Shown one piece after another: positions 1 to 64,000 of a stretch of 64,000 bases of DNA. This DNA comes from Rhizobium sp. CCGE531 (GTDB lineage Bacteria > Pseudomonadota > Alphaproteobacteria > Rhizobiales > Rhizobiaceae). Position 1 is the first letter of the stretch. Every line of letters starts with the position of its first letter. The notes beneath the pieces were generated by a model. The model made no database searches. It was not told the origin of the DNA and saw nothing but the letters and a program-made list of their open reading frames with translations. The position numbers and the translations under genes are program-made. The stretch is from contig NZ_CP032687.1 of the NCBI RefSeq assembly GCF_003627795.1, forward strand, positions 124,001 to 188,000, read 5' to 3'.

Positions 1-1
1 C

Positions 2-526
2 CGGGCCGGCGAAGCCGGCAAAGGTTTTGCGGTTGTCGCCCAGGAAGTCCGAGAACTTGCTCAACGATCTGCCCAGGCGGCCAAGGGGATCAAGGAACTG
101 ATCCGCAATTCGACGGGCGAAGTGAGTTCCGGGGTAAAGCTGGTGCAGGAAACGGGACGAACGCTCGAAAAGATTGAGGAGGAGGTAGGCCTGATCAGCA
201 GCCAGCTTTCTGCCATTGCGACGTCTGCAAACGAGCAGTCCGCTGCCCTTACGGAGATCAACAGCGCTGTGAACCGGATGGACCATGTCACCCAGCAAAA
301 CGCTTCCATGGCCGAGGAATATACTTCGGCAAGCACATCGCTGGCAGGGGAGGTCCGGCGTCTGCAGGATATCGTCACCGAGTTTCGGCTCGACGCCTCT
401 GAGGACCTTTTGCAAGCTTTTGAGCGGTCAGGCGACCTTCCGATGTCGGCAGGTTCGCCCGCGCTACGTCTCGTCGCTGATGTCAAGGGTGCTTTGGAGG
501 GCTCACGCAAGGTTGCCGAGCATTGA
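2..526 (+). CDS. Methyl-accepting chemotaxis protein, C-terminal part
   Basis: The window opens inside the cytoplasmic signalling domain of a chemoreceptor. The frame reads through the hairpin-tip region (GEAGKGFAVVAQEVRELAQR), which contacts CheA and CheW, then a long heptad-rich helix with the NEQSAALTEIN stretch, and ends after a short variable tail lacking an obvious CheR-binding pentapeptide. The N-terminal sensor and membrane segments lie outside the window, so the ligand cannot be inferred. Family assignment is secure; the gene is partial only because of the window edge. Confidence 0.93.
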   Translation, partial: RAGEAGKGFAVVAQEVRELAQRSAQAAKGIKELIRNSTGEVSSGVKLVQETGRTLEKIEEEVGLISSQLSAIATSANEQSAALTEINSAVNRMDHVTQQNASMAEEYTSASTSLAGEVRRLQDIVTEFRLDASEDLLQAFERSGDLPMSAGSPALRLVADVKGALEGSRKVAEH

Positions 527-683
527 TACGACGGCCCGCTCCTAAGCGGTCGCGCCCTAGGCATCGGTGCGTTTCTGAATGGTTATGGCCTGGGCGGACA
601 GGTCGTAAGTTGCAAGCGGCCTTCGAACAGGTTGGCGAGCCAGGATTCCACGGACGAGGTGATCAGTTCGCAAAAGGTGTTTG

Positions 684-887
684 ATGCCCAAATGGATACT
701 CTCACCGATTGAAAGGTCTTGCCTGCTGTGGATAGCGCTCGGCAGAAGCATCGCAGAAATCGCGTTGTTGGAAGGAAAGAGCGAGGCAGACATCCGATCC
801 TATCTTGAGCAGGCGGTCACCTCGGTCGGCGCGAGCTCTATAGAGGACGCGCTGAGGAAGATGAACTTCCATCGACCGTTACATTGA
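684..887 (+). CDS. Small LuxR-type helix-turn-helix protein
   Basis: A 67-residue protein that is almost only a LuxR/GerE-type DNA-binding domain: LSPIERSCLLWIALGRSIAE resembles the usual LTPREREVL..A.GKS..EIA start, followed by a recognition-helix region and an A-x-x-K-M-like end. No receiver or autoinducer-binding domain precedes it. The ATG at 684 follows an AAAGGTG ribosome site, better than the TTG just upstream. Short stand-alone LuxR-type proteins are common in rhizobia; the target is unknown. It could also be the surviving end of a longer regulator. Confidence 0.6.
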   Translation: MPKWILSPIERSCLLWIALGRSIAEIALLEGKSEADIRSYLEQAVTSVGASSIEDALRKMNFHRPLH

Positions 888-939
888 TCTCACGGCAAAT
901 ATGGCGGCGTGCTTCGCTTGGGTCGAGTACGTTCCCTTC

Positions 940-1986
940 TCAAGATACGTTCGCGTGAATGCGGTCATAGCCTTTCATGCGATAGATCATTGCCGAAACG
1001 ACCCAACTCGCGATGAAGATGCCCACGACACCAAAGCCGAGATTTTCAAGGCTGTCGTTAAAGGTGGCGATTGCCTCCCACAAAGTGCCCCGCAAGCCGA
1101 GCTTGTCGGAAATCAGGCCGAGCGCTTCTGCGCCTCCGATTAAGATCGCGACAATCACCGAGGCGGCGGTGACCGTCAGATTGTACCAGAGCTTGCGGGC
1201 GGGGTTCATAAGGGCCCAGCCGTAGGCGCCCGTCATCAGAGCGCTGTCCGTCGTATCCATCAGCGACATGCCGGCTGTGAAGAGGGCCGGGAACACAAGG
1301 ATCGTCCAGAACGACAAGCCTTGCGCGGCCTGCGAAGCTGAAACGCCCAGCAAAGCGATTTCCGTGGCGGTGTCGAAGCCGAGGCCTAAGAGAAAGCCGA
1401 TCGGATACATATGCCAGGAGCGTGTGACCACCTTGAAGGTGCGGCGAAAAACGCGGGCCAGCAAGCCTCGTCCAGCCAGCAGCGCATCAAGGTCCTCATC
1501 GACAATTTCCTCGCCACGCCGCGCTCGCGAAAAGGCGTCCCAGATAGGTTTCAGGATAACGAGATTGGCAATTCCGATCACCAGCAGGAACAGTGCTGAG
1601 ACGGATGTGCCGATTACGCCGCCAATGTCGTGGAAACCCTCAGTCTGGCTCTGCATTGCATAGGCGGTGATGGCAACGGCAAGCGACGCCAGAACGACGA
1701 TGCTGGAATGGCCGAGCGAAAAGAAGAATCCAACCGAAAACGGCTGCCGACCCTCGTGCATAAGCTTGCGCACGACATTGTCGATCGCGGCGATATGGTC
1801 TGCATCAAACGCGTGACGGACACCGAGCATATAGGCGACAAGGGCCATGCCAAGCAGTGCCGGTCGATCGGAGAACGAAGTCCAAGCCCAGATCCAAGCC
1901 AGGACGTTGGCTGCGACCAGCAAGGCATAAACGATGGCAATTTTTGTTTTGGCGTAAAGCGGTTCGTCATCGAAAGGGCTACGCAT
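940..1986 (-). CDS. Nickel/cobalt permease, NiCoT (HoxN/HupN) family
   Basis: A 348-residue inner-membrane permease for Ni2+ (or Co2+). The NiCoT signature H-x4-D-H is seen as RHAFDADHIAAIDN in the second membrane segment, with the companion segments FSLGHSSIVVL, LGFDTATEIALLG and GMSLMDTTDSALM that characterise the family. Several hydrophobic segments are visible. The ATG at 1986 overlaps the larB stop by 8 bases (ATGCGTAG), implying translational coupling; a longer frame running into larB is unlikely to be the true start. As last gene of the lar operon it probably supplies nickel for the pincer cofactor. It might also feed the hydrogenase cluster, where hupE is missing (inference). Confidence 0.9.
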   Translation of the reverse strand: MRSPFDDEPLYAKTKIAIVYALLVAANVLAWIWAWTSFSDRPALLGMALVAYMLGVRHAFDADHIAAIDNVVRKLMHEGRQPFSVGFFFSLGHSSIVVLASLAVAITAYAMQSQTEGFHDIGGVIGTSVSALFLLVIGIANLVILKPIWDAFSRARRGEEIVDEDLDALLAGRGLLARVFRRTFKVVTRSWHMYPIGFLLGLGFDTATEIALLGVSASQAAQGLSFWTILVFPALFTAGMSLMDTTDSALMTGAYGWALMNPARKLWYNLTVTAASVIVAILIGGAEALGLISDKLGLRGTLWEAIATFNDSLENLGFGVVGIFIASWVVSAMIYRMKGYDRIHANVS

Positions 1987-2677
1987 TCGGACGTCCCTTG
2001 CCATCTTGAACAGACACCCGCCGGACCATGCTGAGCGCTCGGAACGCCGCACAGGCGGCGCCGTAGCCATTGTCGATGTTTACGACGGTCAGTCCGGGCG
2101 CGCATGAGGCGAGTGCCGCGTGCAGGGCGGTTTCTCCTCCGTTCGACACGCCGTACCCGGTCGATGTCGGAAGACAGATGATCACGCCGGGAACGAGCCC
2201 GCCGAGCACGCTGGGAAGAGCGCCGTCCATGCCTGCAACCGCGACGATAACGGGAAAAGTCCGCAATTCCTCGACCCGCTCCAGTAACCGCCATAGGCCT
2301 GCGACGCCGATGTCGATGAACTGTCTGGTCGGGGCGCCGAGATAAGCCAGCGTTCGCAAGACCTCGGCGGCCTGGGGCATGTCCGAACTTCCGGCCGACA
2401 CGACGGCGATATCGGGTGCTTGCTGTTCGGCAGGCGGGGTCCAATTCAGGAATGCTGTCCGCGAGATGGGGTCGTAGTCCAATCGTTCAAGATAGGCCGG
2501 CGCGAGGCGACCAAAGACCTCCGCCTCGAGGCGCGTCAACAGACAGCGTGTGCCGCGCTCTAAAACGCGGTCCATGATCGTGGCAAGCTGCGCATCGGAT
2601 TTCCGGGCGCAGAGTACTGCCTCATCGAATCCCACGCGCTCTGTGCGCTGGAAATCCAGCCGGACTTCTTCGTTCAT
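1979..2677 (-). CDS. larB: Nickel-pincer cofactor biosynthesis carboxylase LarB
   Basis: LarB carboxylates and hydrolyses nicotinic acid adenine dinucleotide to start synthesis of the nickel-pincer nucleotide. The 232-residue protein has the PurE-like C-terminal half: GSSDMPQAAEV, VAVAGMDGALPSVLGGLV, PTSTGYGVSNGGETAL and SCAPGLTVVNIDNGYGA are family hallmarks. The start overlaps the larE stop by four bases (ATGA), and the stop overlaps the nickel permease start. Reading frame and length look intact. Confidence 0.92.
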   Translation of the reverse strand: MNEEVRLDFQRTERVGFDEAVLCARKSDAQLATIMDRVLERGTRCLLTRLEAEVFGRLAPAYLERLDYDPISRTAFLNWTPPAEQQAPDIAVVSAGSSDMPQAAEVLRTLAYLGAPTRQFIDIGVAGLWRLLERVEELRTFPVIVAVAGMDGALPSVLGGLVPGVIICLPTSTGYGVSNGGETALHAALASCAPGLTVVNIDNGYGAACAAFRALSMVRRVSVQDGKGRPNA

Positions 2678-3480
2678 GAATTTCGCTCCCGCAAAAAGGC
2701 GCTGCCTCGGGCGTATGCCTGGAAATCGATCGGCCGTCGACTACCGAACGCCTCTGAAATCTGCCCCACGAGGCGCGCGCGACTATCGCCAGAGAGTTTC
2801 GACAGCGTCGGTTCATCGAGTTCGACAACCACCCCGGTTTGCCGCACCCTGCAGCGCACCGTTCCCGGCGAGAGCTCGCGCCGCAGCAGCATCTCGACCC
2901 GATCGATGGCTTGCAGGATCTCGGGTTCGATCCTGAGAGCCGTCTCAACGCGGCTCGACAGGCAGGGCGCTGAAGGCAGTTCGGCGAGGTCAGCAAGATC
3001 ATAGGCGGACGCCATGGCACGGACATCTGCCTTGGACATGCCGGCCTCGACAAAGGGATGACGTACACCATTGGCTTAGGCCGCCTTGAGGCCAGGGCGC
3101 CAATCGCCAAGATCGTCCGTGTTCGTGCCGGAAAAGAGCTGCGCTGCCGAAAGCGAAGACAGGGTGCCGTAGAGATTGGACTTGCAGAAGAAGCAGCGGT
3201 TCGAGGGATTGGCGAGATAACGTTCGTCGGCAAATTCCCCCGCATCGATGATCCGTAGGTCCCAGCCATGACGGGCTGCATAGTCTTTGACCCGTTCGGT
3301 GGCGCTCAGGGGAACGGCGGCCGAGGCGGCGTGGAACATGATCACGTCAGCTCCCATCCGACGATGCGCCACAAACGCGAGCGTCATACTGTCGACGCCG
3401 CCGGAGACAGCCACGGCCGCGTGCCGGGCGCTGTCGAACACGGCATTGAGACGGGCGAGAGAGGTTTCCTTCGCGATCAT
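2674..3480 (-). pseudogene. larE: LarE sulfur-transfer enzyme, interrupted by in-frame TAA
   Basis: LarE is an ATP-dependent enzyme that transfers sulfur to the pincer precursor. The N-terminal part shows the PP-loop SGGVDSM and the CFFCKSNLYGTL and GTNTDDLGDWRPGL motifs; the C-terminal part has PSAPCLSSRVETALRIEP, including the cysteine expected in LarE. Both halves are in one frame, separated by TAA at 3076-3078 (codon 135) between LKAA and ANGVRHPF. Homologues usually carry a charged residue such as Glu here, so GAA to TAA is the simplest change. The upstream start overlaps the larC stop (ATGA). The downstream half has an ATG (3039) that could re-initiate but would lack the ATP site. A sequencing error is possible. 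Confidence 0.85.
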
Positions 3481-4781
3481 GACTTTTGCTCCAGCGCCTC
3501 AGCTTCGGCCCGGCGGCGCAATTCGGCGCGGGCTTTGTGGCTCCGATCAACGCCTTGGGCGTCGTCCATTTCCGCCTTGGCCGTCATCCCACCGGGCCGG
3601 TCGGCGAGCTTCACCCTTATCCCGTCCTCGGTTGTCACCGACTGTCGCGGCAGGACCGTGCGCGCTTCGATCCGGCTGCGCAGGCCAAGCGTCGTGGTCT
3701 GCCGCAGGCAGAGCGCTCCGATTGCGTCGATCGCATCCACGCGCGCGAGAACCTGAACCGAGGCCATCATGCGGCCCTTCTTGCCGAAGGTCGGCGTCTG
3801 GGTCACGTCGATCACACCTTCGGCCGCGCGAACAAGGTCGAGGGCGACGGCCAGTTCCTCGCCGGTCTGGTCGTCGATGTCGAACTGGATGACGCCGACC
3901 CGATCCTGTGCTGCACCCTCCTCGGTGAACGCCAGGATGCGAAGCACGTTGCTCATGCCGGGCAGGCGTCTTGTGCCGAAGCCGATACCGGTGCGTTCGA
4001 GCAGTCGAGGCGACGACCCGAGGCTTGTCGCGGGCGAGAGATGGGACAGGATCGCCGCTCCCGTCGGCGTGATGCGCTCACCGTGGCGACCGTCATCATG
4101 AAAGGCAAACCCGCGCAACAAAAGAGTCGTGGCGGGAGCGGGAACGGGCAGTCGCCCGTGATCGGTCTCGACCCAGCCTCGCCCGATCGGCAACGAACCC
4201 ACCGACCAGCTTTTGGCCCCAACAGCGTCGATCAACCTAGCTGCCGCCACGATATCGGCAATCGAATCCCAGTTGCCGACTTCATGGAAAGCTACGTCAC
4301 CGACGTTTCTGCCGTGTACTGCGGCTTCGGCCACGGCGAGTTCGTGGAAGATGGCTATGGCCGCGCGCTTGACGCCCTCCGGCAAACGGCTGCCGTCGAG
4401 CATGGCGCGAAGGTCGCGCCAATGGGTGTGGTGATGGTGGTGGCTGTGGCTGTGGTCGCCATTATGGACATGCTCCTCATGAGGATGAGCATGTCCATGT
4501 TCGTCATGGTGATGATGATGCGCATGGCCATGTCCTTGAGAATGGCGATGAGGATCAGGACCGGAAGCTTCCTGTTCGGAGCCGGTCTTCGTGACGTCAA
4601 AGCGGCTGCCGGTCAGCACGCCATCATTGTGTGCCCGAAAGACCGCCTGCACGTCTTCGTCCAGACCTGCCAGACGAAGATTTCTCTCTACCGTTCCAAC
4701 CAGCTCGGGCCATGCGTCCAACATCGCGGCGACGAACATGTCGCCGGCGATGCCACCCAGAACATCAAGATGGATATGCAT
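3477..4781 (-). CDS. larC: Nickel-pincer cofactor nickel-insertion protein LarC
   Basis: LarC inserts Ni2+ into the pincer nucleotide (a CTP-dependent cyclometallase). The 434-residue protein begins MHIHLDVLGGIAGDMFVAA, the family start, and is preceded by AAGGAGG, which decides for 4781 over an upstream ATG at 4817. A very His-rich stretch (about residues 85-125, many H-x-H) probably binds nickel. The C-terminal half carries the LarC2 region (DIDDQTGEELAVALD and FGKKGRMM) in the same frame, so no programmed frameshift is needed here, unlike the split larC1/larC2 of Lactiplantibacillus. It lies in tight coupling with larE. Confidence 0.92.
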   Translation of the reverse strand: MHIHLDVLGGIAGDMFVAAMLDAWPELVGTVERNLRLAGLDEDVQAVFRAHNDGVLTGSRFDVTKTGSEQEASGPDPHRHSQGHGHAHHHHHDEHGHAHPHEEHVHNGDHSHSHHHHHTHWRDLRAMLDGSRLPEGVKRAAIAIFHELAVAEAAVHGRNVGDVAFHEVGNWDSIADIVAAARLIDAVGAKSWSVGSLPIGRGWVETDHGRLPVPAPATTLLLRGFAFHDDGRHGERITPTGAAILSHLSPATSLGSSPRLLERTGIGFGTRRLPGMSNVLRILAFTEEGAAQDRVGVIQFDIDDQTGEELAVALDLVRAAEGVIDVTQTPTFGKKGRMMASVQVLARVDAIDAIGALCLRQTTTLGLRSRIEARTVLPRQSVTTEDGIRVKLADRPGGMTAKAEMDDAQGVDRSHKARAELRRRAEAEALEQKS

Positions 4782-4795
4782 GAGGCCCACCTCCT

Positions 4796-5326
4796 TCATC
4801 GTTCCGAATGCTGCCAACCGGACAGGTCGACGTGCAGGGTCTCGCCAGGTTCTGCCGATCCGACGCTGGTCTCGATCGCCGCCTTCAGCACTGCGACCGG
4901 TATAGGCAGACGATCTTTCATCTGCTCCGCAATCGCCACGAGGTCGTCATGTTCGGCCTTGGCCCGCATGAACACGCCCTCGCTCAGGATGCGTTTGAGG
5001 CGCAGCGGAAAGCTTTGTTCACCGCCGTTCCACGTTAGCCGAAGTTGCGTCCGATAACGCCTGATGTCGAAATGCTTGTACTGGGATTCGAGAGCCCGAT
5101 AGCCCCAGATTCCGAGGTCACCGACCAGCAGGCCGGCGAAGTCCGGCTCGTCTTCGGCGTTTATGTCAACCAGCAGGACATAGGACGGGCGGCCCTTCTT
5201 GCCCAGACTCGGAAGGAGCTGGACATTCTTGGCGCCCATCTCGCCCATCTTCTCGATGACGTGCCCGAGCAACTCGCCCGGCGCGTCATCGATCTGGGCC
5301 ATCAGGAGGATGACGCCGCCCGCCAT
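4796..5326 (-). CDS. Stand-alone LarC2-like protein
   Basis: A 176-residue protein resembling the C-terminal LarC2 domain: QIDDAPGELLGHVIEKMGE and LLPSLGKKGRPSYVLLV parallel the corresponding region of the full larC immediately downstream, but the LarC1 part is absent. It starts with a one-base overlap (TGATG) with the gene before it and ends 14 bases before larC, so it belongs to the same operon. It may be an extra nickel-binding or cofactor-handling subunit; that role is inference. A duplicated LarC2 domain next to an intact larC is unusual. Confidence 0.7.
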   Translation of the reverse strand: MAGGVILLMAQIDDAPGELLGHVIEKMGEMGAKNVQLLPSLGKKGRPSYVLLVDINAEDEPDFAGLLVGDLGIWGYRALESQYKHFDIRRYRTQLRLTWNGGEQSFPLRLKRILSEGVFMRAKAEHDDLVAIAEQMKDRLPIPVAVLKAAIETSVGSAEPGETLHVDLSGWQHSER

Positions 5327-7105
5327 CAGAACGCCATGGATTCGACGGCGACCAGGGCGGCTGCCTCTGCCTTGGTCTTGGTGCCGGGAATGCCGGCGGA
5401 AATCAGGCCTGCCGACTGGGCTTCGCCCGTCGCATCCGACGCACTCATCTTGCCCATGGCGGCGGCGACGACGGCCGGGATGGTGACGTTGATAATTACA
5501 TTGCCGGCGAGCAGCAGTTCGCTGGCGATCGGCGCAAGTGCGGTGAGGAACGGCGCGCGTTCCTTGCCGATGCCCTGCGCGACTTCGGGGATCACGGCGT
5601 TGATGATGCCTTCCATATGGATCGTCTCGTCGCCGACGGTGACTTCGGCGTCGAGCGCCGGATCGAAGGCAAGCCAGCGCGCCGCCATCTTGCTCGATCG
5701 CCGCGCACCCTTGCTGATCCTGGTGAAATGAACCTTGATATTGGTACCCTTCACCTTGCTCAGGAATTCCGACCCGCGTGTCTCCACCAGTAGCTGGCGC
5801 TCCTCGTCCATCGCGCGGACGATCTCGCCGACGCTCCTGCCCGCCATGAGATCGTCATAGCTGCGCGCCGCACGGGCATGCAGCGCCTTGGTGACCATGG
5901 GGGTGGAGGACATGATCATTGCATCGGTGACCGGCCCGTTGCAGATCTGCGTCGCCTTGCGGGCAACGATGTTCATCGCCACCATCGCAGTTTCCGGATC
6001 GAAGCTGAAGCCAAGGCGACGGGCACGTAGCGCGCGCGCCACGCTCTGTTCCGTCGAACCATCCTGCAACAGACACATCAGCGCAATGACCGCATCGCCG
6101 CAGATATGGCCGAGCGGCGGATTGACGGGACCCGCGCCCGCGCCGCAGATCCCTTCTTCGAAGACCGAGACGATTTCATCAAGCGCCATGATGCCGATCA
6201 CGGTCGGCCCGCCGATATCCTTGAGGATCAGGCCGAGATCGCCGATCAGCCGTGCGGTCTCGACTTCCTTGCCGGTGATGCGGACATGTATTTTCTCGGG
6301 CAGGCCGGCGGTGCGAACGGCGGATCGCCCCGCGACGAAAGCACTGGTGACCTTGCCGTAGGGGCCATATTCCTCGGCCACGTCGGCATCCGAATGGATG
6401 ATTTCCAGGATCGCCGCCGCGCCAAAAAGGGCTGAGAGGAACTTCTGGCTGGGCATGCCGGCGCCGGACATAGCGTCCATCATCGCCTTGGTCCCGATGG
6501 CAGCCCCTCGTTCGGCCATGCCGGGAAAAATCAAATCCTCGCCCAGCGCGCCGTGGCCGACCATCACGCCGCCGCCCACGCCTTCCGGAATGTCACGGCC
6601 CTGGACCGGCGAGAGCTCCCCCTTCATCATGGCTTCGTAGACGGCCGCAACGGCGGCGAAACCCGAGATCTTGTTGTTCATCTTCGCCGTCGGCACGGCG
6701 GCAAGGCCGGAGCGGCTGACGCCAGCGATCATGCGCGCCGAAGAGCCGAGCTTGCGGTTACCGGCAGGAATGCCGACCTGGGCGTTGGCGCCGCAGAGAT
6801 AGAGCAGCGTTGCCGCGATCAGCGCCGCATTGGCGCCGTCGGCGCCGGCTGCCGTGGCGACAGCAATGCTCTTGGTCAGAAGGTCATCGATCGGCTGGCG
6901 CACGGCATCGGCGAACTTGACTTCCGGGCTTATGCCACGACGCAGTTCGGCCGCGATGACGTTGCAGACTGCAACGACCGGGATGTTGAGCATGCCATGG
7001 CCGCCGGTCAGGGCCTCGACGCGTGGTCAACCAGCCGGGATTGGCATTGGCCGCCATGACCGAAGCCAGAATCACCTTCTCGCGTTCGGCCGAAAATCTC
7101 GACAT
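5326..7105 (-). pseudogene. Large lar-operon protein of unknown function (one frameshift near 7022)
   Basis: First gene of the lar operon. The ATG at 7105 follows GGGAGAGGACCA and reads MSRFSAEREKVILASVMAAN..GWLTT; the frame then shifts by one extra base near 7022 and continues EALTGGHGMLNIPVVAVCNV for about 555 more residues to 5328. The product would be about 593 residues, rich in Ala, Gly and Met, with scattered cysteines (AVCNV, YLCGANA, GICGAGAGPVNPPLGHICGD, QICNGPV) and no clear membrane segments. I do not recognise the family; parts faintly recall serine dehydratase alpha subunits, but I cannot support that. Its place ahead of LarC2-like and larCEB makes it the best candidate for the enzyme served by the cofactor (inference). 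If the indel is a sequencing error the gene is intact. Confidence 0.6.
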
Positions 7106-7603
7106 TGGTCCTCTCCCTTTATTTCCGGCGGGCAGCGATCATGATCCGCAACAGCCGAGCGTCGAAATCAGCCAGTGGCTTTTCTCGCAACGAGCGCGCA
7201 CCGTCCGTCGATCTGCCGTATGCGCGGCGCGCAGGTAACGTCAGGGAATATCACAGGGTCATTATTGCGATAAGTGGCACTATCTCATGTCTCCATGAGC
7301 AACATTCATAATGGCGCGCTGCCCTGTTAATATTTCTGAAGCCCCCGCAGACAATGCGGGCCCATTCGGCTTCGCGTATTTGGGCCGCCGCTCAAGGTCG
7401 TCTCTCCAACTCGCGGTCTCTCTGTCCAAGGGTTGTCCGGCAACAAGCATGATTGGTGCTCATGGGTTCGTGAAATCATACCATTTCAGTTGATGAAGTT
7501 TTCTCCATACTCCTTTCCGAGATGTGGTCGCGGCCTGACCAAAGATGAAGGCTGCGGCTCTTACATCGCGTTGCATCAGCCCAAATTCACGGAGAACTTT
7601 CGA
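7106..7603. other. Intergenic region between divergent genes
   Basis: This holds the presumed promoters of the lar operon (minus) and the AhpD-like gene (plus). Short open frames run through it but none has convincing codon structure or a ribosome site, and I see no repeat or known binding site. Confidence 0.5.
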
Positions 7604-7942
7604 ATGCTCGACTGGGAAAAATACCGGCAGGAACTGTCCTCACGCGTAACCGAACTTGGCCGGCTTTCGCCGGCGACACTTGAGGGCGTTCGTACCCTCG
7701 GTGGCGCAGGTCAGAAGAGCGGTCGGTTGGACGCCAAAACCCGGGAACTGATCGCCCTTGCCGTTGCGGTGACCACGCGTTGTGACGGCTGCATCGCCAG
7801 CCATACGTCCGAAGCAGCGAAAGTCGGCGCCACGCGGGAGTAAATTGCCGAGGCACTTGGGGTCGCGATTGCGCTCAACGCCGGTGCAGCTTTGGTTTAT
7901 TCGTCGCGCGTGCTGGATGCCTTCGATACCGTCGCCGGCTGA
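7604..7942 (+). pseudogene. AhpD/carboxymuconolactone-decarboxylase family protein, in-frame TAA
   Basis: The frame reads MLDWEKYRQELSSRVTELGR, then KTRELIALAVAVTTRCDGCI with the AhpD-type C-x-x-C-x-x-x-H motif (CDGCIASH), then KVGATRE, a TAA at 7841-7843, and on in the same frame IAEALGVAIALNAGAALVYSSRVLDAF to TGA at 7942. The family consensus has EEIAEAL here, so the stop replaces a Glu codon (GAA to TAA). The protein would be about 112 residues, a small alkylhydroperoxidase-like disulfide reductase. Truncation at residue 79 keeps the redox pair but loses the C-terminal helices. The start has GGAG eight bases upstream. Confidence 0.85.
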
Positions 7943-8234
7943 GCACGATACGAAGGAAGTGCGGAGAAGGAATGGGCCTTCTCCGCCAGTCAACCAAATG
8001 GGAGGTCAATGCCCATTCAGAGCAGCGGCAATTGCGCTGCGCATCTCCTCAAGGCTCGGCGCCCCAGTGATTTTCTTGCCGTTGACGAAGAAGGGAGGCG
8101 TTCCCTCTACCTCGAATTCGTCAGTCGCCTGGTCGGTGAGCTTGTTCAGACGCTCAAGGATGGCCTGGTCCGCCACTGCCCTGTTGAACACGTCTTTGTC
8201 GATCCCAACGGAGCGTCCGATTTCACGCAGTGTC

Positions 8235-8242
8235 TGTTCGAT
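8235..8242. repeat. Left target-site duplication of the ISAs1-family element
   Basis: TGTTCGAT directly precedes the left inverted repeat and is identical to 9497-9504. Deleting the element plus one copy restores the dsbA-like frame. Confidence 0.92.
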
Positions 8243-8266
8243 GCACGGCTCTGAACTCGGGTTAAC
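8243..8266. repeat. Left terminal inverted repeat of the ISAs1-family element
   Basis: The 24 bases begin GCACGGCTCTGAA and end CGGGTTAAC; they match the reverse complement of the right end at 21 of 24 positions. Confidence 0.85.
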
Positions 8267-8324
8267 GTTTCTTCCCTGAACGGTTTGGGTGTGATTCGAG
8301 AGTGTCGGTGATTTGGAGGCCGAC

Positions 8325-9470
8325 ATGTTTGAAGACGATCGCCCGCGGCTGCGGGTTTTGCTGGACCATTTTAGTCTCGTTGAGGATGAGCGGGAGCAAT
8401 GGCGGGTCGCCCATCCGTTACCCGAGGTGCTTCTTCTGGTCGTTTGCGGGACGATCGGCGCATGCGACGATTTTGACGAGATCGTCGAATGGGGAGAGGA
8501 TAACCTGGCGTTTTTACGTCGGTTTCTTCCCTATCACCATGGCATACCGGGTTCGCGCTGGCTGCGCATTCTGCTCAACCGGATCGATCCGGACCTGTTT
8601 TCGAACTGCTTCATATCCTGGGCGGCGACGCTTCGACCCGATGCTCCGGCGCTGGTGGCGATTGACGGAAAGACCTCGCGCGGCAGTCATGACCGGGCCA
8701 ACGGCCGGGCGGCGCTGCATCTCGTCTCGGCTTTCGCCACCCGTGAACGGCTGGTTCTCGGACAAGAGGCAGTGGCAACGACAAGCTGTGAGCAGGACAC
8801 CATCCCCTTGCTGCTGGAACGGTTGGCCGAAAAGGATCGCCTGAAAGGCGCGCTCGTGACCATCGACGCCATTGCCTGCAATGCCAAAACCGCCCAGGCG
8901 GTGCTCGATGCAGGCGCTGATTACCTCCTGGCGGCCAAGGCCAATCAGCCCGGCCTGATGGGTGAGATCGAGCGCTTCTTTGCCGACGCTCCGGCAAACC
9001 TCACCTCAACCGTGACCGAAGTCGACAAGGGCCATGGCCGGGTCGAAGAGCGGCGGGTCACCGTCTCCACTCAAATCGACTGGCTCTCCGGCGACAGGCG
9101 CTTTCCCGGCGAATACCGCTTCCCGTCCATCGCCACCATCGTCAAGGTGCAAGCACAAGTCTATGAAAAGTCCAGGCAAAGCAGCCAGGTCCGCTTCTAT
9201 ATCTCCTCACGGTCGATGACCGCGCTCCAGTTCGCCGAGGCCATACGTGGCCATTGGGCCATCGAGAACTCCCTCCATTGGGTACTCGACGTCACCTTCA
9301 ACGAGGATGCCGCCCGATCTCGAACCGGGCATGGACCAGCCAACATGGCCGTCGTCCGACACTTCGCCATCAACATGGTTCGAAGCCATAACGACAAGCG
9401 CAGTATCAAACTCAGACGAAACAAAGCAGGCAGAAACCCACAATACATGGCCGAAATCATCCGAGCATGA
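8325..9470 (+). CDS. ISAs1-family DDE transposase
   Basis: A 381-residue transposase. MFEDDRPRLRVLLDHFSLVE opens the N-terminal associated domain; ALVAIDGKTSRGSH contains the first catalytic Asp, LVTIDAIACNAKTAQAVL the second, and HWAIENSLHWVLDVTFNED the Glu region, all typical of the ISAs1 family. The ATG at 8325 follows GGAGG; an earlier TTG lies inside that ribosome site. The frame is intact and fills the element. Confidence 0.93.
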   Translation: MFEDDRPRLRVLLDHFSLVEDEREQWRVAHPLPEVLLLVVCGTIGACDDFDEIVEWGEDNLAFLRRFLPYHHGIPGSRWLRILLNRIDPDLFSNCFISWAATLRPDAPALVAIDGKTSRGSHDRANGRAALHLVSAFATRERLVLGQEAVATTSCEQDTIPLLLERLAEKDRLKGALVTIDAIACNAKTAQAVLDAGADYLLAAKANQPGLMGEIERFFADAPANLTSTVTEVDKGHGRVEERRVTVSTQIDWLSGDRRFPGEYRFPSIATIVKVQAQVYEKSRQSSQVRFYISSRSMTALQFAEAIRGHWAIENSLHWVLDVTFNEDAARSRTGHGPANMAVVRHFAINMVRSHNDKRSIKLRRNKAGRNPQYMAEIIRA

Positions 9471-9472
9471 CT

Positions 9473-9496
9473 GTTAACCCGGATTCAGCGCCGTGC
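9473..9496. repeat. Right terminal inverted repeat of the ISAs1-family element
   Basis: Its reverse complement begins GCACGGCGCTGAA and ends CGGGTTAAC, matching the left end with three mismatches. Confidence 0.85.
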
Positions 9497-9504
9497 TGTT
9501 CGAT
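9497..9504. repeat. Right target-site duplication of the ISAs1-family element
   Basis: TGTTCGAT directly follows the right inverted repeat, matching 8235-8242. Confidence 0.92.
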
Positions 9505-10054
9505 GTTGCTCGATTGCACGATCTCGTCATGCCTTGCATAATAGGCATCCAGGATTTGCTGGGACTTCGGTGCGGGCTGCCGTTCGGCAAGCATCAAGAT
9601 GACCATGTCCACATTGTTGCGCACAATTAGTCGGAAGACAATCCTGACCTTACCGGTGCGGACGAATTCCTCTTCGATCTGCAGTGCGACATGCGTTCGG
9701 TATTCGACGCGATGGGGGCAGGTCGGCGACGAGTATTCGATCACGGTGACGGGTGCTGAGGCGGAGCCAATCGGCGGTCCGCACGCCCTACGGGTGCATC
9801 ATGTCCCCCGCGTTAGATGCGGTTGGAAGGTTGCCAATCCAAACACTGAGAATTCCCGCGGCGAGGCGCGAGAATAGAAACTTGGCCAAGATATGAATGT
9901 CTCCGGATGATTGCCGGTAAGTTCAGGGCGTCAGTGCTTGGATTTAGACCGCCTCAAACAGATGTCCGTGCAGTCCCGAGTCGGTTCGTCACTGACACTG
10001 CTGTGTCATCAAATGCTATACGGCCAGTGCCCAAACTTCAACGGTAGCTATTGC

Positions 10055-10846
10055 CTAGTGACCCAAGATCTGACTGAGGAATGCGCGCGTGCGTTCCGAT
10101 TGCGGCGCGCCGAAAAATGCCTTGGGTTCGTTCTGTTCTACGATTTGACCCCGATCCATGAAGATCACCCTGTTGGCCACCGCTTGGGCAAAACCCATTT
10201 CATGGGTGACGCAGAGCATGGTCATGCCTTCTTCGGCAAGCGCGATCATCGTATCGAGCACTTCCTTGATCATCTCTGGATCAAGCGCGGAGGTCGGCTC
10301 ATCGAACAACATCAGCCGCGGCTTCATGCAGAGAGCTCGCGCGATCGCCACGCGCTGCTGCTGCCCGCCGGAGAGCTGACCCGGATATTTATGCGCCTGA
10401 TCCGGTATTTTCACTTTCTCAAGAAAGTGCATGGCGAGTTCCCTGGCTTCCTTTTGCGGCATCTTGCGGACCCAGATCGGTGCGAGGGTGCAGTTCTGAA
10501 GGATCGTCAAATGCGGAAAGAGATTGAAATGCTGGAACACCATTCCGACTTCGCGGCGGACTTCCTCGATCTTCTTCAGGTCGTTGGTCAGTTCGATACC
10601 GTCGACGACGATCTTGCCGGCCTGATGTTCCTCAAGCCGATTGATGCAGCGGATCATGGTTGATTTTCCGGAGCCGGACGGTCCGCAAATGACGATCCGC
10701 TCGCCCCGCTGCACGGTGAGATTGATGTCGCGCAGGACGTGGAACTCGCCATACCACTTGTTCATGGCGCTAATCTCGACGGCGATATCTGCAAGACTTG
10801 GCCGGTCGTCCTGTAACGACGCCGTTTTCATCATGATGTTGGTCAT
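10055..10846 (-). CDS. aapP: Amino-acid ABC transporter ATP-binding protein (AapP/GlnQ type)
   Basis: A 263-residue ABC ATPase. Walker A is GPSGSGKST, the signature LSGGQQQR, Walker [16 protein letters not shown], and the switch histidine lies in [10 protein letters not shown]. It energises uptake through the two permeases encoded just upstream. Overall it matches polar amino-acid transport ATPases of the GlnQ/AapP class. It ends the five-gene transport/lyase operon. The symbol reflects family similarity; the substrate may differ from the classical general amino-acid permease. Confidence 0.9.
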
Positions 10847-10858
10847 TATGATATCCTC

Positions 10859-12148
10859 CTACCGGTGGTCGGTCTTCAGCCGACGCTCCAAATATTGCGA
10901 GTAGCGCGACATGCTGAAGCAGAAGACGAAAAACACGGCGCCGATGAAGATGAAGAGCTCCCAGTATATGCCCTGCCAGTTGGTGTTGGCACGAATGGCG
11001 GCGGCAAGGGCGATCGGGTCAAGCAATCCGATGAACATGACGAGCGTCGTGTCCTTGAACAGCCCGATGAAGGAATTGACGATGCCGGGGATTGAGATCT
11101 TGAGGGCCTGCGGCAGGATGACGAGCTGCTGGGACTTCCAGTAGTCAAGGCCGAGCGCTTCCGCCGCCTCATACTGTCCTTTCGGTAGAGCGGCCAGACC
11201 GCCACGAATGACCTCGGCCATATAGGCGCTGGCAAAGAGCGTCACCATGATCACAACGCGCAGGATGAGGTCAAAGTTCGTGCCGGGCGGCAGGAAGTAG
11301 TTGAGCAGCAGCGAAGCCGTGAAAAGGAGCGTGATCAGCGGCACGCCGCGGATGAATTCAATGAACACGACGCTCAGCATATGGATGAGCGGCAGGTTGG
11401 AACGGCGGCCAAGTGCAAGCAGGATCCCGAGCGGCAGCGACATAGCTATCCCTGTTACGCCAATGATGATCGATAGCAGGAAGCCGCCGACATCGCGCGA
11501 GGCGATGCTATCGAGAGCGATTGGAGCCATGCCGTCTGCGAGGGACGAGATCGGCTGGGCCGCATAAACCCACCAGACGCTCGCGCCGATGACAGCAATG
11601 CCGACGCTCGGCCCTTTTCCGGCCCGTGCTGCCAACATGAACAGTCCAGCGCCGACAGCGAAGCCGAAATAGACCGAGATCGGAAACCAGAGGCTGCCAC
11701 CCCAGATCAGGAAATAGGCTATGCCGGGGTAGACGATGCTGAACCAGAGAGCCCGTCGCGGCAAAGCGCGGAGCAGAACTGGCGCCAAAGCGGCGAAGAG
11801 CAGCGCGAATGCCAGCACCGGCCGCCAGTAGAGATGCGCAGGGTAGAAACCGAAGAGAAGCTGCGGCCAGCGGTCGCGGATCACGCCCCAACACGCGCCC
11901 GGCGCATCGCCCAGGACTTGCCGACACTCGACAAGTGAGTTGGCCCGCCAGACTGAATTGCCGAGCCATGGTGCGACGGCCACGATGAGCCATGCGACCG
12001 TAAGTACGGACCCGACTGTTAGAAGCGTGCTGAGCCAGCTGTTGAAAAGATTTTTTCTCGTCCATTCGAGCGTCCCCCCTCGCCCCGAAGGCCTTGGCGA
12101 TGCGGCGACCATGTCCTGGCGCACAAAGGAGAGGTTTTGCATGTTCAT
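10859..12148 (-). CDS. aapM: Amino-acid ABC transporter permease (AapM type)
   Basis: A 429-residue inner-membrane permease of the HisM/GlnP class with the AapM-type N-terminal extension of extra membrane segments. The coupling loop EAAEALGLDYWKSQQLVILPQA is the conserved EAA motif that docks the ATPase. It starts one base after the aapQ stop and is followed closely by the ATPase gene. Full length for AapM; no lesions seen. Confidence 0.9.
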   Translation of the reverse strand: MNMQNLSFVRQDMVAASPRPSGRGGTLEWTRKNLFNSWLSTLLTVGSVLTVAWLIVAVAPWLGNSVWRANSLVECRQVLGDAPGACWGVIRDRWPQLLFGFYPAHLYWRPVLAFALLFAALAPVLLRALPRRALWFSIVYPGIAYFLIWGGSLWFPISVYFGFAVGAGLFMLAARAGKGPSVGIAVIGASVWWVYAAQPISSLADGMAPIALDSIASRDVGGFLLSIIIGVTGIAMSLPLGILLALGRRSNLPLIHMLSVVFIEFIRGVPLITLLFTASLLLNYFLPPGTNFDLILRVVIMVTLFASAYMAEVIRGGLAALPKGQYEAAEALGLDYWKSQQLVILPQALKISIPGIVNSFIGLFKDTTLVMFIGLLDPIALAAAIRANTNWQGIYWELFIFIGAVFFVFCFSMSRYSQYLERRLKTDHR

Positions 12149-12149
12149 C

Positions 12150-13404
12150 TCAACGCTCCTTCAGGCTGACGCGATTGTTGTAGATGTTCATGGCAGCCGA
12201 GATGCTGAGGCTGATCGCGACATAAGTCAGCATCAGCATCAGCATGCCTTCGAGCTCGCGCCCGGTCTGGTTGATCGTGATGCCCCCGAGCGTCGAACGG
12301 AGATCCATGTAGCCGACGGCTAGGCCCAGCGACGTATTTTTCGTGATGTTGAGATATTGCGAGATCAGCGGCGGCACGATGACCCGCAGGGCCTGCGGCA
12401 AGATTACCAGACGCATCGTGCGTCCTGAGGAGAGCCCAAGCGCATGCGCCGCTTCAGACTGGCCCTTCGAAATGGCAAGAATGCCGGAACGAACGATTTC
12501 CGCAATGAAGGCGCCGGTATAGAGGCTCAGCCCTATCCAGAGCGCGATGAAGGCATTGCGCAACTGCAGACCGCCGGTGAAGTTCAAGCCCTTCAAGGCC
12601 GGACAGTCTAAGTGGAAGCCGAGTACGTAAAGGAGGATTATCATCGGCAACGCAAAGACGCCCAGGCTCTTCCACCACGTGGCCGGGCGCTGACCGGTTT
12701 TGCCTTGGACCTGCGCGGCGTGCTTTTACCAATCCCCGATGCCCGATGAGTGAAAGCGCCACAATAGTCAGAATCGCTACGTAATTGAGATCAAATGCTC
12801 CAAGCACATCAGGAGCCGGCCCCAGGCTTTGCGAGAAGGCGGGCGTGGGTAGGTAGATGCCGCGGTTCGTAACCGCGATGCTGTCCCAGAGCATTATCGC
12901 TGCTGTGGGATGCTCGCCGCGAAATGCGTTCGGTGTCGGCATCGCCTGCGACATCACCGCAGCTACGACGATGATCCAGAGCAGAGCCGGAATGTTGCGG
13001 AAGCTCTCGACATAAACCGTCATCAAGCGGGCGACGATCCAGTTGTCTGAAAGCCTCAGCACCCCTGCCAAAACGCCAAGAATTGATGCGGTCAAGCACG
13101 CCATTGCGGCGACAATCAGCGTGTTGAGCAGGCCGACGACGGCGGCACGGGCGTGTGTGCTTGTGCTGGAGTAGTCGATGGCATGCGGAGAAATGTCGTA
13201 ACCGGCCGTGCTCCATAGAAAACCGAAGGAGAAGTCTTTTCCAAGTGCGGCGAGATTGCGAATCGTGTTGTCGACCAGCCACGCTGCCGCAAGCAGGAGC
13301 AGGATGAACGCCAGGATCTGGATCGTCCGTGCTCGATAACGGGTGTCGTTAAACAGCATGCCCAGGTGAAACGGCTGGCGCGGAGCACCGGTTTTCATTG
13401 TCAT
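12150..13404 (-). pseudogene. aapQ: Amino-acid ABC transporter permease (AapQ type), frameshifted
   Basis: Partner permease of AapM. The first part (from ATG 13404, preceded by AGGGAG) runs from FHLGMLFNDTRYRARTIQIL to LSLIGHRGLVK; the second part, in another frame, runs from HAAQVQGKTGQRPATWWKSL through the EAA loop SEAAHALGLSSGRTMRLVIL to 12150. The shift is one extra base in a run of four T (plus strand, 12724-12727). The whole would be about 418 residues, the usual AapQ length. A homopolymer indel is a typical sequencing error, so the gene may be intact in the organism. Confidence 0.85.
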
Positions 13405-13498
13405 GCGAGATATCTCCCTGAAGGTCTGCGCGGCCTTCGGTGCGGGCAGACGAGGCGAAAGCGAAAGGCGCGGGGGCAAGCCCGCACCTTGAAGGCTC

Positions 13499-14515
13499 TC
13501 AGCGGAACGGCAGCGGGTACATAAGACCGCCCTGGTTCCACAAGGCGTTTTGTCCGCGGGCCAATCCGATCGGCGTTTTCTCGCCGATGTTCTTGGCGAA
13601 GATTTCCCCGTAATTGCCCTCGGCGGCAATCACACGTTTGGCCCAGGCGGCATCGAGGCCGAGCTGTTCGCCGAGATTGCCTTCCTTGCCCAACAGGCGG
13701 TTTATTTCGGGGTTGTCGGTGCCGGCGGAAAGCTTTTCGACATTCTCTGCGGTGACGTCGAGCTCTTCGGCAGCAATCAGCGCCTGCAACGTCCATCGCG
13801 CCACATCAGCCCATTGGTCGTCGCCCTGACGCACAAGCGGACCCAATGGCTCTTTCGAGATGACATCCGGAAGAATGACGTGGTCCTGCGGAGTCTTGAA
13901 GCTGGAGCGCGTAGAGGCGAGGTCCGATCCGTCGCTGGTATAAACGTCGCAGGCGCCAGCCAAGTACTTCTGGGCGATGTCGGCATTGTTCTCGACCGGT
14001 ACCGGCTCGTAGGTCATGCTGTTCTTGCGAAAATATTCCGCAAGGTTCAGCTCGGTGGTGGTGCCTGTCTGGATGCAGATCGTCGCGCCGTTCAGGTCCT
14101 TGGCGCTCTTTGCGCCGAGCGCCTTTGGCACCATGAAGGCTTGCCCGTCATAGAAATTCACGCCGGCAAAGGTGAACTTGAGGTCGACGTCGCGCGAAAA
14201 CGTCCAGGTCGTAGTGCGCGACAGGATGTCGATTTCGCCCGATGCGAGCGCCGTAAAGCGCGTCTGGCCGGTCGTCGGCACGAAGTTCACCGCATTGGGG
14301 TCCTTCAGGACCGCGGCGGCGATCGCCCGACAATAGGCGACGTCCATGCCTTGCCAAACGCCGGACGCATCCGGCGCGGAGAAACCAGCCTGACCACCGG
14401 TCACGCCGCAGTTGAGCTTGCCACGCGCCTGGACGTCGGCCATCGTGCCGGCCGACGCTATGCCCGCCGTCAGCGTCGCCGCGGCCACTGTGGCCAACAA
14501 CAAAGTCTTCTTCAT
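13499..14515 (-). CDS. aapJ: Periplasmic amino-acid-binding protein (AapJ type)
   Basis: A 338-residue solute-binding protein. MKKTLLLATVAAATLTAGIASA is a clear signal peptide; the mature part has GKLNCGVTGGQAGFSAPDASGVWQ and other AapJ-type blocks such as DLNGATICIQTGTTTELNLAEYF. The second ATG (14515) is chosen because GGGAG lies about seven bases ahead; the ATG six bases earlier overlaps that site. It is first of the transporter genes and probably the most strongly expressed. It determines the substrate, likely an amino acid or a beta-substituted alanine given the lyase upstream (inference). Confidence 0.92.
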   Translation of the reverse strand: MKKTLLLATVAAATLTAGIASAGTMADVQARGKLNCGVTGGQAGFSAPDASGVWQGMDVAYCRAIAAAVLKDPNAVNFVPTTGQTRFTALASGEIDILSRTTTWTFSRDVDLKFTFAGVNFYDGQAFMVPKALGAKSAKDLNGATICIQTGTTTELNLAEYFRKNSMTYEPVPVENNADIAQKYLAGACDVYTSDGSDLASTRSSFKTPQDHVILPDVISKEPLGPLVRQGDDQWADVARWTLQALIAAEELDVTAENVEKLSAGTDNPEINRLLGKEGNLGEQLGLDAAWAKRVIAAEGNYGEIFAKNIGEKTPIGLARGQNALWNQGGLMYPLPFR

Positions 14516-14629
14516 TGACATTCTCCCGGTTTGTGATCCGAAAGCAGCGGCTTCCTGCCGGTTCTCCGCTTTGGGATCGGTTGAGTTCCCGATTGTTCGT
14601 CGTTCCGCAGAGCCTGGTGACACGTATTG

Positions 14630-15097
14630 TTATTGGTCGATTTCGAGCATCGCCTCTATCTCGACGGGTGCATTCATCGGCAAAGCGGCGACGCCGACGG
14701 CGGAGCGCGCGTGCTTGCCTTTGTCGCCGCAGACAGCGAGGAGGACATCAGACGCCCCGTTTGCAACGAGATGTTGCTCGGTGAAGTCCTCAGCCGAAGC
14801 CACGAAGACCGTGATCTTGATGATCCGTGCAATCCGATCGAGGCTGCCGAGATGTGCCTGCGCCTGGGCGAGGATGTTCAAGGCGCATTGTCTGGCAGCC
14901 AGCGCTGCGGCCGTGACGTCAAGCTCGCGGCCGACGAGACCTGTGGCAATCAACTTGCCGTTCGACAGTGGCAGCTGACCCGACGTGAGAATGAGATTGC
15001 CGCTTGCGACGATGGGGAGATAGTTCGCTACCGACTTCGCCGCTTCAGGCAGTTCTAGCCCGAGTTCGGCCATGCGTTTTTCAATCGTTTGAGACAT
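14630..15097 (-). CDS. RidA/YjgF-family enamine/imine deaminase-like protein
   Basis: A 155-residue YjgF/Rid protein. ILTSGQLPLSNGKLIATGLVG, ARQCALNILAQAQAHLGSLD, VFVASAEDF and NAPVEIEAMLEI follow the family pattern. Rid proteins hydrolyse reactive 2-aminoacrylate and related enamines that PLP-dependent lyases release. Its location ten bases after a PatB/MalY-type lyase fits that job directly. The Arg expected before the final strand (usually around position 105) is not obvious here, so it may belong to a Rid subfamily with a different active site. Confidence 0.85.
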   Translation of the reverse strand: MSQTIEKRMAELGLELPEAAKSVANYLPIVASGNLILTSGQLPLSNGKLIATGLVGRELDVTAAALAARQCALNILAQAQAHLGSLDRIARIIKITVFVASAEDFTEQHLVANGASDVLLAVCGDKGKHARSAVGVAALPMNAPVEIEAMLEIDQ

Positions 15098-15106
15098 CGG
15101 CGCGCC

Positions 15107-16300
15107 TCACAGTTTAGAGATGGCGGCGTTGATGCGGGTGATCGCATCATCGACAGTCGAGCGAGGACAGCCGAGATTGACGCGCATATAGCCGCGGCCC
15201 TCAATCCCAAACTTCTGGCCCTTGTCGAGCCAGACGCGCGCCTTGGTCAGCATGAATTTTTCGAGTGTTGCGGCATCCATGCCGAGCCCACGGCAATCCA
15301 TCCAGGCGAGATAGAGCGAGTCTGCCGGAAGCACGCGGACCTTGTCGGTCGCATTATTGATCCGATCCGCGAAATAGAGGTGATTGCCGCGCACATAGGC
15401 GAGCATCTCCTCCAGCCAGGGTTCGCCATGGGCATAGGCCGCTTCGCAAGCGACCATGCCCAGTACGTTGACCAGCGGGAACATGTTGCGGTCGTATTGG
15501 CGCAGCAGTTCACCACGCAGCCGCGGATTCGGCACGAAGATATTTGCGCATTGCAGACCCGGCAGATTGAAGGTCTTGCTCGGCGCGGTGCACGTGATGC
15601 TCATTTGCGCGAATTTTTCGCCCAGCGATGCGAAGGCGATGTGTTTCTTCGCCGGGTTGAGGATCAGGTCCTGGTGAATTTCGTCGGAAATCACCAGAAT
15701 GTCGTGCCGGGCGCAGATCTCTCCCATGGTCCGCAGTTCTTCTTCCGACCAGACATTTCCGGTCGGATTGTGCGGATTGCTGAGGATGAAGATCTTCGTG
15801 TTGGGCCGTATGGCCGCCTCGAAAATGGCGGCATCGAACCGGTAGCCGTCCTCGGTGCGAACGAGCGGGGCGAAGGCCAGATGACGGCCATTCATCAGCA
15901 TGTCGTTGTGGAAATGGGCATAGACGGGCGGCTGGATGAGAATGGAGTCGCCAGGCGCGGAAAACGCCTGTGCGGCGACCTTCAGGATGGTAATGATGCC
16001 GGCCGAGGCAACAACCCATTCCGGCGCCACGTCAAAACCGAAGCGCTTTGCCTGCCATCCGGTCACGGCCTCAAGGTAATTTTTGGTCATGCCGCCGGGA
16101 TAGCCGAAGACGCCGTGCTGGACAGCCTCGGCAAGCGCATCGATGACCGGTCGCGGGGCTTTGAAATCGGTATCGGCAACCCACATGGGAAGAGGATCGG
16201 CGGCCGCTTCGTCTGCGGACAGCAGGCGCTCGGCGAAAGCCCATTTCATCGAGTTGCTGTTCTTGCGATCGATGACCTCGTCAAAAATAGATGACGGCAT
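15107..16300 (-). CDS. PLP-dependent beta-lyase, MalY/PatB family
   Basis: A 397-residue fold-type I PLP enzyme of the cystathionine beta-lyase PatB/MalY branch: PMWVADTDFKAPRPVIDAL near the start, ILSNPHNPTGNVWSEEEL, VISDEIHQDL with the PLP-contacting Asp, and CTAPSKTFNLPGL with the Schiff-base lysine. Start 16300 has GGGGAT upstream and gives the family N-terminus MPSSIFDEVIDRKNSNSMKW. Such enzymes cleave beta-substituted alanines to pyruvate, ammonia and a leaving group. The linked importer and LysR gene suggest uptake and cleavage of an external compound; rhizobial mimosine degradation (mid genes) uses a similar set, but the substrate cannot be read from sequence. Confidence 0.88.
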   Translation of the reverse strand: MPSSIFDEVIDRKNSNSMKWAFAERLLSADEAAADPLPMWVADTDFKAPRPVIDALAEAVQHGVFGYPGGMTKNYLEAVTGWQAKRFGFDVAPEWVVASAGIITILKVAAQAFSAPGDSILIQPPVYAHFHNDMLMNGRHLAFAPLVRTEDGYRFDAAIFEAAIRPNTKIFILSNPHNPTGNVWSEEELRTMGEICARHDILVISDEIHQDLILNPAKKHIAFASLGEKFAQMSITCTAPSKTFNLPGLQCANIFVPNPRLRGELLRQYDRNMFPLVNVLGMVACEAAYAHGEPWLEEMLAYVRGNHLYFADRINNATDKVRVLPADSLYLAWMDCRGLGMDAATLEKFMLTKARVWLDKGQKFGIEGRGYMRVNLGCPRSTVDDAITRINAAISKL

Positions 16301-16464
16301 GGCGTGATCCCCACGCGGATGCGGCGCAGTTGCAAGCTTCGTCAATACATTTCCTTTCGTCCGTCGCGGCTGCCTCGGCAGGATCATGGTTGACGAAAAG
16401 GTTAATCGCAGTTCATTATGAATGGAAATGGTATGAATTCATGTGGTGATGAGCGGAGGTCATA

Positions 16465-17364
16465 ATGATAGATCGGCAGCATCTTGCGATCCTGAGGGAA
16501 GTCAACCGTCACGGCAGCGTCACCGCGGCGGCCGAGAAGATGAACGTCACACAGTCGGCGCTCAGCCACACGATCGCGAAGTTCGAGGATCGGCATGGCA
16601 TCAAGATCTGGATGAAAACCGGTCGGGGTTTGCGCCTAACGCAAACGGGCGAATACCTGCTCACCGTGGCCGAGCGGGTTCTGCCGCAACTGGAGCACGC
16701 GGAACGGGTCCTCATAGACTTCTCATTGGGGCGAAGAGGAATGCTCCGAGTTGGCATGGAATGCCATCCCTGCCAGCGCTGGCTCTCGAGAATGGCGACA
16801 CCCTATCTGGCTCAGTGGCTCGACGTGGATTTCGACGTGCGCACCGCCTTTCGCTTCGACGGGGTCGAGGCGCTGCTCGGTTATGAAATCGACCTCTTGA
16901 TAACGCCGGACCCGGTAGAGGCGCCGGAGCTGCTGTTCACGCCCGTGTTCGATTACGAGCTGGTCCTTATGGTGCACGAGTCCCATCCTCTTGCCGGCAG
17001 GACATGCGTGCAACCGCACGATCTGATGGACGAAGAGCTAATCACTGTTCCCGTCACCCTAGAGCGATTGGACATTTACACCAAGTTTCTCGTTCCCGCC
17101 CATTATCGGCCCCGTCAGCACCGCACGGCCGAAACCGTAGACCTGATGTTGCAACTCGTCTGCGCGGGCAGGGGGGTCACCGTCCTTCCGGACTGGTTGC
17201 TGCACGAGGATGGGGCAGGAATGCCGATACGGGCGCTCAGCCTCGGAGAAGCCGGCATCCGGAAGAGCATCAATCTGGGCGTCAGGCGCGGCGAGGAGAC
17301 CATCTCCTATATCGATGGCTTCCTGACGCTTGCCCGAGAGATGGGCCGCACACCCCTCGCGTGA
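16465..17364 (+). CDS. LysR-family regulator, MetR-like
   Basis: A 299-residue LysR protein with an N-terminal winged helix (MIDRQHLAILREVNRHGSVT, ALSHTIAKFEDRHGIKIW) and a substrate-binding-like effector domain. The dimethionine-biosynthesis regulator MetR is the closest type I recognise (MLRVGMECHPCQRWL). The start has GGAGG. It is divergent from the lyase-transporter operon with 164 bases between starts, the usual LysR arrangement, so it probably controls that operon in response to its substrate. Confidence 0.88.
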   Translation: MIDRQHLAILREVNRHGSVTAAAEKMNVTQSALSHTIAKFEDRHGIKIWMKTGRGLRLTQTGEYLLTVAERVLPQLEHAERVLIDFSLGRRGMLRVGMECHPCQRWLSRMATPYLAQWLDVDFDVRTAFRFDGVEALLGYEIDLLITPDPVEAPELLFTPVFDYELVLMVHESHPLAGRTCVQPHDLMDEELITVPVTLERLDIYTKFLVPAHYRPRQHRTAETVDLMLQLVCAGRGVTVLPDWLLHEDGAGMPIRALSLGEAGIRKSINLGVRRGEETISYIDGFLTLAREMGRTPLA

Positions 17365-17590
17365 TTGCGGGATGCGTGGTGAGGCAGTTTCGTTCGCCGC
17401 GCAAGTTGCGTGTCCTGCCGCATTAGCCGTCCGAGACAAAACCGATTGCCATGCCAAGGCGTCCTGGGTGACGGTTGCGCGCGCCACGCCGGAAGCCAAG
17501 CGCTCGTAGAAACGCGCTGCGGCCTCAAGACATGAAGCGCGAGTACAATCTGATCGAGCGACGCGCGGAAACCGACACTAGAGTCCTTCC

Positions 17591-18823
17591 TCATCTGTTG
17601 CGGGGTAAGCTGGCGGCGCGCGATACCAACGGAACGAGCATAAAAGCTACGGCCGGCAGCACAAGCCAGTTGACCGTGCTCCAGCCTGAGCTGTGCAGCA
17701 GCGAACCGGCGAAAAAGGAGGCGCAGGCAACTGTCCCGAACACCATAAATGCATTAGCGCCCTGCGCCTTGCCGCGTTCGGATGGCGAATGACACTCGGC
17801 AACCATCGCCGTGGCGCCAATGAAGCCGCAATTCCAGCCCAGCCCCAAGAGGATAAGCGATCCCCAGAAGTGCGCGATATCGACACCGCTGAGCGCAATA
17901 AGCGCCGACCCGCCGATCAGGAGAAGTCCCACCGCCGCCACGCGCTCCTTGCCGAAGCGTGCCATGAGGCGGCCGGTAATGAAGCTTGGCCCGAACATGG
18001 CGAGAACGTGCCACTGAATACCAAGCGCTGCGGAATCGACGGAATGGCCGTGTCCGACCATGGCCATAGGTGCCGCCGTCATGACGAAGGTCATCAGGCC
18101 GTAGGAGACGACGCCGGTCGCAACGGCCAGCAGATAGCCTGGCGAGGTCAGTATCTGTGCAAGCGGGCGGGCGCTGATGGCGGTGGCATGCACGGCGGCG
18201 GAACCCGCCGGGCGGCGCAGTGGCAAAAGGATCGGCACCGCGAGCAGGGCGAGCATCGCCTGGCTGAGGAAACTGCCGGCAAAGGCATGTCCCGGCAGAG
18301 CGTTACGCGTCCATATGACGAGTTGCGGCCCGATGATGGCAGCAATCAGCCCGCCGACCATCACGCGCGATATTGCGCGGTCACGCCCGGCGCCAGTCAG
18401 GCCGTCGGTCGCCGCAAAGCGGTAGCTCTGGACATAGGCCGAGTAAAAACCGGCGATCAGCGTGCCCATGCAGAAGACAATGAAGCTTGATTGGACGATG
18501 CCCATCGTGGCAACGATCCCCGCGATCGTACCGAGCGCTGCACCTATTATATATCCGGCGCGCCGTCCGAACCGGCGCATAACGGCCGCAGCCGGCAGCG
18601 TTCCCAGAGCAAGCCCCAGGTTGAGCATGCTGACCGGCAAAGTTGCTGCGGCCGGATCAGATGCCAGATGCTGGCCGACGAGCCCGCCGAGCGAAATGAC
18701 GATGGGAGAATTGGCGCCCCCGAGCGACTGTGCCGCCGTCAGAACCCAGACGTTTCTTGACGCAATTTTTTCCTGTTTCGCGACATCGTCCTTGTCGCGG
18801 AACGTCGCCTCGGCGATCCCCAT
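17591..18823 (-). CDS. Major facilitator superfamily transporter
   Basis: A 410-residue membrane protein with about twelve hydrophobic segments. The MFS loop motif appears as RRFGRRAGYIIGAALG after segment 2, with a second-half echo ARFGKERVAAVGLLLIG. The N-terminal sequence resembles exporters of unknown substrate found in alphaproteobacteria. The ATG at 18823 is preferred, 13 bases after the cupin-gene stop; a longer frame would overlap that gene. It is last in a minus-strand set of small metabolic genes. Confidence 0.8.
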   Translation of the reverse strand: MGIAEATFRDKDDVAKQEKIASRNVWVLTAAQSLGGANSPIVISLGGLVGQHLASDPAAATLPVSMLNLGLALGTLPAAAVMRRFGRRAGYIIGAALGTIAGIVATMGIVQSSFIVFCMGTLIAGFYSAYVQSYRFAATDGLTGAGRDRAISRVMVGGLIAAIIGPQLVIWTRNALPGHAFAGSFLSQAMLALLAVPILLPLRRPAGSAAVHATAISARPLAQILTSPGYLLAVATGVVSYGLMTFVMTAAPMAMVGHGHSVDSAALGIQWHVLAMFGPSFITGRLMARFGKERVAAVGLLLIGGSALIALSGVDIAHFWGSLILLGLGWNCGFIGATAMVAECHSPSERGKAQGANAFMVFGTVACASFFAGSLLHSSGWSTVNWLVLPAVAFMLVPLVSRAASLPRNR

Positions 18824-18836
18824 TTGCGTGACCTGC

Positions 18837-19543
18837 TCAATATCTTGGTTTGTGGTGCGTGGCCGAGGAGGGCATCGGCAGCACATCGGCGTGCTGAAGA
18901 GGGGCGTCCTTGATCCAGATTTCGGCGCCCTCTGGGCCTGTCGCCACCTCAAATGATCTGCCTGCCGGCAACCGTCCCCAGCATTGCGGCTCCAGCGTCT
19001 CGCCCTGCAATATCAGGCTGCCGGACAGCACCAGAAATTCGAGGCCACGGCGATTTTCGATGGCAATGGCTGAGCCGGACTGCCAGGTCTCGATCGAAAC
19101 GCGTTCCGCGATATCCTCGAAGAGAACACGCGCCGCACGGGCGCCGGCGCGCAATGGGGCCGCTTGGCCTTCGCCTGGCTGCCGGACAATCTGCATGCTG
19201 TCGCCCTGACGAAACTGCCAAAGGCGCACGAAAATCATGCAGCCCTCCTCCGGCGCCGGTACGTGCGAGGTGCCGGGGGGTTGCGGAAATAGCTTCCGGC
19301 CGGATAGTCGCCATGCTCATCTTGGAACGTCCCCTGAAGCACAAGAATTTCTTCGCCGCCGCTATGGACATGGCGGGGAAAGGCGCTTGCCGGCGCGTAG
19401 CGCACGATCGAGGTCGCACGCGCGACTTCACCGCCGACGCGGTAGAGCATCCGTCGGTCGACGCCGGCGGCGGGGCTCGGCACCCAGTCGAGCTTGGCCG
19501 CATGGGCGATGACCGGCTTTGTCAGGTCTTCATTGATCCGCAT
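18837..19543 (-). pseudogene. Double-cupin (ChrR-like) protein, frameshifted
   Basis: Two adjacent cupin frames are one gene. The first (from 19543) has the metal-site strand [19 protein letters not shown] and runs to YFRNPP; the second, in the next frame, continues [21 protein letters not shown] and ends with a second cupin-like domain. The break is one missing base in a run of six G (plus strand, 19275-19280). Bicupins of this ChrR type often sense oxidants or bind zinc. It sits between the alcohol dehydrogenase and the MFS gene. As the lesion is in a homopolymer, the gene may be intact. Confidence 0.8.
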
Positions 19544-20564
19544 TGGTCTGGTCTCCCATCGTCAGAACGATCCGGAATTTCGCCTCACCGGAACGCATTC
19601 TTCGGACCGCTTCGGCGGCCTGCTCCAGCGGCATGGTTTCGATCATCGGCCGCACGCCGGCCAGGACGCTGAAGTCCAATGTCTTCTCGTTCTCGAACGG
19701 CGACCCCGTAATTGAGCCGATCACGCCTCGCTCAGCGCCCACCAGATATCCAGTCGATACCGGCAGGGGATCCTTGCCGACGCCGAGCACGACCAGGCGG
19801 CCTTCCGGTGTAAGTGCAGGCATCAAAACCAAGACGGCGTCCGGATTGCCGATCGTGGTCAGGATCGCTTTGGCGCCGCCCATCTTATTCAAAGCCTCGG
19901 CGGCATTTTCCTTGTTCGTGTCAATGTAACGATGGGCGCCGAGCTTCACAGCATCTTCGGCAATATTGTCGCCCCGACCCACCGCGACCACGCGGAAGCC
20001 CATCTTGCGGGCATATTGCAGCGCCATGTGCCCGAGCCCGCCTATTCCGAGAATAGCAACCGTATCGCCTGCCTCAGCGCCCGATTTCTTCAAGGCATTG
20101 AATGTGGCGATGCCGGCGCAAAGGATCGGTGCTGCCTCTTCCGATGAAAGCTTGTCCGGAATGGAAACGAGTCCGGTCGCGCGCGCAATCATCATTTCCG
20201 CGTAACCGCCATCGCAGGAAGAACCGAGAACGGGCTGGTTGCGGCATAGATTGAAACGGCCACGGCGGCATTCATTGCATTCGTTGCAATGCCCGCCGAG
20301 CCGGCCAACGCCGACGCGCTGGCCGAGCTTCCAAGCCGAGGGCGTGTTTGATCCAAGCGCGATGATCCGGCCGACCACTTCGTGGCCGGGAACGCGCGGC
20401 GGCTGTAGTCTCCGGTCCGCCTTGTCGATGTCGCTTAAATCCGCGCCGCAGATGCCGCAGGCTTCAACCGCAATCAGCACTTCTTCGTCGCCCGGCGTCG
20501 GTCGGTCCACAAGCTCAAGGCCGCCGGACGTGGATATCTGCATCGCCCGATAGGTTGTTTTCAT
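19530..20564 (-). CDS. Zinc-containing alcohol dehydrogenase family oxidoreductase
   Basis: A 344-residue medium-chain dehydrogenase. ACGICGADL has the catalytic-zinc cysteine, [13 protein letters not shown] the His-Glu pair, and four cysteines of the structural zinc lie in [17 protein letters not shown]. The nucleotide fold begins [20 protein letters not shown] 20564 has GGAG-CAGGTC upstream. Its start overlaps the stop of the amine-oxidase remnant (ATGA). Its substrate is unknown; alternatives are formaldehyde or aryl-alcohol dehydrogenases. Confidence 0.88.
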
Positions 20565-20993
20565 GACCTGCTCCTTTCCTCGCATTTCAAGATAGGGGAT
20601 GAACGATCTCCGTCTCGCCTGGTGATCAGGGGCGTGGCCACACGCTCACCGGCTTCGATGGCCCCAGCCAGATAACCGGGATCGTTGAGTGCTGTTCGCT
20701 GCCTGCCAAACTGATCCAGCTCTGCCAGGTCTGATCGACCCCCCAACTCGCGTGCAAATTCCTGAACCGACGGATGCATGTCGGGCCAGCCAGGAAGGGC
20801 CGAGATCGAAACCGTCGTGCGAGACATCGGTTTGCGGGTCAGCCGTGAGAATGCGGCCGCCCAGCCGTTCCCGTGCCTCGACCAGGGTAAAGTCGAGCCC
20901 GTTGCGATGAAGGTGATAGGCTGCCGTAAGTCCGGCAAGGCCGCCGCCGACGATGACAATGGCCTTAGTCGATATTGTTGTCGTTGAAGCCAT
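20561..20993 (-). pseudogene. Flavin monoamine oxidase, N-terminal fragment with frameshift
   Basis: Starts MASTTTISTKAIVIVGGG with the FAD-binding GGGLAGL motif and VEARERLGGRI, typical of flavin amine oxidases, and reaches FDLGPSW. A single extra base then shifts the frame, and the continuation PDMHPSVQEFARELGG runs to 20561. Only about 140 of the usual 400 or more residues remain. The stop overlaps the alcohol dehydrogenase start, so an internal deletion seems to have fused this remnant to the next gene. Confidence 0.75.
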
Positions 20994-21027
20994 TAGCGGG
21001 TTATCTGGATGTTATGCTCGCTGCAGT

Positions 21028-21310
21028 TCAGGCGATGGCGTAAATCCGAATGTCCGGCGCTGCCGCCAGCAGCGGCTTCAATCGGTGACGTCGTCGTCGT
21101 TGAAGAGTTCGCTTTCGAGATAGGCCCTGCGTCCTCAACGCTGTTGAACCCATGGAGAACCTGCACGTCATCGTCGCGGATCAGAAGCTCCTTGGAGGTC
21201 GCTCCGATGTCTGTGAGGAACGTTTCCTTGTATTTCTGATAGATGCCGATGGCAGCGCGACGGTTCGCGGCGGCGATCTGAAGGGTGATTTGGAGATAAG
21301 CCACGGTCAT
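21028..21310 (-). pseudogene. Small unknown protein with two frameshifts
   Basis: From ATG 21310 the frame gives MTVAYLQITLQIAAANRRAA and LTDIGATSKELLIRDDDVQV; it then shifts twice, to YLESELFNDDDVTD and then LKPLLAAAPDIRIYAIA, ending near 21028. The pieces join into a roughly 93-residue soluble protein that resembles small antibiotic-monooxygenase-fold (ABM-like) proteins in size and pattern, though I cannot name it. It precedes the amine-oxidase remnant. Two indels within 50 bases argue for real decay. Confidence 0.55.
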
Positions 21311-21461
21311 ACTTTCGGGTTTCGCTTGGCCGCACGCGGCGAGGGATGTTCCTCGCCAAAAATGCATATGCGCCGTTTGATGCGCCCGCATGGCCGGCTT
21401 GACAAATGAGAGTTTCTTGGGCGCGGCAAAGAAAATCTTGGCGCGCTGCGCTGCGGCCGAG

Positions 21462-22385
21462 TTAGGGCCGTGCCGTGCCGGCTTCTTCAAGCAGCCAGTT
21501 GCGAAAGGCCTGCAGTTTCGGCAGCGACGCATACTGCGACCGGTAGACGATGTAGTAGGCAAGCGTCGATGGCACGGTCACATCGGGGAAGAGCCGCTTG
21601 AGCCTTCCCGCAGTCAGATCGTCATGGGCGAGGATGCTGCGGGCCAGCGCTACGCCCCGACCCTCGATCGCAGCCTGCAGGACGGCAGCGGAATTATTGA
21701 TACTCATGCCCCTTTGCGGCTGGGAATCTGATACGCCGCCGGCGCGCAGCCAGCGGTCCCAGGTGACAAAACCGAGTGCCGGGTCCACGGAGAGATCGTG
21801 TATGAGCGTCTGGCGCGTCAGATCGGCTGGGACGTTTAGACTTCCAATTTCTGAAAACCTGGGCGAACAGACAGGAAAGACTTCCTCGTCCATCAGCTTT
21901 TCGGCGATCAGGTCCGGCCAGCTTCCATCTCCGTAGCGCACGCCAATGTCTATTCCATGTGCCTTGTAATCGACCAGCTTCAGGCTCGTCTCGAGCCGAA
22001 TGTCGGTCTCCGGACATCTGGCCTGGAAGCGGTCGATGCGGGGCAATAGCCATTTGGCGGCGAAAGCAGGACTGACGGTTACGTTGAGGATTCCGCTCGT
22101 TGCGGACGCGCGAAGACGCTCCAGCCCAATGACTAGCTGATCGAGCCCTGCCCTGATATCGGGAAGGGCATGTTCGGCCCGTTCGGTCGGGGTAAGCCTC
22201 GCCTTTCCGGTGGTGGTACGATGAAAGAGCGGCATTCCCAGCCAATCCTCCAACCCCCGCACCATCTGTCCTACCGCAGCTGAGGTGACTTTGAGTTCCT
22301 CGGCAGCCCCGGAGAAGCTGCCGTGACGTGCACTGGCTTCAAAGGCACGCAGCGCGTTCAGATAGACCGGTGACTTTCTGTTCAA
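21462..22385 (-). CDS. LysR-family regulator, GcvA-like
   Basis: A 307-residue LysR regulator. The helix-turn-helix region is ALRAFEASARHGSFSGAAEE with SAAVGQMVRGLEDWLG, then the effector domain (LNVTVSPAFAAKWLLPRIDRF, GIDIGVRYGDGSWPDL) typical of GcvA-like members. It is separated from the minus-strand metabolic genes by about 150 bases and has the same orientation, so autoregulation and control of neighbours are both possible. No lesions seen. Confidence 0.88.
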   Translation of the reverse strand: MNRKSPVYLNALRAFEASARHGSFSGAAEELKVTSAAVGQMVRGLEDWLGMPLFHRTTTGKARLTPTERAEHALPDIRAGLDQLVIGLERLRASATSGILNVTVSPAFAAKWLLPRIDRFQARCPETDIRLETSLKLVDYKAHGIDIGVRYGDGSWPDLIAEKLMDEEVFPVCSPRFSEIGSLNVPADLTRQTLIHDLSVDPALGFVTWDRWLRAGGVSDSQPQRGMSINNSAAVLQAAIEGRGVALARSILAHDDLTAGRLKRLFPDVTVPSTLAYYIVYRSQYASLPKLQAFRNWLLEEAGTARP

Positions 22386-22728
22386 AGTGACTTTCTCCTA
22401 CGCGAAGAAGGGAGAATTGAGCGGCAAAGCCACGAAGCGACATCTCCATTATGGGCCACACCCCGTCAAGTCCTGTGAGGCAAAGAACGACGTTGTTTGA
22501 GTTCCGACGCGCCGCCGATCACGACTCATCGCCGGAACCAGCTTAGGGTTTGCGCGAGACCCAATCAGACTGTCGTGTGCTCTCTCGTTCCACCACTTCA
22601 AATCCCACGTCGATGATCTGGCAGGAACGGTCGTTACTGACTGCCGATGCCGCAACAACGCATATTTTCGAGGCGTAGTCACATGCATATGCCTGTCCCG
22701 CCAAATCAGCCTTATACCAAACCCCAAC
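22386..22728. other. Intergenic region
   Basis: I see no supported gene. The end nearest 22728 is open in the frame of the HxlR-like fragment but offers no ATG in that frame. Confidence 0.4.
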
Positions 22729-23055
22729 TGTCGCAGGGTCAACGCGATTCTCGGCCGCATCCGCGACAAATGGACCATCCTGAAGATCACGATGCTTGCC
22801 GACCGGCCGCGGCGCTTCAATGAGTTGAAACGCGTGATAGGCGAGATTTCCCAACAAATGCTCACCCGCAACCTGAAGTCTCTGGAAGCGGACGGGATGG
22901 TGACCCGCAAGGTCTATGCGACCGTGCCGCCTCAGGTCGAGTATGGCGTGACAGATCTCGGCAGGTCTCTTGCCGCACCGATCATGCAACTGGCGACCTG
23001 GGTGCTGGATCATCTGGGCGAAATTGAAGCCTGTCGCGCGCTGGTTCGTGCATGA
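22729..23055 (+). CDS. HxlR-type winged-helix protein, start uncertain
   Basis: The frame encodes VNAILGRIRDKWTILKITML, ADRPRRFNELKRVIGEISQQ and ADGMVTRKVYATVPPQVEYG, the core of an HxlR-type DNA-binding domain that usually senses aldehydes, quinones or thiols. The domain begins upstream of the first in-frame ATG (22792), where no start codon other than CTG is in frame, so the 5' end may be lost or frameshifted. HxlR genes often neighbour oxidoreductases such as the aldo/keto reductase nearby. Confidence 0.6.
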   Translation, partial: CRRVNAILGRIRDKWTILKITMLADRPRRFNELKRVIGEISQQMLTRNLKSLEADGMVTRKVYATVPPQVEYGVTDLGRSLAAPIMQLATWVLDHLGEIEACRALVRA

Positions 23056-23067
23056 GCTCTAAGAAGA

Positions 23068-23948
23068 CTAGGCTACCGATTCAACGATGTTCTGCAGTTT
23101 TCCGGCGTCCTGCCGGGGTGGTGCGCCGAACAGCCGTTTGTATTCGCGACTGAACTGCGAAACGCTCTCGTAGCCGACAGCGTAGGCGACGCTTGCTGCT
23201 TCTGAGCGCTCCGCGATCAGGCGCCGACGCGCCTCGTGCAGGCGGATTTGCTTCTGGTACTGGAGCGGGCTCAAGCCGCTAATCGCCTTGAAGCGGCGAT
23301 GGAACACCGACACGCTCATGCCGGCCACAGTGGCCATGGCTGCGATGCTGAGATGCTCCGTGTAATGCTCGCGAATCCATGCCATTGCCCGCCGGACATG
23401 GGACAGGCGGCTACCGTTGCCGGCAATCTGCCGGAGCAACGCCCCTTGAGGTCCCATGAGCAAGCGAAACATGAGTTCGTGCTCCCTGTGACGCGCCATG
23501 ATCGGGATTTCATCCTGGCGGTCGAGAAGTTCAACGAGGCGCCGCCAGGCGTCGATCAATGCCGGCCCTGCGGGGCTGAAGCCGAATCCTTTATTCATTG
23601 GGGGTTCCGGCATGCTGCCCATCTCCAGGAGCAGTGCGGATATTACCTCCGGATCGATGTAGAGGTTGAGAGCGACATAGGGCTCCTCGGGTGACGCTTC
23701 GCTGATCTGTCCCATGGCGGCGAGTTCGGCCGCCACGACCATGCAGTGGCCGGCGCCATACTCAAGCACCTGGTCGCCGATGAAGACCTGCTTGGATCCT
23801 TGCAGCACGAAGCAGACAACCGGGTTGTAGACCGCCAGCCCGGCTCCGACGGTCGATCGAAGGTGCTGACGCTGACCCGCGGCATCTTCGGTTGGGGCTT
23901 GCCTGCATGGCGCAAGACAATGGCTTTGAGCTGGGCAAGATCGGTCAT
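23068..23948 (-). pseudogene. AraC-family regulator, frameshifted near the N-terminus
   Basis: The natural start is ATG 23948 (MTDLAQLKAIVLRHAGKPQP..VSTFDR); near 23855 the frame shifts and continues STVGAGLAVYNPVVCFVLQG with the AraC_N cupin-like sensor, then a C-terminal pair of helix-turn-helix motifs (LSIAAMATVAGMSVSVFHRR, ASVAYAVGYESVSQFSREYK). Complete length would be about 293 residues. It diverges from the aldo/keto reductase gene with about 130 bases between, as AraC regulators of this type often do. Confidence 0.8.
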
Positions 23949-24082
23949 GGGGCCATCTGCCCTCGTTAGCCTGCAAACGTCAAGCGATCAGCAGGATCAG
24001 GCAATGAAACGGTAGGATCGGACATCGTCAATCGAAGTGTCAAACTCAAAATGGGCGCATCGGATAAGAAAGGACATTCACG

Positions 24083-25028
24083 ATGCAGCAACGCAAGCTT
24101 GGCCGACACGGCCTTACGGTCGGCGCCATTGGTTACGGTGCCACGGGCACCGCCATCGGTTACGGCCCCAGCGACGATCAGGAATCGATCACGGCCATCC
24201 GCCGCGCCCATGAGCTCGGCGTCACCCACTTCGACACCGCACGCATGTACGGCTGGGGTGAAGGTGAGAAGCTGCTCGGCATTGCGCTGCGGCCAATTCG
24301 TGATCAGGTGACGATCGCAACGAAATTCGGCTTGACGGAAAGCTACTCCCCTGACTCCCGGCCGGAGACCATCCGTGACGTTGTGGACTCCAGACTCAAG
24401 AATCTGAACATCGACACCATCGATCTGCTTTACCAGCACATTCCCGACCCCAACGTCCCGATCGAAGAAGTGGTCGGCGTGATGCAGGAGTTTGTCCACG
24501 CGGGTAAGGTGAAATGCCTCGGTCCTCTCCAACTCGGATGAGGACACCATCCGTCGCGCCAGTGCCGTTGCCCCTATCTCGATTCAGCAATACCAGTATT
24601 CCATCCTCGCCAGGGACGTGGAGCCGCTGCTGCCGGTCCTTGAAGAATTAGGCATCGGACTGGTTGCCTATTTCCCGTTGGCGCGTGGTTTCCTGACTGG
24701 CCACGTAGCATCTCGCGATCAATACGCCGCCGACGATTTCCGGCAGAACCTCGGGTGGTGGGCGCCGGCGAATTTCGCCAAGAACGTCGAGATTGCAAAA
24801 GAGCTCACCTCGCTCGCCGCGGCGAAAGGCGTCAGCCTCTCCCAGCTTGCGTTGGCTTGGCTGCTCACGCGAAAGGACTACATCGTGCCGATCCCAGGTG
24901 CTCGCAATCAGCAACGTGTGTCGGAGAACATTTCCGCCGCGGAACTGGTACTGACGGACGCGGACCTCAAGCGTATCGACGAGATCGCTCCAAATGGGGG
25001 CATCGGCGGACGAATTTGGGGTGAGTAA
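24083..25028 (+). pseudogene. Aldo/keto reductase, frameshifted
   Basis: First part: MQQRKLGRHGLTVGAIGYGA, THFDTARMYGWGEGEKLLG with the catalytic Asp and Tyr, and ATKFGL with the Lys. After KVKCLG the frame breaks at an extra base around 24523-24526, then LSNSDEDTIRRASAVAPISI and LAYFPLARGFLTG-like sequence continue to 25028, with the NADPH-site end VPIPGARNQQRVSENISAAE. The intact protein would be about 315 residues. The gene sits opposite an AraC regulator that is also frameshifted. Confidence 0.83.
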
Positions 25029-25039
25029 TGTCAGCAGGT

Positions 25040-25235
25040 GATTTGCTCGGCCCGCCGCGCGCGATCGTCCAGGTTCGATAGGGCGCTCCTCGAAAGGGTC
25101 GAGCGCCCTCGCAGGCCGCTCGGCGATGTCGAAGACAGCGGCATTATCCTGGTTTTCGCGCAAACCCTTGTAGGAGGCATGACGAAGGTTGCCGTCATGT
25201 GTCCAGCCGCGGAGCTCGATTTCGGCAATCACAAC
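25040..25235 (-). pseudogene. C-terminal fragment of an ATP-dependent DNA ligase (LigD-like)
   Basis: The minus strand reads VVIAEIELRGWTHDGNLRHA then SYKGLRENQDNAAVFDIAER. This matches the end of the OB-fold domain of rhizobial ATP-dependent DNA ligases of the LigD/LigC type (RGWT-DG-LRHASFKGLRE). Only about 65 residues remain and the upstream portion is replaced by the GntR gene, so this is a remnant, perhaps marking a rearrangement boundary. Confidence 0.65.
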
Positions 25236-25242
25236 TGCATAT

Positions 25243-25959
25243 TTACGAACTTCTCACCAGCCGAGGAAAACTTGTCGACCGCCGCCTGTTTACCTCTTGT
25301 ACGACGCGTGGGAGCGCGTTCTGTTCGAGATCAAGGTGACTCATCAATGCTGATTCCACCGCGCCCGTTGCCTTGCTCAATAACCGCATCGCGTCGATCA
25401 GCCTTGCAAGGCTTTGTTCGTAGGAAGGGCCAAGCTCCGAGATAATTATTTCCATCCGGACGGGATGTGAGCAAAAACAGAATTTGTCGACAATTCGGCA
25501 GATTTCGCAGTTTGCCGACAGCTGGGCAATTTGGGCAAAGACGGCTTCGGCATGTATCGCGAGCTGGTCGCGGGGCGGGTTGTCACGCTCGCCGTCAGTA
25601 TCCGGCACATGCGGCCGCATACGCCAGACCGCGTAGGTGAGGGTTTGACGTGCGATACCATACAAGTCCAACAATGCTCCCTCCACGAGCGGCCTGGTGA
25701 AATAGCCTTTCTGAGGGATCGAAACGATCTTGCCCTCTGCGGCAAGTCGGATGAGTGCTTCACGTATCGGTGTCCGCCCAAGGTCCAGTTCGCAGGCAAG
25801 CTCCTGATCACTAAGATGTTGCACCGGCACGCGAGCATAGCGGTAAAGCAATTGAAGTACCGCATTATAGGCCGCGTCAGCCTTTGCGGGGACCTGTTCA
25901 CCAGCGGAAGTTGGAACGGCTATTCCGCGACATTGGAGAGCATTCTCGCAAAGCCACAT
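25243..25959 (-). CDS. GntR-family regulator
   Basis: A 238-residue protein with a FadR-type N-terminal winged helix (HLSDQELACELDLGRTPIRE, EALIRLAAEGKIVSIPQKGY) and a helical effector domain of the FCD type in a weak form. The ATG follows GAGGAAAC. It overlaps nothing and has no obvious target operon in this window. Codon usage looks slightly different from its neighbours (not quantified). Confidence 0.8.
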   Translation of the reverse strand: MWLCENALQCRGIAVPTSAGEQVPAKADAAYNAVLQLLYRYARVPVQHLSDQELACELDLGRTPIREALIRLAAEGKIVSIPQKGYFTRPLVEGALLDLYGIARQTLTYAVWRMRPHVPDTDGERDNPPRDQLAIHAEAVFAQIAQLSANCEICRIVDKFCFCSHPVRMEIIISELGPSYEQSLARLIDAMRLLSKATGAVESALMSHLDLEQNALPRVVQEVNRRRSTSFPRLVRSS

Positions 25960-26233
25960 TTTTCAGTTTCCTCTGTCGATGCAATTGAAGACCGCGTGAC
26001 GCCGGGAAATTCAAACGCCACAACGCTTTGGGCTGCTTAAGGATTCGTGGGGACGTGATTTTTGAAGTCCACTATAGATGACAGTCTGGCTGAGGTCACG
26101 CCTTCCATGATCTGATGGTCCGAAACACGATTCATGGCAGTCTACGATATGTTCACACGGTCAGATCAGTTGGAGTCCCGGAGGAGGTTTGAGTACACGC
26201 AGACCAACACAGGCGCCCCTTGGCCCGTCTGAC
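25960..26233. other. Intergenic region
   Basis: I see no supported gene or recognised site here. Confidence 0.4.
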
Positions 26234-26737
26234 CTAGGCCGTACTTGCGACCAGCAACATCTTTGTCATTAAAGTCGCATCACCATAAGGTGTCTGTACG
26301 TGGTCCATTTCCGACCAGCCATTCTTTGTATAGAGGAGCTTTGCGCTCTCCGTGGTAAGATAAAGCCTTTCGTAGCCGAGGCGCAAAGCTTCGTGTTCCA
26401 GCCTCTTAACCAGCAATGAAGCTGTACCCTTATTGCGATGAAATGGATGGACGTACAGCGACTTTAGCCAGGGCGAAAGATCAGGCCTTCCTTTAAAATC
26501 ACAATTGGAAAGGCTGATCATCCCTGTGGGTCTGCTGTCTTCGCTAGCAACCAAAGTTAGCGGCATAGAACTTCTTGAGGAGGCTTGGAACTCACGCTGT
26601 GTCTGCTCGAATGAGCCATTGGCCTGACAACCCCATTGCCCAAAGGACCAGCTTGCACAAACCGGAACCAGATCGCGACAATTCTCCAGATACTCAATCA
26701 CTATTGGAGCTTGAATGTGTATTTGCTTTTCAGCCAT
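26234..26737 (-). CDS. GNAT-family N-acetyltransferase
   Basis: A 167-residue acetyltransferase. The acetyl-CoA loop is seen in LYVHPFHRNKGTASLLVKRL (R-x-x-G-T), preceded by the strand PTGMISLSNCDF and followed by YERLYLTTESAKLLYTKNGW, the typical motif-B end. Substrate unknown. The gene stands alone on the minus strand. Confidence 0.82.
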   Translation of the reverse strand: MAEKQIHIQAPIVIEYLENCRDLVPVCASWSFGQWGCQANGSFEQTQREFQASSRSSMPLTLVASEDSRPTGMISLSNCDFKGRPDLSPWLKSLYVHPFHRNKGTASLLVKRLEHEALRLGYERLYLTTESAKLLYTKNGWSEMDHVQTPYGDATLMTKMLLVASTA

Positions 26738-26938
26738 CGTCTCTTCCTATTTGCCGAGTGTCGGGTTGCTTTAGATTGAAGCTCTTCCTAAAGAGCATTG
26801 CAGCGGGATAATCTGACGCTGATCAGTAGCCGCGGACAAAAGGGGTCCTCACCTGGGTAACCCTCCAACGCAAACGCATTTGCGCGTTTGGTTCGCTCGC
26901 TACGGCTCCAGCCTGCCTGGCACACCATCGCCCAACCA

Positions 26939-27607
26939 TCAACTTGATAGAATTTCTGGCAAAGCCGCCATCTGGCTGAATGTTCTCATGGCGCCGGCTT
27001 CCAGCAATTTTTCAGCATGTCCAAGAGGACAATGAGAACCACCGACGAAACCAATTACCCGCATTTTAGCCGCCACAGCCGCCTGGACCCCGGCAACGCT
27101 ATCTTCGATGACCAAGCAATTATCCGCCGACGTGTTCATTCTCTCAGACGCAAATAGAAAAAGATCCGGGGCGGGCTTGCCACGTGAGACTTGGGAAGCA
27201 CTGAATACATTCGGCGAAAAATAATCGTAGAGGTCTGTTAGCTTGAGCGCGAAATGCAGTTCCTTCAGATTGCTGCTCGATGCCACGCAACGCGCCACAT
27301 CAATGGCATCCAGAACTTCGTTGACGCCTGAGATGGCTTTGAGATCGCTGGCATACCGTCTACCAATTTCTGCCATAGCATATTCATGATGCCCCGCCGG
27401 CAAGCGCAAGCCAGACTCAGCTTCGATGGTTGAATAGGTTTGCCGATCAGTCATGCCTGTGAAGCGACGATTGTAAGTCTCCGCAGCTATATTATATCCG
27501 TGCGCTGCCAACACTTCGATATGAACCGCTGTCGCAATGATTTCGCTGTCGATTAGGACTCCATCACAATCGAAAATCAGAAGTTTTGGCGTTTTGTACG
27601 AGGTCAT
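26939..27607 (-). CDS. HAD-superfamily phosphatase/mutase-like hydrolase
   Basis: A 222-residue HAD hydrolase. Motif I is LLIFDCDGVLIDSE (DxDGVLxDSE, beta-phosphoglucomutase/phosphatase subgroup), motif II lies in ARCVASSSN, and motifs III/IV include GKPAPDLFLFA and CLVIEDSVAGVQAA. ATG 27607 follows GGAG. It lies 69 bases after the aminotransferase gene in the same direction and may act on a phosphorylated product of that pathway (inference). Confidence 0.88.
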   Translation of the reverse strand: MTSYKTPKLLIFDCDGVLIDSEIIATAVHIEVLAAHGYNIAAETYNRRFTGMTDRQTYSTIEAESGLRLPAGHHEYAMAEIGRRYASDLKAISGVNEVLDAIDVARCVASSSNLKELHFALKLTDLYDYFSPNVFSASQVSRGKPAPDLFLFASERMNTSADNCLVIEDSVAGVQAAVAAKMRVIGFVGGSHCPLGHAEKLLEAGAMRTFSQMAALPEILSS

Positions 27608-27676
27608 GGGATCACTCCGTTGTCGCTGGAAAACGGCGTTGCAAGAGAGCAAGCGCGAAGGTGACTTTGCTTGGAT

Positions 27677-28972
27677 TCAGCTTGTCCAGACGGTTGTCAT
27701 GATATCGGAAATCTTTGGGCCAAACTTGGAAAGAGCCGTCCAGACCCGATGAAATGCTTCTGCGTAAAGTTCCATTACCCCGGCTTCGTTGGGTGGCGCG
27801 ATTTCCGATACGCAAAACATGGTATCTAAAAGTTTTACCGTGTTTGGAAAATCGGCGGCTTTCCAATCCTTGGCAATATTCGGCAGATATTCGAACACTG
27901 GCTTCCTGAGCCAGATCAAAACGGGCACGCCCTCCGCCTGCAGCAGTTTGACGATGGTATCCCTTGCCGTCGGACCCGGACCAAAACCGAGAGCTTCCGG
28001 CTCGATGCGAAGTGGGAAGCTGAGCATGGACTGATTGCAGTCAGATGGGTCGAAGAGGGGAAATATACCGGAGAGATCTCGGATCATTTCCCATAGAATT
28101 TTCCCATTATTCCTTCGAATCTGAAGTTGTGTCTCGAGGTTGCTCAATCGCATTTTTGCTATGGAGGAGGAGAAGACGTTCGGACGGTAGTTATATCCTG
28201 CTGAAGACGGCGAAAAAGTCCGATCTCCGTTTCGAGATGAACTCGTCAGTGAAACGCAGTCCACATGTTCAATTAGATCTTTGTCCTCCGTAATCACGAA
28301 TCCGAGCTCGCCGGCTCCAAGATGCTTGGCGCCGTTGCCAGACAAAGCGAGGGCGTCTGTATCAATGTATGCCCCATTTGCGATCGCTTTTATGGCGCCG
28401 ATCGATTGGCAGACGTCATCAATCACGGCAATCCCTTCGGCGCGCGCGGCAGATCTTGCATCAGGAACACGAATGTTATTCCCGAAGAGATGGGTAATGA
28501 GAACCGCTCCGACACCGGGTCCGAATCGGTCGGCTGCCGCGTCTTGATCGATCCCGGCGAGGTTCATGTCGACATCAACGAAATCGGGCTGAAGGCCACT
28601 AATCGCAATTGGCCCCACCGCGCCCGGCCAATTTAGCGCCGCAGTCACCACCTGCTCGCCTCGACCTTTAAAATAATCAAGCTCGATATGGATTGCCGCC
28701 GTACCACTGCCGACGGCGCGCACCTTCCACTTCCCCGTCCAAGTAGCGAGATCCTGCTCCAAATCGGCCACGATAGGGTGATTGACCCGATGATACTTTC
28801 CACTGTCTACAACTTCGCGGAGTGCATCCAAATGCTCCGTCTGTGTGGCTGGCCAAGGCGTGATCCGCCCGGAAGGAACGGTGGGCTCCCCACCAAGGAG
28901 AGCGAGATCCCTTTCTCGCTGGTGCCCTCCGGACTCACAGAGGTCCAGATTATTGCTGGCAAATTCGTTCAT
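27677..28972 (-). CDS. DegT/DnrJ/EryC1/StrS-family aminotransferase
   Basis: A 431-residue PLP-dependent sugar/cyclitol-type aminotransferase. GKWKVRAVGSGTAAIHIELD forms the cofactor pocket entrance, VIDDVCQSIGAI carries the PLP-contacting Asp, and LSGNGAKHLGAGELGFVITE includes the Schiff-base lysine. The ribosome site GGAGGAATAA is strong. This family makes amino-sugars, aminocyclitols or 3-amino-5-hydroxybenzoate. With the HAD gene it may form a short pathway; the divergent ROK regulator is a plausible sugar sensor for it (inference). Confidence 0.87.
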   Translation of the reverse strand: MNEFASNNLDLCESGGHQRERDLALLGGEPTVPSGRITPWPATQTEHLDALREVVDSGKYHRVNHPIVADLEQDLATWTGKWKVRAVGSGTAAIHIELDYFKGRGEQVVTAALNWPGAVGPIAISGLQPDFVDVDMNLAGIDQDAAADRFGPGVGAVLITHLFGNNIRVPDARSAARAEGIAVIDDVCQSIGAIKAIANGAYIDTDALALSGNGAKHLGAGELGFVITEDKDLIEHVDCVSLTSSSRNGDRTFSPSSAGYNYRPNVFSSSIAKMRLSNLETQLQIRRNNGKILWEMIRDLSGIFPLFDPSDCNQSMLSFPLRIEPEALGFGPGPTARDTIVKLLQAEGVPVLIWLRKPVFEYLPNIAKDWKAADFPNTVKLLDTMFCVSEIAPPNEAGVMELYAEAFHRVWTALSKFGPKISDIMTTVWTS

Positions 28973-29339
28973 TTATTCCTCCGGCGATTGGTTACGTCGA
29001 TGTCTGTCGATTTGCTGAAGAGTTCTAATGTTTTAGGAGGTCAGATCAACAGTAGTTCTGAAATATATTTAAAAGTATATTTTGCGTTTGTGGGACTTTC
29101 TGTTGTAGTGCTCCGGTTTTTGGAAATTTTAATCCCGAATATAAATATATACTCGAAGGATAATTCTTCGTTTTCGAAATGAACATTCAAACGGCGGTGG
29201 AGAAAAGCAGGTGTGTGATGATTGCTATATCGGTTCGGGGGTTCGGGAGCGTTCGGCAACGACTGCAGGCACTCAGGCGGGAGTGGCGTAAAGACGATCG
29301 AGTTTCCACAACAAGAGAAAGTCGGATCAGACGGAGTCC
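28973..29339. other. Divergent promoter region, AT-rich
   Basis: This lies between the DegT operon (minus) and the ROK regulator (plus). Roughly 29040-29180 is clearly AT-rich (AAATATATTTAAAAGTATAT) compared with its surroundings. It probably holds both promoters and the ROK operator. A 60-codon frame (29000-29182) with one hydrophobic stretch lies here but I cannot support it as a gene. Confidence 0.5.
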
Positions 29340-30641
29340 ATGATAAAAAGAACGGAAAAACCATCAATTGCGTGTGCGAGCAACGCGAACACTCACGAAG
29401 GATCTGGCAAGCGCCTCATCAGGCCGGCCGAGGGGGACCAGAGCGACAGTAAAGGATTTAGGCCAGCTCATCCCCTAATCGCCGCGCGGACGCTAGGGAT
29501 TGCAAATCGAGGACGCTTGCTGCAGGCCCTTTACGATATGGGTCCGTCCAGCAGGGTCGAGCTTGCGCGCGTCACCGGTGCCAGCCGCGCAACCATCGGC
29601 GGCATAGTCCAACCACTGATCAATCAGAGTATTCTTGAAGAAGGCGACCTGGTACCCCCCGATCGGTCCGGCGGAAAACCCGCTACAAAGCTGTGGTTCT
29701 CGAAAGGGGCCAAGCCGATCTGCGCAGTTCGGCTGATGCACGACCGTGTCCACACATGCTTGGTCTCTCTGGAGGGCGAGCTCTATGCTCAACACGAGGT
29801 GGATTTGGCGAAAGATCTGACAGATGCTGCCGATGCATTTCAGATCGTCAGTGCCTGCATTGAGAAGTCAGTCGCATCTGCCGACCAAGAGGTTCTAGGC
29901 ATCGGCATGGCAGTTGCAGGAGAGCTCAACCCGCAAACGGGCTCGATCGCGGCTATGGATTTCGCGCCGTACCTTCATGGCTTTCCGATAAAAGCGGAGT
30001 TAGCAAAGCGTTTCGGGGTTCCGGCTTGCGTCGACCAAGATGCCAGAGCCTTGCTGGTTGGCGACCGTTGGTTCGGGCAAGGACGTGGACAGAGAAATTT
30101 TGCGGTCGTTTACATCGGTCAGTCGTTGGGCGCGGCCCTCTATGTCGATGGACATCCTTATAGGGCCGCCGGGGGTAAACACTGCCAGATCGGCCATACC
30201 ATCGTGCAACTCAATGGCCAAATGTGCAGATGCGGACGACGCGGATGTTGGGAAACGATCGCGACACTGCCATGGCTGAGAGGCGAAGCAAGGGCCAGGG
30301 GCCTGCCGCAGGCTGGCTTGTTGGATGCGAGCCGCTTGGTGTGGCTCGCCGAAACTGGCGCTAAAGGGGCAAAAGAACTGCTTGAAGACTACGCGTCCAA
30401 TATTTCTGTCGGGTTAGTGAACCTTCAACAGCTGATGGCACCCAGCTGCATCACTTTGCATGGCGACATCGTGCATGGCGGAAAATTGATGTTAGATCTT
30501 ATTCGAAAGAGCGTCAGGCAACTGATGTTCAATCCCGGAGATAACGAGATCGCCCTTGCCCTCGGCGATCGTGAAGATGTCGCCGGCCTGCGCGGCGCGG
30601 CGGGTCTCGTCGTCTGCGAATTGCTGAATTTCATAATCTAA
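29340..30641 (+). CDS. ROK-family (NagC/XylR-like) transcriptional regulator
   Basis: A 433-residue repressor-type ROK protein: an N-terminal winged helix (RGRLLQALYDMGPSSRVELA, VTGASRATIGGIVQPL) followed by a sugar-kinase-like fold. The ROK zinc motif is GHTIVQLNGQMCRCGRRGCW (H-x9-C-x-C-x4-C). The presence of the helix-turn-helix argues for a regulator rather than a kinase. It is divergent from the DegT/HAD genes, which it may control in response to a sugar or inositol-type ligand. Confidence 0.88.
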   Translation: MIKRTEKPSIACASNANTHEGSGKRLIRPAEGDQSDSKGFRPAHPLIAARTLGIANRGRLLQALYDMGPSSRVELARVTGASRATIGGIVQPLINQSILEEGDLVPPDRSGGKPATKLWFSKGAKPICAVRLMHDRVHTCLVSLEGELYAQHEVDLAKDLTDAADAFQIVSACIEKSVASADQEVLGIGMAVAGELNPQTGSIAAMDFAPYLHGFPIKAELAKRFGVPACVDQDARALLVGDRWFGQGRGQRNFAVVYIGQSLGAALYVDGHPYRAAGGKHCQIGHTIVQLNGQMCRCGRRGCWETIATLPWLRGEARARGLPQAGLLDASRLVWLAETGAKGAKELLEDYASNISVGLVNLQQLMAPSCITLHGDIVHGGKLMLDLIRKSVRQLMFNPGDNEIALALGDREDVAGLRGAAGLVVCELLNFII

Positions 30642-30876
30642 GCAGAGAACGGCCCCAGTCCTTAGAGACCGCATCTGGTCAAATCCTTTGCAATCATCCA
30701 CATTTCAAATGAAAACCGCCATCTTTCTCGAAAACCGAATTGCAACAAATTGCTGGTGGATTTGGGGGTTCCTGGGCAGCTGAAGCTGTTGGCGCATGGA
30801 GTTGCGTACTGGATGTGCTCGATCCAGCCAAGGAACTGCACAGACCCTGCAATCCCAGTCTGGTGCGGACTGAGGC

Positions 30877-31121
30877 TTAAGAAAAAAACGACACGAGAAC
30901 GGACAACCAGATCAATGCGACGCCCAGCAACAGCGCTCGCCTGGCGGCTACGATCTTTTCCTGGCCTTCCTCCGCGACAGGGGTCGTTACGATCCAAGGA
31001 ACTGAGCCAAGCGCCGCAAAACCGATTAGCGCCAAGACACGACGATCAAATCGGACCGATGCCAGCCGCCTGGCTCATACACTCCCCAATAGCCAAGGAA
31101 CGCCATTCCGACAGCGAACAT
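30877..31121 (-). pseudogene. Small membrane-protein remnant, frameshifted
   Basis: From ATG 31121 the frame reads MFAVGMAFLGYWGVYEPGGW and stops; the overlapping frame then reads RRVLALIGFAALGSVPWIVT and RRALLLGVALIWLSVLVSFF before TAA at 30877. The two halves look like one hydrophobic protein with three segments broken by an indel near 31050. The family is not recognised. Confidence 0.4.
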
Positions 31122-31565
31122 GGTGGCGGAGGCAGAGCAAAGTCCGGGAACAGAACCTGATGGTGCACGCATTTCGTATCCTCTTTGTCGGTCAAACCAA
31201 GGGCCAATTTCCATGACGGTGCAAACGGGCTTTGCACATATCTGTCAAGAATCGGGTGCCAGCTGAAGCATCGATCTATTGCAAATGATTTAGGAAAATC
31301 CGAACATTGAATGACGTGAGCGATCGCAGAAGCTGGTAGGGGGAGCTCCCTTTCCTGGCAGATGTGGTCGCTAACTCGTCGTTCGAGAGACGGTTCGACC
31401 TCGCAAGCTCTGCATTTTTTCATTGCCAAAGTCCGCAGGCCAGCCGCTCGCCTTTAGGCACGAGTTTTGAGAGGTGCTGTCCAAAAAGTAGGCCACAAAA
31501 TCACCAATGTTGACTCTGTCTTTCACTCAGCCGAAAAGAACTCCTGCCGACAGAGGGAGATACTC
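31122..31565. other. Intergenic region upstream of the SyrB-like gene
   Basis: No supported gene. AGGCACGAGTTTTGA at about 31457-31471 resembles a sigma-54 -24/-12 element, but its -12 dinucleotide is GA rather than GC and no TGT-N10-ACA site lies upstream. Confidence 0.35.
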
Positions 31566-32003
31566 ATGGCTGACGAGAATAATACTGGCACAAGCACTGA
31601 GATGGCAGACACGAATATACCGGTAAAAACGCCGGCGCCTAAAAAACAGCGCGCTCCGCGACGCCCGAAAGCAACTGCCGAGGCAGCGGGTACTACGCAG
31701 GTTGGGAAACCCGCGAAGGCGCCGCGAGGTCGCAGGAAGCGTAGCGACCAAGCCGCAGACACAAAGTCCCAGCCTGTCGAAATGCAGGTGGCCGACATCT
31801 CCGTCAAGGAACCCATAAAGGACACTGCAGCCAAGAGGCCGGCACAGCAGTCCGTGCAAAAAGGTACGACGGCCATTTCGGCAAGGGACGAGATGGCGGA
31901 TCTTCTTCAGCTGGAAGAAGAGAATAAGAGGCTGCGTAACCTCTTGGCAGAGAAATTGCGTGCCGAAAATGCCGATCTGCGCAAGCGGCTCGGGCTAGAT
32001 TGA
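31566..32003 (+). CDS. SyrB-like symbiotic regulator-type protein
   Basis: A 145-residue protein beginning MADENNTGTSTEMADTNIPV with a Lys/Arg/Pro/Ala-rich disordered middle (APKKQRAPRRPKATAEAA) and ending in a short charged coiled coil, DLLQLEEENKRLRNLLAEKL-RAENADLRKRLGL. This layout matches the SyrB-like proteins of rhizobial symbiotic plasmids, whose founder influences syrM expression in Sinorhizobium. ATG 31566 follows GAGGGAG. The basic N-terminal part may bind DNA and the zipper dimerise (inference). Confidence 0.75.
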   Translation: MADENNTGTSTEMADTNIPVKTPAPKKQRAPRRPKATAEAAGTTQVGKPAKAPRGRRKRSDQAADTKSQPVEMQVADISVKEPIKDTAAKRPAQQSVQKGTTAISARDEMADLLQLEEENKRLRNLLAEKLRAENADLRKRLGLD

Positions 32004-32145
32004 TCGCCGATCAACAGCGGGATGGTGGCGAAATCGACCTGAGCTATCCTTCTCGGCAGAAGATGCGTTCGCCGGGCTCGCCTTCCGAGCCCGGTGTCAA
32101 GCTGCGGCGCCACTATGGATACGGACTGGTCGAGGTTGAGGCACT

Positions 32146-32739
32146 ATGAAATTACCCTGGAAATTCCTTGCTCGATTAACGTCGCGGCGACAGTCCGCAC
32201 CCGAAAGTTCGATTGGGCATGGTGTCGATACCGACGCAAGCCAAAGCAAAACTCAAGACGTACCGCAGCTTGCGCTAAACCCACCAGAGCCCTCCAGTAG
32301 CTCCGAGCCCGATGAAAGCCGATCTATTGAGATCATAAGGACTGATTCAAAAGAATTCGAAGGTGAGGTCGAAATTGGAGGTGCGGCACCGGTTGAAGGT
32401 GACGAGGTTCAAGAACTGTCGCCTCCGGAGGTCGGGCAGCCGAGCGCTGAAGCTTCCGCGGTGCCGCTTGAAAGCAATACGCGCAGTCGGGTCCCTGGCA
32501 TACCGCGGACGAAAAAGCCGGCACATGCGAAAGGAGTTCACATTGACGTCACTGCGCAGAGCACAGCTGTCTCAAGCAATGCTCAAGATGAGACATCCTC
32601 ATCGTCTGAGGACGGCTTTTTCGAAGAGGTGACAAACCTGGACGAGGAAATCACGCAACTGAGGGTTAAATTGGCTCAAAAGCTGCTTTTGCAGAATGAT
32701 CAGCTTAAAAAGATGCTTGAGCGATTTGACCGATCGTAA
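32146..32739 (+). CDS. Unknown protein with SyrB-like C-terminal zipper
   Basis: A 197-residue protein. The first 15 residues are basic and hydrophobic (MKLPWKFLARLTSRR), then a long low-complexity Ser/Glu/Pro-rich, probably disordered region, then NLDEEITQLRVKLAQKLLLQ-NDQLKKMLERF at the end. The last 30 residues follow the same pattern as the genes on both sides. No catalytic motif. The shared C-terminus suggests a paralogous tandem family that might heterodimerise. Confidence 0.65.
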   Translation: MKLPWKFLARLTSRRQSAPESSIGHGVDTDASQSKTQDVPQLALNPPEPSSSSEPDESRSIEIIRTDSKEFEGEVEIGGAAPVEGDEVQELSPPEVGQPSAEASAVPLESNTRSRVPGIPRTKKPAHAKGVHIDVTAQSTAVSSNAQDETSSSSEDGFFEEVTNLDEEITQLRVKLAQKLLLQNDQLKKMLERFDRS

Positions 32740-32770
32740 TCCTCCTTACGATCTCAAAGATGGGACATAC

Positions 32771-33352
32771 ATGAAAACACAGCAGCGAAAATTCGTTGTC
32801 GAGCTCAAATCGGCCCGGCGCAGATCAACGATCCAGCCAGCTTCTATCTGGGGTGATACCGACCTCAAGACGCTGGCGCGCGAGGCGGAGGCAGACGCAC
32901 CACATCTCTTCGAGCCTGACACCGTCTCAGATGTTCCGAAGCGAGAAAGCGAGCTGTGGTCGGATCCAATACCAGAGACTCATCTCAACGACGAGGTTGA
33001 AACCGGCGATGATAAACGGATTGCGGCGTCCTCTCTCGAAACCGAACAAACGTGCCCGTCTCAGAAGGACGATGGGGCGATCTTCGCCTCTGTTTCACAA
33101 CCGAAAGAGGGCTCTTCCAGCCGGTCTCGAAAGAACATAAAGCGTCGACGTGAAGCGAATATCGATAATGCCGACGAAATGACAAGCGGCCAATCAAACG
33201 CCAGCCACGACGATATCTCAGGCGAGGAGCTAATCGCACTTGAAGAAGAGAATCGACGGCTTAAGGCTTTGCTGATGAAATATCTTCGTCAAGAAAATAT
33301 GCAGATTCGACAGATGCTCGCGCGATTCAGCGATCAGCGCGAGATCTTGTGA
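32771..33352 (+). CDS. Unknown protein with SyrB-like C-terminal zipper
   Basis: A 193-residue acidic, low-complexity protein starting MKTQQRKFVVELKSARRRST, with a basic patch RSRKNIKRRREAN near residue 130 and the C-terminal helix LIALEEENRRLKALLMKYLR-QENMQIRQMLARF. It starts 31 bases after the previous gene, so the two are probably co-transcribed. The opening FVVELKSARRRS resembles conserved starts of other rhizobial symbiosis-plasmid proteins. The function is unknown. Confidence 0.65.
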   Translation: MKTQQRKFVVELKSARRRSTIQPASIWGDTDLKTLAREAEADAPHLFEPDTVSDVPKRESELWSDPIPETHLNDEVETGDDKRIAASSLETEQTCPSQKDDGAIFASVSQPKEGSSSRSRKNIKRRREANIDNADEMTSGQSNASHDDISGEELIALEEENRRLKALLMKYLRQENMQIRQMLARFSDQREIL

Positions 33353-33498
33353 ACCAATCATGTTTGTGTGCCCGCACTTAGATCTCTTCATGGCCACAGG
33401 AGGGAGTGCGTATGGAAAGTACGCATTAAAGCTGCTCACCAAGCTCGTTGCTGGCTCCGGGCACGCCGTCTTGCGTGAAGCGATATGCACAGCCGTGC

Positions 33499-34545
33499 TC
33501 AGCAGATCCGCGGCAACTGTTCGCCCCATAGCCAATCGACAATGCGACTGCCACCAAACGACGTCGCCATCTGGACGAAGCAATGGTCGTCATCCTCGGC
33601 ATGGCCGATCAATGCGGCCTGCGCACCCAACGGATGCGCGCGCATGACGGCGAGCAGCGCATTCGCAAACTCTGGCGCCACCAATACGACGAGCTTGCCC
33701 TCGTTGGCGACGTTGAGCGGGTCGAGGCCGAGCAATTCGCAGGCCGCGGCTACTTCCGGTTTGATCGGAATGGTCTCCTCGTCGATGCGGAGGCCGACAT
33801 TTGAGGCATTGGCGATTTCGTTGAGTGTCGCCGCAAGTCCACCGCGCGTTGGATCTCGCATCAGCCTGATTGACGATCCGGCGACCTCGACCATTGCCGC
33901 TACTAACCCGTGCAGCGCAGCGCAATCCGATATGATGTCCGTATCGAAATCCAGGTTCTCGCGCTTCGACATCACGGCGACGCCGTGATCGCCTATCGAA
34001 CCAGAGATGATGACCGCATCGCCTGGCCGCGCGGCATCGGAGCGTAGGTCGAGACCGGCTCGAATCATGCCGATGCCGGAGGTGGATATGAACACGCCGT
34101 CGGCTTTGCCGCGCTCAACCACTTTCGTATCGCCAGTGATGATTGGCACACCTGCCGCGCGGGAGGCCGCTCCCATGGCGTCGGCAATTCGATTAAGATC
34201 TGCGAGCGGAAACCCCTCTTCAATAATGAAACCTGCCGAAAGATAGAGCGGGCATGCGCCGGCCATGGCAATGTCGTTAATCGTCCCATGCACCGCAAGC
34301 GAGCCAATATTGCCCCCCGGAAAGAACAGCGGCGAGACAACATAGCTGTCGGTGGTCATCACCATGCGCCCTGCCGGAACCGCAAATGCCGACTGATCGT
34401 TGCCAGCCCGGAGCCAGTCATTGTCGAAGGCCCTGTGGAAAATGCCCTTGACCAACTGGTCCGTGGCGCACCCCCCCGCCCCATGCGAGAGATCGATGCG
34501 TCCGTTCCTGAGGTCGAGCCGCGACCTTTTGGCTTTCGTGGTCAT
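33499..34545 (-). CDS. hypE: Hydrogenase maturation protein HypE
   Basis: HypE dehydrates the carbamoylated C-terminal cysteine to a thiocyanate that provides the CN ligands of the NiFe site. The 348-residue protein shows RIDLSHGAGGCATDQLVKGI, the ATP-binding PurM-like regions and the essential C-terminus PRIC with its terminal Cys intact. The ATG at 34545 overlaps the hypD stop (ATGA). It ends the hyp operon; no hypX follows. Confidence 0.95.
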   Translation of the reverse strand: MTTKAKRSRLDLRNGRIDLSHGAGGCATDQLVKGIFHRAFDNDWLRAGNDQSAFAVPAGRMVMTTDSYVVSPLFFPGGNIGSLAVHGTINDIAMAGACPLYLSAGFIIEEGFPLADLNRIADAMGAASRAAGVPIITGDTKVVERGKADGVFISTSGIGMIRAGLDLRSDAARPGDAVIISGSIGDHGVAVMSKRENLDFDTDIISDCAALHGLVAAMVEVAGSSIRLMRDPTRGGLAATLNEIANASNVGLRIDEETIPIKPEVAAACELLGLDPLNVANEGKLVVLVAPEFANALLAVMRAHPLGAQAALIGHAEDDDHCFVQMATSFGGSRIVDWLWGEQLPRIC

Positions 34546-35699
34546 GCGATCGTCCTGCTGCTTTCGTCCGCCTTTCCCTGCCTGCCGAAACGGCCGTAGA
34601 GCCAATACGCGGCGCAGGCGCCTTCCGACGACACCATGCAGGAACCCATCGGCGAATCGGGCGTGCAAACCTTACCAAACAGCTTACAGTCGGACGGCTT
34701 CTTCACACCGCGCAGGATGGCGCCGCATTCGCAGGCCGGATTGTCTTTTGCCGCCGGCGTCACGACGTCGAAACGTTTCTCGGCATCGTATTTGGCATAT
34801 CCAGGCCTGAGGCCAAGCCCACTTTGGGGAATCGCGCCCAGTCCCCGCCATTCGAAGCTTTCCCGCAATTCGAAGACATTGGCGATCTCGCGCCTCGCCT
34901 TCTCGTTGCCAAGGGTGGTCACGGCTCGGATATACTGGTTCTCGACTTTATGGACGCCCTCATTGACCTGGCGGACGAGCATCAGGATTGAATAGATGAC
35001 ATCGAGCGGCTCGAAGCCTGCCACCACGATCGGCTTGTTATATTCTTCGGCAAGGACTTCAAATGGCTGCGTACCAATGACGGTGCTGACATGTGCAGGG
35101 CCGAGCAATCCGTCGATCTTGATAGTGCCGAGCGTGCGAGCATCGGAGTTTTCAAGGATAGTCTGGATCGCAGCCGGTGTTAGCACGTGGTTTGAGAAGA
35201 TCGAAAAGTTTGCGAGGTCCTTAGCGATCGCGAACCGCAGCGACAGCGCCGTCGGCGGCGTCGTGGTCTCGAAACCGATGGCAAAGAAGACGACTTGCCT
35301 GTTCGGTTCGGCTTCGGAGATGTTTAGCGAATCGAGTGTCGAATAGACCATGCGAATATCGGCGCCGGTCGCCCTGGCCTTGAGCAGACTCGAGCCGTTT
35401 GAGGATGGTACACGCATCAAGTCACCATAGGTGCAAAGTGTGATTTCTGGGCACATGGCAAGCGCGATCGCTGCGTCGATGCGGCCGATCGGCAGCACAC
35501 AGACTGGACATCCCGGTCCATGAATCATCTGCACATTGGACGGCAGCAGGTCTTCAAGGCCATAGCGCGAAATTGCATGGGTATGGCCGCCGCAGAATTC
35601 CATGAAATGATAGCTGCGCGCCGGATCTACCGCCGCTGCGATTTGGCGAGCAATATCTTTGGCGAGCTTGGCATCGCGGTATTCGTCTATATATTTCAC
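34542..35699 (-). CDS. hypD: Hydrogenase maturation protein HypD
   Basis: HypD is the iron-sulfur scaffold on which, with HypC, the Fe(CN)2CO unit is assembled. The 385-residue protein has the motifs FCGGHTHAI, GPGCPVCVLP and GFETTTPP and a cysteine-rich C-terminal 4Fe-4S region (CECGAILRG, CKLFGKVCTP). It is coupled to hypC by a four-base overlap. Intact. Confidence 0.96.
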   Translation of the reverse strand: MKYIDEYRDAKLAKDIARQIAAAVDPARSYHFMEFCGGHTHAISRYGLEDLLPSNVQMIHGPGCPVCVLPIGRIDAAIALAMCPEITLCTYGDLMRVPSSNGSSLLKARATGADIRMVYSTLDSLNISEAEPNRQVVFFAIGFETTTPPTALSLRFAIAKDLANFSIFSNHVLTPAAIQTILENSDARTLGTIKIDGLLGPAHVSTVIGTQPFEVLAEEYNKPIVVAGFEPLDVIYSILMLVRQVNEGVHKVENQYIRAVTTLGNEKARREIANVFELRESFEWRGLGAIPQSGLGLRPGYAKYDAEKRFDVVTPAAKDNPACECGAILRGVKKPSDCKLFGKVCTPDSPMGSCMVSSEGACAAYWLYGRFGRQGKADESSRTIA

Positions 35700-35923
35700 G
35701 CCGGACCTCCCAGGGCAGCTTCGCGGATCAAGGCAAGCGTCCTTTCTGCTTCTTCAGTTTCGATCTTTGCAAGCGCGTAGCCGACGTGGAGGATGAGATA
35801 GTCACCGGGCGTCACATCCTCCACGAGTGCAATCGATATGACCTTTAAGACGCCGTCCAGCGTTACCTTGGCCATATTGTCTGGCAGCAATTCCACCACC
35901 TGGACCGGTAGGGCTAGGCACAT
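35696..35923 (-). CDS. hypC: Hydrogenase maturation chaperone HypC
   Basis: A 75-residue protein with the invariant N-terminus MCLALP, whose Cys2 carries the Fe(CN)2CO unit, and the family core GVLKVISIALVEDVTPGDYL and HVGYAL. It overlaps hypF by ten bases and hypD by four. A second HypC-family protein (HupF) is encoded in the hup part, as usual in rhizobia. Confidence 0.95.
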   Translation of the reverse strand: MCLALPVQVVELLPDNMAKVTLDGVLKVISIALVEDVTPGDYLILHVGYALAKIETEEAERTLALIREAALGGPA

Positions 35924-38187
35924 GTCCGGTGCTCCCAGTTCTGGGCGCAGTCGTGTTTGATGACGTGCCGTGCAAAGGCGGCCTGACCGAGCGCTATACC
36001 CCCGTCATTGGGCGGGATCTGGTGCGGCAGGTAGGGCTCGAGGCCATGGTCGCGCAAGGCGCTGGAAAGACCTTCGGCCAGAATGCGGTTTGTGATGCAG
36101 CCGCCGCCGAGCATGATCGCTCGCGTGCCAGCCTGCGATGCACCAAGGGAAGCCCAATCGGCGAGGCCGCTGATCAGCGTGCCGTGGAATAGGTCTGCGG
36201 CCTTTCGGCGGCCAAGCTGCCGCTCCGCCAGATGGATGATGAGGGGTCGGAAATCAAGCAGGCCATCGGCGAGACTGTAGCCCCCGGCAAGACATTGGGG
36301 ATCATCGACGAGTGCTTCGAGTTCCATTGCTGCCTGCCCCTCGTAGCTCTGGACGAGGCGGACGCCCGCTATCGCAGCCACTGCATCGAATAGCCGCCCC
36401 AAGCTGGACGTATCGGCTGATTGCAAGCCGCGGGAAAACATCGCATCAAGTTGCGCGACACCAGGATGTCCGGGCCAAAGCGTGGCCGCAAGGTCGCGCC
36501 GGCGGGCGGCCTGAAGAGCGGCAATTCCCATGCGCCAGGGCTCCCGCGCGACCCGGCCGGCGCCTGGCGCCGGCAAGGGCAGAAGCGAAGAGAGCCGTCG
36601 CCAGCGAGGACCGTTGACGACCAGCATTTCGCCTCCCCAACTACTGCCATCGACGCCATAGCCGTGGCCGTCGAGTGCAAGCCCGAGGACCGGCCCGCCG
36701 GCATGATGTTCCGCCGCCACGGCCGCGACATGGGCGAGGTGATGTTGCACCGGCAGAAGCGGCAAATCCAAATGTTCCGCGATCCGCGCTGAACGAAAAT
36801 CCGGATGCAGATCGCAGGCAGCAAATTCGGGCCTGACATCAAGGATAGAGCAGAGATGCTCGAGGGCTTCCCGCTGGAATCTGATCGCTTTGACATTGTC
36901 GAGACCGCCGATGTGCTGCGACAGGAACGCTTCCCGGCCCCGTGTCACGCAGATCGCGTTTTTGAAGTCCGCGCCGGTGGCAATCACGCATGGGCCGTCC
37001 TCGCCAAGATCGACCGGCTCCGGCACAAAACCCCGGGCGCGCCTCAGAAAGCTCGGCGCGCCGTCAATTACCTGCATGACGGAATCGTCAGCGCGAATGG
37101 CAATGTCACGGTCATGTGTGACGATCAGGTCGGCAACCCCGGGAAGCCGATGCATGGCATCGTCATTATCTGATACGAGCGGTTCACCCTCCGGATTGGC
37201 GCTGGTCGCAATCAGAGCGGCGGGAGCGCCGGCCGCTTCTGCTGCAAACGCGGCAAACAACAGGTGGTGCACCGGCGCATGGGCGAGCAGCAGGCCGATC
37301 CGACTGAGGCCGGGAGCGATGAGCTTGGAAAGGTGATCACGCGCCTCGATAAGGACGATCGGGGCGGCGGTCGAGGCGAGCAAATCCTCTTGCGCCCGCG
37401 AGGGCCTGGCAAGTATTCGGGCTGTCTCAATGTCCGGCACCATGATCGCGAACGGCTTCTCGTCGCGCATTTTGCGTCGTCGGAGACGATCAATCGCCGT
37501 ATCATTGCGTGCGTCGCAGAAGAGCTGGAAGCCGCCGACGCCCTTGATCGCAATGATCTGGCCATTCATGAGCCGCGCGGAGACCTCCGCGATAGGATGG
37601 CTAAGCTGTGGGCCGCAAGCCGGGCAGGCGAGGGGCTCACTATGGAACCGCCGGCTTTCGGGGTTGGCATAGTCTGCGCCGCAGGCGCTGCACATCGGGA
37701 ACGCAGCCATCGAGGTCCGGCCGCGATCATAGGGGAGCGCACGGGTGATGGTGAAGCGCGGGCCACAATGAGTGCAGTTGACAAAAGGATAACCGAAAAA
37801 GCGGTTGTCCGGATCATTCAGTTCGTGCCGGCATTCGACGCAGGTGGCAGCGTCGGCGCCAATGCGCGTGGCGCCACGGCCGCCGACGCTTTCGAGGATT
37901 TCGAACGTTTCGTCGCCGGCCGGCTCCAGTTCCAGCTTATCGACGGTATCGACGCGGGCAAGCGGCGGCGCCTCCTTCCAGACGCGTTCCGCAAAGCAGT
38001 CGACAGCGGTGCCCTCGACCTCGATCAGCACGCCGGCGCTGTCGTTGAGCACGAAGCCGGTAAGCTGCATCATTCTCGCAAGCCTATAGACGAACGGCCG
38101 GAATCCCACCCCTTGCACGGCACCGCGCACACGCACTCGCAACCGCCGGACACGATCTTCCGCCATGGATGCCAAGGTGCTCACCAT
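35914..38187 (-). CDS. hypF: Carbamoyltransferase HypF
   Basis: HypF activates carbamoyl phosphate and transfers the carbamoyl group to HypE, the first step to the CN ligands. The 757-residue protein has in order an acylphosphatase domain (GAVQGVGFRPFVYRLA), two zinc fingers (CVECRHEL..CTHCGP and CSACGADY..CPACGP), a YrdC domain (KGVGGFQLFCDARN) and a Kae1-like domain with metal-binding HHLAHVAAV. Full length. Start 38187 lies two bases after the hypB stop; a second ATG 21 bases later is also possible. Confidence 0.95.
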   Translation of the reverse strand: MVSTLASMAEDRVRRLRVRVRGAVQGVGFRPFVYRLARMMQLTGFVLNDSAGVLIEVEGTAVDCFAERVWKEAPPLARVDTVDKLELEPAGDETFEILESVGGRGATRIGADAATCVECRHELNDPDNRFFGYPFVNCTHCGPRFTITRALPYDRGRTSMAAFPMCSACGADYANPESRRFHSEPLACPACGPQLSHPIAEVSARLMNGQIIAIKGVGGFQLFCDARNDTAIDRLRRRKMRDEKPFAIMVPDIETARILARPSRAQEDLLASTAAPIVLIEARDHLSKLIAPGLSRIGLLLAHAPVHHLLFAAFAAEAAGAPAALIATSANPEGEPLVSDNDDAMHRLPGVADLIVTHDRDIAIRADDSVMQVIDGAPSFLRRARGFVPEPVDLGEDGPCVIATGADFKNAICVTRGREAFLSQHIGGLDNVKAIRFQREALEHLCSILDVRPEFAACDLHPDFRSARIAEHLDLPLLPVQHHLAHVAAVAAEHHAGGPVLGLALDGHGYGVDGSSWGGEMLVVNGPRWRRLSSLLPLPAPGAGRVAREPWRMGIAALQAARRRDLAATLWPGHPGVAQLDAMFSRGLQSADTSSLGRLFDAVAAIAGVRLVQSYEGQAAMELEALVDDPQCLAGGYSLADGLLDFRPLIIHLAERQLGRRKAADLFHGTLISGLADWASLGASQAGTRAIMLGGGCITNRILAEGLSSALRDHGLEPYLPHQIPPNDGGIALGQAAFARHVIKHDCAQNWEHRTCA

Positions 38188-38189
38188 CG

Positions 38190-39058
38190 TCAGACTACCT
38201 GCGAAGCTTTCGCGATCCGGGCCGCCTCAGCCTCCAGCCAGAAATAGAACGCTTCCATGCCGTCGCCGCTGCGCGCAGAAACCGTGAGAGTGCGAAGGCG
38301 TGGATTGACGCGCAGCGCATTAGCGATGCAGCGCCCGACATCGAAGTCGAGATGCGGTAGCAGGTCGGACTTGTTGAGAATCATCAGGTCGGCGGCCGCG
38401 AACATGTCGGGATATTTGAGCGGCTTGTCCTCGCCCTCGGTAACCGAAAGCACCACGACCTTATGGGCCTCGCCGAGATCGAAAGCGGAGGGACAGACAA
38501 GATTGCCGACATTTTCGATGAACAAGACTGAACCGGGCTCGGGCGCCAGGTCCTCGACCGCGTGGCCGACCATGTGGGCGTCGAGGTGACAGCCCTTGCC
38601 GGTGTTGATCTGGATTGCGGAAACACCGGTCTTGCGGATGCGTGCGGCATCGTTGGAGGTCTCCTGGTCGCCTTCAATCACGCTGATCGACATTCGGTCC
38701 TTGAGGTCGTGATGGCGCGCACCAGAAAGCTGGTCTTTCCCGACCCGGGGCTTGAAACGAAATTCAGCGCAAAGATGCTGTCACGAACGAACCGAGCCCG
38801 GTTTTCGGCAGCATAGGCATTGTTTTTGGACAGGATGTCCTTTTCGATCTGGACGATGCGCTCCGGGTTCATGCCCGGGACATGCACGCCGGCAATCCGT
38901 TGATGATGTTGGAGCGCACCGTGTTCCGCGTAGTGACGATCATGAGGATGTCCATGATCGTGCAGGTGACCGCGATGATGATCATGGTCGCCTTGCGCGC
39001 CTGTCTTGCTCTTGCCATCTTCCAATGTTGCCATCTCGCAGCCGCATACCGTGCACAT
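38190..39058 (-). pseudogene. hypB: Hydrogenase nickel-insertion GTPase HypB, frameshifted
   Basis: HypB inserts nickel with HypA. The first frame has MCTVCGCEM, a His-rich region ([19 protein letters not shown]) and the P-loop SSPGSGKT, then runs out after LVRAIT; the second frame starts [20 protein letters not shown] and carries [18 protein letters not shown], the ILNKSDLL guanine site and the normal C-terminus. One base is missing near 38709 (ACGACC where ACGGACC is expected). The joined protein would be 289 residues. If real, nickel insertion would depend on another HypB copy or high nickel. Confidence 0.88.
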
Positions 39059-39399
39059 CAGATCACCTCCATGTCCTTGATCCTCAATTCATCGCCCGCC
39101 GTCGCCTGCACCTGATACCGCCCACAATCCGGGCAGGCGCCAAATCGCTCATCGAGGGGCACCGTCTTCCCACAATCGAGGCACCAGCCCTCGCCGGCGA
39201 TGCGGTTGATTTCGAGTGCGGCATGTTCGGCAATCGTCCCACGCCGCACAGCTTCGTAGCAGAACAGGAGCGAATCCGGATTGATATGGCTCAAGACACC
39301 GACATCGAGGCGGATCGATTTGACTGCGCTCGCACCATTTAGCTGCGCCATCTCGCAGACGATGGCGATCACACTCTCCATCAACGACATTTCATGCAT
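39058..39399 (-). CDS. hypA: Hydrogenase nickel metallochaperone HypA
   Basis: A 113-residue protein beginning MHEMSLMES, with the nickel-binding His2, and holding the zinc site CLDCG..CPDCG near residues 73-95. It partners HypB. ATG 39399 overlaps hupK by eight bases, and its stop overlaps the hypB start by one (TGATG). An FNR-type box lies within its coding sequence. Confidence 0.95.
39281..39294. promoter_or_regulatory. Candidate FnrN/FixK box (anaerobox) inside hypA
   Basis: TTGATATGGCTCAA matches TTGAT-N4-ATCAA with one mismatch (C for A). It lies about 220 bases ahead of hypB. In Rhizobium leguminosarum the hypBFCDE operon has an FNR-type promoter within hypA, so position as well as sequence fits. 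Confidence 0.6.
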
Positions 39400-40501
39400 G
39401 CGCGGCATCGCGAACGTTAAGCTTGAACTCGACGCAGGGATCGAACAGAGCCGCGAGGCGATAAACTGACCGGGCTGCTGATTCATGAGCACCGATCCGC
39501 GATGACAGTAGGGTTTTGACAAATGGACCGGCCGGATGAAAATTCCATTCGGTCGGGGCCAGTATCCGGTAGGCGCAAAGTTTCCCGTTCGCGTCGATCT
39601 CGGCCTGATGATAAAGTCTGCCACGCCCACATTCCACCACGCCAAAGCCGCCGTCGCCGGGCACCGAACCACCGGCCATCAGTTCGGAAGGATCATTCTG
39701 GCCCTTGGCAAGATGCGCGAGTTGCTTCAAGCAAAGGCCAACGTCGCCTATGCGTGCCATGAAGCGTTGCCTAAGGTGCGGATCGTCTGGCCTGCTGGTG
39801 TCGCAATGCCGGGCATAAGCACCGGTTTCGACGACCCGACCGGCAAGATGCGGCAAGGCGCAGTAGTGCGCATCTTTGCAAAGATGGGCAATAACTTCGG
39901 CATCATCGGCGGCACTCAGCGGATCAGGGCGCCGGCCTGAAAAAGTTCGGTCGTCCTTGATATCTCGAAAAATCGCCGCGCAAGCCGTGCCATCCGGCGA
40001 CAATCCGTCGTCTTTCGAGATGCCGAGCCCCTCTGCTGCATCGGCAAGCCGCCGCGCGTTGGCAGCCAGGGCACTATGGTTCACTTTTTTCTCTCGCGAT
40101 TGGCCGATGATTGCCTGCGACGCGGCCAGGGCGCCGCGCAGATATTGGCCCGCGTCAGCCACCAGACGTAACGATATTGATGAGGGCCAGTGCAAAATCA
40201 GCGCCCTCAAAGTTTCGAATATCCGTTCGGCAAGCAATCCGGCCACCGCCGCGAGCTGCTCCTCGATGGGCATCGGTAGGCCGGCTGCATTCAGGATGGC
40301 AAGGCGCGCCGCCACCGATTGCGAATAGCCACAGAGCGAAAAAACCCATCCGACAAGCATGGGCGCCTCTTCCGGTCGATGGCCAATGAACATGCGTGCC
40401 AATTCTTGCGGGCGGTTGACCCTCACGTCCACGAAACAGGCAAGCGCTTGCGACACCGTCACATCGATCCGGATCGAGCCGGCGCTAAGGAGATAGGTCA
40501 T
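39392..40501 (-). CDS. hupK: Hydrogenase accessory protein HupK
   Basis: A 369-residue protein related to the hydrogenase large subunit but lacking its nickel cysteine pairs; the end [16 protein letters not shown] echoes the DPCxxC region of HupL. HupK is thought to act as a scaffold during assembly under oxygen. The start overlaps the hupI/J remnant stop (ATGA), and the stop overlaps hypA. Confidence 0.88.
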   Translation of the reverse strand: MTYLLSAGSIRIDVTVSQALACFVDVRVNRPQELARMFIGHRPEEAPMLVGWVFSLCGYSQSVAARLAILNAAGLPMPIEEQLAAVAGLLAERIFETLRALILHWPSSISLRLVADAGQYLRGALAASQAIIGQSREKKVNHSALAANARRLADAAEGLGISKDDGLSPDGTACAAIFRDIKDDRTFSGRRPDPLSAADDAEVIAHLCKDAHYCALPHLAGRVVETGAYARHCDTSRPDDPHLRQRFMARIGDVGLCLKQLAHLAKGQNDPSELMAGGSVPGDGGFGVVECGRGRLYHQAEIDANGKLCAYRILAPTEWNFHPAGPFVKTLLSSRIGAHESAARSVYRLAALFDPCVEFKLNVRDAAHA

Positions 40502-40932
40502 GCAACAAGCTCCCGAAGCGCTCGGAAAACCCTCCAACGCAGATCACGGCGCATGGGGCTGGCGGTTGGATGGGATGGCGGCGCGAGCGCAACGATGTTG
40601 AAAAATGCGCGCATCGCCTTCAACACCGTCCCCATCGTTTCAAACTCAAAGGCCATGAAAAACAGCAAGCAGGAATCAAAACCGCCAGTCGTCTCGGATT
40701 TTTGCCGGCGATGAATTCGATCACGCCTGCCCGCACATTCCGAGTCGTGCCTACAGCAGCCAAAATCATGAACCGTGGCGTCGCGACGATGCGGTCGTTC
40801 GCCCGCCGAATGCCAGCAAGCTCGTTTCCGAAGCGCCTTTCGCGGGCGCATAGACGTCCAGCATGTGCCGCCTTTCACCCTATCCTTATCCGAAACGGTC
40901 ACATGCGTGACGAGATTCTCGAAGCTGATCAT
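40498..40932 (-). pseudogene. Fused remnant of hupI (rubredoxin) and hupJ
   Basis: The 144-codon frame begins MISFENLVTHVTVSDKDRV, like the start of HupI rubredoxins, at the position hupI should occupy (four-base overlap with hupH). The rubredoxin C-x-x-C pairs are absent. The end, FEFETMGTVLKAMRAFFNIV with PPSHPTASPMRRDLRW, resembles the C-terminus of HupJ/HoxT proteins. The middle of both proteins is missing or scrambled. An internal deletion therefore joined the 5' end of hupI to the 3' end of hupJ. Confidence 0.65.
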
Positions 40933-41675
40933 TTGAAATAAGCCTCCTCGACATCACGCAGGCGCGCGGCGGAGTCGCGGAAATCCTCTTCAGTCGCGAG
41001 GGCGAGGGATGGGATGTCGACGATTTGCAGCATGTCGAGGACGATCTCATCCATGTTGTCGTAAAACTGTACGGACCAAACGTTTCGGGCCCCTGCTGCC
41101 GTCACGCGACAGGTGCGGTAGCCGCGTGATGTCAGTTGTACGGGACCGGCTCCGAGCGTGACCTGCAGGAAATTCACATCCTCGATGCTCATCGGAAACA
41201 ACGACAAAATGATAGCGTGCGCAGGATCGCCATCCCGGTACTGGACAATGCGGTCACCGATCTCGGTCAGCACCGGCATGACGTTCATAGCGCCAGGCGG
41301 CGCAGGTCCATGTGAGACCAAGGCCGGCAGCGCCGTGCAGGCCCTCCGCACCGTCATAGGAATCGGGCCGACCTCGATATATTCCGCAATGAGGTCGCCG
41401 GCGGGGTCGGTAAAGCGCATATGCCAGACGCCGGCCATAACCGCTTCCTTGAACTGCGCCAGGACCCCGGAGGGCAGCGCCGCTACCCCGCAAACCTCGC
41501 CCTTGCCGAGCGTCTGCGTGACCAATTTCTTGTCATCGTCGTCGAATTCGAAAATGTCGAATAGCTGCCCCGGCTGGCCGGCTTTTTGCACCGCAAGCGT
41601 TGCAGCAATGTCGGATATGAGCATTGCGGCTCGGCAGCTTCGGCCGTTTAGGGAGCCAACTGGGTAGGCTGGCAT
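40929..41675 (-). CDS. hupH: Hydrogenase accessory protein HupH (HoxQ)
   Basis: A 248-residue soluble protein of the HupH/HyaF family with two similar halves (AVLP-like PALVSHGPAPPGAMNVMPVL; PMSIEDVNFLQVTLGAGPVQ, YRTCRVTAAGARNVWSVQFY). It is needed for small-subunit maturation in rhizobia. ATG 41675 with GGAG is preferred over an upstream in-frame TTG. Intact. Confidence 0.9.
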   Translation of the reverse strand: MPAYPVGSLNGRSCRAAMLISDIAATLAVQKAGQPGQLFDIFEFDDDDKKLVTQTLGKGEVCGVAALPSGVLAQFKEAVMAGVWHMRFTDPAGDLIAEYIEVGPIPMTVRRACTALPALVSHGPAPPGAMNVMPVLTEIGDRIVQYRDGDPAHAIILSLFPMSIEDVNFLQVTLGAGPVQLTSRGYRTCRVTAAGARNVWSVQFYDNMDEIVLDMLQIVDIPSLALATEEDFRDSAARLRDVEEAYFK

Positions 41676-41950
41676 TGTCTGCTCCAAATCAGCGTGTAAT
41701 TCATTCTCGCACTTGGGATCTGCAAGCGGCGTACCAGTTGCTGAGAAAGATGGGTCGTATTGATCTGAAGGAAAATTCCGGTCGCGGTCTTATGCGGATG
41801 CGCACACGCGGCCCCGATGCTGAGGCAGCGCGTTACGCTTCGCAATATTCAGCAATCCGCCCGCAGCCAGCAGGATCGATCTCGTCCGTCTCCGGCTGCC
41901 CTTGGACAGTCCACATGAACATGTGGCCGACAAGGAAGAGGAGATTGCGT
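41676..41950. other. Gap where hupG would be expected
   Basis: Between hupF and hupH rhizobial clusters normally carry hupG. I find no HupG-like sequence in any frame of these 275 bases, only short shadows, so the gene appears deleted. Confidence 0.55.
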
Positions 41951-42265
41951 TCAGTTGAGAAATACGAACTGCCAGTTTTCCCGCAAATGCAACGGTAATT
42001 CCGGCTCGCGGGAGATAAGATCGGCAAATAGCGTTTCGAATGACCGTCCTTCGACCGCTTCAGCAAGACCGGCCAACGCATCGTCGATCTTGTGTGCTTC
42101 GTCGGCATCGAGCACCCGGATCGCAGATCCTAGATGAGTAAGAACGTACGTCCCAACCGGTTGCGGGCCGACCAGCACCATCGAAATCGCAAAAACCGAT
42201 CCGTGGCGCTCGCACTCCGCTGTAAATTCGCCACCAGTCACCTGCATCGGAATTCCTATGCACAC
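41951..42265 (-). CDS. hupF: HypC-family hydrogenase chaperone HupF
   Basis: A 104-residue protein starting with GTG: (M)CIGIPMQV, the HypC-family N-terminus with Cys2. GAGGGG lies upstream. The core GTYVLTHLGSAIRVLDADEA matches HupF, which stabilises the large subunit at high oxygen. A longer open frame upstream has no supporting ribosome site. Confidence 0.88.
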   Translation of the reverse strand: MCIGIPMQVTGGEFTAECERHGSVFAISMVLVGPQPVGTYVLTHLGSAIRVLDADEAHKIDDALAGLAEAVEGRSFETLFADLISREPELPLHLRENWQFVFLN

Positions 42266-42406
42266 AATCAGCCCCTCGATCTGCCTGGGTTCATGATATT
42301 GGGAACCGGAAGGGTTCTCGCGCGGGTCCTTGGGTTTTGGATGCAGCCGGCGAACAGGAACGCAACCGACGACTGCCTCGGTTGCATCGGAACCCCCCTG
42401 AACCAC

Positions 42407-42988
42407 TCAATTCGCCCGGTCCGCTCGCCGCTCGTAATGTGCAAAATCGATGTCGTTGGCGAGGAGAGCGGGCGCGGCGGTGCGGCGCGAACTGATGGCG
42501 ACGCCCCATCGCTCCAGGATGCCGGCGGCTACCATTACGGCGGCCGGGATTACGGATTTGACGGGCTCAGTCACCGGTCCGCCCCAGCTATCGAGGTCCA
42601 CCGGTTGGCAGCCGATCAGTGCGAGTCTTGCGGGATAGCGATCGAGAAGGTCGGCAGCGCTCAGAACTTCCTGGAAGCCTGTCTGGTGCAGGCTCATCTT
42701 TTTGGCGCCGGTGAATTTCGGCACGTCGTCATTCTCGACGATCTTCAGCGTGCCGGGCGCGAGACCGAAGTCGACCGCGTCGAATACAATCAGATGATCG
42801 GCTTCGGTGACATATTGCACGAGATAAAGGCCCTGGGTGCCGCCGTCGAGCACGGTGACGTTGGTCGGCACCGCATAGGCCTGGTGGAAGGCTTCGACAG
42901 CGCGGACGCCAAAACCCTCGTCCGCCCAGAGAATATTGCCAATGCCGAGCACCAAAACGTTCGGTTTGCGAGAGTTCGCTTCGTCCAT
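42407..42988 (-). CDS. hupD: Hydrogenase maturation endopeptidase HupD
   Basis: HupD removes the C-terminal peptide of HupL after nickel insertion. The 193-residue protein has GIGNILWADEGFGVRAVEAF with the nickel-sensing Glu, VFDAVDFGLAPG with the Asp, and SLHQTGFQEVL with the His. It starts one base after the hupC stop. The 141 bases to hupF lack hupE, which normally sits here. Confidence 0.93.
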   Translation of the reverse strand: MDEANSRKPNVLVLGIGNILWADEGFGVRAVEAFHQAYAVPTNVTVLDGGTQGLYLVQYVTEADHLIVFDAVDFGLAPGTLKIVENDDVPKFTGAKKMSLHQTGFQEVLSAADLLDRYPARLALIGCQPVDLDSWGGPVTEPVKSVIPAAVMVAAGILERWGVAISSRRTAAPALLANDIDFAHYERRADRAN

Positions 42989-42989
42989 C

Positions 42990-43703
42990 CTAGTCCTCGT
43001 TGTGCTTGGACAGCCGCTCGCCCGAAATCATCGACGAAACGATGCTCTGGCGGCTGACGATGTCCTCGCGTACCGCGATATAGATATGGATCATCACGAA
43101 GATCAGGATCACCCACATTCCCAGATGATGAAGGGTATGAACGGACTGGCTGTTCGGCCAGATGAAGAATACCCGACCAAACAGCCTGTATGCCCAGCTG
43201 TCGTGGCCGACGCTTTCGCCATAGAGCGCAAATCCGGTGATCACCATGAATGTCAGCGGCAGCGTGAACGTCACGAACATGACGAATTGCGACAGCGGAT
43301 TGTGGCCAGCATATTTCAACGCGCGTCCAGTAAGGAATGTGTAAACGCGCACCTCGTGCAGCCATTCGCTCCAGAACCGTCCGCTCCAGAAGGGAACGTA
43401 GAAGATTTGGCGTGCATGCACGTTGCCGACGAAGACCCAGTAGATTCTGAGGATCAGGGCCACGGCCAGGATCTGCCCGGCGGCGAAATGGACAAAACGG
43501 ATATAGCCCATCAGGAAATTGGCGCTCGCCTCGCCGGGTGCCGCCGCCAATGGGCTGCCGATGAAATAACCCGTCAGCGCCAGCGCCAGGATGGAGAAAG
43601 CGTTTATCCAGTGCCAGAGGCGAACGGGCGCCTCGTAGGCATACACGTTTTCGCGCTCGCTGGCGCGTTCGTCATCGGCGTTTGAGATAGCAGAGATGCT
43701 CAT
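42990..43703 (-). CDS. hupC: Hydrogenase cytochrome b subunit HupC
   Basis: A 237-residue b-type cytochrome with four membrane segments that anchors HupSL and passes electrons from hydrogen to the quinone pool. VRLWHWINAFSILALALTGY carries the first haem-ligand His; later segments add HFAAGQILAVALI and HTLHHLGMWVILIFVMIHIY. ATG 43703 has GAGGAGG upstream, eleven bases after the hupL stop. Confidence 0.94.
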   Translation of the reverse strand: MSISAISNADDERASERENVYAYEAPVRLWHWINAFSILALALTGYFIGSPLAAAPGEASANFLMGYIRFVHFAAGQILAVALILRIYWVFVGNVHARQIFYVPFWSGRFWSEWLHEVRVYTFLTGRALKYAGHNPLSQFVMFVTFTLPLTFMVITGFALYGESVGHDSWAYRLFGRVFFIWPNSQSVHTLHHLGMWVILIFVMIHIYIAVREDIVSRQSIVSSMISGERLSKHNED

Positions 43704-43714
43704 GATCGTCCTCC

Positions 43715-45505
43715 TCATCTGACTTGGACCTTGGCCATTTCCTGTCCGTCCGGGCTCATGATATGGGTGGAGCATGCAAGGCACGGATCGAAGGAATGGA
43801 GGGTTCGGAGGATTTCGAGCGGCTGCGACGGATCCGACATAGGCGTGTCAATCAGTGAGGCCTCGAACGCGCCGATATTGCCGTGCGGATCGCGCGGACT
43901 GCCGTTCCAGGTGGTCGGCACCACACATTGATAATTGTCGATCTTGCCCCCCTTGATCTTGATCCAGTGTGCGAGGGCGCCGCGCGGGGCCTCGGTGAAG
44001 CCGACGCCCTTGACCTCGCAAGGCCAAGTCTCCGGCTTCCATTTGTCGATGAAGGCGGTGGCGCTGTCGCCGGCCTTGATATTGGCGACCAGCTTGTTGT
44101 GGAAATAGCGCATCTGCCGGCCTGCCCAGACGGATTCGAGCGCGCGAGCGGCGGTACGCCCTAGTGTCGAAAATAACGCCGCGGTCGGCAGGCCGAGGTC
44201 CTTCAGGACCTTGTCGACGGGATCCTTGAATTCTGCCTTGCCCTGGGCGTAGCCCAAGACCCAACGGGAAAGCGGGCCGACTTCCATGGCGTGGCCGCGC
44301 CAGCGCGGCGCCTTGATCCAAGAATATTTTCCGCCTTCGTCCAGCTCTTGAATGTTGGTCTTGGTGCCCTTGGCATTCGGCCCAAGCTCGTAATGCGGCA
44401 CGGTGACACCGTCCCAGGGATGCAAGCCCTTGGCCTCGTCCGGATATTCGTACCAGGAGTGACTGACGAATTCCTGGATCTGCTCTGGATCGGAATGGTC
44501 GACTGGCAGGACTTCGTTGAAATTGCCATTAATGATCGCACCGCGCGGAAGCTTCAGGCTCGCCTCCGTGTAGTCATTTGCGTGTTCCGGCACGTCGCCA
44601 TAGGCAAGCACGTTCTTGCCCGACAACCCGCCGCCGAACAGCCAATCCTTGTAGAAGGAACCGATCGCCATGATGTCCGGTAGGTATACCTTCTCGTTGA
44701 ACTCGATCAGCTGGTCGATCACCGACGAAATTTGGTTTAACCGTTCCATTGTAATCGCGCCGACGGCTCCCGTGCCGTCGAGGTTGATCGGACAGGGCAC
44801 TCCGCCGACCAGCCAATTCGGATGCGGATTTTTCCCGCCGAAGATCGTGTGGATCTTGACGATCTCCCTCTGGAAATCGAGGGCTTCGAGATAGTGTGCT
44901 ACGGCCATCAGGTTCGCTTCAGGCGGCAGCTTATAGGATAGATTGCCCCAGTAGCCGTTCTTGAATGGACCAAGCTGGCCGGATTGGACGAACTTTCTCA
45001 GCCGTGTCTGGATGTCTTTGAAGTAGCCCGGCGAAGACAATGGCCAATCGGACACCGATTGGGCAAGCGCCGAGGTGGCCTTCACATCGGCCGTGAGGGC
45101 AGATATGACATCCACCCAGTCGAGCGCATGCAGGTGATAGAAATGCACGACGTGGTCATGAACCTGCAATGCCAGCTGCATGAGATTGCGGATCGAATTG
45201 GCGTTTTCCGGAATGGTTATGCCGAGCGCATTTTCAACCGCCCGCACCGATGTGAGCGCATGGGTTCCGGTGCAGACGCCGCAGATCCGTTCCGTGAAAG
45301 CCCAGGCATCGCGTGGATCGCGATTTTTGAGGATGACTTCAATGCCTCGCCACATTGTGCCGGTGGAAACGGCATTGCGGATGATATTGTCCTCGTCGAC
45401 ATTGACCTCGACCCGCATGTGGCCTTCGATGCGGGTTACAGGATCGACCACAAGACGCTTGCCGGAATTGTCGAGCGTGAAGCCATCTGGCGTTTGGATG
45501 GTCAT
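43715..45505 (-). CDS. hupL: Uptake hydrogenase large subunit HupL
   Basis: The catalytic subunit, 596 residues, usual length. The N-terminal nickel motif is [16 protein letters not shown] (RxCGxC) and the C-terminal one DPCLACSTH, followed by a 15-residue tail that HupD removes. Both cysteine pairs are intact. It starts with an ATGA overlap with hupS. Confidence 0.97.
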
Positions 45506-46614
45506 CGTGATCTTTCCTGTCCATTGCCGTTTTTAGGACCGGTTTTCCCGCGCTTGGCGGTGACCTGCTTGACGGCGCTGATTGCAGCATGGGCAGCAAT
45601 CGCCCCACCGACAACACCAGCTGCGGTCATGCCCACCTGGTCTGCAGTGGCTTCCACGCCGAATGGGCTGACCTCGGTCAGTCGGGAGTAAAAGCTTCCT
45701 GCGTCCCAGAAATTTTGTTCCGAGCAGCCGATGCAGCCATGACCCGACTGGATCGGGAAAGAGACGCCGCCATTCCAGCGAACGGTCGAGCAGGCGTTAT
45801 AGGTGGTCGGGCCTTTGCAGCCCATCTTGTAGAGGCAGTAGCCCTTGCGCGCGCCTTCGTCGTCCCACTCCTCGACGAACTGGCCGGCGTCGAAATGAGC
45901 GCGCCGATAGCACTTGTCGTGGATGCGCTGCGAATAAAACATCTTAGGCCGACCCTGATGATCGAGTTCGGGGAGCTTGCCGAACGTGGTGATGAAGGTG
46001 ACGACGCCGGTCATCACCTCTGCGATCGGCGGACAGCCAGGCACTTTGATGATCGGCTTGTCGCGGATCACTTTGTCGATCGGCGTCGCCTCGGTGGGGT
46101 TGGGCGTTGCGGCCTGAACGCAGCCCGAAGAGGCACAGGTTCCCCAGGCGATGACAGCCAGGGCGCCTTCGGCCATCCATTTGAGTTTCTCGACGAAGGG
46201 TCGCCCGCCATCGATGCAGAACATCCCGCCTTCGTTGAGCGGCGGATTGCCTTCGACGGCAAGAATGTACTTGCCCTTGTGCTTCTCCTTGGTCTCTTTG
46301 AGGATCGCCTCGGCCTGGTAGCCGGCCGCCGCCATGATTGTATCGTCGTAATCGAGTGAAATCATCGACAGGACTACATCCTTGGCCAGCGGATAGGCGG
46401 AGCGGATGAAGCTTTCCGAGCAGCAGGTGCATTCGAGCCCATGCATCCAGATCACCGGCACACGCTCTTTGGTTTCAAGTGCCTCGGCCATCGCTGCGGC
46501 CGTATCGGAGCCAAGGCCGAGGCAGGCCGCCGTGAGGCTGCAGAACTTCATGAAACTGCGCCGGGTTATGCCCTGGCGACGGATAACATCGTAAAACGTT
46601 TCGGTCGCGGCCAT
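45502..46614 (-). CDS. hupS: Uptake hydrogenase small subunit HupS
   Basis: A 370-residue iron-sulfur subunit. The Tat signal [19 protein letters not shown] directs export of the folded HupSL pair. The cluster ligands begin [10 protein letters not shown] and continue with [29 protein letters not shown] and [15 protein letters not shown] 46614 follows GGAGGAG; a longer frame starting at 46635 is not supported. Only 94 bases separate it from the flavin monooxygenase gene, and they contain no sigma-54 element, so read-through from upstream is likely. Confidence 0.96.
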
Positions 46615-46708
46615 CCTGCTCCTCCACCTTCCCACCCCTGAGGCCTTTTTATTCAGTGAGCGATTTTAATCCTCGATCTCAACTCGACCCCTGAGTGGCG
46701 ACCGCTTT

Positions 46709-48652
46709 TCAAACCGCTTCAGCCGAGGCCTTTGACTGGTAGCCGACGTTCCCCATGATGTGGTAGTCACTGAGGTCTGCCTCCTTCGTTAGGTTCCAAT
46801 AGTCGATAAGGCGCCAAGGGCTGTTTGTTACGATTCGCCCCCGGGCGTTGCGGAAATAGGTGGACATGCCGGGATGGCTCCAGATCATCTTCTGGTGCAT
46901 TTCCTGGATCGTCCGGTTGTAGTGTTGATAAACGTCTTGCCGGCATTCCACCTCGGATAACTTCTTTTCTCCCATCTGGCGCAGAACGCTCAGCACGTAG
47001 TCCAGCTGGCTTTCGATCGTGAAGATGAAGTTCCCGCGATGACCGAGGGCTGTATTGGGGCCGTAGAGCATGAAGAAGTTCGGGAAACCCGGCATGACGC
47101 TACCAAGATACGCCTGACAGTCGTCATCGTCCCAAGCCTCACGTACTGTCACGCCATCGCGTCCGAATATCTGAACTGGAAGCAAGAAGCGTGTGATATC
47201 GTAGCCCGAGGCGACGATGAGAACATCTGCCTCATGGCTGTCGCCATTTATCGCTCGGATCGACTTGCCTTCGACCTGTGCAGCAGCGCTGTCCACCAGA
47301 CTGACCTGCGGCTTCAGAAGGGTTCTGTACCAGCCATTGTCCAGGAGCATTCGCTTGCCGAACGGCGGGTAGGGGGGAATGACCTTCGCCAGTAGCTCGG
47401 GCCGCCCGGCGAGCTGTTCTTCGATATATCGTGTACACGTCTCGCGGTGGCCGTCGTTCAGCGCATTCACAGAGCGATCGGGATGCGGCCATGCCGGATC
47501 CTTCTGCAGGGATTCGTGCACTTGAGTATCAAAAATCCAACTCAGCCGGAGCCTATAAAGCCATTCGTAATGTGGTACCGCGCGGAGCAAGAACTGCATC
47601 GACTCGGGAACCGACATAAGAAATTTTGGAAAGGGTGCCGCCCATTGGCGCGATCGTTGGAAGATTGTCAGGGCGCTCACCCGATCGGCGATGGCCGGGA
47701 CAATCTGCATTGCCGATGCTCCGTTTCCGATCACAGCCACGCGTTTGCCGTCGAGCGTAACCCCGGGATCCCAATTGGAGGTGTGCACCAACGGTCCGTC
47801 GAAGTCACGCAGCCCGGGAATGTTTGGCCATTTTGGCGTGGTAAATCCGCCCACGGCTGAAATGACCACATTGGTTACAAGGGTTTCTTCCCGCCCGTCT
47901 GGCAAGCGCAATCGAGAATGCCAAGTCCGGCTTTCCTCATCATAACGAGAAAACAGGCATTCCGTGCCGTAGCGGATTGAGCTTTCAATACCGAAGTCGC
48001 AGGCGACCCGGTTGAGATATTCATCAATTTCCTGCTGCAACGGGAAGAACTTACTCCAGTCGCCGCTGGCAAACGTGAAGGAGTATAGATGTCCGGGCGT
48101 GTCGACCCCGCAGCCAGGATAGCGATGTGAATGCCAGACCCCGCCTGTGCGGTCCTGCTTTTCAATCTGGATGTAAGAAACGCCCAGTTGTCGCAGCCGA
48201 ACTGCGGCCGCGATGCCGGACATGCCGGCTCCGATGACAAGTATGCGGAAGTTGTCCGGCAAACACACCGGATCAGGAACCGCGCCTGAATACCTCCGCA
48301 GCTTGTGGATCATCATGTCAGCATATTCCGGCGGAATAGGCTCAGCTTCTGACATGGAGAGCATGCGGATCAATTCTTCTGCCGATAAGTCTGCCCTTGC
48401 GATGGGAACGCCTTGGCGCCAAGCCATGATGGCGCTCAGTGCTGCATCGCGAATCTCCGCCTGCAATTCGATTGCCAGACCACCGGAGTCGTTGTCGTCC
48501 CAGCCGCTCTTGGCAGGAATAAACCGCGGACCTAGCCAATATTCTCGTCCTGTGAACTGATAAAGCAGGAGCAACAAGGTTGGGATATTGGCCGAAGGGA
48601 GTGCTTCGGCGATACGCTGACGAAACTGGTCGATGTCTTCAAAGTGAGCCAT
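46709..48652 (-). CDS. Flavin monooxygenase, Baeyer-Villiger type (HAPMO-like)
   Basis: A 647-residue FAD/NADPH monooxygenase with the long N-terminal extension of 4-hydroxyacetophenone-monooxygenase-like enzymes. GAGMSGIAAAVRLRQLGVSY is the FAD Rossmann motif, FDGPLVHTSNWDP is the Baeyer-Villiger fingerprint (FxGxxxHxxxW), and VAVIGNGASAMQIVPAI is the NADPH motif. A perfect sigma-54 promoter with a NifA site lies about 440 bases upstream, so the gene is probably expressed during nitrogen fixation, and hup may be co-transcribed. Ketone or sulfide oxidation is expected; the substrate is unknown. Confidence 0.9.
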   Translation of the reverse strand: MAHFEDIDQFRQRIAEALPSANIPTLLLLLYQFTGREYWLGPRFIPAKSGWDDNDSGGLAIELQAEIRDAALSAIMAWRQGVPIARADLSAEELIRMLSMSEAEPIPPEYADMMIHKLRRYSGAVPDPVCLPDNFRILVIGAGMSGIAAAVRLRQLGVSYIQIEKQDRTGGVWHSHRYPGCGVDTPGHLYSFTFASGDWSKFFPLQQEIDEYLNRVACDFGIESSIRYGTECLFSRYDEESRTWHSRLRLPDGREETLVTNVVISAVGGFTTPKWPNIPGLRDFDGPLVHTSNWDPGVTLDGKRVAVIGNGASAMQIVPAIADRVSALTIFQRSRQWAAPFPKFLMSVPESMQFLLRAVPHYEWLYRLRLSWIFDTQVHESLQKDPAWPHPDRSVNALNDGHRETCTRYIEEQLAGRPELLAKVIPPYPPFGKRMLLDNGWYRTLLKPQVSLVDSAAAQVEGKSIRAINGDSHEADVLIVASGYDITRFLLPVQIFGRDGVTVREAWDDDDCQAYLGSVMPGFPNFFMLYGPNTALGHRGNFIFTIESQLDYVLSVLRQMGEKKLSEVECRQDVYQHYNRTIQEMHQKMIWSHPGMSTYFRNARGRIVTNSPWRLIDYWNLTKEADLSDYHIMGNVGYQSKASAEAV

Positions 48653-49099
48653 GGATTAGGTTCCTGCGGTTGAAGGATCTGGACCAATCGTCCAAGGCCT
48701 CGCGCCTGGATGCGATTGCTGTCCAAGTTCGAGGGTTCCACGACGGGCGTTTGGGGAGATTCTGCAGCAATTCGGCAAATATCAATTCAAAACGCGCCGG
48801 ACCGGTCGGCATTGATCGCCGCGAACAAAAAGCCGCCTATTGAGGCGCCGTCAGATTAGAGGTTATGACGACGATGAGGGTTTGCTCGTGCGTTCGTCGC
48901 GACCACCCAGGTACAACCTGATGCGTCTGCGTGGCCACCGTTCGATATTCCTCGGCGAACATGGCCTGTTCCTTCTTCGGGATCTGGAGCCTTCTGCTCT
49001 CGGATGACCGGGCATAGGTCCCGGCAGATAATTTGGCGCTAACATTTCGACATCTCCATGCGGTACCGTCGGACCGTGACGCGTCTGCAAATGCTTCGC
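48653..49099. other. Long leader upstream of the flavin monooxygenase gene
   Basis: This is transcribed sequence if the 49100 promoter is used. It holds a 41-codon frame, minus strand 48837-48962 (MFAEEYRTVATQTHQVVPGW), preceded by AAGGAA; I cannot decide whether it is translated. A weak stem (CGCCTCAATAGGCG) followed by CTTTTT in the minus orientation lies at about 48825-48850 and could attenuate transcription. Confidence 0.35.
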
Positions 49100-49115
49100 A
49101 GCAATATGCGTGCCA
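49100..49115 (-). promoter_or_regulatory. Sigma-54 (-24/-12) promoter
   Basis: On the minus strand TGGCACGCATATTGCT is a perfect match to TGGCACG-N4-TTGCW. Transcription would start near 49088 and run toward the flavin monooxygenase and hup genes. A NifA-type site lies about 70 bases upstream. Confidence 0.85.
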
Positions 49116-49449
49116 AAGGAAAAAATGTTTTCTTGTTCAACATAATCGATCAAACCGCCCGGCGTTGCATATCGATCGATTGTCGCATATCGGACAAGGC
49201 CAAGTGATCTTGACCCGTTAACCGCCTGACGAGCGCGAGGGACTGCTGCCGACCTCCTCGCCGGGACATCGAGTTCGGGGCCGAGCGTCTCGGCCGCGAA
49301 TGTTGCCCAATCCGTTATGCCCGATATTCCCTCGCGCTTTGGCCGAAAGGGCACGACAAATCGTTGCCAGACATGGGTGGAATGGCTGGTTATTGCCAAT
49401 AGCATGCGAAGGATTGGCTCTTCGCCGGCAGCGGCGGCAGGACTTGTTC
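49116..49449. other. Intergenic region with a NifA site
   Basis: Apart from the NifA site this region holds only overlapping frames without ribosome sites. One 180-codon minus-strand frame (48863-49405) spans the promoter itself and is not supported as a gene. Confidence 0.4.
49181..49196. promoter_or_regulatory. NifA upstream activator site
   Basis: TGTCGCATATCGGACA fits TGT-N10-ACA and is nearly palindromic. It lies roughly 100 bases ahead of the expected start from the 49100 promoter, the normal geometry for NifA. Confidence 0.82.
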
Positions 49450-50559
49450 TTAGGTCGCCTTTTCCAGCACGTGAATGTCTGAGCCGGCGGCATCTGAAAG
49501 CACATCAACCGACACAAGCCCTGCCAGGTTCGCGCATTCTCTGAAAAACTCTTCCGAAAAAGAAAATGAGTTCTTCAAATGCAGCCGATCACCATTTTTA
49601 AGTTCGATGCTTTTTCCTTTGAGTCGAAACGACAAATTTCTATTCACCGTCGCGGTGTGGATCACCTGCATGAAGCTGTCATCACCTCTTATATCCGCCT
49701 CATACTCAAACACTCCTGGATCAAAGTTATCGTCGACGGGTAATTCTGCCTTCATTCGATAAAATACGTTTAGCTGAAATTCTGGATGCGCTTCGTAGTA
49801 GGCTTTTGCGACATTCCACCTCAGATCCGAGCCTATTGAGATCGCAAGCCAGCACTTCTCAGCGCTGTTCGATATCCTCCTCAACGCCTGGACAACCGCC
49901 GCAACCGGAGGAGCCTCACTTATGGAAGCGGCAAGATTCCCAAAAGTCCGCCCGAACATGACGACCAATGCCGTTTCCTCATCGGAAAAAAAGCGCCGCC
50001 CGGAAAAAATGTCATCTCGTATGAACTCGATCTTCAGGTCGAACGATGGTGGCGATCGCTCTATATCCGAGAGGAACTCGTTCGAGCGATCAACCAGTAC
50101 GCAACGTGAGGTTTTTCCGCGCAACTCCGTTGCAAGGGGAAGGGTCTTCTGCTGAAATGCTCGCACTGTTCCGGGGCCAAAGTCGAGAATTGACACCCCT
50201 TTTTGAGATCGCTTGCCCTGAGGCCATCGGACATACTCTTTTACTCTCTGCTGAAGGTCTCGTGCCAACTTGATCTCGGCGTCGACCATATTGGTTGTCC
50301 CGGTATCCAACGCATTGTTCATCCTCTGGGTTTCAGCCCTTGCCCACAACAGCGAGCCGCTCATCGAATTGCCGTCCCGATCACATCCAGTGTGGTGAGC
50401 GTATTGTTCTGGACCTAAGTCTGGCGCATATTTTTGTTGAAACAGCTTCAAACTCGTTTCAAGAAAGCTCACAATTGCTCTCCTCTGTGGGTGGCGATGG
50501 ATTGGCGACAGGCGAAACTTTTGCGCAAAAAATTCTTTTGCCCGTCGCATTGAGCGCAC
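49450..50559 (-). CDS. EgtD-like (histidine-specific type) SAM methyltransferase
   Basis: A 369-residue protein with a SAM-dependent methyltransferase core: VSILDFGPGTVRAFQQKTLP is motif I, CVLVDRSNEFL motif II, and ALVVMFGRTFGNLAASISEA matches the FPGSTIGN-like block of EgtD/Methyltransf_33 proteins, which N-methylate histidine or related amines. The last third (ADIRGDDSFMQVIHTATVNR, SFSEEFFRECANLAGL) also follows that family. The exact start is uncertain among several in-frame codons. A sigma-54 promoter and NifA site lie just upstream. The substrate is unknown. Confidence 0.7.
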   Translation of the reverse strand: MRSMRRAKEFFAQKFRLSPIHRHPQRRAIVSFLETSLKLFQQKYAPDLGPEQYAHHTGCDRDGNSMSGSLLWARAETQRMNNALDTGTTNMVDAEIKLARDLQQRVKEYVRWPQGKRSQKGVSILDFGPGTVRAFQQKTLPLATELRGKTSRCVLVDRSNEFLSDIERSPPSFDLKIEFIRDDIFSGRRFFSDEETALVVMFGRTFGNLAASISEAPPVAAVVQALRRISNSAEKCWLAISIGSDLRWNVAKAYYEAHPEFQLNVFYRMKAELPVDDNFDPGVFEYEADIRGDDSFMQVIHTATVNRNLSFRLKGKSIELKNGDRLHLKNSFSFSEEFFRECANLAGLVSVDVLSDAAGSDIHVLEKAT

Positions 50560-50676
50560 GGATCGTGGCGGCGGCTTTCTGTGCCATACGTATGGCGGTG
50601 TCTTTGCAGCTACCCACCTTTTTGTGTGGGGCCGACTGTCGGATTTTCCTCCTCCAGCAAGTCGGCGGCGGTTCAG

Positions 50677-50692
50677 GCATTATTCAGGCCAA
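50677..50692 (-). promoter_or_regulatory. Sigma-54 promoter for the methyltransferase gene
   Basis: On the minus strand TTGGCCTGAATAATGC has the invariant GG and GC separated by ten bases. It lies about 120 bases before the methyltransferase start, with a NifA site 60-75 bases upstream. Confidence 0.7.
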
Positions 50693-50753
50693 GGCAGAAC
50701 ATCGTTTTAAAACAATGAAGTGCTACTCATGCGCCTTTGACCGTGTCCGGCAT

Positions 50754-50769
50754 TGTCGGAAGCGCGACA
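50754..50769. promoter_or_regulatory. NifA upstream activator site
   Basis: TGTCGGAAGCGCGACA fits TGT-N10-ACA with symmetric TGTCG..CGACA arms. It is placed to act on the methyltransferase promoter (minus) and might also serve the P450 side. Confidence 0.75.
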
Positions 50770-50845
50770 CCGTAATGTCGCGTGTTTGCTCGTCGACCTC
50801 TACGCCAAGTTGCTTGCGCGAGCGCGATCGCGTTTCACCGGTTTT

Positions 50846-50861
50846 TGTTAGCTCCTCGACA
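50846..50861. promoter_or_regulatory. NifA upstream activator site
   Basis: TGTTAGCTCCTCGACA fits TGT-N10-ACA. It lies about 80 bases ahead of the sigma-54-like element facing the P450 gene. Confidence 0.65.
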
Positions 50862-50937
50862 CAAGCTTTTTCAGCTTGCTCGGGATCAAATAGCCGAAGA
50901 GCAACGGGAAGATCGCTTTTCGGCCGACCAAAGGGAA

Positions 50938-50954
50938 CTGGCATGAATTTTGAA
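50938..50954 (+). promoter_or_regulatory. Sigma-54-like element ahead of the P450 gene
   Basis: CTGGCATGAATTTTGAA matches the -24 half (CTGGCA-G) and TTG of the -12 half, but the usually invariant GC at -12 is GA. Activity is therefore less certain than for the other two promoters. Confidence 0.5.
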
Positions 50955-51190
50955 CTCTCTCTGCGAGGCGATCAGCGCTGCCGGCACCTTGAGTGGCCTC
51001 ATAATCGGGGGATGTCGGGTCGCGATCGACCGGACAACCAGATCGCGACGGTCAATAGCCGGAGTTGCCGAGTATCGCCACTCGCCCTCTTGGCTTTTCG
51101 ATCGGCAGATGAAGAGCGGCAATGGGACTTCAGCCGTCAAAGAACATGACGGGCTAATGCAGCCAGCCGCCGTTCAGGAGAAATCAATTC

Positions 51191-52405
51191 GTGGGTGACC
51201 CAATTCCAGATCATGTTCCGCGCGAAATGGTGAGCGACTTCAGCTTGTTCACGTCACCCGGCATGCAACGCGTCTCCAATGGAGATCCTCATGGAGCCGC
51301 CGCTCGTGTTCACGCCGGACCACCAGTGTTTTATTCACTCCACAATACGCGTGATGGTCGTGGCACGTGGCTCAGAACCCGGGCCAAAGACCAACGCAAA
51401 GTGCTGCAGGACCCTGATACTTTTTCCAGCAATCGCAGCATTTTCGCCTCTGCGCTCGGTGACGACTGGCCGTTGATCCCACTCGAGCTTGATCCACCGG
51501 CCCACGGCATCTTTCGCTCCCTGCTTAACCCCCTGTTCTCGCCAAAACGAGTGATGGCGCTGGAAGCGTCTATCCGTGCGCAAGCGATCACCATTGTCGA
51601 AAAGATCTCCGTGTCGGGTAAAAGCTGCGAGGTGATGAAAGATTTTGCCATTCCATTCACAGTTGGCGTCTTTCTTCAGTTTTTGGGATTACCGAACGAG
51701 CGGCTCGACGTATTTGTCGGCTGGGCGAAGGCCTTGCTCCACGGAGATAAGGTCCAACGATCGGCAGCCGCTCGGTCTATTCTGGAGTTTATCGATGAAC
51801 TTGCGGCCTTGCGCCGGAAAGAGCCTGCAGGCGACTTCATGACCTTCGTCGTGCAGGCACAGATCGATAGCCGCCTGCTGGCCGAAAACGAAGTCCGTGG
51901 CATCGGCGTACTATTGTTCGTCGCGGGGCTCGATACGGTCGCAGCCGCGATCGGCTTTGACTTGGCCCATCTGGCACGCAATCCAAAAGACCAAAATTTG
52001 TTGCGCAGTGAACCGGAACGGATCGTGCTCGCAACCGAAGAATTGTTGCGGGCATATTCGACCGTACAGATGATTCGTGTGGCAACGAAAGATATCGATT
52101 TCGAAGGCGCGCCGATTCGCAAAGGGGATTATGTTTGCTGCGCTACGATGATTGCCAATCGTGATCCGGCGGAGTTCGAGGATCCCAACGTGATTGACCT
52201 GGCACGCGAGGACAACTGCCACACCGCGTTCGCCGCAGGTCCCCATCGTTGTCTTGGTTCGCACCTTGCCCGGCGGGAGATCATCATCGGCTTGGAGGAA
52301 TGGCTGTCTCATATTCCTCATTTCCGTATCAAAGAAGGTACGGCCCCCATAACCCATGGCGGCCATGTGTTCGGGATCGAAAATCTGGTCCTGGAATGGT
52401 CATAA
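51191..52405 (+). CDS. Cytochrome P450
   Basis: A 404-residue soluble bacterial P450. The haem loop FAAGPHRCLG fits FxxGxxxCxG, the ExxR motif is EELLR, and the I-helix oxygen groove is VAGLDTV. The start is a GTG with AGGAG nine bases upstream; the next ATG (51227) has no ribosome site. A ferredoxin gene follows after 34 bases. It recalls P450s found on symbiotic plasmids. The substrate is unknown. Confidence 0.92.
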   Translation: MGDPIPDHVPREMVSDFSLFTSPGMQRVSNGDPHGAAARVHAGPPVFYSLHNTRDGRGTWLRTRAKDQRKVLQDPDTFSSNRSIFASALGDDWPLIPLELDPPAHGIFRSLLNPLFSPKRVMALEASIRAQAITIVEKISVSGKSCEVMKDFAIPFTVGVFLQFLGLPNERLDVFVGWAKALLHGDKVQRSAAARSILEFIDELAALRRKEPAGDFMTFVVQAQIDSRLLAENEVRGIGVLLFVAGLDTVAAAIGFDLAHLARNPKDQNLLRSEPERIVLATEELLRAYSTVQMIRVATKDIDFEGAPIRKGDYVCCATMIANRDPAEFEDPNVIDLAREDNCHTAFAAGPHRCLGSHLARREIIIGLEEWLSHIPHFRIKEGTAPITHGGHVFGIENLVLEWS

Positions 52406-52439
52406 CTCGAGCGCCGCTATGCAGCTTCGGAGGTGCGGC

Positions 52440-52658
52440 ATGCACATCATCGTCCACACTGCCAAATGCCAGGGACACGCGCGATGCTGGTTCCAAGCGC
52501 CGGAGATCTTCAAGTTGGATGAGGATGGTTATATCCTGCCCGGCAATATCGACGTTGCTGCAGGGAACGAATTTCGCGCATCCCGGGGTGCTCGATCATG
52601 CCCCGAACGTGCGCTGGAAATCACCCGCTCATTCGATACAGTTGGAGTCACGGCGTGA
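52440..52658 (+). CDS. Small 3Fe-4S ferredoxin
   Basis: A 72-residue ferredoxin: CQGHARC (Cx5C) and SCPERAL (CP) supply three cysteine ligands with a non-cysteine residue at the fourth position, the pattern of [3Fe-4S] ferredoxins that donate electrons to P450s. It is placed directly after the P450 gene. No ferredoxin reductase is encoded nearby. ATG 52440 is the natural start of the fold (MHIIVHTAKC). Confidence 0.9.
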   Translation: MHIIVHTAKCQGHARCWFQAPEIFKLDEDGYILPGNIDVAAGNEFRASRGARSCPERALEITRSFDTVGVTA

Positions 52659-53175
52659 ACTGAGGCTTTAGACCTGCAAGCGATAAGCAGACGGTTGATC
52701 GACGATCCACCCGTGTTTCAAAAGCTGCTACCTGCAAACATCATGCGCCGATGTCGCTCAGGTCTGTCTGACATGCGACAATGGCGGACTTGCCGGAGAG
52801 CTGCTTTAAGAAAGTTACTGCAAAACAAAGGGTTTTTCCTGCGGCATGCATATTGCTTCGAGCCATTTGCGAACGCTTCACGATCAAAGTCAACTGAGCG
52901 GAAATGTCGAAAATGTCAGCAAAATGCTCTCTGCCGCCGCCTACCTCCTGCCATCAGATTTCCGGACGTAATGGAGAGATCTGGTCTTGTCACCAAGGAA
53001 TATTCAGGACGAATTGCTTCTCTTGAAAACGTAACGATAGTCCTTGCTTGCTCAGGGATGGGAATGAATCCCTGATCCCAAATCTCATGCATAAAATTCG
53101 CTTTCCAGGACGATTGTTGAGCACGCGTTTAGCGCGGGCGATGAATTTCTCTTTGACCCAAACATCGGAGCTTCA
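52659..53175. other. Intergenic region
   Basis: Between the ferredoxin and porin genes I see no supported gene, repeat or known site. Confidence 0.45.
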
Positions 53176-53700
53176 GTGAATATCAGACCCATTCTTCTCG
53201 GCGGGATTGCAACACTTTCAGTCGCGCCTTCCGTATGCGCTATCGATCAAGTCGTCGCCGTCGAGCCGGAACCGGCTGAACTTGTCCGCATCTGCGATGC
53301 CTACGGCAAGGGCTATTTCTATATCCCTGGATCTGAAACCTGCATGCAAGTCGGGGGTATGGTCCGCACGCAGGCATCGTCATACAATCCTTACGCCCCA
53401 GTTGAACCCAGCGGCACCACCTGGCTGACGCGAAGCGAAATCTATGTCAATGCAGCAACGGAGACTGAATATGGCCTCCTGAAGACGACGACGACTCTAC
53501 GGTTCGATTATACGGACGATAGTAGCACGATCGGCGCCGATCTACCTGTGGCGAATATATCGCTTGGTGGTTTCCTCATCGGCCGCGCCGGCTCTCAATA
53601 TAATGATTGGATCGGCTATGTCGGCAATGTCATCAATCCGGATGTAATCGGCAATGGCCCTCTCAAATTGAATCAACTTTCGTATTTTTATGATTGCGGC
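53176..53700 (+). pseudogene. Rhizobial porin (Porin_2/RopA type), 3' part lost
   Basis: From a GTG start with GGAG upstream the frame encodes a signal peptide (ILLGGIATLSVAPSVCA) and the RopA-like start VEPEPAELVRICDAYGKGYF-YIPGSETCMQVGG, then beta-strand-rich sequence to LNQLSYFYD. After about 175 residues it runs straight into the left end of the IS66 element at 53701, roughly halfway through the normal barrel. No downstream half is found, even beyond the IS. Confidence 0.88.
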
Positions 53701-53789
53701 GTAAGCGCCGTCTCCGCCCCATTGAATTGGCTATATTTTGAGGCTTGCCGGGTGTGCGAGAAGGTTTCCAGGACTATCTGGAGATTTGC

Positions 53790-54229
53790 ATGGCAGATGA
53801 TGGATTTGTTGGGCGTTACGAAGTTGTCGAGCCGCGCCGCGGAAACCGGCGTTGGCCGGACGATGTGAAGGCGCGGATCGTGGCGGAAAGCCTTGAGCCT
53901 GGCGTTCGTGTTGTTGATGTCGCGCGCCGTCATGACGTTGTTGCGCACCAGCTTTCCTTGTGGCGCCGGCAAGTGCGCGAGGGCATTCTGGCGTTGCCTT
54001 TTGAGACTATGTCGGGCCAGTCGGAGAGCGGCGATGCCGAGCCTGCATTTGTGCCTTTAGCGATTGCGGCAGAGCCGAGCGAGGCTGTGAGTGTTTTGGC
54101 GCCGCCGCTGCCGGCGACGGTTTCGTCGGTCTTGACATTGGAGATCGGCCCGGACGTTGTGATGCGGGTTCCCGGCGATGTGCCGGTCGTGTGGCGGCTC
54201 TGGTGCGAGCCATGCGAGGGACGGCATGA
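53790..54229 (+). pseudogene. tnpA: IS66 TnpA, frameshifted
   Basis: MADDGFVGRYEVVEPRRGNR then RRWPDDVKARIVAESLEPGV and VARRHDVVAHQLSLWRRQVR are the helix-turn-helix protein of IS66 elements. The C-terminal VAALVRAMRGTA is in a different frame after a net one-base loss near 54190; its stop overlaps the tnpB start (ATGA). Confidence 0.83.
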
Positions 54230-54464
54230 TCGTCGCGGGCCAACGCCTGCGATCCTGATTGCAACGCGGCCGGTTGACTTCCGCTGTGGGCATCAGGCGC
54301 TGGCTCTGATGGTGCAGACCGAATTGAAGCTCGATCCGCATTCCGGGGTGACGGTGATCTTCCGGTCGAAGCGCGGCGATCGCCTGAAGATCCTGGTGTG
54401 GGATGGCACCGGAATGGTGCTAACCTACAACGATCTGCATTCATACTGCATCTCTCTTTCGGAT

Positions 54465-56570
54465 TCAGTTGAAGGTTTTGGCGTGTCTGGCATTTTCCTT
54501 ATGGGCGGCGAGGCGATCGACGAGTTGGTTCCATCGACTGCATTGCTTTTGCGGTAAATCGCTCTTCGGAAGCTCGTACAGGTAATAGTGTCCGTTGTAG
54601 GCATGGCTGGTGACGAGGCCATGTTCAGCCCATCTGGCGAGGGTATGCTCATGGATATTGAGGTGTGCAGCCGCCTCCTTCTTTGTCAACATCCCACGAT
54701 CCCGGAGCCGGTCATAGCGTGATCTCAGCTTGTATTCGCGAACAAGATAGGTGACGCGTTTGGTTGTGAAGCGGGCGTTGCGCTGGTCACGGCGCGTCAC
54801 CGAGCCCGGACGGTATCCCTGATTGTTGAGAATGTCGGCGATCTCGGAAAAAATATGATCGTCGAGGAGTTTATCGATCAGTTGGATGACGTCGGGGCTC
54901 GTCTTGACCTGCTGGCTGGGCGATTTTGGGCTGATGGTGACGAGTGTCTGGGTTTTGCCGCCTTTGAAGCGAATATGAGCCTTGGTTGTGCCTCTCTTCG
55001 GTAGTTTGAGGAGGGTGACATCCTCAATGATGTGGGCAAGCAAGCGCTTTCGTTCGCGGTTCGGGGTCTCTGAATTGGTCCAGAGCTTTTTGAAGTCCGC
55101 CGTCATTGTGACCAACCGCTCTTGGACGGCCTTATTGAGGATGAATTGATCGTGCTCCTGGGCGCGCTCGCGCTCTTCGCGGGCATTAGCCAAGATGCGG
55201 AGCTTCTCGTTCCATTCCCCTTCGAGCGTGTCGGCGACAAGGCGGTTATTGGGATCGACGAGCATGAAACGGCGCTGGGCGAGATCGGCCTCGGTTTGGG
55301 CGCGCTCGATTGCGCGACAGCGCAGCCGGTCCGCCTCTTCATGTCGCGCTTCGATTTCTTTGCGGACTTCAATTGCCAGTTCGACGGCTGCCGGCGTCAT
55401 CTGATCCGCGATCAACATGCCGATGGCTTCGTCGACGGGAGGAGCAGCGATCGCCTGGCACACGTGTTCTCCGCGATTGCTACGGGCGCGGTCACAAACG
55501 TACCAGGCTTCCTGTCGACCGCGTCGGGCAGCGTAGCGCATGTGAAAATGCCTGCCGCATTGCCCACACACGGCCCGTCCCTGCAGCAGCGCCGGTCCTT
55601 CCCGCGGAGGCGATGCGACACCGGCGTTCCATTTATGGCAGATGTTCGACTTTAGAATCCTCAGGTTCTCTTGGTGCTGCTCCCAGCTGATATAGCCGGG
55701 ATGGGCATCTGGAATACACGCCGTCCAATCGTCGGTACCTTGTTCACGGACGAGCTTTTTGCCATCAATGGTTCGTCGATAGCGACGGCGACCATAGGCA
55801 TAGGCTCCGGCGTAACGTGGATTATGCAGCACGCGCATCGCCGTCGAAGGCGTCAGTGGCCGAAAAACAGTCTGGCTATCGTGCAGGCGGGAGGGAAAGA
55901 GAATACCTTCCTGACGAAAGGCCTTGACGGTCTGGGAGGCGGATCCGACGCGAGAGAACGTCTCAAAGAAATGAGCAATCGTCTCTCTAATTTGCATGTC
56001 CGGATCGAGAGCCACATTGCCGGAATGGTCATAGACCAGTCCGGTTGGCAGGGGGCAACGGAACTCGCCGCGCCGTGCCTTGTTGAGAATACCGCCGCGT
56101 AGCCTTGCCTTGATCACATGCAGTTCGGCCTCACTCATTGTTCCCTTGAGGCCGAGCAGGAGGCGGTCGTTGAAACTTGCCGGGTCATAGACACCGTCCT
56201 CGTCGAGGATCAGGGTGTCAGCAAGGGCGCAGATCTCCAGTAGACGCTGCCAGTCGGCATTGTTGCGCGCCAGCCGGGAGACCTCCAGACCCATGACGAT
56301 CCCGGCATGCCCCATGCCGACATCGCTGACCAGCCGCTGAAATCCCTCGCGCCAGACCGCCGATGCGCCGGATTCACCCTGATCGTTATCGATGACGATA
56401 ATTTGCTCCTCGCGCCAACCAAGTGCGATAGCGCGCCCGCGAAGCGCATATTGCCGCATGGCGCTCTCGGTATTGTCGATGACTTGCCGCATCGAAGATT
56501 GGCGGATGTAGAGGTAAGCGCTGCGTTCACGGTGATGGGACTGGACTTTGAGGTGTACATTCATGTTCAT
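54465..56570 (-). CDS. Large serine recombinase with C-terminal helix-turn-helix (element 1)
   Basis: A 701-residue recombinase. AYLYIRQSSMRQV contains the nucleophilic Ser; GLEVSRLARNNADWQRLLEI belongs to the resolvase catalytic domain. Then follow a recombinase domain (NPRYAGAYAYGRRRYRRTI), a zinc ribbon (VCGQCGRHF..YVCDRA..HVCQ), a coiled coil with many Glu/Arg heptads (about 380-470), and an unusual MerR/excisionase-like domain at the end (LTKKEAAAHLNIHEHTLARW). The start overlaps the stop of the preceding small frame. Intact. Confidence 0.92.
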   Translation of the reverse strand: MNMNVHLKVQSHHRERSAYLYIRQSSMRQVIDNTESAMRQYALRGRAIALGWREEQIIVIDNDQGESGASAVWREGFQRLVSDVGMGHAGIVMGLEVSRLARNNADWQRLLEICALADTLILDEDGVYDPASFNDRLLLGLKGTMSEAELHVIKARLRGGILNKARRGEFRCPLPTGLVYDHSGNVALDPDMQIRETIAHFFETFSRVGSASQTVKAFRQEGILFPSRLHDSQTVFRPLTPSTAMRVLHNPRYAGAYAYGRRRYRRTIDGKKLVREQGTDDWTACIPDAHPGYISWEQHQENLRILKSNICHKWNAGVASPPREGPALLQGRAVCGQCGRHFHMRYAARRGRQEAWYVCDRARSNRGEHVCQAIAAPPVDEAIGMLIADQMTPAAVELAIEVRKEIEARHEEADRLRCRAIERAQTEADLAQRRFMLVDPNNRLVADTLEGEWNEKLRILANAREERERAQEHDQFILNKAVQERLVTMTADFKKLWTNSETPNRERKRLLAHIIEDVTLLKLPKRGTTKAHIRFKGGKTQTLVTISPKSPSQQVKTSPDVIQLIDKLLDDHIFSEIADILNNQGYRPGSVTRRDQRNARFTTKRVTYLVREYKLRSRYDRLRDRGMLTKKEAAAHLNIHEHTLARWAEHGLVTSHAYNGHYYLYELPKSDLPQKQCSRWNQLVDRLAAHKENARHAKTFN

Positions 56571-56803
56571 GGTGCTCTCCGTTGGTGGATGCTCATGGCG
56601 ATGGTCGCCAGGACATGAACGACGGCGCTGAGGTCGTCGCGCGCCGGTCGGGTGGCCAATGACAGGTAAAACGGGTCTTGATCAGGGCTTGCCGCCGCAG
56701 GCAGTGCACGGGCCCATCCCCACATGCCGCGGCGCAGAAAAAGCATGAGGCCGCTACGGGCCTTGAGCGGCAGAACTTCGCCGAGAGCTGCACTGCGCAG
56801 CAT
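56567..56803 (-). CDS. Small frame between HTH gene and recombinase, possible frameshift extension
   Basis: The 78-codon frame from ATG 56803 (MLRSAALGEVLPLKARSGLM) to a TGA overlapping the recombinase ATG has no good ribosome site. The same frame is open further upstream to a run of eight A (minus strand, 56868-56875), where the HTH gene is one frame away. It may be expressed only as a -1 frameshift extension of the HTH protein. Confidence 0.45.
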   Translation of the reverse strand: MLRSAALGEVLPLKARSGLMLFLRRGMWGWARALPAAASPDQDPFYLSLATRPARDDLSAVVHVLATIAMSIHQRRAP

Positions 56804-56856
56804 CTCGTACTGGTCCGCGATGGCCGGCAATGAACATGCCGGTCCCGTGGCAACGT

Positions 56857-57318
56857 CTAGCGGATCGTTTTTTTTAACACCCGCTCGATCGTCCTGGGAT
56901 GAAGCTCGATATCGAGTTCGTTGCGGACCAGCTTGGCGAGCTCGCGTGCATGAACGGGTACGCCCGGAACCAGCCTTGCCTGCAGAAATGCCAGGACTTT
57001 GTCGTCGACCTTGTGGGGCCCGCGGGGACCCGGCTTTGCCGGCACCAGTCCAGCAATCCCACTCGTGTCGAAGTTTGCCTTGGCCTGGTAGTAGGTCGGT
57101 CTGGAAACACCATACTCGTCGGAAGCGTCCGTTACCGAGACGTTGTCGACGGAGACGCGTCGCAGCATCTCGTATTTGACCTGGACGGCGTCGCGCGGAT
57201 CGAAGAACTCGCTGCCGCGGAACTTCGGGTCGCGCACCTTCTCGGAATTTGGATTGAAGGTGCCCTCGTCGATGAGGGCATCCATCTTTGATCGCTTGCC
57301 GCCGTACTTCGCAGGCAT
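56857..57318 (-). CDS. Helix-turn-helix protein of element 1
   Basis: A 153-residue protein: DAVQVKYEMLRRVSVDNVSV then TDASDEYGVSRPTYYQAKAN is a transposase-type helix-turn-helix, LVPAKPGPRGPHKVDDKVLA is the linker, and ELAKLVRNELDIELHPRTIE a second helix-turn-helix, as in IS630/IS481-like N-termini, but no DDE domain follows. Near its end TTA-AAA-AAA-ACG forms a classical A-AAA-AAA slippery heptamer. Probably a regulator or accessory factor of the element. Confidence 0.75.
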   Translation of the reverse strand: MPAKYGGKRSKMDALIDEGTFNPNSEKVRDPKFRGSEFFDPRDAVQVKYEMLRRVSVDNVSVTDASDEYGVSRPTYYQAKANFDTSGIAGLVPAKPGPRGPHKVDDKVLAFLQARLVPGVPVHARELAKLVRNELDIELHPRTIERVLKKTIR

Positions 57319-57441
57319 TGCGGGCTCCGGGTATGAGATCGAGCATTAATGTAATGCTAATTATACCGCACTTCTGATTTGTATCAAGGACATTCTCTGA
57401 GCAAATTAGGGAAATGTGGCGTACAAATCGGGATAAATTGC

Positions 57442-57771
57442 TCATTGCGAGTCCTCTTGCGGCATAATCTCGTTTACATTAGCGGCATAATTGTCCTTAC
57501 ACTCCGCTCGCGACCGCGCTGCCAACCTGTCACAAAGGTGTTCCACCATGTTGGCCAATTCCATCAAGTTCGAAACCAGCAAGAGCGCCCGCCCGTTGCT
57601 CGCGGCAACTTCCGGATCAACGCTCACAAGATCAGTCCATTCAGGGGGAAGCGGCCATATGGCGCCATCGTCGGTCTGCAACAGCAAACGGCTGCCCTGT
57701 AAGTTACTTCGCTTGCCAACGCAGGGCAGCTGCCGTGCGAATAGAGGATGAAACGGATGCGTGACCCGCAC
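57442..57771 (-). CDS. DUF5372-like protein of element 1
   Basis: A 109-residue protein starting MRVTHPFHPLFARQLPCVGK and containing LLLQTDDGAIWPLPPEWTDL; the THPFHPL start and WPLPPEWT block mark the DUF5372 type often encoded beside rhizobial recombinase genes. It is first in the element's minus-strand set, 45 bases from the right junction. Function unknown. Confidence 0.7.
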   Translation of the reverse strand: MRVTHPFHPLFARQLPCVGKRSNLQGSRLLLQTDDGAIWPLPPEWTDLVSVDPEVAASNGRALLLVSNLMELANMVEHLCDRLAARSRAECKDNYAANVNEIMPQEDSQ

Positions 57772-59532
57772 TAGCTGCTGATCTGCGCTGGTTGAGGCTG
57801 CATTCTCAGATAAGGTACAAAATTCTTGAACATGGAAACTTTGCCTGGCCCAAGGTTCAGGATGGGACCATGCGTCTTTCCAGGGCTCAATATGAGGCTT
57901 TGTTCGAAGGTCTTGACTGGCGACGGGTCATGGCGCAACGGGTGACCGCGCCGTCCGCGGCGGGGTAAATATCCGGCCGCCTTTGCATTGTTTTATTTGG
58001 TTTGTGCTGCCTTGCTATAAGGCCGCATGTCATCGCCCCTTGATCTCAGCCTGTTTCCGGACCTTCCGCCAGAGGTTGTCAAAGCCTTTGCGGCGATGGA
58101 GTTCGAACTGTCGGTCGAGCGTGCTGCACGTCAACATGAGCAGGCTGTGGTTGCCGAAAGGGACGCGTTCATCGCCGAGCTGAAGGAACTGGTCGAGAAG
58201 CTTGAGGGGCAGGTTCACGACTATCGGCGCACGAAGTTCGGGCCGAAATCGGAAAAGCTCGATCCGGCGCAGATGGAACTGGCGCTGGAAGACCTTGAAA
58301 CGGCGATTGCCGAAACACAGGCGCGGATCGCCGCCGTCGAGAAAAAGATCGAAGCCGGCGCATCCGATCCGGACAAGGCCGCCCCTCGCAAGGAGCGTAA
58401 GGCCCGTGCATTGCCCGAACACCTGCCGCGGGTCGAGAAGGTGATCGAGCCTGACAGTATTGTCTGCCCCTGTGGTTGCGGCAACATGGTCCGGATCGGT
58501 GAAGACCGGACGGAACGGCTCGACCGGATTCCGGCACGCTACGAGGTGATCGTCACGATCCGCCCGAAATACGCCTGCCCCAAGGGTCGAACGGGCGTCG
58601 TCCAGGCCAGAGCGCCGGCGTATCTGCTGGAAGGGAGCTGGCCGACGGAAGCCCTTCTGGCTGAGATTGCCGTCTCCAAGCATTCCGAACATATGCCGCT
58701 CAACCGGCAGGCCGAGGTCATGGCGCGACATGGGGTGCCGATAGACCGCACGGTCCTTTCCGATTGGATGGGGCGCGCGGGCAGCGAAATCGCATCGGTG
58801 GTCGACTACATGGCAAAACGGCTGCTGTTTGAAAGCACGCGGCTCTATGTCGACGAGACCACGGCTCCGGTGTTGGATCCGGGGCGAGGCAAGACGAAGA
58901 CCGGTTATCTCTGGGCCGTGTTGCGTGACGACCGCGGCTGGAACGGTTCTGCGCCGCCGGGCGTGGTGTTCCATTATCGGCCCGGGCGTAAAGGCGAATA
59001 TGCCGCTGAAATCCTCGACGGGTTCAACGGGACAATCCAGGTGGATGCCTACGGTGGTTACTCTCACCTCGCCACGTCGGACCGGATGGGCGGTGATCCC
59101 TTGAAGCTGGCTTTCTGTTGGGCGCACGGGCGCAGAAAGCTGATCAAGGCCGCGCCAAAGAGTGGATCGCCCATCGTCGACGAGGCGCTGGTGCGGATCG
59201 CCGCGCTCTACAAGATCGAAGGCAGTATCCGGGGCTCAGATCCCGAACATCGCCGGGCAGTTCGACAGGACCTGTCCCTCCCGCTGGTGGACGAATTCTT
59301 CACCTGGCTCGCAGCGCAAGCCAGCGCGTCTCACGCAAGTCCGACCTCGGAAAAGCCCTGGCCTATATGCTGACGCGGCAGGACGGATTCCGGCTGTTTC
59401 TGGACGACGGCCACGTCGATATCGACTCCAACCTGGTGGAAAACGCGATCCGCCGACCAGCCATGAATCGCCGCAATGCGCTCTTTGCCGGTAGCGACGT
59501 TGGCGCGACATACTGCTCATCTGACGATGTCC

Positions 59533-61608
59533 TTAAAATAAAAGGGGATTTTGAACCGGATCCTGAGATATCGGACGTCTTGATCGCCTGGCATCTGCTT
59601 CGCGGCGAACAGTGTCGTCTTGAAGGTCGGAAAGTTGAATGATCCAAGGCGCTCCAGCACATAGCTGTCGAGCGGGAAGGACGCCGCTGCTTACCATCCG
59701 ATAAGCCGTAGCTCGACTTACCTTCAGAATGTCGGCGGTCTCGTCGAGGGTTCTCTCGCCGCGTTCAGCCCGTTCGCCTTCCCGATAGACGGGGATGCCG
59801 TGGATGTTGCGAAGACTGCAGACGTGGCTTCGTGTCCAGCTGGCGCCATGTCCAGTCCGCTTGCCGGAGCGGTTCAGGATCGCTGCGATTGACAAATCAG
59901 GTAACTGCCTTGCCAAGGCGCGCACGAGATCGACAACATCAGCCTTAACTGCCCACCGGGTCTGGCCGATCTTGTTCTTCTTCACTGTCATCCGGGTATG
60001 ATCTCCACCTTGCCAATGAATGATGATCGCCAATGTGTCGTCGACGATATCGACGACAATTTCCGTGATTAGTAGCCGAATGATCTTTTTGCGCGTCTCA
60101 ATGGATACGCTGGGGCTGTCCCATGCCTGCCCCAGGTCCCTGCCGAGCTTCATCAGTCTTGCACGGTCATCTGCCGATAGCGCGGGCATGTCGCGGTCGG
60201 TCGAGAGCGTCTCAAGCTCGATCTCCAGGTCACGCAATTGGATCAGTTTCTCATTCCAGCGTCTTTCCAACTCGCCCGCGACCAACCGATTGTCGGGATC
60301 GACAGCGTCATACTGGCGCCGCGCTCGAGCAGCCTCATATTGTGCTTGCTTGATTGAGTTCTCGAGTTGCTGACGCTTATCGCTATGACGCTGCGTGTGC
60401 GCCTCCATTGCCTGCAACGCCGCCTCGATCCCGAGGGGTTGCAGTCGTTCGAGAACTTCCTGCGCGACGGCCCGATCGACGCGCATGCCACCGAACCCGA
60501 TGCAGTTTGCAGCCGCCATGTCGCCGAATGTGCCGCGACAAACGTATCGCTGCGTGTTGCCGCCTTTCCCAGAATATTGAATATGCAGTCGACGACCGCA
60601 GCGACCGCAACGAAATAGTCCAGGCAACAAAGCTTCGCCACGCCTTATCGAACCCCGCCCTATGTAGCTTTTTCCATTCGCATTCTCGGCGATCAGATGC
60701 TGATTCCTTTCAAACTCGGCCCAGCTAATATAGCCTTCATGATGGTCGTGGATCAAAACTTCCCAGTCCTTCGAATTACGCCGCAACGTATCACGGATGA
60801 CCCGTTTGCGCCCATCCTTGATCATCACCCGTGTCCCACGCCGGCCGTAGGCGTACGAGCCAGCGTAGACGGGGTTTGTCAGTATGTGATGAAGGGTATG
60901 ATAAACCGGAGCTTTCCACTCGATCGGCGGTTTGCCGCGCCCTTGATTGACAGACGGAACCAAGACATTCTCTTGCCTGAACCAGAGCAACACCTGGCGG
61001 ACGGTCTGCAGTTCGGCGAATTTACGAAAGACGAGCAGAATGCTCTCCTGAACGCGCCGATCAGGATCTTTCTCGACACGGGCATCATCCGTCTTCACAT
61101 ATCCGACGGCAACAGTCAGATGAAGTTCGCCGCGCCGCGCTTTTTGGCGCATGGCCTCGACGGATCGTTGCCGAAACACGGATAACTCCATCTCGCTCAT
61201 CGTACCCTTCATGCCAAGAAGGAGACGATCGTTAGGCGAGCGCGGATCGTAAATAGCCTCTTCGTCAACGATCAGAGTGCCGACCAGACCACAAAATTCC
61301 AGCAACGTATGCCAATCACGGCCATTGCGCGCCAGACGTGAGGCCTCAAGCGATACGACTGCTCCCACCCGACCTTCACATATCGCCGCCAACAGCTTCT
61401 CGAATCCTGGGCGGGCGATGCCACCTCCGGATCGTCCAAGGTCATCGTCGACGATCTCGACGGTCTCCCAACCCAACTGTCGAGCACGCTCGACTAAGCC
61501 GTACTGCCGTCGTTGGCTTTCCAGGTTATTGGCAACCTGGTAGGCTGTCGACTGCCGGACGTAGACGAAGGCGCTAAGGCTAAGATGGTCGGCGGTAATC
61601 TTACTCAT
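59533..61608 (-). CDS. Large serine recombinase with C-terminal helix-turn-helix (element 2)
   Basis: A 691-residue recombinase: AFVYVRQSTAYQVANNLESQ with the catalytic Ser, SLEASRLARNGRDWHTLLEF, recombinase domain (NPVYAGSYAYGRRGTRVMIK), zinc ribbon (RCGRCGRRL..RYVCRGTF..NCIGF), coiled coil (about 400-470), and a C-terminal excisionase-like domain (LDETADILKVSRATAYRMVS). The start ATG overlaps the stop of the 58-residue gene (AATGAGTAA). Intact. Confidence 0.92.
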   Translation of the reverse strand: MSKITADHLSLSAFVYVRQSTAYQVANNLESQRRQYGLVERARQLGWETVEIVDDDLGRSGGGIARPGFEKLLAAICEGRVGAVVSLEASRLARNGRDWHTLLEFCGLVGTLIVDEEAIYDPRSPNDRLLLGMKGTMSEMELSVFRQRSVEAMRQKARRGELHLTVAVGYVKTDDARVEKDPDRRVQESILLVFRKFAELQTVRQVLLWFRQENVLVPSVNQGRGKPPIEWKAPVYHTLHHILTNPVYAGSYAYGRRGTRVMIKDGRKRVIRDTLRRNSKDWEVLIHDHHEGYISWAEFERNQHLIAENANGKSYIGRGSIRRGEALLPGLFRCGRCGRRLHIQYSGKGGNTQRYVCRGTFGDMAAANCIGFGGMRVDRAVAQEVLERLQPLGIEAALQAMEAHTQRHSDKRQQLENSIKQAQYEAARARRQYDAVDPDNRLVAGELERRWNEKLIQLRDLEIELETLSTDRDMPALSADDRARLMKLGRDLGQAWDSPSVSIETRKKIIRLLITEIVVDIVDDTLAIIIHWQGGDHTRMTVKKNKIGQTRWAVKADVVDLVRALARQLPDLSIAAILNRSGKRTGHGASWTRSHVCSLRNIHGIPVYREGERAERGERTLDETADILKVSRATAYRMVSSGVLPARQLCAGAPWIIQLSDLQDDTVRREADARRSRRPISQDPVQNPLLF

Positions 61609-61777
61609 TGCCCGCCTCCTTTCCGCCGTCGGCGAACCGCTTGCCGGCCAGCTTTGCCGCCGCTTCCGTCAACAGTAATTGAAGGAGTGTTAAGGCTTCC
61701 CGGCGCTGGGTGTCGCTCAGGTCTACCGGCCGGGCTGTCACGAACAGATCCAATTGCATGCGAAATTGCTTTCTCAT
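61601..61777 (-). CDS. Small 58-residue protein of element 2
   Basis: From ATG 61777 the frame gives MRKQFRMQLDLFVTARPVDL, then SDTQRREALTLLQLLLTEAA and a basic end, stopping inside the recombinase start. Overlap and co-direction suggest translational coupling. Small proteins of this kind accompany related recombinase genes; its helical, leucine-rich middle could bind the recombinase (inference). Confidence 0.65.
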   Translation of the reverse strand: MRKQFRMQLDLFVTARPVDLSDTQRREALTLLQLLLTEAAAKLAGKRFADGGKEAGNE

Positions 61778-62039
61778 GGCTTATCCCTTCGGCTTCTTGA
61801 ACCGAGCGAAAAGGTACGTGAGAATCAATGAATGCGCGCAGTTCAATAAGCTTGGCTGCCGAAAGGCGCGGCTCGGCTACAATCTCGATCGAACTTGCCG
61901 CAGGATCAAACATCCATGCGGGGATTTGAAATGAGCCACCATGGGCTTGTCGAATCAGCAGATAATGAACACCTTCGTGCTCATGGCTGCCGGTTACCAA
62001 TACGGTTTGGTCAACCAGTGGATGGAAGGGATAAGTGAC
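61605..62039 (-). CDS. DUF5372-like protein of element 2, ends uncertain
   Basis: The frame reads VTYPFHPLVDQTVLVTGSHE and GGSFQIPAWMFDPAASSIEI, parallel to the THPFHPL and WPLPPEWT blocks of the element 1 protein. No ATG lies at the expected start, only TTG at 62000 or unusual codons. Toward the end the frame runs through the 58-residue gene; a neighbouring frame gives ILTYLFARFKKPKG and a stop just before that gene, so an indel near 61830 is likely. Confidence 0.5.
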   Translation of the reverse strand, partial: VTYPFHPLVDQTVLVTGSHEHEGVHYLLIRQAHGGSFQIPAWMFDPAASSIEIVAEPRLSAAKLIELRAFIDSHVPFRSVQEAEGISHEKAISHAIGSVRDSPAGRPERHPAPGSLNTPSITVDGSGGKAGRQAVRRRRKGGGQ

Positions 62040-62321
62040 CGTGGACTCGAATGCCAGAAACCCGGCATTATGAACCCGGCTTCGAGGGAGGGGGCCGCAA
62101 CTGGGCCCGGTTTGCCAGCCTGATCGGCACTTGTAAAATGAACAGCGTTGAACCCTACGCCTATCTGTGCGATCTCTTCGTCAGCCTCGCAAACGGCCAC
62201 CTAGCAAAAGACATCGATGCCCTCATGCCCTGGGCCTACGCCGCCCGCATCAAGGCCTCACAATGAGCTCGTCAGGTACTCTTCGGTGAGCTCATTTGAC
62301 GGGCCGTAGATCAACCTCAGA

Positions 62322-63422
62322 TCACTGCAACTGAAAAATCGATGGGGCGTGGACGCCGCATACGTTTTGAACGTAGCCTTCGCCGCAACGACCGATGGCC
62401 GACGCGCCGAAGCCGATCACAGTTGGGCGTGTTTCGGCCGAGTAACCAAGCAAATTGCGCCGCAGACGACCAGTTCTCTCCGCTAATGCAAGCTCATCAT
62501 CCGGCAGCGCGAAATGGTCGAGCCCGATTTGCAGATAGCCGGCAGCGGCTAACGTTTCGGCCATGACCGAGGCCTGCTCAGCGCGCCCGGCTATATCGGG
62601 CAATGCTGCCCGGTCAATCAGGAGCTGATTTTTTCTATAGGATAGATCGTGCGAATAACCGAAGACCGCGAGACGGTCGGGACGCATCTCAATAGCTAAC
62701 TTCGCGCTCTGGCGACAGGACTGGACTGTTTGATAGGGCAATCCAAACATCAGGTCGAAATTGATGCGCCCTATTCCATGCAGGCGAAGGTTCTGGACGG
62801 CAGTCATCACCTGCGCCTCGCTCTGAACCCGGTTGATCGCCTTTTGTACGATGGGATCAAAGCTCTGCACACCAACGCTTGCGCGGTTCACACCGGCTTT
62901 CTCAAAGGCTTCGGCCATATCGGTGGTGAAGGTGCGCGGGTCGACCTCGATAGCGATGTTAGCCGCTTTCTCGAACGCGAAGTGGCCGCGCAAAAGTTCC
63001 ATTAGCGACAGGAAGTCTGCTGGCGGCATGATGGTCGGGGATCCGCCCCCGAAGTGCACGTCGCTCACGCCAAGTGCCTTCGGCGCTTGCTCGGCGACCA
63101 AGCGGATCTCCTCACGGAGCATTGCTAGATAGTGGATGATCAAATTATCCAGACGAGTGATGCTCGTTGGAAAACCACAATACCAGCACATCGAGCGGCA
63201 AAATGGAATGTGCAGATAGAGCGAAACAGCGTCATCGGTTGGCAGGCTCCGCAGCCATTCCTCATACGTATGGGCGCCGATTGCAGAGGAAAACTCCTGT
63301 ATCGTTGGATAGATGGTATACCAAGGTAAATGCGCCTCGCTATGTTTTTTCGAGATGAAAGTTGATGATGAGGCGCGCAATGACTTTCGTCTCCAGTCCG
63401 GCTTATCATGTCCAGATTTCAC
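62322..63422 (-). pseudogene. hemN: Oxygen-independent coproporphyrinogen III dehydrogenase HemN, 3'-truncated
   Basis: HemN makes protoporphyrinogen without oxygen, supporting haem supply in microaerobic nodules. Seen are the N-terminal SEAHLPWYTIYPT, the radical-SAM cluster CRSMCWYCG, FGGGSPTIMPP, VGVQSFDPIVQKAINRVQ and GFGASAIGRCGEGYVQN. After GYVQN the sequence becomes unrelated and stops at 62322, so about 85 of the usual 450 residues are missing where the IS66 right end was deleted. GTG 63422 follows AAGGAAG. Confidence 0.85.
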
Positions 63423-63545
63423 GCGTCGTCTTCCTTTCGATCAGATGGGATTCTGCGCTCGAGGGGTGCTTTTTCGCCGCCAGGCATCATGGCTTCCCGT
63501 CTTCCAATGCCGGTCGCCCGTTCCCGCCGCCCTTAAATCGCAAAC

Positions 63546-63560
63546 GCAAAGGTCATTCCA
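63546..63560 (-). promoter_or_regulatory. Sigma-54 promoter for hemN
   Basis: On the minus strand TGGAATGACCTTTGC has the invariant GG and GC ten bases apart. A start near 63534 would give a leader of about 110 bases before hemN. Confidence 0.65.
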
Positions 63561-63710
63561 GTCGAGTGAACGATCCAGGACTTGCGTATCATCGACGTCG
63601 CTGAAATGAGCTGTCCTTAGTTCGAATGCCGAAAGACGTTTGTGCTTAAATTCGGATTGTGACGATGACCCAACGCCTTGAAGCCAAATGCAACGTTGTC
63701 CTTTCGACAA

Positions 63711-63726
63711 TGTCCGACATAGGACA
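63711..63726. promoter_or_regulatory. NifA upstream activator site
   Basis: TGTCCGACATAGGACA fits TGT-N10-ACA, about 150-165 bases upstream of the hemN sigma-54 element. Confidence 0.68.
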
Positions 63727-64000
63727 AGCGCGCCGCCCAATCATCTCGATGTTTTGAATCCCATTTGTCGCTTGGCATGATGGATGCGTAGCTCCACAAT
63801 GCACTGCGTCAAGGAGGAGGAGCCGTCCCGCGATCGGCCTCTCCGAGGAGGCGGGCACCGTTGCTGAGAGTGGGCTCTGGTCGAACGCTTTGAATTTGTA
63901 CTCTGATTGATCGCTGCGCCGGCTAAGGGCGGAGAATCTGTTCGGCCCCTGGCGCCGGTTGACAGAAACGGCCTCAAAAGGTGACGGGCCGCGGCAGCCT

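Follow-up and report, generated by a model that had tools for sequence, protein, structure and literature searches.

To which gene does a NifA-type promoter belong when a flavin monooxygenase stands directly behind it and a hydrogenase operon behind that, and how are the hydrogenase genes then transcribed? The question is raised by a 64-kb stretch of rhizobial DNA, analyzed here as a whole (the window), in which the minus strand carries, in order, an EgtD-like methyltransferase gene, the promoter, the monooxygenase gene, hupSLCDF, a reduced hupHJK block, and hypABFCDE (Table I). Over the 7 kb tested (45400-52400), identity with pRtrCIAT899b (NC_020061.1), the symbiotic plasmid of Rhizobium tropici CIAT 899, is 100%.

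Table I. Features of the monooxygenase-hup locus, in window coordinates
Feature	Position	Strand	Basis
NifA UAS, TGT-N10-ACA	49181..49196	-	Motif scan; aligned footprint in most orthologous loci
Sigma-54 -24/-12 promoter of the monooxygenase	49100..49115	-	Exact consensus; cross-locus conservation
Untranslated leader, predicted transcription start to monooxygenase	48653..49090	-	Inferred from promoter geometry
Type I Baeyer-Villiger-like flavin monooxygenase (BVMO), 647 aa	46709..48652	-	Fingerprint, solved relatives, purifying selection
Shortened monooxygenase-hupS gap; hupS leader kept, P1 lost	46615..46708 (94 bp)	-	Alignment with long-gap loci
hupS, hydrogenase small subunit, intact	45502..46614	-	Annotation, frame comparison, selection
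hupL, hydrogenase large subunit, intact	43715..45505	-	Annotation, frame comparison, selection
hupC (42990-43703) and hupD (42407-42988)	42407..43703	-	Annotation, frame comparison, selection
hupF	41951..42265	-	Annotation, locus comparison
P3-like sigma-54 site TGGTACGCCGCTTGCA	41721..41736	-	Aligned position, hupF-hupG site of R. leguminosarum
Reduced accessory block: hupH, hupJ remnant, hupK	39395..41642	-	Locus comparison
hypABFCDE	33499..39399	-	Annotation, locus comparison
FNR-type box TTGATATGGCTCAA, one mismatch, within hypA	39281-39294	-	Box scan

The minus-strand sequence TGGCACGCATATTGCT at 49100-49115 is the sole exact match to TGGCACGNNNNTTGCW in the window, and TGTCGCATATCGGACA at 49181-49196 provides a UAS 66-81 bases upstream of it, an arrangement that an earlier, sequence-only reading of this DNA had described and that the motif scans confirm. 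As in NifA/RpoN promoters, the -24 GG and -12 GC are set in consensus flanks and the UAS falls inside about 60-150 bp upstream. Two hundred first-order Markov sequences of 64 kb yielded six exact sites, all of them lacking an upstream UAS. The 7.14 Mb genome contains six exact -24/-12 sites, two of them on the symbiotic plasmid, and 82 matches with at most one mismatch, versus 49 for a reversed control pattern. Motif enrichment was rejected as proof of a promoter, given that both window counts are at chance level (sigma-54 sites with up to two mismatches, 13 vs. 12.8 expected; UAS motifs, 7 vs. 7.05 expected). The evidence for a promoter is nevertheless strong, because site and UAS are paired and conserved across genera, and we infer that the promoter is NifA-dependent. 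A known RNA in the monooxygenase leader was also rejected, as no Rfam match reached the gathering threshold in 46000-54000, a range that includes this leader.

Monooxygenase loci were collected from plasmid records and from a scan of one genome per species (84,980 species), which gave 16 loci and detects only relatives bearing both of two short peptide patterns. Counting the window, a -24/-12 site with no more than one mismatch lies within 900 bp of the gene in 26 of the 28 loci with a monooxygenase start; four additional loci all have the promoter (exact in two), bringing the count to 30/32. These loci are not all independent, given that the monooxygenases of L009-L012 are identical to that of the window and several Sinorhizobium/Ensifer loci are near-copies. 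The promoter is missing in two, Rhizobium sp. CC1099 (L006), in which the monooxygenase annotation is split in two, and the distant isolate R129_N (L021). The hup genes directly follow the monooxygenase in 13 of the 32 loci. In the other 19, no hupS or hupL was found in the 2.1-5 kb examined downstream, and the next gene varies (transposase, efflux pump, or regulator). The promoter precedes 17 of these 19 hup-less orthologues (13/15 and 4/4), several of which are near-identical; the monooxygenase is broken or cut in L006, L007, L023, L024, and L048.

In the alignment, promoter and UAS stand out as islands of conservation across Rhizobium, Sinorhizobium/Ensifer, Mesorhizobium, and Microvirga. 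The first T of the UAS is replaced by another base in several orthologous loci, and CCGE532, a member of the tropici clade, has lost approximately 80 bp including the UAS (L025 9728-9740; the net loss across a wider stretch is 96 bp) but retains the -24/-12 element. Conservation before orthologues with no hup behind them marks the promoter as the monooxygenase's own; by this comparison, the 49100-49115 site and its UAS are the ancestral NifA/RpoN promoter of a symbiotic-plasmid monooxygenase, not that of hup.

Sigma-54-like sites also occur at other places in these loci. In R. gallicum and R. etli Mim1, the EgtD-like methyltransferase gene is preceded by a sigma-54-like site and UAS of its own (one and two mismatches; L003 9206, L004 8623), and in four loci without hup behind (L003 6950; L018, L020, L022) a second sigma-54-like site lies approximately 74-76 bp before the monooxygenase. 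In two Ensifer strains, the EgtD-like gene is preceded by the remnant of a broken hupS (L018 1488-2511, L022 1488-2510).

Type I Baeyer-Villiger monooxygenases carry the fingerprint FxGxxxHxxxW[PD], which FDGPLVHTSNWD fits and which is present in all four aligned sequences. The best solved relatives include cyclohexanone and phenylacetone monooxygenases (E about 1e-56). They share sequence family and fingerprint with the window protein, which differs from them in having approximately 120-130 additional N-terminal residues. The Baeyer-Villiger-type label given to this gene in the sequence-only reading therefore holds at the level of sequence, with ketone-to-ester activity predicted at most. An orthologue with 78.7% identity, NGR_RS31640 of S. 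fredii NGR234, likewise has an exact promoter (at -408) and an EgtD-like gene upstream, but, in contrast to the window, no hup genes within the 4 kb examined downstream. We take it to be y4iD, a name of which no mention was found in the literature searched.

If the 49100 promoter belongs to the monooxygenase, the hup genes would be expected to have had one of their own. In R. leguminosarum UPM791 this is P1, the NifA-dependent hupSL promoter (PMC3534401, as far as its promoter passages go), as the sequence-only reading had stated. P1-like -24/-12 sites (two to three mismatches) were found at -73 to -90 from hupS in 9 of 20 starts examined; these include UPM791 itself, with TGGTCCGCTTCTTGCA at -84, and one broken hupS (L022). 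L018 and L036 were set aside for want of a matched hupS start, L036 having a site in the gap alignment. The monooxygenase-hup order of the window recurs in R. calliandrae and R. jaguaris, with gaps of 474 and 499 bp and the site at -77. In R. mayense (gap 499 bp) P1 is present with its -24 GG changed to GA, so that P1 stands at -77 in two of three sister-clade loci. By contrast, no P1 site is present in any of the 10 tropici-clade loci, window included (CIAT 899, R. leucaenae, two R. lusitanum, R. freirei, CCGE532, CB3060, NXC24, CB3171, and CB3090), and the gap measures 91-95 bp. The 94 bp of the window (46615-46708) hold no GG-N10-GC element at up to three mismatches, in agreement with what had been noted from the sequence.

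The short gap aligns with the long version at both ends, that is, at the monooxygenase end and from the hupS leader just past P1 through ribosome site and start codon. According to this alignment, the tropici lineage lost about 380-410 bp, P1 included, in a deletion that spared the hupS leader and start. Maximum-likelihood trees (monooxygenase, 22 rows; hupSL, 16 rows; midpoint root) both set the six distinct deletion loci apart by a branch with 100/100 support, the three long-gap loci being their sisters, and fit a single origin of the deletion. CB3060 shifts position within the clade between the two trees, indicating that recombination between monooxygenase and hup genes has occurred. Neither the P1 deletion nor a monooxygenase-hup transcript was found reported in the literature searched, the original P1 and hup-diversity papers lying outside that search.

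The following account is proposed, with a probability of roughly 0.7 for the whole. A hup cluster with its own NifA promoter P1 would have been placed behind the monooxygenase, with its ancestral NifA promoter, before the R. tropici and R. calliandrae/jaguaris lineages split. In the tropici lineage, the single deletion would then have taken P1 and brought the monooxygenase up to the hupS leader. In bacteroids, NifA-activated transcription from the monooxygenase promoter would read through into hupSLCD, and the accessory genes may still be served by the P3-like site and by the FNR-type box within hypA. Monooxygenase and hup would thus probably share one NifA promoter.

It is also conceivable, though considerably less likely, that in this clade hup is a promoterless, silent relic, the monooxygenase transcript ending before hupS or giving no useful hydrogenase. 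Rates of change among strains that already have the deletion bear on this. Nei-Gojobori omega, averaged over 15 pairs of six loci, is 0.13 for hupS, 0.085 for hupL, and 0.14 for hupD, compared with 0.13 for the monooxygenase. In five chosen pairs the ranges are 0.09-0.18, 0.06-0.10, and 0.10-0.19 for the three hup genes (0.06-0.19 overall), with bootstrap upper bounds of at most 0.38 (0.41 with the monooxygenase included). hupS, hupL, hupC, and hupD are free of frameshifts and internal stops in 6/6 loci. Each pair differs by 0-3 indel gaps in the approximately 4.2 kb of hupSLCD and by 4-11 in the approximately 0.78 kb non-coding leader, making gaps per kb about 35 times rarer in the genes (13 vs. 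84; 10 non-independent pairs of five of the six loci, CCGE532 left out). A relic would agree better with the looser evolution of hupC (mean omega 0.41; 0.29-0.57 in the five pairs, the interval including 1 in two), hupF (0.31), and the hupH and hupK frames (0.25 and 0.33), and with the hupJ region (about 0.4-0.5 kb), which has 0-7 indel gaps per pair and large gaps in most pairs. By these measures, hupS, hupL, and hupD have been under strong purifying selection after P1 was lost, and the core structural genes, being kept, were probably expressed.

The accessory genes are less complete. hupE was not found between hupD and hupF, nor hupG or hupI in the accessory block; hupH lacks approximately 45 N-terminal residues, and hupJ is a remnant. 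The set hupSLCDEFGHIJK plus hypABFCDE is therefore incomplete. The P3-like site has an aligned counterpart with 0-2 mismatches in 9/9 loci, and no UAS was found for it; the hupF-hupG site of UPM791 with which it aligns is presumably the NifA promoter P3. The FNR-type box inside hypA fits the FnrN-type promoter cited for hypBFCDEX in PMC3534401. The missing hupE, hupG, and hupI agree with the truncated accessory set described for CIAT 899 in the part of PMC3557214 that deals with its hup cluster, where the strain is Hup-minus and the cluster inactive; a passage in PMC4125696 repeats the inactivity. The same part of PMC3557214 has hydrogenase expressed by some R. tropici strains and cites a 1994 paper that, by its title, identifies Hup-positive bean rhizobia as R. 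tropici. HupGHIJ are described as less needed for hydrogenase at nodule oxygen levels (PMC3534401, in the text available).

A further alternative is that a different kind of promoter for hupSL arose within the monooxygenase gene or in the 94 bp gap. It would account for the selection on hup with no need of read-through and could lie beyond the reach of consensus scans, and weak minus-strand sigma-54-like matches do exist in the monooxygenase gene, at 47181 (two mismatches, no -24 GG), 48121 (three), and 48462 (two). From 46615 to 48120 on the minus strand, however, there is no GG-N10-GC sigma-54 site (up to three mismatches), sigma-70-like site, or FNR-type box, and no FNR-type box with up to one mismatch lies near hupS; such a promoter is improbable. 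The nearest good promoter match upstream of hupS is the 49100 site, about 2.5 kb away. RNA structure or a terminator in the 94 bp gap was rejected (z -0.14, no terminator-like site). Terminator-like stem-loops on the minus strand, at 47536-47550 inside the monooxygenase gene and at two places in the leader, are at chance level in number.

The displacement of the hup promoter itself by insertion of an oxidase, proposed in the sequence-only reading, would fit the NifA/RpoN kind of both promoters and the lack of a site before hupS here, but it is rejected as highly implausible, given that 17/19 hup-less orthologues have the 49100-type promoter and that the sister-clade P1 is a separate element with its own sequence and place within the 474-499 bp gap. 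What probably stands of that proposal is nitrogen-fixation control of both genes from a shared NifA promoter; its mechanism is inverted, the aligned loci indicating that the hup promoter was deleted, not displaced.

Read-through from the monooxygenase promoter is favored because hup remains under selection in a clade without P1, no good promoter lies in 46615-48120, and no terminator lies in the gap. Counted against it are the looser hupC, hupF, hupH, and hupK, the stem-loops in monooxygenase and leader, the weak internal sigma-54-like matches, the UAS loss in CCGE532, and the recombination in CB3060. The reported Hup-minus phenotype of CIAT 899, with its truncated accessory set (PMC3557214), also speaks against it and suggests that selection may be recently relaxed in that strain. 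More tentatively, with the odds somewhat against it, this may be a natural promoter capture, in which the hydrogenase is clade-wide the tail of a monooxygenase-hydrogenase transcript, still functional in at least some members, and maintained by selection from the time P1 was deleted. R. mayense, with its broken P1 -24 behind the same monooxygenase, would then be independently following suit. The ability to recycle hydrogen is sought in bean inoculants, of which CIAT 899 is a widely used example. Its hup cluster has been judged inactive from the Hup-minus phenotype and gene content. The present comparison adds a P1 loss that can be placed on a tree, a sister clade with P1, and later selection on the structural genes, and makes testable both operon survival by read-through from a neighbor and why some members are Hup-minus.

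Elsewhere in the window, a UAS (52765-52780) and CGGCATGCATATTGCT (two mismatches, at 52842, plus strand) lie before a porin gene and form a probable second NifA promoter (52765-52857). In CB3060, CB3171, and CB3090, the counterpart of 53176-63422 has a full-length porin gene that faces hemN across a gap of about 117-118 bp. Both frames are shorter in CIAT 899 (porin, 230 aa; hemN-like, 366 aa), where recombinase and IS66 genes lie within the approximately 8 kb that separates them. Cytochrome P450 and ferredoxin genes (50754-52690) are accompanied by two UAS (50754, 50846) and a nifH-like site, TGGCATGAATTTTGAA, at 50939. In Mesorhizobium loti, both an Omp2-type porin gene and a P450-ferredoxin pair are described as NifA-controlled (regulon passages of PMC3538637).

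The same passages describe the NifA-RpoN regulon of M. loti R7A as including accessory oxidoreductases and methyltransferases, with -24/-12 sites and with NifA dependence from lacZ fusions in nodules. The window resembles this regulon in placing a NifA-type -24/-12 element before accessory oxidoreductases; the passages name no hydrogenase, and the regulon's monooxygenase msi280 is not equated here with that of the window. For hup itself, the closest comparison is R. leguminosarum UPM791, in which P1 serves hupSL in nodules and one upstream promoter, substituted for P1, drives the entire hup cluster (experiments described in the available part of PMC3534401). The tropici clade, in contrast, is without P1, and its nearest good NifA promoter lies about 2.5 kb upstream and is owned by another gene.
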